Below, piece after piece: positions 1 through 33,714 of a DNA stretch of 33,714 nucleotides. Source of the stretch: Capnocytophaga sp. GTDB lineage: Bacteria > Bacteroidota > Bacteroidia > Flavobacteriales > Flavobacteriaceae. Position 1 is the stretch's first letter. Each line of letters begins with the position of its first letter. Made by a program: the position numbers and the translations under genes. The DNA lies in the NCBI GenBank assembly GCA_030530525.1, contig JAUMUT010000022.1, positions 619 to 34,332 on the forward strand, given 5' to 3'. Below the pieces are notes generated by a model. It searched no databases, was not told where the DNA came from, and was given only the letters and a program-made list of their open reading frames with translations.

Positions 1-1
1 A

Positions 2-409
2 ATGACAACAGAAGAAAGAAAAACAACAGAACACTGTCTTATTTTCTTCTACCACAATAAATATTATGAAACAGGTTCTATGGAAGCGCAACAAGTTGGA
101 GAAGAAATAAAAATTCTAGATAAAGAAGAATTACAACACATTTGGGAAACATTAAAAGAAGACCCAAAACTTTATTTTGAAATTCTATTTGAAGAAGAAA
201 ACACGTACTACCAGACCTCTAAAATATTTCGTTTTAAAGAGGAAAAAGGAAAAGAGGAAACGACAAAAGCCATTATAGATTTAATAAAGAAAATAATGAA
301 GAAACATAATTATTCTTTTGATAGCAATGATTTAGAAGCACATTATTTTGATTTTTCTTTTCCTGAAATGTATTACTATCAACTAAAAACAAAAGAAATA
401 GAACAATAA
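2..409 (+). CDS. Hypothetical protein, possibly 5'-truncated by the window edge
   Basis: I do not recognise this 135-residue protein. It is soluble and acidic, with no signal peptide or membrane segment. The first half alternates short strands with a Glu/Lys-rich helix and the end is rich in Tyr and Phe. The ATG is at base 2, so upstream sequence is missing and the true start could lie outside the window. It leads a same-strand run of small genes (next gene 13 bases on), so co-transcription is likely. The coding call rests on length, Lys/Glu/Ile-rich composition like its neighbours, and tight spacing. Confidence 0.6.
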   Translation: MTTEERKTTEHCLIFFYHNKYYETGSMEAQQVGEEIKILDKEELQHIWETLKEDPKLYFEILFEEENTYYQTSKIFRFKEEKGKEETTKAIIDLIKKIMKKHNYSFDSNDLEAHYFDFSFPEMYYYQLKTKEIEQ

Positions 410-422
410 ACACAATAATACA

Positions 423-968
423 ATGGATACAATATGTTTAATTTTATTAGGAGTAATAATTTTTTTAATAGGTTTCTTGGTTTTAATACTAAGAATAGGG
501 CAAAATAACTACAAACGCCAAGATGACCAGCAAGAAACAATGAAAGAGATATTAGAAAGCCAAATTCTGAAATTAAAAGCAGAAAATGAGTTGTTAAAAG
601 ACTACAGAAAAATATTCTGCACCTACTATAATGACGATTGGAATAGAGATACTCCTTTTAGAGACCATATAGATTTCATATATACCAACTATATATTACA
701 AAATAAAGATAAATTGGAAACTATTGTAAAAGATATAAAAATAAGATACCCAAAAGAAAAAGTTTTAACAGAAATGAAAACTTTATTTGGAAAAGAAAAT
801 ACAGAAGTATTACAAAATATACCATTATTCCATTTAATATTTTTTTCTGCAAGTTTAAAAACCTATCGAGAAAATGGAACAGGTGATTGGAATGATACAG
901 AAAAACCTCTAACTCCCGAACAATTTTTAGAAAAAAGCATAGGCTGGTATAAAAGATATGTAAAATAA
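423..968 (+). CDS. Hypothetical membrane-anchored coiled-coil protein
   Basis: A 181-residue protein of unknown function. One strongly hydrophobic segment (about residues 4-25) forms an N-terminal anchor. A Lys/Gln/Glu-rich region that should form a coiled coil follows (about 33-62), then a mixed helical domain containing several Trp and Tyr residues. The predicted layout is an inner-membrane anchor with a cytoplasmic domain. It sits 13 bases after the preceding gene on the same strand. The reverse-strand frame over its 3' half has low-complexity Phe/Leu composition and is a shadow. Confidence 0.65.
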   Translation: MDTICLILLGVIIFLIGFLVLILRIGQNNYKRQDDQQETMKEILESQILKLKAENELLKDYRKIFCTYYNDDWNRDTPFRDHIDFIYTNYILQNKDKLETIVKDIKIRYPKEKVLTEMKTLFGKENTEVLQNIPLFHLIFFSASLKTYRENGTGDWNDTEKPLTPEQFLEKSIGWYKRYVK

Positions 969-1032
969 AAACAATCAAAATATGATAAAAAAAGAAATAT
1001 CTCCGAGAAATTGAAATAAAATTTAAATAATT

Positions 1033-1479
1033 ATGACAAAGCGTAAATTTTACATTATTAAAACATTAGTAGCTATAGGACTTGCTATATTTTTTTATTT
1101 TTTTTTAGACTTTGCTAAAAAAAATACAATTCATCCATCTAAATCAAATTTTGCATTTGTGTGTCTTTTAGCTCTTGGGATAGGTATAATTTTAATCAAG
1201 GGGGCAGATTTCTTATTTCTTTATAAACGTCCTAAACGTCCTATTGAAATAGAAGAAGAACAAAAACAAATTCAAATAGAGAAAGAAGAAGCAAAGGAAA
1301 AAGAAAGAAAAAGAATAGAAGCACTTCCTGTTTTGGAAATAACACTTTCTACCAATGAAAAGATAGTGGGCAAGTTTGAAGAGAAATCCTATTATTTTTT
1401 GAATATGAAAGATAATTCTAAAATATATACAAGATATATTGTAAAAGTTGAAAAAGTAAAAGAAAATGAAGACAATTAA
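1033..1479 (+). CDS. Hypothetical two-pass membrane protein with charged coil and C-terminal strand domain
   Basis: A 148-residue protein of unknown function. Two hydrophobic segments (about residues 7-27 and 39-62) are followed by a very charged Glu/Lys/Gln helix (about 70-100). The C-terminal strand-rich piece (about 102-145) has a Gly-Lys-Phe-Glu turn and resembles a small beta domain, perhaps SH3-like; that is inference only. Its end overlaps the start of the next gene by 14 bases, which suggests translational coupling. The 64-base gap upstream holds no convincing gene. Confidence 0.65.
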   Translation: MTKRKFYIIKTLVAIGLAIFFYFFLDFAKKNTIHPSKSNFAFVCLLALGIGIILIKGADFLFLYKRPKRPIEIEEEQKQIQIEKEEAKEKERKRIEALPVLEITLSTNEKIVGKFEEKSYYFLNMKDNSKIYTRYIVKVEKVKENEDN

Positions 1480-1687
1480 AAATTTAACTGTAAAAGTAAC
1501 TTATTGTGTGGGACTTATAGATGTAGAAGTGCCCGATGAGGTCTATGAAGAATTAGACAAGATGGCAGATTATGGATTTTCCGTTTCTGATAGTGAAATA
1601 AGCAAATTCCCAAATGCTTTTGATTGGCTCAGCGATAACATAAGAGAAAGAGATGCTATGGATTGGGAATACGAAGTAGAATTTTAA
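1466..1687 (+). CDS. Small hypothetical acidic protein
   Basis: A 73-residue, strongly acidic protein with no membrane segment. An N-terminal strand-like stretch with a Tyr-Cys pair leads into Asp/Glu-rich helices, and it ends in a Trp-Glu-Tyr-Glu-Val-Glu-Phe tail. Its ATG lies inside the 3' end of the preceding gene (14-base overlap). Small acidic proteins in mobile elements are sometimes DNA mimics that block restriction or nucleoid proteins, but nothing here proves that. Function unknown. Confidence 0.55.
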   Translation: MKTIKNLTVKVTYCVGLIDVEVPDEVYEELDKMADYGFSVSDSEISKFPNAFDWLSDNIRERDAMDWEYEVEF

Positions 1688-1698
1688 ATCTGAAAAAT

Positions 1699-2478
1699 AT
1701 GAATAAAGAAAATTATCCTTCTTGGCTTGTACCGATAGACTTAGCTAAGAAATTAAAAGAAATAGGGTTTAAAGAAGAATGTGAAGCCTATATAAAAGAT
1801 GAGGGAGTATGTCCTATTTATCCCAAAGCACCTAAAAAGAATTACAATGAAAATTGTGATACTACTTCAATTCCTTCTTATACACAAATATTTGATTGGT
1901 TTGAAACAGTTAGACTTCTAACAAATAAAGAAAATTTTTTTCTTAATTTTTTTATAGAAGATTTAAATAAAGAAGAACATACAGAACATAAAAAAGCTAT
2001 TCTAAATTTTAAAACATCTGAATTAATTGAAAAATATAGGTGCAAGAAAAATGAGAATAACTATACCGAATGGTTAGTAAGTTTGGATATAGCAGAAAAA
2101 CTAAAAGAAATAGGTTTTTCTGAACCTTGTGAATACTTCTTTAATACTTTTGACAATGAAATAAAGAACTACGGAATAGCAGAAAACTATAATGATATTC
2201 CAACAGTTCATTTTTCAATACCTTCGTATGAACAAGTTTTTAAATGGTTCAGAGAGAAAGGAATAGTAGGAATAATAAGATACTTGCCTATCTTAGGAAA
2301 GAAAATATATGTCTATGGAATATACACAGGTGTTTCTTCTTGTGAGCAAGAATTTTCAACATATCAAGAAGCTCGTGAAAAACTAATTAATCGCCTAATA
2401 GAAGTATATGTAGAACACGAACAAGCAAAAAAGGAAAGGGAAAAAAATCCTTGCAGTCAATGTGAAAACAATTTATAA
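1699..2478 (+). CDS. Hypothetical protein with a tandem internal domain duplication
   Basis: The open frame extends upstream to 1663, but I chose the ATG at 1699 because it clears the preceding stop (1687) and begins directly at the repeated domain, giving 259 residues. Two copies of one domain are visible, at about residues 3-85 and 118-245. Each opens with Trp-Leu-Val, then an I/LA-KLKEIGF block followed by a Cys, and later a SIPSY-Q-F-WF block. The second copy is longer and ends with a Tyr/Gly strand region and an Arg/Leu helix. This arrangement resembles a single-domain hypothetical protein common in Bacteroidetes phages and mobile elements, from memory. Function unknown. Confidence 0.65.
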   Translation: MNKENYPSWLVPIDLAKKLKEIGFKEECEAYIKDEGVCPIYPKAPKKNYNENCDTTSIPSYTQIFDWFETVRLLTNKENFFLNFFIEDLNKEEHTEHKKAILNFKTSELIEKYRCKKNENNYTEWLVSLDIAEKLKEIGFSEPCEYFFNTFDNEIKNYGIAENYNDIPTVHFSIPSYEQVFKWFREKGIVGIIRYLPILGKKIYVYGIYTGVSSCEQEFSTYQEAREKLINRLIEVYVEHEQAKKEREKNPCSQCENNL

Positions 2479-2497
2479 CAAATAATAAAAAAATATT

Positions 2498-2875
2498 ATG
2501 TTTAGTATTAAAGAAAAAATAGAAATAAAAAAGTTTTTATCAGAAGAAATAGACAAAATAGAAATTAATGATAAAAACATTCAAGAAGTGAAAAGAAAAT
2601 ATAAAAAAGCAATAGTTGATCAAATAACAGAAATAATTCTCTATTTTTCTGCTATTATTATTACTTATCTTTTTTTAATTAAGGATATTTATAATGTAAA
2701 TAATCTTCTTATTAAAGCATATGGAAATACTTTTCTCTATTTAGTAAAAATAATAGAAATACTATTAATACCTATGACACTTATAGTAATTCTTAGTCAA
2801 GGATTGTGTATGTATGGAATTTTCAAATGCAAATCTAAAATTAAAAAATACTATGCTTCAAAATTAAAAAAATAA
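2498..2875 (+). CDS. Hypothetical two-pass membrane protein
   Basis: A 125-residue protein. A charged Lys/Glu/Ile N-terminal helix (about residues 1-42) precedes two long hydrophobic segments (about 45-67 and 80-108), and the tail is strongly basic. By the positive-inside rule both ends would be cytoplasmic. It lies 19 bases after the preceding gene and 3 bases before the next, so it is part of the same run. No family is recognised. An immunity or entry-exclusion role is possible but unsupported. Confidence 0.6.
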   Translation: MFSIKEKIEIKKFLSEEIDKIEINDKNIQEVKRKYKKAIVDQITEIILYFSAIIITYLFLIKDIYNVNNLLIKAYGNTFLYLVKIIEILLIPMTLIVILSQGLCMYGIFKCKSKIKKYYASKLKK

Positions 2876-2878
2876 ATT

Positions 2879-3157
2879 ATGGAAACAACAACATCCGTCT
2901 TTTTACAATCTAATGAAATTAGTATTATAGTGAGAAATGTTTTTCTCTGTATAATATTAATAAGCATCTTAATTTATGCCTGCAAACTTTTATTTTCTAA
3001 AAATAAAGAAAATTTAAGTGTGGAAAAAATACAACCAATAATGTTGTTAATATTAATATCAACACTAATAGTAATTTCTGAAATAATATTCGGATTAGCA
3101 GGAATGGGTATAACCTTATTGTTGGTTGTGGTATTATTTTCTATAACAAATAAATAA
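2879..3157 (+). CDS. Small hypothetical multi-pass membrane protein
   Basis: A 92-residue, very hydrophobic protein with about three membrane segments (residues 16-38, 50-69 and 70-88) and a basic loop between the first two. The second pair is separated only by a short turn containing Gly-Leu-Ala-Gly-Met-Gly, suggesting a hairpin. The start is three bases after the preceding stop, so the two are probably translated together and may form a complex. Function unknown. The reverse-strand frame over it is low complexity and is a shadow. Confidence 0.55.
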   Translation: METTTSVFLQSNEISIIVRNVFLCIILISILIYACKLLFSKNKENLSVEKIQPIMLLILISTLIVISEIIFGLAGMGITLLLVVVLFSITNK

Positions 3158-3215
3158 TAACCCCTATAACAACAATAAAAGAAATAACTTATAAATAATA
3201 AAACAGAACAAAGAG

Positions 3216-3302
3216 ATGAAAAAATCACAAGAGATCACAGAAGAAAAAAAGGAATATTTAGAAGACATTAAAACCTCAAATAAATATAACAATCAAAATT
3301 AA
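3216..3302 (+). CDS. Possible 28-residue micropeptide
   Basis: This short frame sits in the 156-base gap between two membrane-protein genes. It starts at an ATG preceded by a purine-rich stretch, encodes a hydrophilic Lys/Glu-rich peptide and stops at 3300-3302, 11 bases before the next ATG. It could be a leader or a chance frame. Only its position and local spacing support it. Confidence 0.2.
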   Translation: MKKSQEITEEKKEYLEDIKTSNKYNNQN

Positions 3303-3313
3303 AAAAATAAATT

Positions 3314-3676
3314 ATGAACACAAAAAAAAGACAAACTAAAACTAAAATTTTTCTTGAAAAATACGGTAATATGCTGGTATATTTAGTATTTTTAATATTG
3401 CTTGGAGTGGTGCTTATCGTTCTTTTTTTTCCGCTTTTATCCTTAGAGCAACTAAAAGAACATTTCATATTTTTTAAAGAAATGAAAATACTCGTCAGGT
3501 ACTTTTTTTCTTTAACCTCTATTTTTGTTTTATTTGCTTTGGCATTAGCATTGCTAATCAATGAAATAAGAAAATTTCTGGGCATACTTACCAAAAATGA
3601 AAAAGAATTGGAAAAACTAAAAAAAGAAAACGAAATTTTACAAGAAAAACTAAATCAATTTAAAAATAATTTTTAA
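3314..3676 (+). CDS. Hypothetical two-pass membrane protein with C-terminal coiled coil
   Basis: A 120-residue protein with a basic N-terminus, two hydrophobic segments (about residues 20-44 and 57-82), and a Lys/Glu/Leu heptad-like coil (about 90-118) that should lie in the cytoplasm and oligomerise. It is the last of the membrane-protein run. A TAnnTTTG promoter box for the following lipoprotein gene overlaps its stop codon. The layout (two passes plus a coil) echoes the 1033-1479 gene, though I see no sequence identity. Function unknown. Confidence 0.6.
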   Translation: MNTKKRQTKTKIFLEKYGNMLVYLVFLILLGVVLIVLFFPLLSLEQLKEHFIFFKEMKILVRYFFSLTSIFVLFALALALLINEIRKFLGILTKNEKELEKLKKENEILQEKLNQFKNNF

Positions 3677-3681
3677 CTTTG
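3674..3681 (+). promoter_or_regulatory. Bacteroidetes-type -7 box for the lipoprotein gene
   Basis: TAACTTTG matches the Bacteroidetes consensus TAnnTTTG exactly and lies 35 bases before the lipoprotein ATG. No clear TTG -33 element sits 19-21 bases upstream, so strength is uncertain. The box begins at the first base of the stop codon of the upstream gene. Confidence 0.5.
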
Positions 3682-3716
3682 CAGAAAATAACATTAATTT
3701 TTTTAAATTTACAATT

Positions 3717-4310
3717 ATGATAAAAAAAGTTTTATTATTCGCAGTTGCGATATTGGGAGCTGTAAGTTGCTCAAAATCTGACGATAACAACTCTAATAAT
3801 AGTGGAGACTCTAATAACGCTTTAATAGGCACGTGGGCTGGAAGTTTTGATATAATAGCTGAAAAATCCGAGAACCAAAATAGAATTGTAGAGCTTGTTA
3901 AAAATGCCTATAAACTAATAGAAGCACAAGTAGGCAAATCAGAATATGGTAAAATGCGCTTAGTTTTTGATAAAGACGTCGTTAATTTTATAGATACTTC
4001 TGGTAAAGTTCAAATGCTTCAAGAAATGAAATATTCTATAAAAGGAAATCAGATTATAAACAATGCAACAGGACAACCTACTGCTACTTATACTCTCAAT
4101 GGAAATAACTTAACTATTGAAATGCTTGACTATGGTATTTCTATTATTGATGCTGAAAATATACAAAAGACTTTACATTCTGAAATAGAAAGATTGAACT
4201 TATCAGCAACAGACCCTTCTTTCTCTCAAAAAATAACAGAATTGACTGAAAAAATACAAAAACAATATACTTTAATGTATAAGTACAAATGGAATTTAAC
4301 TCGTCAATAA
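3717..4310 (+). CDS. Lipoprotein, possibly lipocalin-like
   Basis: A 197-residue lipoprotein. A short basic N-terminus and hydrophobic segment end in a lipobox with the lipidated Cys at residue 18. The next residues, Ser-Lys-Ser-Asp-Asp, resemble the Lys-Asp/Glu lipoprotein export signal that sends proteins to the cell surface in Capnocytophaga-type bacteria. An Asn/Ser/Gly linker (about 22-36) leads into an Ile-Gly-Thr-Trp motif typical of small lipocalin-like or META-like barrels in Bacteroidetes. Long helices occur near residues 45-70 and 145-185. It has its own promoter box and a strong terminator, so it is an independent unit. Ligand unknown; it may be cargo of the element. Confidence 0.75.
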   Translation: MIKKVLLFAVAILGAVSCSKSDDNNSNNSGDSNNALIGTWAGSFDIIAEKSENQNRIVELVKNAYKLIEAQVGKSEYGKMRLVFDKDVVNFIDTSGKVQMLQEMKYSIKGNQIINNATGQPTATYTLNGNNLTIEMLDYGISIIDAENIQKTLHSEIERLNLSATDPSFSQKITELTEKIQKQYTLMYKYKWNLTRQ

Positions 4311-4325
4311 ATTTCTAAATAAATA

Positions 4326-4365
4326 AAAATATCCCCTGATAGGAAATTCTGTCAGGGGATATTTT
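4326..4365. terminator. Two-way intrinsic terminator between convergent genes
   Basis: A perfect 14-bp inverted repeat (4326-4339 with 4352-4365) with a 12-base loop. The stem has a GC core (CCCCTGA/TCAGGGG) flanked by A and T runs on both sides, so it can terminate both the + strand lipoprotein transcript and the - strand fusion transcript that ends at 4408. Confidence 0.9.
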
Positions 4366-4407
4366 ATATCTCATTTTAAGGAACTTACAAATATATAAAA
4401 CTTTTCA

Positions 4408-7400
4408 TTATCGTTTTCTCGCAAAAGATTTTTTCTCCTCTTGCGCTACATCTTGAAGTGTTTTATTTTCTGCAACTTCTACGGCTTTTTTATCTTCTTT
4501 GGGGCGCAGTTTGTAAAAAGTTTTATTTTCTTGGGCTCGCTGGCTAACAAAATCGGGAGTAGAATTTTTAAGTCTTTCCTCTTTTTCGGTTTTGTATTGC
4601 TCTATAAGATTTTTTTCTATCACGGGCAATTCTTCTTTGATATGCTTTTCCAAATCATCTATGATAGCTTGGGTGCGTTCTTGCTGATTTTTAAATTCTA
4701 AAGCATTTACTCCTTTTTGAGCTAATTTTTCAGCTACATTGTCCAACTTTTTTTTGGCGTTTTCTACTTCTTTTTCACTATAAGGCAATCTACTTTTCCA
4801 ATAATCATCTTTTTCTGCCCATTCTTTTATTCCTTCATAAGATTTTTTAGTAGTTAGGTATAGAGCAAGAGCTTCGTTATAATCTTCATATTTTCTTGAG
4901 ATAAAACCTAAATCCGCAATATGCCGTGTTTTTTCATTTTCTAACTTTTTTTTCTGCAATTCTATTTCTATTTTGGCACGTGTTTCGGGGTTGGTAATAA
5001 TAGCTGTTTTCATCTCTTGGGTATCCACGTCAGAAACATCTACCACGCTTGCGCCTTTTTTCATTGCTTCCATATATCGGGATTGCTTGGTTTGTAGCTT
5101 TTGGAGCATAAATACATCTATGCTATCATTGGTAAGCATATAATTCATATGCACATTTTCCCATTTATTACCTTGTCGCCACATTCGTCCTTCAATTTGT
5201 CGTAAAGATGAAAAATTATAAGGCAAAGTAAGCAAATACATATCCGAAGTATTTTCTTGCAAGTTCATTCCTTCTTGGATAGCCTCCGAACCTATTACTA
5301 TTTTTATTTTTCCTTCGTTAAACTTCTCTTGAATTTCCAATCGTTGTGCTTTGCTGGTTGCTCCTGTTATTATTCCGACTTCATTTTCTTTATAACCAAC
5401 TTCATTCACTAAGTATTCTTTAAGTTTTGGGAACTCTGAAACCCCTAATTCCGAATAGATAATTTGCCCTGCTTCGGGTTTATCGGCTTTGTTTTGCCGT
5501 ATTAAATCCATCGTTGTTTTTAGTTTTGGAGAATTTTCTACAAATTCTTTGGCAGTTGGCTTCTCGCCGTCATATTCGTCATACAAATAAGGAGAAATAG
5601 CAATTTTCCTTGCGTTAAGAATATGGGTTAGAATACCTCCATCTTTGGTTTCATCTAAAAGAAAATCTAATTTTGCATACATTATTTTTGTTAAATCATT
5701 TTGCTCAATTTTATATTCTTTATTGATGCGGTTAGGACGAACTAAATTAGGATTATCTTCTTCTCCTTTTATATCAATAAATTCTGAAAGCAACTGCTGG
5801 AACAATGCATTATTTTTAAATCTACGAACGTTGGTCTTGAACTTAACATCGCCTTTGGCATCTATTTCCATATCATTATCAGCTTCCATAAAGGTTTCAA
5901 AGAAATTATTAACGTTAAAATATCCCGATTTTTCTAATCGTTCGTTAGCAATAAGCGACAGAATAGAATAATATTCCAAAGGTTTGTTCGTAAATGGAGT
6001 TGCAGAAAGAAGAGTAACATTTCGCCCATTATACTTATCTTGAATATATTGAGAAGCTACCCACGTATTAAGACCTAACTTGGAAGCTCGTTGGTTTTGG
6101 CTTCTGAAATCAGAGGCAAAACGTTTATCTTCTAAACGAACTTTATCTACAATATGGTTGGCATTATGTACTTCGTCAAAAGTAAGATGGTCAAAATCAA
6201 AATCTTCCCAATCATATACTTTTCCTCGTTTCATTTTTCCTTCTATTTTCCCTCTATTGGCTATATCTTTTTCTATTTCTCGTTGGGAGGGGCTATCCAA
6301 TCCATTTATATCCCTATCATTGATATAAGAGAATTTTTCTGCTAATTGATTGGTAATTGCTTTACTAAAACCAATATTATTGAATCCTTCGTAAGTAACC
6401 AATGTAATTTCGCCATCTTTGTTATCAAATTTTGACAAATCATAATCTTTACCAAGATTCCCTAAAACATTCACTTTGGCATTAGGGATAGTTTCATAAA
6501 TAGTTTCTACCCATTGTTTAAGGATATTATCATTCGGTACAACAATAAGCGGGCGTTTGGCATTGCCTCGTTCCATAGCCTCGTGCATAGAAAGCACTCC
6601 TGAGAGGGTTTTGCCAAATCCTACTTCGTGAGCCAAAAGTCCTACACCTTTGGTGGTAAGCCTGCCAATACCTGCTTTTTGTACTTCGGTAAGTTGCAAG
6701 GGTTTGCCTTTGAAGTTTTGATTTATTTTAGAAAATAAAGGAAACTGCGAATAATCAGGAATATGAATATTATTATATTTTCGGTTAAATTCATTTACAA
6801 ATCTTTCCTTTAACTCGGGCGTAAGTTCTTCTTGCAAAAATTTATTAAAGAGATTATTAGCTACTTCTTTTCGTCTTTCTCGAATAAGGGCATTACGTTC
6901 TTTATCGCTTCCTGTTACCATTTCATTATCTACAAAACGATTTACTTCCCACGAAGAAGATGGTTCTAAGGCTTTGGAAGGTAACTTATACACAAATTCT
7001 TTAAACATATCCGCTAAACTATGCTCTACCATTTCTTTAACATAAACTCCTAATCTATTGTTATACACTTCTTTTTCTTTTTCTCCTAAGGAAAAATTAT
7101 GCACAAACTCGTGATTGGGAGAAATAACAATATCTTCCAATTGCTTTTTAGGAGGTAAAACGCTTTCTAAAAGGGCTTTTTGCTTTTCATATTGTGCTTT
7201 TTGTTTCTCATCATCTAGTTTTCCTTTAAAATCTATATCCAATTGCGCTAATTTTTCATAAATATCCCCTTCTGCATAATAAAAATCGTGGATTTTATCG
7301 CCTTTATAAATATTTGAATATTTTTCTATACTCTTATTCAGGTCTTCGCTATCTGTAAAATACATTTTTCCATCGTAATGAGTATGGGCAAAGGCGTTTA

Positions 7401-10400
7401 TTTGCTCTTGTGTGATTTTATGGTCGTTTTGCAAAGAAGTATTTATAATAGTATCTGCTTTTTCAAACTGATATTTGAGTATTTTTTTACTAATATTTGG
7501 CTCATTTTGTATCGTATATTCTGATTTTTCTTTGGTTTCTTTCTTCTTAGTGTGTAATTGTACGATATTATCTGCCTTTTGTGCTATTTCTTCTAACTCT
7601 TCTTTGGTAAAAGTAGGCGTATTATTTAATTTTATCCTTAAATCTTGGTATTTTTCTATTTCTTTTAGAATAGATAATGATTTAAATTTAATATTTTCTA
7701 AGCTATTTAAAGCATTTTGTACTTTATCTTTGGTATTTACAAGTAATTCTTGCTTGTTTTTTTCTTCATTAGGAGTATTTTCAGGAAGTTCTGTTGTTTT
7801 TTCTGCATTTTTTGTACTTTCATTATGCTCTTTTAGCAAATCATCTAAGGTAAGTTGTATAACTTCTTGCGGATTAGCTGTTTTTATCGTATTTTTATGA
7901 TTTTCTAATCGAAAAAGAGCATCTTCTAATGAGCCTTTTACGTATTCTTCCTCTTTGCCAAAACGATTTTTTTTCATAATCGTATCTCCTAAGACATTAT
8001 TTGGGTTTTCTTTAAAGAAATTAGAAATATCTTGGTTTTGGGCTTGGCTATTTTTCTTTAAAATAATAATATCTGTACCTACATTGGTAGCCTTAAATGC
8101 TCCATTAGGCAAACGATAAGCCTCTGTAAGTTCAGCATTAGATAAGTTTTTTTGTCTGTTGAGCCAACCTGACGGAAGCACCATAGCAAGGGTTGCGCCC
8201 TCTTTCATCACATCAAGGGAGCGTTTTACAAAATAATCTTCGTACTTGGATAGCTTTGGCTCTTCGCCCAATCCAATATATTGCCCACGATGCGATCCAT
8301 ACGGCGGATTTCCGATGACTAAATCATAGTGGTTGGCTTCATATTCTTTTTTAAATCCGTTATCCGAAATGAACTCCGTTTCAAAGGAACGTAAATTAAT
8401 TGTAGCGTTTGGGTGTAAGATTTTAGCTATTTTGGCAGTAGTTTCATTAATTTCAAAGGCAGAAATAGTAGTTTTTATTCCTAAATTGGTAGTTGCGTGT
8501 AGGAAATTGCCTGTTCCTACACTTGGTTCTAAGATATTTACAGAAGATTTGCCTTTAAAATTATCTTGAATAAGATTTCGGACGGCATTTACCAATTTTT
8601 CATCGGTGTAATATTCATCTAATACGCCTCTTCCGTCTTTGGTAATACCTCCGCTTTTGTATTGATTGATTATTTCCTTAATTGTATTGGATAACCCATC
8701 TACACCAGTTTCTTCAATACCTTGCTTAATCTGAATGGTGTTGTCTTTATCTACAAAAGTCAGCAAATTAACCAATTTTTTTATTTGTTCATTGCTGACT
8801 TTGTTGCTTTTAGAGAGGTGAGCTACTTTGTTTACAAGGGTAATTCGTTCAAGTCCGCGTAAAGCTGTCGGGCTATTTCCTTCACTTCGGGGTTTGTCTC
8901 CGTTAGGAATATTTGGTTGAGAGCTTCCTCGTTCCCCTGTCTGTGTAGTTCGAATAACTCTTTCTTCTTGCGCCCTATCTCCTGTTGTCGGAGAGCTTCC
9001 TGTATCACTTCCTGAGGTAGTTCGGGTTCCGCTGGGCTGACTTCTATCTCCATCGCTTCCAACTCTTGGTAATATTTCTTGTTGTGTTCTAAGGTTTTCT
9101 CCCACTTGGGTTCTTCCTGTTCGTCCTCCCAAATCGCTCCGCTCTGCGCTTTCAAGTCCATTTCCAACATTGTTGCTGTCCATTGTTTGTCGGCTTGTGT
9201 TATTTCTTTCTTGTTGGGATTGGCTTGTTGGGTCAGTTTCTCGATGGTCTCGTTCAGGTGATTTTCCTCCCATTGGCTCAGGTGAGGATACTCGGCTGGA
9301 TTGATTTCTAACTTGTTCATTTTCTGCGCTTTTGTTGTAATTTTTTTCTGTAAAGATACGACTTTTTTCTGAAATAGAAATTAATTTATTGTTAAAATCA
9401 TAAAAATCGTAATAATTAAAAAGTTCTTTAATATCGTTAAAAGGAATGCCATTTACTCTGGATAAATACGGCGCATAATCATATTTTAAGCCAATAGAAT
9501 TTTCATTGAAATATTGGATAGTAAATTCATTTTGAGAGTCTTTATGAATGGCTTTCATTCCTTTTTGTAATACAATATCTTCTGAAATTTTATTTTTTTT
9601 ATTTTTTAAATAATCGTTTAAATCGTTATTTTCATTTTCAGAAATCCTATATTGTGCTCGCTGGTCTATGCTATTGGGTAAAGCGTTTTTTATCTTTTCG
9701 GTAGCCTCGTTGCCTGCTTTGTCTCCATCTAAAATTAGGTTTATTGTTCCTTGATAATTTTGGAATTGTTCAATAAATTTCCCTGTATTGGTAATAGAAT
9801 TAAGCACCACTAAGGAGCGGGTGTTTTTCCTGTTGTTTTCTTTACACAATTGCAAATAGGAAAGCATATCGGTCATTCCTTCAAACACAACTAATTCATT
9901 TTTAGTGCCTTGTATAAAAGTAATATCGCTATGCCCTACTTTGGCTTTATCATAGGGTTTATCCAAAAGGTTTTTCACTTCATACCCTCCCGATTGGTTT
10001 TTTAGCCCTATTCCAAAATAATTTTTCCCAGAGGTTTTATTGTGGTAGTGAACTTGTTGGGTGTATTGCTGTAGAATATCTTTAGAAATACCTCTATCTT
10101 CAAAATAGCTAATAAGTTTCTCATTATTAGGTACTATTGCCATAGTAAAGATATTCTTAGGTTCTGTGATGGAGGAAGAGGAAAGAGAAGAACTTTGTTG
10201 TAATTTTTCTTCTGCATCAGCTACATAGGATTTAGAAAAATCTTTTAGAAAATCAACGGCTTCCCGCCAATTTTTATTTTCCATTTCCATTACGGCTTTG
10301 ATAATCCTCCCTCCATTTCCTGCTTTGAAATCATAATATTTTTCATTAGTAACAGAGAATTTATTAGCATCGGTAAGGAAATAATAGTCGTGTCCTGTTT

Positions 10401-10500
10401 TTTTATGAAAACGTACTTTTCCTCTGCGTTCTAAGTCTTGAAAATAATCTAAAACAGAAACGCTATTGCTTAATTTTTCTATTTCTTCGGGTGTCATCAT
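4408..10500 (-). CDS. Giant primase-like / N6-DNA methylase / SNF2-type helicase fusion
   Basis: A 2030-residue DNA-processing protein. Order seen: an N-terminal CHC2-like fold without the zinc Cys set (about 1-95); a Toprim domain (about 110-290) with the catalytic Glu in VVFEGMTDM near 207 and LILDGDKAG near 260; a Ser/Arg/Gly/Thr-rich disordered linker (about 394-557); an N6-adenine methylase with LEPSVGTGNF near 655 and NPPYG near 730; a coiled linker (about 880-1150); and an SF2/SNF2-like helicase with HEVGFGKT near 1293, DEVH near 1443, LLSATPF near 1500 and EGRMWRQGN near 1772. The tail is coiled and basic. Methylase-helicase giants of this kind are typical of Bacteroidetes plasmids and conjugative elements, with presumed roles in replication, establishment or antirestriction. 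No nuclease domain is visible. It ends a leftward block, one base after a lipoprotein gene. Confidence 0.9.
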   Translation of the reverse strand: MMTPEEIEKLSNSVSVLDYFQDLERRGKVRFHKKTGHDYYFLTDANKFSVTNEKYYDFKAGNGGRIIKAVMEMENKNWREAVDFLKDFSKSYVADAEEKLQQSSSLSSSSITEPKNIFTMAIVPNNEKLISYFEDRGISKDILQQYTQQVHYHNKTSGKNYFGIGLKNQSGGYEVKNLLDKPYDKAKVGHSDITFIQGTKNELVVFEGMTDMLSYLQLCKENNRKNTRSLVVLNSITNTGKFIEQFQNYQGTINLILDGDKAGNEATEKIKNALPNSIDQRAQYRISENENNDLNDYLKNKKNKISEDIVLQKGMKAIHKDSQNEFTIQYFNENSIGLKYDYAPYLSRVNGIPFNDIKELFNYYDFYDFNNKLISISEKSRIFTEKNYNKSAENEQVRNQSSRVSSPEPMGGKSPERDHRETDPTSQSQQERNNTSRQTMDSNNVGNGLESAERSDLGGRTGRTQVGENLRTQQEILPRVGSDGDRSQPSGTRTTSGSDTGSSPTTGDRAQEERVIRTTQTGERGSSQPNIPNGDKPRSEGNSPTALRGLERITLVNKVAHLSKSNKVSNEQIKKLVNLLTFVDKDNTIQIKQGIEETGVDGLSNTIKEIINQYKSGGITKDGRGVLDEYYTDEKLVNAVRNLIQDNFKGKSSVNILEPSVGTGNFLHATTNLGIKTTISAFEINETTAKIAKILHPNATINLRSFETEFISDNGFKKEYEANHYDLVIGNPPYGSHRGQYIGLGEEPKLSKYEDYFVKRSLDVMKEGATLAMVLPSGWLNRQKNLSNAELTEAYRLPNGAFKATNVGTDIIILKKNSQAQNQDISNFFKENPNNVLGDTIMKKNRFGKEEEYVKGSLEDALFRLENHKNTIKTANPQEVIQLTLDDLLKEHNESTKNAEKTTELPENTPNEEKNKQELLVNTKDKVQNALNSLENIKFKSLSILKEIEKYQDLRIKLNNTPTFTKEELEEIAQKADNIVQLHTKKKETKEKSEYTIQNEPNISKKILKYQFEKADTIINTSLQNDHKITQEQINAFAHTHYDGKMYFTDSEDLNKSIEKYSNIYKGDKIHDFYYAEGDIYEKLAQLDIDFKGKLDDEKQKAQYEKQKALLESVLPPKKQLEDIVISPNHEFVHNFSLGEKEKEVYNNRLGVYVKEMVEHSLADMFKEFVYKLPSKALEPSSSWEVNRFVDNEMVTGSDKERNALIRERRKEVANNLFNKFLQEELTPELKERFVNEFNRKYNNIHIPDYSQFPLFSKINQNFKGKPLQLTEVQKAGIGRLTTKGVGLLAHEVGFGKTLSGVLSMHEAMERGNAKRPLIVVPNDNILKQWVETIYETIPNAKVNVLGNLGKDYDLSKFDNKDGEITLVTYEGFNNIGFSKAITNQLAEKFSYINDRDINGLDSPSQREIEKDIANRGKIEGKMKRGKVYDWEDFDFDHLTFDEVHNANHIVDKVRLEDKRFASDFRSQNQRASKLGLNTWVASQYIQDKYNGRNVTLLSATPFTNKPLEYYSILSLIANERLEKSGYFNVNNFFETFMEADNDMEIDAKGDVKFKTNVRRFKNNALFQQLLSEFIDIKGEEDNPNLVRPNRINKEYKIEQNDLTKIMYAKLDFLLDETKDGGILTHILNARKIAISPYLYDEYDGEKPTAKEFVENSPKLKTTMDLIRQNKADKPEAGQIIYSELGVSEFPKLKEYLVNEVGYKENEVGIITGATSKAQRLEIQEKFNEGKIKIVIGSEAIQEGMNLQENTSDMYLLTLPYNFSSLRQIEGRMWRQGNKWENVHMNYMLTNDSIDVFMLQKLQTKQSRYMEAMKKGASVVDVSDVDTQEMKTAIITNPETRAKIEIELQKKKLENEKTRHIADLGFISRKYEDYNEALALYLTTKKSYEGIKEWAEKDDYWKSRLPYSEKEVENAKKKLDNVAEKLAQKGVNALEFKNQQERTQAIIDDLEKHIKEELPVIEKNLIEQYKTEKEERLKNSTPDFVSQRAQENKTFYKLRPKEDKKAVEVAENKTLQDVAQEEKKSFARKR
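8832..9320 (-). CDS. Overlapping reading frame nested in the linker of the giant fusion
   Basis: A 162-residue frame on the same strand as the fusion, shifted +1, covering fusion residues about 394-557. The nested protein has ordinary globular composition: Glu/Lys/Leu/Gln helices with Trp at several positions and a Pro-His-Leu-Ser-Gln-Trp motif near the start. The fusion itself is a low-complexity Ser/Arg/Gly/Thr/Gln linker there. My counts give 29/60 GC at 8881-8940 and 32/60 at 9001-9060 against 17/60 at 7501-7560, as expected when two frames are constrained. The ATG is preceded by an A-rich stretch without a Shine-Dalgarno, which is common in Bacteroidetes. The product is unrecognised. Alternatives are a chance open frame or a relic of an ancestral frame. 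Confidence 0.55.
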   Translation of the reverse strand: MNKLEINPAEYPHLSQWEENHLNETIEKLTQQANPNKKEITQADKQWTATMLEMDLKAQSGAIWEDEQEEPKWEKTLEHNKKYYQELEAMEIEVSPAEPELPQEVIQEALRQQEIGRKKKELFELHRQGNEEALNQIFLTETNPEVKEIARQLYADLNELPL

Positions 10501-10501
10501 A

Positions 10502-11179
10502 TTATTTATTTGTTCGTTTTTTTATAAATTCGTTAAATTCAAAGATATTTTTTGCTTCTTCGTCCCATTCTTTACGAGGGAAGAGCTGAATAGAGACAAA
10601 TCGGTCTAACTTTATATCATAGAAGTCCATTCTTTCTATTCGTCCGTTATATTTTTTTGCTTCTTTTGGATAAATAGCATAAGGCAAAATAGTGTCTGTT
10701 GGGTGAATGTAAAACGTTGTGTATGTGCTATCTATAAAATTATTGATAAAGAAACGTTTGTATTTTTTGCCAAAAAGTAACGTATCTTGCATATCGTGTC
10801 TGTTACTAAAATTGGGCATTTTTTCTTCGGAAAATAAAGAACCTCCTTCTTTTTTATAAACGGAAAAAGGGTTTTTATCTTTCAGAAAAGCATATTGAAA
10901 TTGAGCGGACTCTTCCTCATTTATTTCAAAAGCAAGTGTATCTTTGATAAAAAATATTTTTTCTATAAATTCAGGATATTCCACATTTGGAACAAGCTCA
11001 ATAATGGTGTCGTTTTTATAATTAATTTTAGATAAAACTACGCTCTTCATATCGTCTAAGCCTTTGGAAACATTGAAGTAAATATTAGTTACAATGTCTA
11101 TTCTTCCTTGTTCGGATTTTATGGGCTTACTGCAAGAAATAGCTATTATTGCAGAAAAAAGACAAAGGAATTTTTTCAT
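10502..11179 (-). CDS. Hypothetical lipoprotein in the DNA-processing block
   Basis: A 225-residue protein with a signal peptide and lipobox (lipidated Cys at about residue 16, followed by Ser-Lys-Pro). The mature part is strand-rich with many aromatic and charged residues and no recognised domain. The fusion gene begins one base after its stop, so the two are co-translated or at least co-transcribed. Lipoproteins within transfer operons sometimes act in entry or surface exclusion or in pore assembly; that is only a suggestion here. A weak hairpin (11222-11250) lies between it and the gene upstream. Confidence 0.7.
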   Translation of the reverse strand: MKKFLCLFSAIIAISCSKPIKSEQGRIDIVTNIYFNVSKGLDDMKSVVLSKINYKNDTIIELVPNVEYPEFIEKIFFIKDTLAFEINEEESAQFQYAFLKDKNPFSVYKKEGGSLFSEEKMPNFSNRHDMQDTLLFGKKYKRFFINNFIDSTYTTFYIHPTDTILPYAIYPKEAKKYNGRIERMDFYDIKLDRFVSIQLFPRKEWDEEAKNIFEFNEFIKKRTNK

Positions 11180-11221
11180 AAATAAGGTTCGTTATAGTAA
11201 AAAAATGGTAGTGGTGGTAAA

Positions 11222-11250
11222 ACTCTGCTAACTTTATAAGCTAACAGAGT
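11222..11250 (-). terminator. Weak hairpin between DUF3945-like gene and lipoprotein gene
   Basis: ACTCTG pairs with CAGAGT across an imperfectly paired 17-base interior that is itself partly self-complementary (TAGCTT/AAGTTA). On the - strand it is followed by only four T. It lies in the 143-base gap 11180-11322, where I found no TAnnTTTG box on the - strand. It may be an attenuator or a processing site. Confidence 0.35.
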
Positions 11251-11322
11251 AATACACCGCTGTTAAAATAAAATGAAATAAAAAATGTTAATGTATCCCT
11301 AAGGATAGGAAAAAAATAAAAA

Positions 11323-12363
11323 CTACATTTTTACTTGATGTTGCTGATTTTGAGCTACATCATTCTTTTGAGTATTTTCTAAATTTGTACTTTTTGCAGG
11401 TCTATTTACATTCAATCGGTTCATAGCACTATCGTACAAATTAAGAGCTTTGTATTGCGGATTGAGTACGGCAAATCCTTTGATTTGTTTCTTTTCGTAA
11501 ATAAAATTCACTTCGGTAATATTGCCTTTTTCCAAATGTTTTTGAGTGCGTTCTCGCTGGGTATCATCCTCAAAAACTAAATCGGATTTTTGCATAATAG
11601 CTTCCACATCTACTCCGTATTCTTTATTGTACCGCTCATATATGTAATTGTTATGCTCGGTTTTTTCTTCTTTGAGTTTGATAAAACTTTCTGTTCTGAA
11701 TAGTTCGCCTGTTTCTTTATCTACTCTATCGTGTTCTATTTTTACAGAACGTCCTTCCAATAAATTAATAGCTTCTTTGGCTGTGATGCTATCTTTATTA
11801 ACCCTAAAAGATTGGGAACGTTCTTCTCCATTCTTGGTCGTAAGGTTAGCACGATAGGAATTTAGGAAAATATTTCCTTGATCGCTTTTTTTGATAAGCA
11901 AATCAAAATTAATACTATTCCCTTTCATAAGTCTATTAGCATTGTCATAATTCACTCGTACATTAGTTTCCTTTTCAGGAGAAATTACGGCATTTTCTAA
12001 GGCTTTGTGAAGTTCAGGACTTTCCCCTAAACCAAGATATTTCACTTGATTTTTAAGGTAATTTAACTGTGTGAATTGTTTTTCAGAGAGTTCTGGGGTA
12101 TTAGTAACATCGGTTATTGTTCCCTCTTTAATACCACTATCTACCATTTTTTTACTCCAATTAAATTCTGTATCCCCTACATTTACCCCCACAGGCTTCA
12201 TAAATAACTCATCACTACCATCTCGGTGGGCATTTTTGTCTATTCTAACTACTTCTAATACAGAATTATTCTCTTTGAGTTGGAATTTTTGTCCTACTTT
12301 GATTTCTAAATCATTTGTTTGATTTTGATTCTGTTGTTCTACTTTTTGTTCTGCTGTTTCCAT
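11323..12363 (-). CDS. DUF3945-like mobile-element protein
   Basis: A 346-residue soluble protein. The N-terminus (about 1-20) is Gln-rich, followed by a small beta domain (about 22-75). Two units of the kind seen in DUF3945 proteins come later. Each has a helix with Leu-x-x-Gly and a following strand block: about residues 135-180 (ANRLMKG) and 193-235 (AINLLEGRSVKIEHDRVD). A C-terminal unit near 280-325 has KGFAVLNP and LYDSAMNRLNV. DUF3945 proteins accompany topoisomerase and methylase-helicase genes in Bacteroidetes conjugative elements, which is the context here. The molecular role is unknown, and the family call is from motif memory rather than a search. Confidence 0.6.
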   Translation of the reverse strand: METAEQKVEQQNQNQTNDLEIKVGQKFQLKENNSVLEVVRIDKNAHRDGSDELFMKPVGVNVGDTEFNWSKKMVDSGIKEGTITDVTNTPELSEKQFTQLNYLKNQVKYLGLGESPELHKALENAVISPEKETNVRVNYDNANRLMKGNSINFDLLIKKSDQGNIFLNSYRANLTTKNGEERSQSFRVNKDSITAKEAINLLEGRSVKIEHDRVDKETGELFRTESFIKLKEEKTEHNNYIYERYNKEYGVDVEAIMQKSDLVFEDDTQRERTQKHLEKGNITEVNFIYEKKQIKGFAVLNPQYKALNLYDSAMNRLNVNRPAKSTNLENTQKNDVAQNQQHQVKM

Positions 12364-12432
12364 TTGTTTTATCGTGTTAAAAAAGTTATTAATTTTGTTT
12401 TCTAAATTTTCTTTTTCGTCCTTTTTTTGATG

Positions 12433-13128
12433 TTATCTTCTAAATCCTCGTTTGCGTTGTTGTTCTTGCTCTTCGGCTTGTTCTTCTCGGTGGCGATTAG
12501 CATCTTGATAGAGATCATCATCATTGACATCTAATCGGAGTTTGGACTGCTGTTGCTTTTGCGATTGGCTTTCGTTAGGGCTAGCATCATCAATCGTACT
12601 AATGGTTTTAGAAACGATGTTCAGATTATTAGTGATTTCCTTGCCTATTTCAGGGAACTTGTCTATTTTATCCTGCAAAAATCCTTTGAGTTTGAGTAGC
12701 TCGTTCTTGAAGCGATTGCTTTCCAAAATATCTTTTTTTTCTGCAACAATAAGGGCTATTTTTTCGGTATCTTTGAGTAAATCTAACTCTGTTACTCGCT
12801 TGGTTTGATGGTCATAAATAAAGGCTTTCTTTTCTACGTCCAAAGGATTTTTTTGTTGCTGTGGAGATATTTCACTATACACAATTTCTTTTTCGCTTTG
12901 CCTAAGAATATCCTCAATACTTTTATCTCGTTGCAAGATATTAACTTTTAATTGCGTATTGTTGTTGGTTAGTTGGAAAATTACTCGATCTTTTCCGTTA
13001 TCTGCTATAAGTGCGTGTCCGTTTAGGAAGTTTTCAATATCTTTTTCGGATAATTTTTTGGAAAAAGTATTATCTTCTTTTAAAATTCCGTACTCTTTAA
13101 GGTCATTTGTTGGTAGGTTTGTATCCAT
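12433..13128 (-). CDS. Hypothetical protein with DUF4099-like N-terminus
   Basis: A 231-residue protein. The first 50 residues (DLKEYGILKED, then a LSEKDIENFLNGH block) look like the short N-terminal module found in DUF4099/DUF3945-type proteins of Bacteroidetes elements. A helical middle (about 110-175) follows, then a Gln/Ser-rich linker and a tail of Arg/Glu/Gln ending in five basic or aromatic residues. There are no membrane segments. It lies five bases downstream of topoisomerase III and 69 bases before the DUF3945-like gene. It probably assists the topoisomerase or fusion protein, by context only. Confidence 0.55.
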   Translation of the reverse strand: MDTNLPTNDLKEYGILKEDNTFSKKLSEKDIENFLNGHALIADNGKDRVIFQLTNNNTQLKVNILQRDKSIEDILRQSEKEIVYSEISPQQQKNPLDVEKKAFIYDHQTKRVTELDLLKDTEKIALIVAEKKDILESNRFKNELLKLKGFLQDKIDKFPEIGKEITNNLNIVSKTISTIDDASPNESQSQKQQQSKLRLDVNDDDLYQDANRHREEQAEEQEQQRKRGFRR

Positions 13129-13133
13129 ATTTT

Positions 13134-15278
13134 TTATTTTTTATTGTTTTTATACTCAAAATTCACTTTCCCTTCTTTGTCAATAACTAAATAGGCTTCA
13201 AAGTCGCTTCCTGTTTTGCTCTTAAAGCCTTTGATAAGGCTGGTTTTTCCTTTACTTAATAAATCTTCTATATTTTTAGGAGTTAGTTTTTTCCCTGATC
13301 TTTCTCTATATATTTTGTAAGTACAACCTTCTTTCCAACGATCGCAGTTATAGTCAAACTTGCCATCTACTATCTGTCCTTTTTTGCAAATAGGACAAGT
13401 ACCTAAGCCTTTGTTTCCTTTACTTGAAGAGGCTGTAAGAGTGGTTTCTATCGCAAAAATATCCTGCACTATCCCTTTCACATATTCCAATAGATTATCA
13501 TAAAAATGATTTAGGGAGAGTTCACCACTTGCCACTTGTTTAAGGCTATATTCTAAGCGGGCTGTTTGCGCTACATTCACCACCTGCAAATCTTTTATCG
13601 CTTGATAGAATTGTAATCCCAACTCGGTAGGAATATATTTGTTCTTTTCAAAAGCAATGTATTTACGTTGTTTTACTAATAATTCTATTTGGTTCGGGCG
13701 TGTGCCTTTTGTACCTATTTCCAAGCCTTTAAAGTCTATTTTATCTTGTAATTCAGCATATACTTCGGGGTTTTGTTCTTGTAGAAATTTACCCAAATTA
13801 CATAAGTCTTTGGTAAGCGTGGCAGGTGTATATATTGCAGGAGGTTTGCTTTCTATTTCCTTAAAGTTATTCTTTTCTATATTTATCCTATCTCCTTGAT
13901 TATAAGGTAGATTTAACACAAGTATTTCCTCTTCTTCGGTATCTTCGTCTTCGCTGGTACTTTTCCCCTTTGGGCTGTATTGTTTCCAACCTAATTGAAG
14001 GAGTTTATTCGTATTCGTTTTAAAAGGAATCGTTTGATTTTCAAATTGATGCACTCCCTTTTCATACGTCGCTGGCAAAGAAAAACTCTCCAAACAACGA
14101 TATAAAATTAGCTCATAAATACGTCTGTCCTGTTCGGAAAGACTCTCTATGCCGTTGGTTTGTCCTGTGGGAACTAAGGCATCGTGCGAGCCTGTTATTT
14201 TTGCTCCATTTACAGAAGCGGGCGTTTGTTCTGGAAATGAAAAATCATTTACATTCAAATACTTATCTACTAAATTCAAAAGGAAACCTTTAATTTTATT
14301 ATATCCTTCTTCGGTAATATAAGCGTCTTCCGTACGAGGATAAGAAGTTAGCTTCTTTTCATATAAACTTTGCGCTGAGGCTAACACTTCGGCAGGCGTA
14401 TATTTATAGAGTTTATTGGCTACAATGGTAAGGCTGTCTAAGGTATGGAGCAATGGTGGATTTTGCTTTTCTGTTTTCTTTTGGAAAGACATAAAGGTAT
14501 GAGCGGGCGCAAGGCTATTTAATAGTTGTTCGGCTTGGGCTTTGCTTTCATAAATAGGGCTTTCCGCTGTATAAGCTATTCCGTTAAAAGAATGGATAGT
14601 AAGGAGCTTATAGGTATAGTTTTTTTGATGATTTTTATTTTTTAAATATCTATCACATACTATTTTAAGAATAGCGGTTTGCACTCTTCCAATAGTGAGT
14701 TTGTTGCCATTTCCTATTTGTAAAGTAGCGGATTGGGTGGCATTTGTCCCGATGAGCCAATCGGCAATAGCACGAGCATAGGTACTTTTAGAGAGGTTTT
14801 CTAAAAATGGGTCGCCTTGACTATATTTGGGCTGAGCAAAGGCTTTTTTAATTTCACTATCGTCTAAGGCGGAAAGCCATATTCTCTTATAAGGTAGCTT
14901 ACAATTGAAATAGTTATAGATGTAACGAAAGATGAGTTCGCCCTCTCGGTCGGAGTCTGTGGCTACATAAATCATTCCTATATTAGGATTTTTGAAAAGC
15001 GTGGCTAACTTTTTCAAATGAGCTTGTCTGCCCTCATCTCCTCGCTTGGGTTCATAAACGTAATCGTTAAAGGCTGGTAATAAGGGCAAATGGTTTTTAC
15101 TCCAACTTTTATCGGAGTGATAGGCTGTATCTTCGGCTAATTCTATTAGGTGTCCGAGTGCGCAAGAGGCGATGTATTTATCGCTTTCGTAAAAATCACC
15201 CTTTTGGGTAAAGCCTCCCAATACTCTTACATACTCACGGAGTTGAGAGGGTTTTTCGGCTAAGATTAGGGTTTTCAT
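13134..15278 (-). CDS. topB: DNA topoisomerase III (type IA)
   Basis: A 714-residue type IA topoisomerase that passes and relaxes single DNA strands through a transient 5'-phosphotyrosine. The N-terminal Toprim domain begins LILAEKPSQ and carries the metal-binding DSDREGE near residue 107. The active-site Tyr lies in LTSYPRTE near residue 312. A C-terminal CPIC...C...C zinc-ribbon-like region (about 630-665) should bind DNA. Length and motif order match plasmid-borne TopB enzymes. It overlaps the small membrane-protein gene upstream by four bases (ATGA). Element-encoded TopB is common in conjugative elements and probably resolves transferred or replicating DNA. Confidence 0.95.
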   Translation of the reverse strand: MKTLILAEKPSQLREYVRVLGGFTQKGDFYESDKYIASCALGHLIELAEDTAYHSDKSWSKNHLPLLPAFNDYVYEPKRGDEGRQAHLKKLATLFKNPNIGMIYVATDSDREGELIFRYIYNYFNCKLPYKRIWLSALDDSEIKKAFAQPKYSQGDPFLENLSKSTYARAIADWLIGTNATQSATLQIGNGNKLTIGRVQTAILKIVCDRYLKNKNHQKNYTYKLLTIHSFNGIAYTAESPIYESKAQAEQLLNSLAPAHTFMSFQKKTEKQNPPLLHTLDSLTIVANKLYKYTPAEVLASAQSLYEKKLTSYPRTEDAYITEEGYNKIKGFLLNLVDKYLNVNDFSFPEQTPASVNGAKITGSHDALVPTGQTNGIESLSEQDRRIYELILYRCLESFSLPATYEKGVHQFENQTIPFKTNTNKLLQLGWKQYSPKGKSTSEDEDTEEEEILVLNLPYNQGDRINIEKNNFKEIESKPPAIYTPATLTKDLCNLGKFLQEQNPEVYAELQDKIDFKGLEIGTKGTRPNQIELLVKQRKYIAFEKNKYIPTELGLQFYQAIKDLQVVNVAQTARLEYSLKQVASGELSLNHFYDNLLEYVKGIVQDIFAIETTLTASSSKGNKGLGTCPICKKGQIVDGKFDYNCDRWKEGCTYKIYRERSGKKLTPKNIEDLLSKGKTSLIKGFKSKTGSDFEAYLVIDKEGKVNFEYKNNKK

Positions 15279-15526
15279 AAGGTGTTTTTATTGTTGTAAT
15301 TATTCTTTTTATTATTCATTTTCTTGGATTTTTCAAAAGCATTTTCATACATTTCATTAAAACGATGTTTTTTTGAGCTAATTTCTTCCAAATTATAGAA
15401 TATCCTGTGATTAGTCTCTTCTATATGCTTATATTTTTCGTTTAAACTCTTCAATCTTTCATTTATTAATATAAAAATGATAAAATTAAAGAGAGATGTG
15501 GTAACAATTAGGTAAAATTCGTTCAT
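15275..15526 (-). CDS. Small membrane-anchored coiled-coil protein
   Basis: An 83-residue protein with an N-terminal hydrophobic segment (about residues 4-21) and a charged coil (about 25-70), ending in a Lys/Asn-rich tail. Both junctions are ATGA overlaps: with the M23 peptidase upstream and topB downstream. This argues for real translation and coupling. Function unknown. A scaffold or partner of the peptidase would fit the position. Confidence 0.6.
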   Translation of the reverse strand: MNEFYLIVTTSLFNFIIFILINERLKSLNEKYKHIEETNHRIFYNLEEISSKKHRFNEMYENAFEKSKKMNNKKNNYNNKNTL

Positions 15527-16326
15527 AAACTATTGTTTATAGTGATTAAATCATTTAAAAAATTAACAGGATTGATATATTTATCCTTTTCTTTTACTGA
15601 AAAATGTAAATGAGGAGCGGTAGAGTTTCCTGTGTTTCCACTTCGTGCGATAACAAATCCTGCTTTTACGGCTTCTCCTTGTTGGTAATAAACTTCGGAG
15701 AGATGGCAGTAGGAAGTTTCCAATCCGTTAGAATGTTGTATTTTTATAAAGTTTCCTCCACCATTATTATCCCAGCCAGTACCACTGATAACTCCATCTA
15801 AAACGGCATAAACAAACTGATGATTAGCTCTTAGGTCAATTCCGTTATGGAGTTTGTTTTCTTTCCAAATGGGGTGAAAACGTTCGCCAAATGGGGAAGT
15901 AATCTGTAAATCTCCGTTGATGGGCATTGCTATTTTAGTAGTTCTGGTTTGGGGCTTTTTTTCTTCTTCTTTTTTAGGCAAATAGCTATCGGTAATTGCT
16001 TTTTTAGCAAAGAAAAGAAGTAAAGAGTCTGCAATATGTTTTGAGGAACTTTGCTGTTCTTTCATAGCAATGATACGCTTTAAAGAGTCATTTTCTTTCC
16101 TTAGAGAAGCTTTTTCACTTTGGAATAGTTTTTTCCAAAACGTATTTTGTCCTTTTTTTTCTGCATTTTTCTCCTTATTTTCTACCTCTACAATCGTATA
16201 TTTTTCATACTTTTTTTTCTCGGGTTGCAATTGTGGGCTTAGGGTATTGAACTGCCCAAACATTGTATGGGTTGCAGAAAATAAAAGTAGGACACCTATT
16301 TTTTGTAATCTTTTATTATGTTGCAT
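15523..16326 (-). CDS. Exported M23 (LytM-type) metallopeptidase
   Basis: A 267-residue peptidoglycan endopeptidase expected in the periplasm. A signal peptide (about 1-25) and a Lys/Glu-rich helical region (about 35-100) precede the M23 domain (about 137-260). The zinc ligands are all present: H160 and D164 in HNGID, and H241 in HLH. H208 matches the other conserved catalytic His. Conjugative systems usually carry a wall-degrading enzyme to let the channel through, and the gene starts two bases after the coupling-protein stop. The intact catalytic set argues for an active enzyme rather than a regulator. Confidence 0.88.
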   Translation of the reverse strand: MQHNKRLQKIGVLLLFSATHTMFGQFNTLSPQLQPEKKKYEKYTIVEVENKEKNAEKKGQNTFWKKLFQSEKASLRKENDSLKRIIAMKEQQSSSKHIADSLLLFFAKKAITDSYLPKKEEEKKPQTRTTKIAMPINGDLQITSPFGERFHPIWKENKLHNGIDLRANHQFVYAVLDGVISGTGWDNNGGGNFIKIQHSNGLETSYCHLSEVYYQQGEAVKAGFVIARSGNTGNSTAPHLHFSVKEKDKYINPVNFLNDLITINNSL

Positions 16327-16328
16327 TG

Positions 16329-18329
16329 CTAGGCAATTTTAGCGGTTATATCTTGTATCATTAATTCTACTTCTTTATTGATACGGCGGAAATTAGCCAT
16401 AAGAATATCATTTTTCCTATCCACTCCGTTATTGTCTTTAAAAGAGTAATATGCAGGAGTTTTTACATAATTTTCTTCTTCGAATTTAATAGCTTTCATA
16501 TCTAAATTAATTTTTCCTGAAATGGCAGAGGTTTTAAATTCTTCGGTTGCATTGTCGTTTCCTTGTACTACCATTCCAGCCATTTCTCCTGTTCTTAGCC
16601 CAGCGAGTTTTCCTGCGGGTATCATTACGTCCATTTTTTCGCTAATGGTCATATTTGTTCCTTGATTGGAAATGGATTCAGAATAGCTTTTTTGTTTGAT
16701 TTTTCCGAATAATTTTTCTAACCAATCCAACGTACTTTTGTCTCGGACTGCACCAGAGAGAATATTTCCCATAATAGCAGAAATGGTTTCTGCAACTTCT
16801 TTTTTATAGAATTGTTTCAATTGTGGTATTTCCTGTAATCCAAGCACTACCGCAACTCTATTACTTCTTGCCGTTGCCACCAAATTATCTACTTTATGAA
16901 TGTAGATAGTAGGGAACTCATCGGCAATTAGCCCGCTGTAAAGATTTCCTTTATCATTTATTTGACTAATCACTCTATTGAGTACTGCCGAATAAAGAGC
17001 GGAGTTAATATCTTGCGTACGAGGGTTGGAAGCTAATATCAGAATAGAAGGGTCTTCTTTGTCTGATATTTTCAGTTGCACCTCATCGCCACTGAATACC
17101 CAGAAACTTTCTTTGGTTGCAAGGCGTGAAAGGAAAATTTTAATCGTTCCTATTTGTCCTTCCAATTGGTCAAAGGCTTTGTTCTCATAAGCGGATTTGA
17201 AAGGCGACATTAGAGAGCTAAGTTCTTCATTAGTGAATAGAGTATCAAAAATTTCCTGATAACTTCTATTCATAAAGGCGAGTATATGCGGTAGGTCAGA
17301 ATATTTTCCATTTTCGTAAGTAGCGTGGAAATAGATAGTAGAGGCAAGAAAATTCACCGCAGATTGGGTAAAAAAAGCCTCTGAGCCTCCTCCGCCTGAA
17401 CCTCCTCCTTTTTGCAAAGCACTTACCATTGACTCTGCCATCTCTTGGGCTTGGGCAAGGGTGTTAATGTATTCTTTTTTAAAAGGATTTACTCGTTTGG
17501 AATATTCTACTTCATCAAGGTTGATTACGTGAAATTGATGTTTATAATTGGGGTCTGTTTTTTTCTTTTGCAAATAATGAAAATAAGCAATTTCGGCTAA
17601 ACTTGGAAACTTAAAATCATAGATACAAAGACAAAAACCTTTATTTACTAACTGCCTGATAGCAGGATTAATAACTCCAAACGATTTCCCTGAGCCAGGC
17701 ACTCCAATAACCATTGTTCCTCGGAAAGGGTCAATATTTATCCAGCCGTTGTGTGTGGCTTTTTTATAGCGAAATTGGTAAGGAATATTTACAGAAGTAG
17801 GCGTATTGATAAGTTCTTTATTTTGGTCAAAACTCTCTTCTTCGGTATTCCAGCGGTCTTTTCCCATTTTAGTTTGTACGATTTTAGAAATATTGTCCGC
17901 TCCCATTTGTGTAATGATCGCACCTGCAAAAGAAAGCAACACATATCCTAACTGATAAGCATTCAAATAAGGAACAATTGGTGGCAAATCCCGATTTTCT
18001 GCACCTACAACAAGAACTAATGAACCAATAATCATCAATAAACCTATGGAAATGGGTAAAAATATTTCTTTGGTTGCATTCAGGTCTTGTTTTTTCTTAG
18101 CTTTTGTTCCTATGGCTACTAAGGCAATAAGAACAAGTGTTGCAAACTTGGCATTAATAGGAGGATAGAATATTCCCATTTTTCCAAAACTTTGTAAAAT
18201 ATTGGATAACACAGGGATTTCTGCTTTTTGGAAAAATAATATCAAACAATCCAAAGCAACTATTCCATACACCATTTTTTGGAAAAAATCGTATATTTTT
18301 ATTTGATGTTGTTGCTCTTGCATACTCAT
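16329..18329 (-). CDS. mobC: Type IV coupling protein (VirD4/TraD-type ATPase)
   Basis: A 666-residue inner-membrane ATPase that brings the relaxase-DNA complex to the channel. The N-terminal 145 residues contain about four hydrophobic segments. The P-loop GVPGSGKS is near 209 and the Walker B LIADEFP near 465. A glycine-rich stretch near 305-315 precedes SEAFFTQSAVNF. The C-terminal part is a hydrophilic all-alpha region. The symbol follows CTnDOT usage, where MobC is the coupling protein. The gene is separated from traN by a hairpin terminator (18376-18436), so it may start a second transcript with the peptidase and topB. The 114 bases upstream hold no obvious TAnnTTTG box. Confidence 0.92.
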   Translation of the reverse strand: MSMQEQQHQIKIYDFFQKMVYGIVALDCLILFFQKAEIPVLSNILQSFGKMGIFYPPINAKFATLVLIALVAIGTKAKKKQDLNATKEIFLPISIGLLMIIGSLVLVVGAENRDLPPIVPYLNAYQLGYVLLSFAGAIITQMGADNISKIVQTKMGKDRWNTEEESFDQNKELINTPTSVNIPYQFRYKKATHNGWINIDPFRGTMVIGVPGSGKSFGVINPAIRQLVNKGFCLCIYDFKFPSLAEIAYFHYLQKKKTDPNYKHQFHVINLDEVEYSKRVNPFKKEYINTLAQAQEMAESMVSALQKGGGSGGGGSEAFFTQSAVNFLASTIYFHATYENGKYSDLPHILAFMNRSYQEIFDTLFTNEELSSLMSPFKSAYENKAFDQLEGQIGTIKIFLSRLATKESFWVFSGDEVQLKISDKEDPSILILASNPRTQDINSALYSAVLNRVISQINDKGNLYSGLIADEFPTIYIHKVDNLVATARSNRVAVVLGLQEIPQLKQFYKKEVAETISAIMGNILSGAVRDKSTLDWLEKLFGKIKQKSYSESISNQGTNMTISEKMDVMIPAGKLAGLRTGEMAGMVVQGNDNATEEFKTSAISGKINLDMKAIKFEEENYVKTPAYYSFKDNNGVDRKNDILMANFRRINKEVELMIQDITAKIA

Positions 18330-18375
18330 AGGTAGTCGTTTTTAGTTTTTATTTCAATTATTATAAATCTTAAAA

Positions 18376-18436
18376 AAACTGCCGTAATGATAATTTAAAA
18401 ATTATGAAAAAAACAAACGAAAATATACGGCAGTTT
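18376..18436 (-). terminator. Hairpin after traN, dividing the transfer operon
   Basis: A perfect 11-bp inverted repeat (18376-18386 with 18426-18436, core ACTGCCGTA) encloses a 39-base loop with its own A/T-rich inverted repeat. On the - strand the stem runs into seven T, as expected for an intrinsic terminator of the traN transcript. The long loop is unusual for a simple terminator. Confidence 0.65.
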
Positions 18437-18443
18437 AAAAAGC

Positions 18444-19316
18444 TTAAAAAGTATCGGCGTTGAGAACGTCGGAATAATTAACAATCATATCAATAGTTCG
18501 TCCGGAAATTTGCTCTTCTATAAGTCGTATTTTCAATACTTTACTATTAGGAAAGGTAAATTTCTCAAAGACAAAAATATTTCGGTAAGAATGACGAATT
18601 TTGGTCTGATCATTAAAACTATACAAAGGGTTTAGTTCTATACTTTGATTATTGGTAGCCTTGTAAATCTTTTTATCATCAATATTGAATTTAATTCCCT
18701 CAATATCACAAGATAAATTAGTTTTATTTTCAATAGAAATATCTAAGAAAATATAATCGTCCATCACATACACATTATTGAGTTGCATCGTGAGCCTAAG
18801 ATTTTCTTTTTTACGAATAGGCTTTTCTACCTTTTTATTTTGTATTTGCAGTGCAAATCTTTTTAGTTCGTAGTTAGAATATTTCATTTTAGGATATTCT
18901 AATGGTTGCATTTGCGATGCTTCTATATGGAGATTGGTATTTATCCAAGTAGATTTTTTATCTTGCCAAATAGCACGATATTGCGCCATAAAAGACTGCC
19001 CAACAATGGTAATAATTCCTATATCTTGCCCAATGAAAAAAGGCAGTTTTTGGGTTGCATCTGGTGTATTGGTCGTCTCTTTATCTATTTGCACCTTTAC
19101 CCGAGCAATATTCTCTGAGGGGAGGTCGCCTACCAAATGATAGGTAGATAAATCTACAAACTGAATAGGCTCAGGAGCAATAATGTGAATATTGACATCT
19201 TCTCCCATAAAAATAATAGGGAGGTCTTCTACTTCCACTTTGGGCTTTAATTCTTGGGCATTGCCTTGCAGAAAACAAAAGAAGGCAAATAAGCTGGTAA
19301 TGTATTTTTTTATCAT
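18444..19316 (-). CDS. traN: Conjugative transfer protein TraN (VirB9-like)
   Basis: Periplasmic channel component of the Bacteroidetes TraN family (DUF4138), functionally like VirB9. I chose the start at 19316, not the in-frame ATG at 19334, because it clears the traM stop and puts a normal signal peptide (Lys-Lys, hydrophobic core, Gly-Asn-Ala-Gln cleavage) at the N-terminus, giving 290 residues. The mature protein is strand-rich: about residues 28-130 form the first beta domain and 165-285 a second, with the conserved-type NNVYVMDDYIFLDISIEN stretch near 190. It lies four bases after traM and is the last pore gene before the hairpin. Confidence 0.85.
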   Translation of the reverse strand: MIKKYITSLFAFFCFLQGNAQELKPKVEVEDLPIIFMGEDVNIHIIAPEPIQFVDLSTYHLVGDLPSENIARVKVQIDKETTNTPDATQKLPFFIGQDIGIITIVGQSFMAQYRAIWQDKKSTWINTNLHIEASQMQPLEYPKMKYSNYELKRFALQIQNKKVEKPIRKKENLRLTMQLNNVYVMDDYIFLDISIENKTNLSCDIEGIKFNIDDKKIYKATNNQSIELNPLYSFNDQTKIRHSYRNIFVFEKFTFPNSKVLKIRLIEEQISGRTIDMIVNYSDVLNADTF

Positions 19317-19320
19317 TGGA

Positions 19321-20508
19321 TTATTCGTTTTCACTTTTATTTTTGTTCAATTCTTTTTCATTTATTAAATAAATATATGTGCTATATTTTAGGGTTACTT
19401 TATTTTTACGAATGATAGCGATAACGGCATCGGAAGCGGAGCGGAACAGGCTGGAGGCAAGGCTGGTAAAGAATCCTTGTCCGCTTTCTACATTCATACC
19501 TTGTACGGAGTTTGCCCCTAATTCACGAGTCATTTCACGGAAAGCACTTGCAGGAACGTACAATCCTCTCATTCCGTCCATATCAAAAACGGATAAGTTG
19601 ATAGGATAAATTTGATTATCTACCATTACGGAGATAATATTCAGCTCTACTCGTTGCATTGAAAATCCTGAGATTTCAGCATAGAGAAAAGAGCCTTTTT
19701 TTACAGCCATTTTTTTCTTCCCTATAAAAATATCTTCTAACAGACGGATACGAATACGGCTTCCGAGATATCCTTTTATATTTTCATCAATAACGGCTTT
19801 GATGGTGTTATTGGGCTTTTCCTTAGAAATATGGTTGAATTGCCCAATGGTATTGGATTTATGAACGTCCATAGTAGTATTAAGAAATTCTTCCATTTTT
19901 TCTTTATTTTCTCTAAGTCGTTTTTGTGCCATCATTTCTCGTTGGTATTGTGGGTCTTTGGTTTTTTCTAACGAGTCCATAAAAAGCATTTGCTCTCGGA
20001 GGCTTTTAACAGGGTCAAACTCTGATTTTGGTTCGGTTTCTGGCTCTTGTTGTTGCGAGTCATTGAGCATTTTTATAATTTCTTTGGAACGCTCATAGTC
20101 TTTGTCTTCTTTATTATTTTGTGGGGTGTAGTAGTTATCTCTTTCGTTGTTTGCCACTTGGTTATTTCTTGCGCGGTCTCGTTCGTAGGCTAAGGAATCC
20201 AAATAGCGTTTTTGCGCATCATCTAAATTATCGGAATAGGTAAAAAGGCTATCGCTTTCTTGGTCTATTTCTTGTAACATTGTACGATTATTCTTATCGT
20301 TTTGGAATAATTTATCATAGGCTTCGTTTTTATTTAAGATAGAGGCATCTACTTTTCCCAAATCGGTATTCATTTCTTTTTGTACGACCTCTTGTTTTTC
20401 TTCTCCACCAAAAATACTAATAGACTGATAGCCAACGAATAGGATAAAAGGCAGAGCGATAAGCGGTAGAATGTATTTGGGTTGCTTAAAGTTAATTTTC
20501 TTTTCCAT
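19321..20508 (-). CDS. traM: Conjugative transfer protein TraM (VirB10-like)
   Basis: A 395-residue protein bridging inner and outer membranes. It has a short cytoplasmic N-terminus, one membrane segment (about 12-32) and a long Asp/Glu/Gln/Lys-rich periplasmic linker (about 35-225). The C-terminal beta-barrel domain (about 240-390) has strands containing GSRIRIRLLEDI, KKGSFLYAEISGF and GMRGLYVPASAF, as expected for TraM/VirB10. It overlaps traL by 17 bases and precedes traN by four, giving the canonical traJ-K-L-M-N order. Confidence 0.9.
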   Translation of the reverse strand: MEKKINFKQPKYILPLIALPFILFVGYQSISIFGGEEKQEVVQKEMNTDLGKVDASILNKNEAYDKLFQNDKNNRTMLQEIDQESDSLFTYSDNLDDAQKRYLDSLAYERDRARNNQVANNERDNYYTPQNNKEDKDYERSKEIIKMLNDSQQQEPETEPKSEFDPVKSLREQMLFMDSLEKTKDPQYQREMMAQKRLRENKEKMEEFLNTTMDVHKSNTIGQFNHISKEKPNNTIKAVIDENIKGYLGSRIRIRLLEDIFIGKKKMAVKKGSFLYAEISGFSMQRVELNIISVMVDNQIYPINLSVFDMDGMRGLYVPASAFREMTRELGANSVQGMNVESGQGFFTSLASSLFRSASDAVIAIIRKNKVTLKYSTYIYLINEKELNKNKSENE

Positions 20509-20845
20509 TGGTTAGGGTTTTATATTGTTCATATAGAAATTCTATTCTAAGGCTATCGGCAGAGGAGAGTATTCCGTTGTCTCGTTTTACTTTAAAGCCT
20601 TTTAGTTCTTCGTTGATAAGTTCTATTTTCTTTTCTTTTTCTTCTTGTTTTTTTATTACTTGGTCTGTTTGCTGATAGAGCATTGGGATAATATAATTTT
20701 TATTATCTTTATTTTTGTTATATGATAAAACACTGAAAGTCATATTGATAACAAAAGTAATAATAAGAATACCCATTGCATATTTATAGAAAGATTTAGG
20801 GTTTGCAATTGCCCATTTTTTAGCATTTTGAAATAAGGCTTTCAT
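20492..20845 (-). CDS. traL: TraL-like small transfer protein
   Basis: A 117-residue protein with one membrane segment (about residues 22-42) after a basic, aromatic N-terminus, followed by a Lys/Glu coiled region. The identity comes from position: between traK and traM in Bacteroidetes conjugative elements lies a short membrane gene called traL. Its ATG shares one base with the traK stop (TAATG), and its end overlaps traM by 17 bases. Sequence alone would not name it. Confidence 0.65.
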   Translation of the reverse strand: MKALFQNAKKWAIANPKSFYKYAMGILIITFVINMTFSVLSYNKNKDNKNYIIPMLYQQTDQVIKKQEEKEKKIELINEELKGFKVKRDNGILSSADSLRIEFLYEQYKTLTNGKEN

Positions 20846-21459
20846 TAGTAATTATATTTTTGTTTGGTTGCAATTTCGGTATTATCCAAGATGTTCCAAT
20901 TTTCCAATAATACTCCGTGAGCGTTGTTTGGGGTTCGTTGTATATCGGTAAAAGTTCCTTGTGTGATTAACTTCCGAAGGATAAGGCTTGTTCTTCGGTT
21001 TATCATTTGTTTCCCGTAGAAAACGAACTTTTTTGCGTTCAAATCTAAGAAAATAGAGTCTGTTTGTACAGAAACGGTAGCATTAGAGGAGATAATTTGG
21101 TTGTAAAATCCTTTTTCTAATAGGTTATTCCGTTCTTTTTTTGCAGAATCATCCATAAGATAGAGTGCTTTATCAATATTTTTTCGGATAAACTCATCAT
21201 CGGGTACGAGAGTAAAGAAAAGTTTATGAAAAAGGTCAATTTGTGCTTCGTATTCTACGGGTCTGTTAAGGAGTTCATCGGTTTGTTTTACTAAAACAGG
21301 TATTCCGTTATCTAAAATATAAATGGATTTTCTGGACTCTTCTACAATTTTGTAAGAATACATAAAGCCTACGATCACTATGGCAATAGCAAAAGCAACG
21401 GTTGCTAATGCCATACTTTTATTGATTTGTATTCTTTTTTCTATATTTTTTACTATCAT
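20845..21459 (-). CDS. traK: Conjugative transfer protein TraK (VirB8-like)
   Basis: A 204-residue inner-membrane assembly factor. It has a short cytoplasmic N-terminus, one membrane segment (about residues 18-38) and a periplasmic alpha/beta domain. Conserved-type blocks of TraK are visible: RPVEYEAQIDLFHKLFF and PDDEFIRKNIDKAL (about 66-105), then YGKQMINRRTS (about 152-162) and a final LLENW block. VirB8-type proteins nucleate the pore complex. It begins 19 bases after the traJ stop. Confidence 0.9.
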   Translation of the reverse strand: MIVKNIEKRIQINKSMALATVAFAIAIVIVGFMYSYKIVEESRKSIYILDNGIPVLVKQTDELLNRPVEYEAQIDLFHKLFFTLVPDDEFIRKNIDKALYLMDDSAKKERNNLLEKGFYNQIISSNATVSVQTDSIFLDLNAKKFVFYGKQMINRRTSLILRKLITQGTFTDIQRTPNNAHGVLLENWNILDNTEIATKQKYNY

Positions 21460-21478
21460 TCTATTGGTATTTTAATTT

Positions 21479-22759
21479 TTATTTTCTTAAATTACTGTTT
21501 AGGATACCTGTTAGGCTTCTTGACATAGCATTTCCTATGGCATTATTCATTGCTCTACCTACTCTTCCGCCTGCGTTTATGATGGATTTTCCTCCGCTTA
21601 TAGCACCTTTCCCTCCTGCGACTATTCCACCTGCGACTTTTCCTGCGTTGCCTTTTGCTTTGGTCATTATTCCTGCTCCTCCTGCTTGTACCACTGCATC
21701 GGCTATGGAAGGAGTCATTAGCACTCCTATTCCTGTTACAAAATACCCTACCACAGGAAAGATAACAGAGTTTAAAAAACCATTGGCTGTGGTATAATTT
21801 AGTAATAAAGCCTCATTTATTAATTTCCCATTGGCATCTACAATTAAAGAAAGACGATTAATATCCATTTGGTAACCTCCCATTATAATTTGTTGTCCTA
21901 TATTAATAATCGTATAAGCAACGAAAGTATAAAGATTGATATTGATGAATTTGGCAAGCCAATTATAAAAAGAACTTTCAAAACCTGGAATAAGAGCCAT
22001 TCCAACGGCAATGGGACCTAAAACAATAAGCACATATGCCCATACTTTTTGGATAAAGAATGTAAAATACACCGCTATTCTAAGGAAGGCTAAGGCTCCT
22101 AATTCAAAAGCTTCTCCAATAAGTTTTTGCAATTTATAATTAAGCCTATCCACTACCTCAATCATAGGAGCTGTGAGTTTATCTACCTGATCTCCAATAG
22201 CTTCTCCTATTTTACCATCCCCTACCTTAGACCAAAAACCTTCTTGTTTTGCATTCAATTCTGCGTTTAATTTTATAGTAGCATCTAACACTTGCATTTG
22301 CTTAGTATAGCGAAGAGTTCGTAGGGCATCTGCTTCTTTTTCTATTTCTTTAAAAACGCTTTCCGATGGAGTTGCTAATAACATAAAAGGATATTGTACC
22401 ATTCGTACAAAAGGCACCCAATTGATAAGAATTAGCCCTATAATTATTGGTTTTAGCATTGGTTCAATACTCCATTCGGCTTCGCCGTTTTGCATTCTAA
22501 ATCCAATTATTCCAAAATGAATAAGCGCACCGAAACCTGCAATAGTACGTCCTAAAATAGAGGCTTCTCTTGCCCTTCCTTCTATTTGTGTGCTAATGTT
22601 TGCAAAGGCTTCCATAAACCAACTCTCCAAACTACCATCGCCTTTGGTGTAGGCAAGTAAATTTTTAGCGTGTTCAGGTGTTACGGTGTCTCCCCACATT
22701 ATAAAGGGAAATAATATCGCTCCGATACAGCATAGAATAGTTATATATTTCGTATTCAT
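21479..22759 (-). CDS. traJ: Conjugative transfer protein TraJ (VirB6/TrbL-like)
   Basis: A 426-residue polytopic inner-membrane channel protein. It has an N-terminal hydrophobic segment (about 7-23), then several membrane segments (about 70-88, 105-130, 215-260, 270-290 and 325-350). The last 75 residues are Gly/Ala/Lys-rich with little complexity, typical of TraJ/TrbL tails that face the cytoplasm. The region between 130 and 215 is charged and helical. It lies five bases before the gene for an exported 270-residue protein and 19 bases upstream of traK. Confidence 0.88.
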   Translation of the reverse strand: MNTKYITILCCIGAILFPFIMWGDTVTPEHAKNLLAYTKGDGSLESWFMEAFANISTQIEGRAREASILGRTIAGFGALIHFGIIGFRMQNGEAEWSIEPMLKPIIIGLILINWVPFVRMVQYPFMLLATPSESVFKEIEKEADALRTLRYTKQMQVLDATIKLNAELNAKQEGFWSKVGDGKIGEAIGDQVDKLTAPMIEVVDRLNYKLQKLIGEAFELGALAFLRIAVYFTFFIQKVWAYVLIVLGPIAVGMALIPGFESSFYNWLAKFININLYTFVAYTIINIGQQIIMGGYQMDINRLSLIVDANGKLINEALLLNYTTANGFLNSVIFPVVGYFVTGIGVLMTPSIADAVVQAGGAGIMTKAKGNAGKVAGGIVAGGKGAISGGKSIINAGGRVGRAMNNAIGNAMSRSLTGILNSNLRK

Positions 22760-22764
22760 TGATG

Positions 22765-23577
22765 TTAAAATTTATGTTTATATCTTTTAAAAATTTCTTC
22801 GGCTACTTCTTTATCGCTTTTTATGGTTAGTTGTTCTCCTGATTGTTTGGCTTTGCCAAGTAGATCTTTTATTTCTAAAAAGTTATTATTTCGGTTGTTG
22901 TATAATTGTATTTTGGCTTGTAATTCTCGCCAGCCCATAAGGGTTTTATGAAACATCAAAAATCGTTTTCCTCGTGGTATTTCTAATGTGTGTGCTTTTT
23001 TATAAAGTTCTTTAAGGAGACTTAATTTTTCTTGCAAATCGGGCAGTTGTCCTGTACTTTTTATATGATTATAAATTTTGCTATTAGCAAATCCCCATTG
23101 TTGATAAGAGGCAGGCTGTTCAGGAAACTTTTTAAGAGGGGATAGCATTCGTTTGTAATAGAGTAAATAAAGCGGGTCGGCTTCTACAATTTGGCTATTC
23201 CAGTGGGCAAAATCGCTCAGGGCTCGTTTTTTAATAGAATCTACTTCTTTTCGTATTACTTTGGCTTGTTCTTGCATTAGTTTGAGTTTTGCTGTCTTTT
23301 GCTGTTCTTGTCCTCCTGCTCTTAATGGTCGTATATCGTCTCCTCTTCGGTAGTTTCTGTTTTGTCGGGGTGCTAAATATCCCCACACTAAAGCCCAATT
23401 GTAGGTTAAATCTCCCCAGAACCAATGCCTATCAGGTTTAAACTCTGCCCAATCTTCAAATACTTGTCGTTTTTCTTGATTGAGCCAAGTAGGGTCTGTT
23501 ACTTTGGTAACTTGTGCTAATGCCGAATAAGAATAACATAAACACAGAATATATAATAGATATTTGCAAGTTTTCAT
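22765..23577 (-). CDS. Exported tra-region protein with shared C-terminal motif
   Basis: A 270-residue exported protein. A signal peptide (about 1-22, ending Ala-Leu-Ala-Gln) is followed by a Trp/Arg-rich region (about 28-90: FKPDRHWFWGD, then NWALVWGY) and a long helical part. The C-terminus, DKEVAEEIFKRYKHKF, matches the tails of the three upstream genes. The start follows the previous stop by one base. No family is recognised. By position it belongs to the pore or pilus group. A 64-residue frame in another phase over its middle is a shadow. Confidence 0.7.
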   Translation of the reverse strand: MKTCKYLLYILCLCYSYSALAQVTKVTDPTWLNQEKRQVFEDWAEFKPDRHWFWGDLTYNWALVWGYLAPRQNRNYRRGDDIRPLRAGGQEQQKTAKLKLMQEQAKVIRKEVDSIKKRALSDFAHWNSQIVEADPLYLLYYKRMLSPLKKFPEQPASYQQWGFANSKIYNHIKSTGQLPDLQEKLSLLKELYKKAHTLEIPRGKRFLMFHKTLMGWRELQAKIQLYNNRNNNFLEIKDLLGKAKQSGEQLTIKSDKEVAEEIFKRYKHKF

Positions 23578-23578
23578 T

Positions 23579-24253
23579 TTAGTAATATTTAAAATTTCTA
23601 TATTTTTGTATAATATCTTGTACTAATTGTTTGTCTTGTTGCACGAAATTTCCTAACACAGGAATGGAATAGATGTAGGGTCTGCTTTTATTAAATTCAA
23701 TAAGGTTAATGATGGATAAAATATCTATATTAATCTCTCGGAGCTTGGTATGAATATTATCTATTAGTTCTTCTCTGTCGTGTCCGTCCATTAGTAATTC
23801 TTTGTTTTTATTGATAATGGTACTTAGTTCATTTTTTAAGGAAATAGATTTTTTCACCAAATTTTCGTGTAATTTTTTTAGCCAAATGGTAGTCATAGGG
23901 TTAGCTCTGCTTATTTGCCGTAATTTATTGTAATTTTTTACAATTTCTTTGGCATAATAAGTAATTCCTTCTATTTGTTTCCCGCTGGATAATAAAGAAT
24001 TGATATTGTACAAATTATTATAAATATATCCGTGAATGGTATTGACTTGTAACATATCATTTCGGGATTCTTCGTATAATCCTGTTTGATGTTTAAAAGA
24101 ATTATGAATAATTTCGGCATTGCCAAGTCTTATACCTGCATTAGCCCCTATTTGTGCAAGAATACGAGGATTATATACGAATTTATAATAGCTTTGTGCC
24201 TTACCACATAAAGGAAAAAGCATACTAACTAAAAAAACACTTATTTTTTTCAT
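23579..24253 (-). CDS. Exported helical tra-region protein (VirB5/TrbJ-like candidate)
   Basis: A 224-residue protein with a signal peptide (about 1-19, ending Gly-Lys-Ala-Gln) and a predominantly helical mature part rich in Asn, Ile, Lys and Tyr. The C-terminus is DKQLVQDIIQKYRNFKYY, with the same tail motif as its neighbours. Length and helical layout resemble VirB5/TrbJ-type minor pilus proteins, and in CTnDOT-like elements a TraI/DUF4141-type protein occupies this place. It follows the 24265-24951 gene by 11 bases. The assignment is by layout and context. Confidence 0.6.
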   Translation of the reverse strand: MKKISVFLVSMLFPLCGKAQSYYKFVYNPRILAQIGANAGIRLGNAEIIHNSFKHQTGLYEESRNDMLQVNTIHGYIYNNLYNINSLLSSGKQIEGITYYAKEIVKNYNKLRQISRANPMTTIWLKKLHENLVKKSISLKNELSTIINKNKELLMDGHDREELIDNIHTKLREINIDILSIINLIEFNKSRPYIYSIPVLGNFVQQDKQLVQDIIQKYRNFKYY

Positions 24254-24264
24254 TATGTAAAGAT

Positions 24265-24951
24265 TTAGAATTTTTTAATTTTTCTTAAAATATCATTTAC
24301 TAAGGCTTTGTCTCTTTCGGCATAATATTTTAATTCTGCTTTTTTGAATTGTTCTGCCATTTTGGCATCACGGATAAGCATCAGAGTAGCAAAAGAGGAA
24401 GAAGAAAGGCTATTGACTTCTGCTAAGGCGTGGTCTAAAAGTATTTGCCTTTCTGCTCGTTCCATTTGGTTTATTGCTCCGTAAGAGACTACAATACCTG
24501 TCATATATCGTACTATCATTTGTAAATCATCATAAAACTTTATTTGCTTTGGTAATACTTTTTGCAAATATTTGGGAGCGGTTTTTATTTCGGCATAAAT
24601 ACTTTTTTGTGTTTGGTAAATTTCTTTGGTTTTCTCGGTAATCACATAGCCTGTTGGAATAGCTTGGAGTACGAAATCTACTTTGCGCAATCTATCTTGT
24701 ATGTCTTTGGTAACGTCTTTAAATTTCCCCCACATTGTTTTATTTGTGCTTTCCATTCCCAAATTTTTACTTTGGTTACTATTCATTTCTTTTTGTCGCT
24801 CGTGTTCTTTTAGAGTGTGATCCACTCGTAAATGTATCATTGCGGGCGAAAAAGACTCTTCGCCTTCCCATTCGCCTCCCCCTTTGCCTCCCGAAGCAGA
24901 GCAGATATAACCTACGGCTACTATGGTTACAAGAAAAACTAATTTTTTCAT
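24265..24951 (-). CDS. Exported helical tra-region protein (VirB5/TrbJ-like candidate)
   Basis: A 228-residue protein. Its signal peptide has a Cys at residue 17 (Gly-Tyr-Ile-Cys-Ser-Ala), which might be a lipobox but lacks the usual Leu three residues before. A Gly/Glu-rich segment (about 20-35) precedes long helices including a QMERAERQILLDHALAEV stretch typical of TrbJ-like proteins. It ends RDKALVNDILRKIKKF. It shares one base with the upstream stop (TAATG junction). It is one of three similar consecutive proteins and may be a paralogue. Confidence 0.6.
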   Translation of the reverse strand: MKKLVFLVTIVAVGYICSASGGKGGGEWEGEESFSPAMIHLRVDHTLKEHERQKEMNSNQSKNLGMESTNKTMWGKFKDVTKDIQDRLRKVDFVLQAIPTGYVITEKTKEIYQTQKSIYAEIKTAPKYLQKVLPKQIKFYDDLQMIVRYMTGIVVSYGAINQMERAERQILLDHALAEVNSLSSSSFATLMLIRDAKMAEQFKKAELKYYAERDKALVNDILRKIKKF

Positions 24952-25610
24952 TAGAATTGATATTTGTATTTATTCATAATGTTTTGAATAATATCCTTAT
25001 CCGTATTGATATAGCCTTGAAAAGGATTTATTGCTTTCCAGAACCCTATGCGTTCTATATTTTCCAGACCTATTTTTATGGTAATGATCCAAATTTTGAG
25101 CGTACTTACTTTTCTTTCTATGGACTCCAAGAGCCTAAATCTATCGCCTGCGGTCATTAATATTTTTCCGTCTCCTTTAATAACATTGCTAACTTCGGAA
25201 ATGATTTTAGTGGCTTCTTCCTGCGCTCTTTGTATGGCTTTGGTTTGTAAAAATGCGTATTGTGGGTGCTTTTTGACAAGAGTTGCTACTTCTTTGGAGT
25301 ATTTTACGCATTGTTCTACTTCGCTATAAATATTTTTAACTTGAATAGCGTTGGTAATTGTTCCCGATACTTCGGATAGTCCTTTGTAAATTTTACGCTG
25401 TACTTCTTCCACTAAGGTAACTTGCGCTCCTACAAGCAATTGCGCTTTTTTTAGTTTATCTTGCTCTTTTATAATATCTTTTTGTTTGGAAGTCAATGCA
25501 ACATCTCCCGCAGTAACAGCGGCAGTGGTTGCCACATCAATATATATCGTTTGTGCGTTTCCTACATAAGAAATGCAGAAAAAAAAGAATAGAATAAACT
25601 TGGTTTGCAT
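24951..25610 (-). CDS. Exported helical tra-region protein (TraI/DUF4141-like candidate)
   Basis: A 219-residue protein with a signal peptide (about 1-19, ending Gly-Asn-Ala-Gln) and a helical mature part. The QRKIYKGLSEVSG and VKNIYSEVEQCVKYSKEV blocks (about 70-105) are the kind seen in TraI/TrbJ-like proteins of Bacteroidetes elements. It ends TDKDIIQNIMNKYKYQF. It lies seven bases after traG, the usual place for traI. Expected in the periplasm, near the pilus or pore base. Confidence 0.65.
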   Translation of the reverse strand: MQTKFILFFFFCISYVGNAQTIYIDVATTAAVTAGDVALTSKQKDIIKEQDKLKKAQLLVGAQVTLVEEVQRKIYKGLSEVSGTITNAIQVKNIYSEVEQCVKYSKEVATLVKKHPQYAFLQTKAIQRAQEEATKIISEVSNVIKGDGKILMTAGDRFRLLESIERKVSTLKIWIITIKIGLENIERIGFWKAINPFQGYINTDKDIIQNIMNKYKYQF

Positions 25611-25617
25611 ATATTTA

Positions 25618-28600
25618 TTAATTTAAATGGGTTTGTATTATTTCCTCCAAACTTTTTTCTTGATCTTTTACATAATCATCTAATTCTCTAAGAACATTTC
25701 TGCCTTTGTGCTGTTCTTTAAATTTTTTATAGAAATTCATCACTTCTTTGTCCAATGGTTTTTTGTAGAGATTGGTAAGAGTGAAAATCGTTTTCATATC
25801 TTCCTTATATTTTTTGAGGTCTTCTACAAAAATTTCCAATGCTTTATCATAACTCCCTAAGGCATTGACATAATAAAGAATTGCCGATTTTTCGGGCTTT
25901 TCTGTGGTATAGGTAAGATATTGTTCTAAGGAAACTTCATTGCCATATACCTCGCCTTTTGCGCCTCGTTTTAGGTAAAATTCTTTAAAACGTCCTCTAC
26001 CAGATTTGTTATTTAAATTATTGATAGTGAATATTTTATTCTGTTCTACTTTATTTAAAGATAGTAAAGAGGCAATGCGGTCAAAATTATCTTTAAACTT
26101 TGTTTGGTCTAATAACAAAAAAGTATCCGAGTTATTAATAATAGAGTCTTTCACTACGGCATTACCAATAATATCATCTAACTCTTGGGTTACTACCACC
26201 GCTTCTCCCCAAAACTTACGTACGGTTTTATAAAGGTAGAGAATATAACCTCCCATCAGTTTGGAAGCGATAGCTTTCCACGCTTCTTCTATAATAAGAG
26301 CCTTTCGCCTATCAGAACGCAAACGCATTTTTTGGATAAACGTATCCATAATAATAAGCGTTACTATTGGGAATAGTTTTGGATTATCTTTCACGTTGTC
26401 TATCTCAAAAACGATGAAAGGCTCGTAAAATAAAGAACTATCCGCATTTTCATTGAGCGTTGTGCCATAGCGTCCGCCTTTGTAAAAATCTTTTAAAACA
26501 AAGAGAAATGTTCGTAAATTAAACTCTTGTTCGGTTATTTTATGATGCTTATTATTGAGAAACACAGGCAAAAACTTTTCACAATATTCATAAAAACTAT
26601 TAAACGACAAGGCAGGAACGTGATAGTCTTTTTCTACTTTTTTAACATATTTTATTACTTCTCTTCGCAGAGGGTCGCCTGTGAGTTCTTCTTCTTCCAA
26701 CGGAGCTACTTCTTTGTAGGTGGTAAGAAGAGCGGAGCTTTCGTTGTATATTTTTCGTTTTTCTTCATCGGAAAGCGTTTCATAGGCTTCGTATATTTTA
26801 TAGAAATAATCAGGATTATAATCTTGCTTATTTTGGTGTTTATCAGGGTGATATTCTTGTAATAATCTTCTCCCTTTTTCTTTTATTTCTTTGGAAGAAG
26901 CATTAAACGAAATACCTAAAATATCATAAAAAGTTTGTTCTTTTCCTTGTCCTAAATCTTCATAATGAATGTTATATTTATTGAGATATAAAAGCAATTC
27001 TTCGTTATTTTTTTCTTCGTACCATTGTGTATCTTTTTTATAAAATTGATGATAATACGAAATTAGAGCATTATCCAAAATAGATTTTTGAGAAGGCGTC
27101 ATTGTGGCATCAGGACCTTGCCAAATCAAAAATATAAGATTGGTTAAAAATTCTGTTTTTTCAATATTAAACTCCTTTTCACTTACGATAAAAGGGTTCA
27201 TTGTGATAGGCTTTTCTTCGGTATATTGGATATAACGTCCTCCTTTATAGGCACAAGTACCTGAATAGGAATCCCCTGTATCCACAATTACTACATCATA
27301 ATTATAAGTCAAATATTGTTCTACAATGTTATTCATCAGGAACGATTTTCCGCTCCCAGAGGGACCCAAAACGAATTTATTTCGGTTGTTAATACGTCCT
27401 GTTTGGTACGGCAAATCCGAAGTATCTACTTTTAGTGGCACTCCTTGTCTGTCGGCAAAACGCAGATAGAAATTAGATTTTTCATTTATCGGGTAACTTT
27501 CTTTAAAAAAAAAACACAAGCCCGCTTCGCTCGTTGTAGTAAATAAATCGTAGTCTTTCAGTTCCACAGCATTCCCAAGGATAGCAGAGCGAAATAATTC
27601 CATTTGATTATATGTATTCTTGGAAATAATGATCCCTTTGGTAAATAATTTACTCTCAATAGTGGATTGTGTTTTTTCCATTTTTTCCAACGTATCACAA
27701 GCAAATACTAAGGAAAAATGAGCATCTACGATAAGTTGTCCATTAACGGCTATTTCGTGCAAAAGGTCTTCAATTTCTTCGGCTACAATGGCATTAGAAG
27801 GGGCGTTTTTAGCAACTCCTTCGTGTTTTTTCTTTTTCTTATCCAACTCTCGTTGGCGTTGCACTTGGTTAGGAATGGACAATACCTGATTGTAAATAAT
27901 AGTTTGGTAGTCTTCCAATTCATTTAGGAACGCAAAATTATCTACTGCCAAATCTGCTACGGCATCATTTCCTCCTAACGAAGCATAGGTTTCTATCTCA
28001 GTAGGCAAATCAATATTTTCTACATCTACAAAAGAAATAGTTTTGACGAAAGATTTTCCTATACGCAAATATTCATTGGTAGATTTAATATTGTCAAACA
28101 CAGGAGTATCTGCAAAGTGCATAGCGAGTGTCCCCCCGATATAATATTCCCAATCTTTTTCAAAAAGATATTCGGGTTCGCATTCACTCTGTTCTAAGAG
28201 CATATATACTTTTTCGCACTTATCCCGAAGTTCTTTATAGTTTTTTTCTGAAAATTTATACTTATTTTTCTTTTTGTCTAAAAGGTCTGTAAAAACTAAT
28301 AGCGTGTCAATAGTTTTAAAAATTCGCCCATTGAAGTGGTCGGAATATTTTTGTTGTAAAAAGGTTTTTTCCTTCTCGGCTACATATTTTTTCTTAGCGA
28401 AAATATCTATCTTTTGAACGATATGCCCTTCGCCAACAATAGCAACTACCTGATTTAGAATAGTATGAAATTGTTCATAGCGGTCAGGGTCAGCAGAGTA
28501 TTGTTCTACGATATTTTTTATACGAATACCAATAACAGGATTGCCATATGTACCAATGAGTGCATCAAACTTCCAGCCGTGTTCTGCTCCGTTGTCGTAC

Positions 28601-28635
28601 CCTATAAAAGGATGTTCAAAAGATTTTGTTTTCAT
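25618..28635 (-). CDS. traG: TraG (VirB4-type ATPase) with an inserted J-domain
   Basis: A 1005-residue conjugation ATPase, longer than the roughly 800-850 I expect for Bacteroidetes TraG. The N-terminal domain (about 1-400) is VirB4-like. The P-loop GPSGSGKS is near 424-431 and the Walker B LIIEEAWKAI near 778. Between them, about residues 567-634 form a J-domain: YDILGI, an EIKEKGRRLLQEY helix, the HPD triad at 596-598, then FYKIYEAYETLSDEEKRKIY. J-domains stimulate Hsp70 (DnaK). The flanking TraG sequence resumes with FNSFYEYC, so it looks like a clean insertion. TraG powers pore and pilus assembly at the inner membrane. It follows the small coiled-coil gene by 12 bases. Confidence 0.93.
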   Translation of the reverse strand: MKTKSFEHPFIGYDNGAEHGWKFDALIGTYGNPVIGIRIKNIVEQYSADPDRYEQFHTILNQVVAIVGEGHIVQKIDIFAKKKYVAEKEKTFLQQKYSDHFNGRIFKTIDTLLVFTDLLDKKKNKYKFSEKNYKELRDKCEKVYMLLEQSECEPEYLFEKDWEYYIGGTLAMHFADTPVFDNIKSTNEYLRIGKSFVKTISFVDVENIDLPTEIETYASLGGNDAVADLAVDNFAFLNELEDYQTIIYNQVLSIPNQVQRQRELDKKKKKHEGVAKNAPSNAIVAEEIEDLLHEIAVNGQLIVDAHFSLVFACDTLEKMEKTQSTIESKLFTKGIIISKNTYNQMELFRSAILGNAVELKDYDLFTTTSEAGLCFFFKESYPINEKSNFYLRFADRQGVPLKVDTSDLPYQTGRINNRNKFVLGPSGSGKSFLMNNIVEQYLTYNYDVVIVDTGDSYSGTCAYKGGRYIQYTEEKPITMNPFIVSEKEFNIEKTEFLTNLIFLIWQGPDATMTPSQKSILDNALISYYHQFYKKDTQWYEEKNNEELLLYLNKYNIHYEDLGQGKEQTFYDILGISFNASSKEIKEKGRRLLQEYHPDKHQNKQDYNPDYFYKIYEAYETLSDEEKRKIYNESSALLTTYKEVAPLEEEELTGDPLRREVIKYVKKVEKDYHVPALSFNSFYEYCEKFLPVFLNNKHHKITEQEFNLRTFLFVLKDFYKGGRYGTTLNENADSSLFYEPFIVFEIDNVKDNPKLFPIVTLIIMDTFIQKMRLRSDRRKALIIEEAWKAIASKLMGGYILYLYKTVRKFWGEAVVVTQELDDIIGNAVVKDSIINNSDTFLLLDQTKFKDNFDRIASLLSLNKVEQNKIFTINNLNNKSGRGRFKEFYLKRGAKGEVYGNEVSLEQYLTYTTEKPEKSAILYYVNALGSYDKALEIFVEDLKKYKEDMKTIFTLTNLYKKPLDKEVMNFYKKFKEQHKGRNVLRELDDYVKDQEKSLEEIIQTHLN

Positions 28636-28647
28636 CTAATTTTTTCT

Positions 28648-28884
28648 TTAAGTGTTATAAGTGTTGTATAAAATTTGTTCTATTTGTAGTCCGTGTTCTT
28701 CTATTTCATTTACTATTTTTTTACTTTCTTCTTCTTGCAAAAAGTGTTTTGCTTGTTCTTCGGAAATACTTTTAAAAAGATTTTCTCGTTGCAAATAGAA
28801 TTTTTCCATTTGTGTTTTAGTTTGTAAGAGCAAATCTCGTAACGAAGTTAATTCTTTAAGGAATTCTTTTTTTTCTTTTTCCAT
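28648..28884 (-). CDS. Small coiled-coil protein between traF and traG
   Basis: A 78-residue, Glu/Lys/Gln-rich helical protein without signal or membrane segment. It overlaps the 3' end of traF by 37 bases and lies 12 bases before traG. Overlap and spacing argue for a translated gene. Its location between the VirB3-like and VirB4-like genes, which often interact or fuse, suggests a cytoplasmic adaptor for TraG. That is inference; no family is recognised. Confidence 0.55.
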   Translation of the reverse strand: MEKEKKEFLKELTSLRDLLLQTKTQMEKFYLQRENLFKSISEEQAKHFLQEEESKKIVNEIEEHGLQIEQILYNTYNT

Positions 28885-29156
28885 TGTTTTATTCTTTTAG
28901 GAAATATGTGTAATTCATCATTATTTTTTTGTTTATTATACAAGCCTTTGTGGGTTTGCATATGAAAAGTATACCAAACCCCACCTCCGCCAATACCTGC
29001 GCCTATCAAAGCTCCAATAAAACCTATAAAAGAAGGCAAAACCGCTAAGCCAAGAATACCCGTAAGTGCAGAACCTAAGGCATAATAAATATACTTATCT
29101 TTCAGTCCGAAAAAGACAAGGGGTTTTTTAAGCCCCTTGTAGAGATAGTGTCCCAT
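28848..29156 (-). CDS. traF: Conjugative transfer protein TraF (VirB3-like, DUF4133)
   Basis: A 102-residue inner-membrane protein with two closely spaced hydrophobic segments (about residues 20-38 and 40-62), the second Gly/Ile-rich. The N-terminal YKGLKKPLVFFGLKDKY block is typical of DUF4133 TraF proteins. The tail is basic. It lies two bases after traE and before traG, the normal order. A perfect 8-bp inverted repeat lies in codons 6-14 (29116-29140). Confidence 0.88.
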   Translation of the reverse strand: MGHYLYKGLKKPLVFFGLKDKYIYYALGSALTGILGLAVLPSFIGFIGALIGAGIGGGGVWYTFHMQTHKGLYNKQKNNDELHIFPKRIKQWKKKKKNSLKN

Positions 29157-29158
29157 AA

Positions 29159-29491
29159 TTAGGCGTTAAGATTAAAGAAAGCACTAATGAAAATTGGTAC
29201 TAAAATCAAGAACAGACAAGCACCTCCCCAGCCCAAGATTTCCTTGTTGATGTCTTGGTCGCCGTTTGTCCATTTATTGTAAATACGCAATCCCCCAATA
29301 AGCCCTACAATACCTCCTATCATCATTATGAGGTTTTTCAAAGGTCCCCAATATTGCTTTATACTATCCGCAGCTGCGGTAATAGCTCCTGAACCTTGCG
29401 CAAAACTTGGTGCTGAGACACAAATTCCGAAGAATAACAATAGCCATAGCCTTTGTCGGGTCTTCCTGTTTTCTAATGAAATATCTATCAT
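29159..29491 (-). CDS. traE: Conjugative transfer protein TraE (VirB2-like pilin, DUF4134)
   Basis: A 110-residue putative pilin or pore subunit. A basic 13-residue N-terminus and signal segment (about 14-32, ending Phe-Ala-Gln) lead into AADSIKQYWGPLKNLI and two membrane segments (about 50-69 and 88-106) separated by a short loop with NKWTNGDQDINKEI. This two-helix layout and the loop are characteristic of DUF4134 TraE. A 47-base A/T-rich gap separates it from the gene upstream, the longest gap in this part of the operon. Confidence 0.9.
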   Translation of the reverse strand: MIDISLENRKTRQRLWLLLFFGICVSAPSFAQGSGAITAAADSIKQYWGPLKNLIMMIGGIVGLIGGLRIYNKWTNGDQDINKEILGWGGACLFLILVPIFISAFFNLNA

Positions 29492-29538
29492 ATTTAAAAA
29501 AATTTACAAATTCTATATTTTATATTTCTACTAAAAAA

Positions 29539-30012
29539 TTACTTCACAATGGCATATATTTTTTCGTCATCAATCATTCCTACTACTTGCACTTGGGTTT
29601 GAGCCTGACGCATCATTTCTTGTATTTTTTGTTTATTTTTCTCTTTTACTTCATCTTCATTCATCTTTATTTTAGAAGAAGTAGGAATAGAAGTATTTTT
29701 AGCATTGGTAGTTAATTGTTCTTCCTGTTCAAATTTTTCTTTGAGGGCATCCAAATTGGTATCGTTTTCTCCTGAAGAATTTCCAAAAAGTTCCTCTTCT
29801 TCTATTTCCATAGTAGAATTGGTATTCATTTGCTCTACATCGTCCAATTCTACATTAACGACTTTGGGTTTTACGATTTCTCCTAAGGAAAACTCCTCTT
29901 TATCTTGCTCATCTATTGGTTTTTTGGGTTTTCGGATAAAAATATCATACAGAATATTTCCGCTATAATAGAGCAGATATGCAAGAATTACGATTTGTAT
30001 AAATGTTCCCAT
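29539..30012 (-). CDS. Hypothetical membrane-anchored acidic protein
   Basis: A 157-residue protein with an N-terminal membrane segment (about residues 4-25), a short basic stretch with KPKKP, then a long acidic, probably disordered region (about 40-110) and a Gln/Lys helix near 115-145. It ends in a small strand-like block. It takes the place of traC/traD-type genes of Bacteroidetes elements, but the sequence does not name it. Its ATG shares one base with the preceding stop (TAATG). Confidence 0.6.
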   Translation of the reverse strand: MGTFIQIVILAYLLYYSGNILYDIFIRKPKKPIDEQDKEEFSLGEIVKPKVVNVELDDVEQMNTNSTMEIEEEELFGNSSGENDTNLDALKEKFEQEEQLTTNAKNTSIPTSSKIKMNEDEVKEKNKQKIQEMMRQAQTQVQVVGMIDDEKIYAIVK

Positions 30013-30302
30013 TAGTTATATATTTTTAAATGATTTCCTTTGTAGGTAATGAGTTGTGCTATCATTCGCCGAAATTCTCGCTTACGCAGGGCATATCGTA
30101 GCCCAATGTCTATGATTTCATTGAGGTTAATCCCGAACGCATTGAACTTCCCCAATTCCATTTGCAAATCATCGCTCATACTAATTACTCTATTGGTGCG
30201 ATTAGGTTCGTCTTCTTGCCAATCCAATAGAAAATTTTCTGAGTTGATTTCGTTGTACTTACGTTCTAATTGAATGTTAAAAGGCAGTTTGTTCGGTTTC
30301 AT
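30012..30302 (-). CDS. Small partner protein of the ParA-like ATPase
   Basis: A 96-residue soluble protein, mostly helical. An RTNRVISMSDDLQMELGKFNAF stretch is split here as about residues 35-56; it looks like a strand followed by a helix, as in ribbon-helix-helix proteins. An Arg-rich helix with RYALRKREFRR (about 68-80) follows. It overlaps the ParA-like gene by 26 bases, so it is probably its partner, as small DNA-binding proteins often are for ParA. No ParB-type gene is visible. Role inferred from context. Confidence 0.6.
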   Translation of the reverse strand: MKPNKLPFNIQLERKYNEINSENFLLDWQEDEPNRTNRVISMSDDLQMELGKFNAFGINLNEIIDIGLRYALRKREFRRMIAQLITYKGNHLKIYN

Positions 30303-30924
30303 CTTTTATGTATTCTATTAATTCTTCAAAAGTATCTTTTACCGCTTTTTTTTGTATATACGTAAGTCGGCGGGTAGAGATATTTTGCATCTCATTACGT
30401 TTATAAATGGGGGTCGGCAGGATTTTGCCATACATTTCCAATTGTCTATCGGTGTGTTCTTGGGTTTTATAATTATAGCCTTTATCCAATCGGGAACGTA
30501 AAAAAACAAGCTCGGCAGAGCCTTCTATTGCGCCTAACATACTGATAAACATCATTGTAGATTTGGAGGTAATTTCTGAATATTCAAAAGGAACAACCAA
30601 AATATTACTATACATTAGCACCTCCATATATTCTTCATTTATAGTGCCTCCCAAGTCAAATAGGAAAATTTCTTCACTCTCTTTCATTCGTGCATAGTCT
30701 TCCACCGAAAAGGCACTACTATTTTCTATGGCTTTTACTTGGTATAACGGAGGATCTTGGTTTAATTCTTCATCTTCTTCCCACTTGGAAAGAAATGACC
30801 TTTGAAAGTCAAAATCATAAATATTTACCTTTTTATCTTTGGTTAAAACAAGATAATTAGCAAAGGCTATTGCTAAGGTAGTTTTACCTACGCCTCCTTT
30901 TTGTTGTGCAAATGTGATTATCAT
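30277..30924 (-). CDS. traA: TraA, ParA-family ATPase of the transfer operon
   Basis: A 215-residue ParA/MinD-type ATPase. The deviant Walker A KGGVGKTT is at residues 9-16, with a second conserved YDFDFQRS near 36-43 and a Walker B-like FLFDLGG near 88-94. Length and position, right after the relaxase and before the small tra genes, match TraA of Bacteroidetes conjugative elements. Such proteins may position the element or the transfer machinery in the cell, or regulate transfer. The start is one base after the relaxase stop. Confidence 0.88.
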   Translation of the reverse strand: MIITFAQQKGGVGKTTLAIAFANYLVLTKDKKVNIYDFDFQRSFLSKWEEDEELNQDPPLYQVKAIENSSAFSVEDYARMKESEEIFLFDLGGTINEEYMEVLMYSNILVVPFEYSEITSKSTMMFISMLGAIEGSAELVFLRSRLDKGYNYKTQEHTDRQLEMYGKILPTPIYKRNEMQNISTRRLTYIQKKAVKDTFEELIEYIKDETEQTAF

Positions 30925-30925
30925 T

Positions 30926-32440
30926 TTATTTTCGTTTTTTTCTTCGTTTTTTCAATTCTTCTTCGGTTGGGTCTTTTCCTACATAAGTGCCTTGTCCTAA
31001 GATTTTTACTGCCTTTTCCATTTGTTGGAAAGCCTCTGAAAGGGTAGAGCCATTATTGTGTTTGAAGTCAATTTTGCTTCCTGTTTCAGAGGCTGTATGA
31101 GACTTCCCAGTAAATACCTCATAAGCAGGATTACCTATGAGTTTTTCCAAAGCATACACCCTGTGATAACGCTGATGAACCGCGTAATATTCTCCTTCGT
31201 TATCTTGTAAAAGAGTAATAAATTCATTGTCAGGAACTTGCTCCTTTCCCTCTTGCATAAACTCTTTTACTTGAGTTTTTATCTGTTGAAAAACTTTACT
31301 TTTTTCATTATCTTTTTGCCTTTTATCAGAAAATAGCATAAAATCTTTTAAAGTAATTCCTTGATTAGCAAATAGTTGTATTGTTATTTCTTTCTCTTTG
31401 GAACTATCTAAATTATAGGCTTTTAAGCGTTCAAAATCTTCTTTATGTATGCTATCGGGAGTAAATTCAAAAATGTCGTTCATTTTCATTATTTCACTTC
31501 CTTTATATACTTTTTGATGAATATTATCTATCAACGTATAGCCAAAAGGTTGTTTATTATCTTTAAAATGAAACACTATATCTATCCCGAAAATATCGTG
31601 TAATTTCTTTTGCAATTCGCTCTGATATTCTATTTTCGGAGCGATAGCAACTCGGTCGGCATTTGGATTGCGCTCATAAAGTCCGTTTTCTTCTCTATCA
31701 TCTATCACTTTAAAGACTTTATTGGAATATATTTGCTTATATTTTTCAATAAATTGCTTTATTTGATATATTCTCTTGTCTTTTTTCTCTTTTTTATGGT
31801 TTTCATAAGGAATTTCATTTAAATGAATGGACTTTTGTACTATTCCATTATGCAAAATCTCTATTTCTTTCGGATTATCTTCCTTTAAACGTACTTTAAA
31901 ACCATTTTTAGTGAGTAAATTCTCCATTTGTTGGAAATTACTAACTTTATATTGTAATAATTTTTCTATTTCTGCTGTTCTATCGATGCCAAAATGTTTT
32001 TCTAATACATTGGCAAGGGCTTTTTGTGATTTTAGTTTTTCAAAATTATCTTTTATCTTCTTACCTGTATCTTTATCTACCCGAGTAGAAACAATATGCA
32101 CGTGATTATTTTCTGTATCTTTATGAAATACAATCAAATACGGCTGTTTTTCATAGCCCATCTCTTGCATAAAACTTTCGGCTATTTCGGTGAGTTGCTC
32201 CTTGCTATGCTCTTGAAATTTGGTAGAAATCACGGCGTGAAACTGCGGATTTTTTACCTTCCCTGTGTTGGAAATCGCTTTTAGATAATTTCTAACTTCT
32301 TCTTGGGAACTTTCTTCGTTGAGGAATGTTGGAAAATTATTCATTTTCATTAGTTCTCCTCGCTCAGAATTTATCTTCTTTTCGTTGTATTTCACCCCGT
32401 GAAAATCTACACTTGCTGAGCTTAGTAGCTTAACAATCAT
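30926..32440 (-). CDS. mobB: Relaxase / mobilization nuclease (PF03432-type)
   Basis: A 504-residue relaxase that nicks oriT and stays bound to the 5' end. The N-terminal domain (about 1-180) has the likely catalytic Tyr at residue 18 (GVKYN), the QFHAVIS block near 67-73 and the metal-binding HKDTENNHVHI motif with His at 106, 113 and 115. The remainder is helical, of unknown role, and ends in a very basic Lys/Arg tail. It overlaps the accessory gene by 11 bases and precedes traA by one. The symbol follows Bacteroides mobA/mobB usage. All catalytic residues appear intact. Confidence 0.93.
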   Translation of the reverse strand: MIVKLLSSASVDFHGVKYNEKKINSERGELMKMNNFPTFLNEESSQEEVRNYLKAISNTGKVKNPQFHAVISTKFQEHSKEQLTEIAESFMQEMGYEKQPYLIVFHKDTENNHVHIVSTRVDKDTGKKIKDNFEKLKSQKALANVLEKHFGIDRTAEIEKLLQYKVSNFQQMENLLTKNGFKVRLKEDNPKEIEILHNGIVQKSIHLNEIPYENHKKEKKDKRIYQIKQFIEKYKQIYSNKVFKVIDDREENGLYERNPNADRVAIAPKIEYQSELQKKLHDIFGIDIVFHFKDNKQPFGYTLIDNIHQKVYKGSEIMKMNDIFEFTPDSIHKEDFERLKAYNLDSSKEKEITIQLFANQGITLKDFMLFSDKRQKDNEKSKVFQQIKTQVKEFMQEGKEQVPDNEFITLLQDNEGEYYAVHQRYHRVYALEKLIGNPAYEVFTGKSHTASETGSKIDFKHNNGSTLSEAFQQMEKAVKILGQGTYVGKDPTEEELKKRRKKRK

Positions 32441-32798
32441 CTGCCATTAATTTATAAATCTGTTTAAATATTCTATTTTGTTCCTCTTTTAGCCGTTCTA
32501 TTTGTTGTAAAGCTACCACAAAGGCTTGAAATTCAATTGCATAAATATCTTTTTTGGCATTAGCGATATGTGCAAATTGGTTGATATTATTTCCTATTTT
32601 TGCAAAAATATTTTCTTGTTTTTCAATGAACTTTAACACTTCCCTGCGTTCCTGTGCCGTCATTTTATCTTCTACCGAGCTTATGATAAAGTCCGTTAAG
32701 GTTATCTTTCGCTCAACGCATATTTTTTTCCATTTCTCTTTTTGAATAGAAGAAATTCGCAATAAAATAGTGGTATTTTTCAGAATATTTTCTTGCAA
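32430..32798 (-). CDS. mobA: Relaxosome accessory protein, ribbon-helix-helix type, TTG start
   Basis: A small DNA-binding protein thought to seat the relaxase at oriT and often to repress its own operon. The open frame extends up to a TTG at 32855, but that codon coincides with the -33 element of the promoter and precedes the expected transcript start. I therefore favour the TTG at 32798, giving 122 residues starting about ten residues before the ribbon (TTILLRISSIQKEKW). The helix-turn-helix (WKKICVERKITLTDFII) ends near residue 45. The second half is helical. There is no in-frame ATG before about residue 48. Confidence 0.78.
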   Translation of the reverse strand: MQENILKNTTILLRISSIQKEKWKKICVERKITLTDFIISSVEDKMTAQERREVLKFIEKQENIFAKIGNNINQFAHIANAKKDIYAIEFQAFVVALQQIERLKEEQNRIFKQIYKLMADDC

Positions 32799-32824
32799 GG
32801 TTTTGTTTTTTAATTTCTTTGTTG

Positions 32825-32855
32825 CAAAGTTAAGGGGGCTTTTAAGGGAAAACAA
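32825..32855 (-). promoter_or_regulatory. Bacteroidetes-type promoter of the mob/tra operon
   Basis: On the - strand, TAACTTTG (32825-32832) matches TAnnTTTG exactly and TTG (32853-32855) lies 20 bases upstream as the -33 element. The predicted transcript start is near 32818, about 20 bases before the TTG start codon of mobA. Confidence 0.75.
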
Positions 32856-32872
32856 TAGGAACGTTTTGGACG

Positions 32873-32957
32873 TGGACTATAATGGACTACAATGGACTGA
32901 AAAGTCCAAACTTTAACACTTTTAAGATCTATAATGACCTATAATGGACTTTATAGG
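32873..32957. repeat. Repeat array with two perfect inverted repeats; candidate oriT or operator
   Basis: The 12-mer CTATAATGGACT occurs at 32877-32888 and again at 32939-32950, and degenerate copies (ACTACAATGG at 32886, CTATAATGAC at 32929) continue the 10-base phase. TGGACT-GAAA-AGTCCA (32893-32908) and CCTATAA-TGGACT-TTATAGG (32938-32957) are perfect inverted repeats. The array is upstream of the mob promoter, in the 279-base gene-free stretch between mobA and the toxin-antitoxin pair. In mobile elements oriT usually sits just upstream of the mob genes, and helically phased repeats suit relaxosome accessory proteins. Regulation of the mob promoter is the alternative. No nic site can be assigned. 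Confidence 0.65.
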
Positions 32958-33047
32958 TTACGTAATTTTAAGTTAATTTTAAGAAATAGACTAAAAATAA
33001 TGACTTTTTTTCCTCACTAAAAAAGGCTTTTTTTATAAAAAAAATCG

Positions 33048-33055
33048 TACTTTTG
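33048..33055 (+). promoter_or_regulatory. -7 box for the toxin-antitoxin pair
   Basis: TACTTTTG fits TAnnTTTG exactly and lies 22 bases before the antitoxin ATG. The -33 region is a T-run without a clear TTG. No palindromic operator overlaps it. Confidence 0.55.
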
Positions 33056-33077
33056 CCCAAAAATAAAAATAAGACGT

Positions 33078-33314
33078 ATGGAAACACTTACTATCCGACC
33101 TCCCAAAGGCGTTTCTTTGGATAAGGCTAAATTGGCATTAGAAAATTTAAATTTTGAAATCATTCCTAACACAAAAGATAGCGTACGAGTTTCTCCAGAG
33201 GTTTTAAATATTATTGATGAAGCCTTAGAAGAGGAGAAAAAAGGCATTTTTATAAGCAATGAAGCAGTATTACAAGAAGCAATAGAGTTTATCCAAAAAA
33301 CGGCTACCAAATGA
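33078..33314 (+). CDS. Antitoxin of a ParE/RelE-type module (DUF2683-like)
   Basis: A 78-residue acidic protein with an N-terminal strand block (ETLTIRPPKG), a central mixed region and C-terminal Glu/Ile helices that should wrap the toxin. The overall form resembles DUF2683-type antitoxins that precede ParE/RelE toxins in Bacteroidetes; this is from memory. It overlaps the toxin start by four bases (ATGA), the usual coupling that keeps antitoxin in excess. A TAnnTTTG box lies upstream. The reverse-strand frame over it is a shadow. Confidence 0.82.
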   Translation: METLTIRPPKGVSLDKAKLALENLNFEIIPNTKDSVRVSPEVLNIIDEALEEEKKGIFISNEAVLQEAIEFIQKTATK

Positions 33315-33619
33315 AAGAATTAACAATTGTATGGTTACCTAAAGCTAAAAAACAATTATTTCATATTTTAGCTTTTTGGATAGAAAAAAATAAATCTGCT
33401 ACGTATAGCTTAAAGATAGAAGAAGAAATAAGAAAAATGACCAATCACCTTTCTGTTAATCCTAAAATAGGGCAAAAGGTAGAATATAGAGAAGAGGTTC
33501 GTAGAATAATTATCCTTCGTCATTTTTCTATATTTTATAAAATAATAGAAGAGTTTGAAGAAATTCGTATTATAGCATTTTGGGATAATAGAAACGACCC
33601 TAATAAATTAAAAATATAA
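33311..33619 (+). CDS. ParE/RelE-superfamily toxin
   Basis: A 102-residue basic protein with the ParE/RelE fold signature: an N-terminal strand with WLPKAKKQL, a helix with LAFWIEKN, a Pro-Lys-Ile-Gly-Gln turn (about 57-61), then strands EVRRIIILRHFSIFYKI and EIRIIAFWDNRNDP. The final Trp-Asp-x-Arg-x-Asp-Pro tail is typical of ParE-type members in Bacteroidetes. ParE acts on gyrase and RelE on ribosome-bound mRNA; which applies cannot be told from sequence alone. The pair would stabilise the element. Confidence 0.88.
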   Translation: MKELTIVWLPKAKKQLFHILAFWIEKNKSATYSLKIEEEIRKMTNHLSVNPKIGQKVEYREEVRRIIILRHFSIFYKIIEEFEEIRIIAFWDNRNDPNKLKI

Positions 33620-33626
33620 ATTATAA

Positions 33627-33658
33627 AAAAATCCACTCTCGTAAGAAAGTGGATTTTT
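33627..33658. terminator. Hairpin terminator after the toxin
   Basis: A perfect 11-bp inverted repeat, AAAAATCCACT (33627-33637) with AGTGGATTTTT (33648-33658), and a 10-base loop. A and T runs flank both sides, so it can work in both directions. The toxin stop is eight bases before it. Confidence 0.85.
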
Positions 33659-33669
33659 ATTTTTATGAA

Positions 33670-33714
33670 TTACGACAAATTTAATACTTTTATTTCTGCA
33701 TTTATTTTACAAAC
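33670..33714 (-). CDS. Possible C-terminus of a gene running in from the right
   Basis: On the - strand one frame is open from the window edge to a TAA at 33670-33672, giving 14 residues with strand-like composition (NAEIKVLNLS at the end). The two-way terminator lies 11 bases beyond, as for the convergent pair at 4326-4365. A + strand frame starting with ATG at 33665 is also open to the edge, but it starts seven bases after a terminator with no promoter box. Only 45 bases are visible, so both are weak. Confidence 0.25.
   Translation of the reverse strand, partial: VCKINAEIKVLNLS

Follow-up and report, generated by a model that had tools for sequence, protein, structure and literature searches.

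The window analyzed here is a stretch of 33,714 nucleotides from a Capnocytophaga sp. genome, and it encodes a set of conjugation genes that includes traG, the product of which carries an internal J-domain (Table 1). TraG is a VirB4/TraG-type ATPase by its family models, its Walker A and B motifs, its fold and its place in a conjugation operon. The match to TIGR03783 scored 486 bits (cut-off 261.6) and was split in two stretches, and PF19044 matched with an E value of 2.1e-131 (438.8 bits). A scan of genome contigs yielded 115 TraG relatives; among the best 80, which were kept, the closest were those of Capnocytophaga sputigena (82%) and C. bilenii (81%). The window protein was aligned with 79 loci from the best 80 of these 115 relatives (alignment A1, with 80 proteins, 75 of them distinct; some loci share a genome and therefore not all are independent). 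Walker A reads GPSGSGKS in 79 of the 80 aligned proteins and GSSGSGKS in the other, and residues E783 and E784 of Walker B are invariant throughout. A first full-length model of TraG had a pLDDT of 59.6 and a poor ATPase core; a fragment was then refolded with a more diverse alignment (pLDDT 81.5, pTM 0.72). Comparison of the predicted structures found a VirB4 fold for both TraG domains.

Table 1. Features of the traG locus, with positions in the window
Feature	Position	Strand	Basis or remarks
TraG, VirB4-class conjugation ATPase with internal J-domain	25618..28635	-	1005 aa; TIGR03783, PF19044, PF00226
N-terminal VirB4-type domain of TraG, residues 1-379	27499..28635	-	
Walker A of TraG, GPSGSGKS, residues 424-431	27343..27366	-	
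Whole insertion, residues 534-675 (142 aa): pre-J helix, J-domain, linker, post-J helix	26611..27036	-	
J-domain of TraG, residues 567-632	26740..26937	-	PF00226, PDB sequence matches, fold matches
HPD tripeptide of the J-domain, residues 596-598	26842..26850	-	Invariant in 80/80 proteins
Walker B core of TraG, LIIEE, residues 780-784	26284..26298	-	
DUF4133-like protein, upstream of TraG	28848..29156	-	PF13571, E 2.5e-5, 25.0 bits, just below cut-off 25.2
DUF4134 protein	29159..29491	-	PF13572, E 6.5e-28
ParA/VirC1-like ATPase	30277..30924	-	PF01656 and PF07015 over cut-off
MobA/VirD2-like relaxase	30926..32440	-	PF03432, E 3.4e-24
VirB6/TrbL-like membrane protein	21479..22759	-	PF04610, E 3.5e-7, 30.7 bits, cut-off 25.9
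TraM (conjugative transposon)	19321..20508	-	PF12508, E 8.3e-36
DUF4138 (TraN-type) protein	18444..19334	-	PF13595, E 1.4e-45
Type IV coupling protein	16329..18329	-	PF10412, PF12696, PF02534 over cut-off

An M23 peptidase and a topoisomerase are also encoded near traG. A closely similar gene order is found on a Chryseobacterium plasmid (NZ_CP139138.1) and on the Sphingobacterium faecium plasmid pWB8, both with the J-domain form of TraG, and also, with a J-less TraG, on a Mucilaginibacter plasmid (NZ_CP051683.1). The coupling protein of the window gave no PF00226 match at E <= 0.01, and therefore the J feature belongs to the VirB4 part of the machine.

The initial annotation had placed a J-domain within the ATPase half of TraG, between the P-loop and Walker B, and had named a PF00226 search and structure prediction as checks. 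Both agreed with this placement, as did the alignments. PF00226 matched residues 569-631 over profile positions 2-63 of 63, with an E value of 2.5e-17 and a score of 63.1 bits vs. a cut-off of 27.8, and the domain was recognized by three libraries in addition to its predicted fold. The nearest solved sequence is the J-domain of DNAJA1 (E 4.6e-12 with full TraG as the query, 4.8e-14 with residues 560-640). The predicted fold lies 1.8 Å from the DnaK-bound J-domain 5nro_B and has the four helices of a J-domain, modeled at fragment positions 190-194, 202-215, 229-243 and 245-259 (TraG residues 569-573, 581-594, 608-622 and 624-638), with HPD located between helices II and III. Two low-confidence linkers, predicted to be flexible, flank the domain in both TraG models; this would suit a J-head on a tether better than a domain that ATP turnover sets in motion, a tie to the ATPase cycle having been suggested in the initial annotation. 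The Pfam, library and PDB sequence matches led us to reject chance or artefact as the source of the J-domain match. A fusion of traG and dnaJ through misassembly or misannotation was also rejected, since TraGs built in this way are encoded at 79 further loci and all but one of the sampled host J-domains lie apart from that of TraG.

The site of the insertion varies in content among TraG proteins. We compared 118 of them, taking only frames of at least 740 aa with a BLASTP E value <= 1e-20 (L042, L089, L099-L101 and L120 were thereby dropped). The 79 rows with a J-domain, one of which (L002) is a truncated copy of the window traG, hold 141-150 residues between the flanking blocks. In contrast to the 142-residue insertion of the window protein, 35 of the 39 J-less rows hold 0-9 residues at this site (one of the 35, L098, is partial); the other four, from Bacteroides, Butyricimonas and Mucilaginibacter plasmids, hold 108-113 unrelated residues. 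The flanking blocks, a Tyr-Tyr helix before the insertion and LSFNSFYEY after it, stay aligned in most. Among 12 IMG/VR loci, 10 carry inserts of other length at the same point, none with a J-domain (two contigs were fetched twice); L190 has no insert, and L191 does not reach the site. Since short, unrelated-insert and J-domain versions occur at one site, these alignments indicate that the J-domain was gained at a place in the ATPase half, between two helices, that is a hot spot for insertions and where neighboring clades place other material. We infer that the region corresponds to the all-alpha domain of VirB4.

The unrelated inserts on the Bacteroides, Butyricimonas and Mucilaginibacter plasmids and at the IMG/VR loci would suit a site that tolerates any helical insertion, with the J-domain a mere structural spacer that has no DnaK function. 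However, HPD would be needless in a spacer, and it is intact in all 80 aligned proteins (75 distinct) despite variation in its codons (His CAT/CAC 66/12; Pro CCC/CCG/CCT/CCA 27/26/17/8; Asp GAT/GAC 57/21; 78 sequences). We therefore consider it very unlikely that the domain is filler.

How widely the J-domain form is distributed was examined in two samples of 395 genomes each. In the sample from the order, 20 genomes including that of the window had a TraG match at E <= 1e-150; the other 19 all belong to a single family, and each full-length match spans the J region. In the sample from the phylum, 40 genomes including that of the window had a TraG match at E <= 1e-25, and 37 of these had J-less forms only, the J-domain form being confined to the genome of the window and two others (G040 and G333). 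The expectation that VirB4-type ATPases usually lack a J-domain thus holds within the TraG family. The two samples identify the J-domain form as a feature of a clade, common in this one family, which is Weeksellaceae by the named records, and rare outside it. Members of alignment A1 come from Capnocytophaga, Chryseobacterium, Epilithonimonas, Kaistella, Elizabethkingia, Empedobacter, Weeksella, Riemerella, Cloacibacterium and others, mainly Weeksellaceae. Because five of the six search patterns target sequence other than the insertion, the scan could also have picked up members in which the domain had been lost; judged from the alignment, the J-domain is kept in every clade member examined (80 of 80, from the best 80 of 115 relatives) and is a conserved architecture. 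J-less TraG genes also occur in other genomes of the same genus, and therefore related machines seem to manage without a J-domain.

A search of PLSDB plasmids with the 102-residue J segment gave 105 matching records; of the best 60 of these, two are annotated as TraG and most others as DnaJ or J-domain proteins, with some unannotated. Viral contigs scanned with the L096, L143 and L097 proteins gave no relatives, and a search of phage DNA with the J segment gave no match. We found no description of a fusion between a J-domain and TraG in the open-licence literature, although other sources, such as listings of domain architectures, may record it; one paper in that literature mentions a DnaJ domain together with a conjugative transposon TraG, in its accessible parts as separate genes. 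TraG with a J-domain is a variant of the known VirB4 class that apparently has no published description in the open-licence literature searched.

Conservation within the J-domain is uneven. Mean identity between members is 68% for the J segment and 91-95% for the ATPase core, with 56 and 65% for the flanks of the insert; by this measure the J segment is evolving faster than the core. Seven of its columns (Y570, L573, A617, Y618, L621, R627 and Y630) are nevertheless constant in 79 of 79 rows. Over 1012 non-independent pairs of 85-98.5% identity, pN of the J segment was 0.105 and pS 0.781, and pN of the ATPase core (0.029-0.035) was lower than that of the J-domain; pN and pS are given instead of dN/dS because synonymous sites were saturated in four of seven segments, including the J-domain. 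These proportions indicate that the J-domain is under purifying selection.

A tree of 44 J-domains (19 from TraG and 25 from eight genomes) was built on 68 columns, which the program warned were too few. The 19 TraG J-domains cluster away from 24 of the 25 host J-domains. The exception is the long-branch row L178, which by our own reading is HscB-like; because it falls inside, only 4% of bootstrap trees recover the TraG J-domains as a single group. The tree fits a single gain of the TraG J-domain, with few columns behind it.

Two positions of helix II bear on whether the partner would be DnaK. The residue at the position of DnaJ Tyr25 is Gly in the window protein (G588), and across 79 rows it is Gly in 51, Phe in 26, and Ala and Tyr in one each; the next residue (R589, position 26 of DnaJ) is Arg in 78 of 79 rows. 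In the accessible text of PMC1906734, the J-domain function of DnaJ chimeras is disrupted by H33Q and by substitutions at positions 25 and 26; a chimera was inactivated by a change at position 25, and one of the changes at position 26 had only a partial effect. Because of that effect at position 25, affinity for DnaK may be low in the sub-clade with Gly, by analogy with DnaJ. The Gly rows would also accord with a J-like domain that has kept its fold and binds a protein of the element or the host other than DnaK. However, the domain has retained HPD as well as a basic residue at position 26, and three members outside the main TraG cluster of the tree, the root of which is uncertain (L141 from a Sphingobacterium plasmid, L069 and L114), have Tyr or Phe at position 25. 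Like the spacer, another partner in place of DnaK appears to us very unlikely.

We favor the view that TraG is a VirB4-class ATPase with a working J-domain in a hypervariable loop, which probably brings DnaK of the host to the VirB4 ring on its cytoplasmic face; this reading draws on the alignments, the models and analogy with known J-domains. Binding of DnaK by the domain is in itself quite likely. Recruitment of DnaK was also the proposal of the initial annotation, with unfolding of relaxase or pilin, or assembly or disassembly of the channel, as its suggested purpose, and this recruitment gained good indirect support from the invariant HPD with its varying codons, the Arg at position 26, the predicted fold and the presence of DnaK in the host. 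The genome of the window (2.29 Mb in 76 contigs) encodes one full-length DnaK (Hsp70), with one further short and weak match. Besides traG, two frames of this genome match PF00226 at E <= 0.001, one of 382 aa, which is DnaJ, and one of 249 aa.

J-domains containing HPD dock at the domain interface of Hsp70 and trigger ATP hydrolysis, according to the available portion of PMC7289447. By extension from Hsp40/Hsp70 biochemistry, the HPD loop and helix II of TraG would dock on ATP-bound host DnaK and trigger hydrolysis of its ATP, and DnaK would then clamp a nearby client. As far as the accessible sections of PMC12624023, PMC9259494 and PMC8510550 describe it, VirB4 is a hexamer of dimers at the base of the channel, with its C-terminal domains in the cytoplasm, and is proposed to change between assemblies. 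If TraG has the VirB4 architecture (accessible section of PMC8510550), several J-heads would surround the opening of the channel on its cytoplasmic side and raise the local concentration of DnaK. As a first guess, the client would be the TraG ring itself or its membrane partners, at assembly or at a switch between VirB4 assemblies; next would come the relaxase, kept unfolded for export, and then pilin. Since it is the VirB4 part, rather than the coupling protein, that carries the J-domain, we place ring remodeling or assembly slightly above cargo unfolding, with pilin handling lower, although any single client is doubtful at best.

Cargo unfolding has a precedent in Sec63 and Pam18, which act in this way at protein translocons. 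The J-domain of TraG would then bring DnaK to the channel entrance, hold the relaxase or another cargo unfolded and aid its entry. The domain does sit on the half of the channel ATPase that, in other systems, is turned toward the cytoplasm (PMC8510550, in the part accessible), the operon includes a MobA/VirD2-type relaxase, and Sec63 is among the weaker PDB sequence matches of TraG (E 0.0022). However, delivery of cargo is believed to be the task of the coupling protein, for which no J-domain match was obtained here, and a relative with closely similar gene order (L142) does without the domain. Such a role at the channel entrance seems rather unlikely. The J-domain could instead help the TraG polypeptide itself to fold or stay soluble, with no role in the assembled machine. 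This would fit all of the sequence data, and TraG is a protein of about 1000 aa that is presumably multimeric. However, six rows of 804-848 aa and four rows of 944-948 aa are TraGs that do without the domain, and we judge a purely self-directed chaperone function to be unlikely.

VirB11 docks at the base of VirB4 in other systems. No VirB11-type ATPase (PF00437) over the cut-off was found in the genome of the window, which had two weak matches below it. In nine other genomes all had weak PF00437 matches below the cut-off, and only G317, with a J-less TraG, also had one over it; the eight without comprise six with the J-domain form and two (G053 and G061) with J-less TraG. Since VirB11 over the cut-off is also missing in those two, its absence does not track the J-domain, and the domain as a clade-specific stand-in for VirB11 is not supported. 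A bolder version, in which host DnaK is a working ATPase of the secretion machine, loaded by the J-heads at the base of a channel that lacks VirB11, is in our estimate quite unlikely. The clamp-and-release cycle of DnaK would then drive a step that elsewhere might fall to VirB11 or to mass action, for instance a reset of the VirB4 ring as the machine changes between pilus building and DNA transfer.

If DnaK is indeed recruited, the transfer of a mobile element would be linked directly to the host Hsp70 system, and a chaperone role in type IV secretion would become testable by a single point mutation. The natural J-domain, coil-insert and short versions of TraG in similar operons offer a ready comparison. 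A step that depends on HPD would also bear on the spread of genes in Weeksellaceae and Capnocytophaga, across which elements with the J-domain form are found.

With the TraG family (TIGR03783/PF19044), the window protein shares its family match, Walker A and B, VirB4 fold and an operon with DUF4133-like, DUF4134, VirB6-like, TraM and TraN-type proteins and a coupling protein; it differs in the J-domain insertion. The known VirB4 proteins close to it are TrwK/VirB4 of plasmid R388 and VirB4 of Thermoanaerobacter pseudethanolicus (PDB 7o41, 8rtd and 4ag6). When a profile built from 13 J-less TraGs was aligned to TrwK, the insertion point showed no large gap, and therefore TrwK has no comparable insert there. 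DnaJ bound to DnaK (5nro) shares HPD, the fold and 41% identity over 63 residues with the J-domain of TraG. However, the latter sits inside an ATPase, and the other Pfam domains of DnaJ were not matched in TraG. J-domains are built into larger machines in Sec63 at the Sec translocon and in the SV40 large T antigen helicase, neither of which is, to our knowledge, homologous to TraG as a whole protein. Both are likewise fusions of a J-domain to a translocation or motor protein that place Hsp70 where it is needed; in TraG, by contrast, the protein that carries the J-domain is the conjugation ATPase of a bacterial mobile element.

The traG gene, which encodes the VirB4-class conjugation ATPase, contains a conserved run of nine T that could act as a slippage site giving the N-terminal domain of TraG alone. 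TTT occupies 233 of 234 positions at the three codons of the run across 78 genes for TraGs with an internal J-domain (J-TraGs), compared to 3402 of 5123 phenylalanine codons (66%) gene-wide, and these codons rank as the top three for TTT use among 38 near-invariant phenylalanine columns. The run is likewise present in two Mucilaginibacter TraGs (L142 and L144). Alternatively, it could merely be a hot spot of mutation or sequencing error. At least four traG copies are disrupted at or near it. The locus L042 has an in-frame stop there, at codon 378, and traG pieces start or stop in the same place in three genomes of the order searched (G518, G526 and G557). As a rule, though, copies of the gene are intact.

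Features of the window, with strand and supporting match
Feature	Window position	Strand	Remarks
Conserved run of nine T before AAA/AAG	27505-27513		TraG codons 375-377; same codons in J-TraG loci
TraG C-terminal tail	25618-25788		residues about 950-1005
2030 aa protein	4408-10500	-	Toprim-like, Eco57I methylase-like and SNF2/Helicase_C parts
ParE-type toxin-like protein, close to window end	33311-33619	+	PF05016, E 1.5e-8

In the alignment, the C-terminal tail of J-TraGs is longer than that of TraGs lacking the J-domain (for example L115 and L117), and the longer tail may go together with the J-domain. A separate J-domain protein, with frames of 246-263 aa, is encoded in the genome that the window comes from (L003, contig C48) and in relatives (L181 and L184); its J-domain is distant from those of both DnaJ and TraG in a tree of 44 J-domains, whose root is uncertain.

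Other TraGs carry long, unrelated inserts at the J-domain site, both in Bacteroides, Butyricimonas and Mucilaginibacter plasmids (L142, L143, L144 and L146) and in two IMG/VR loci (L188 and L189). These inserts are probably helical. In VirB4 ATPases, the J-domain site is a hot spot at which modules are inserted.
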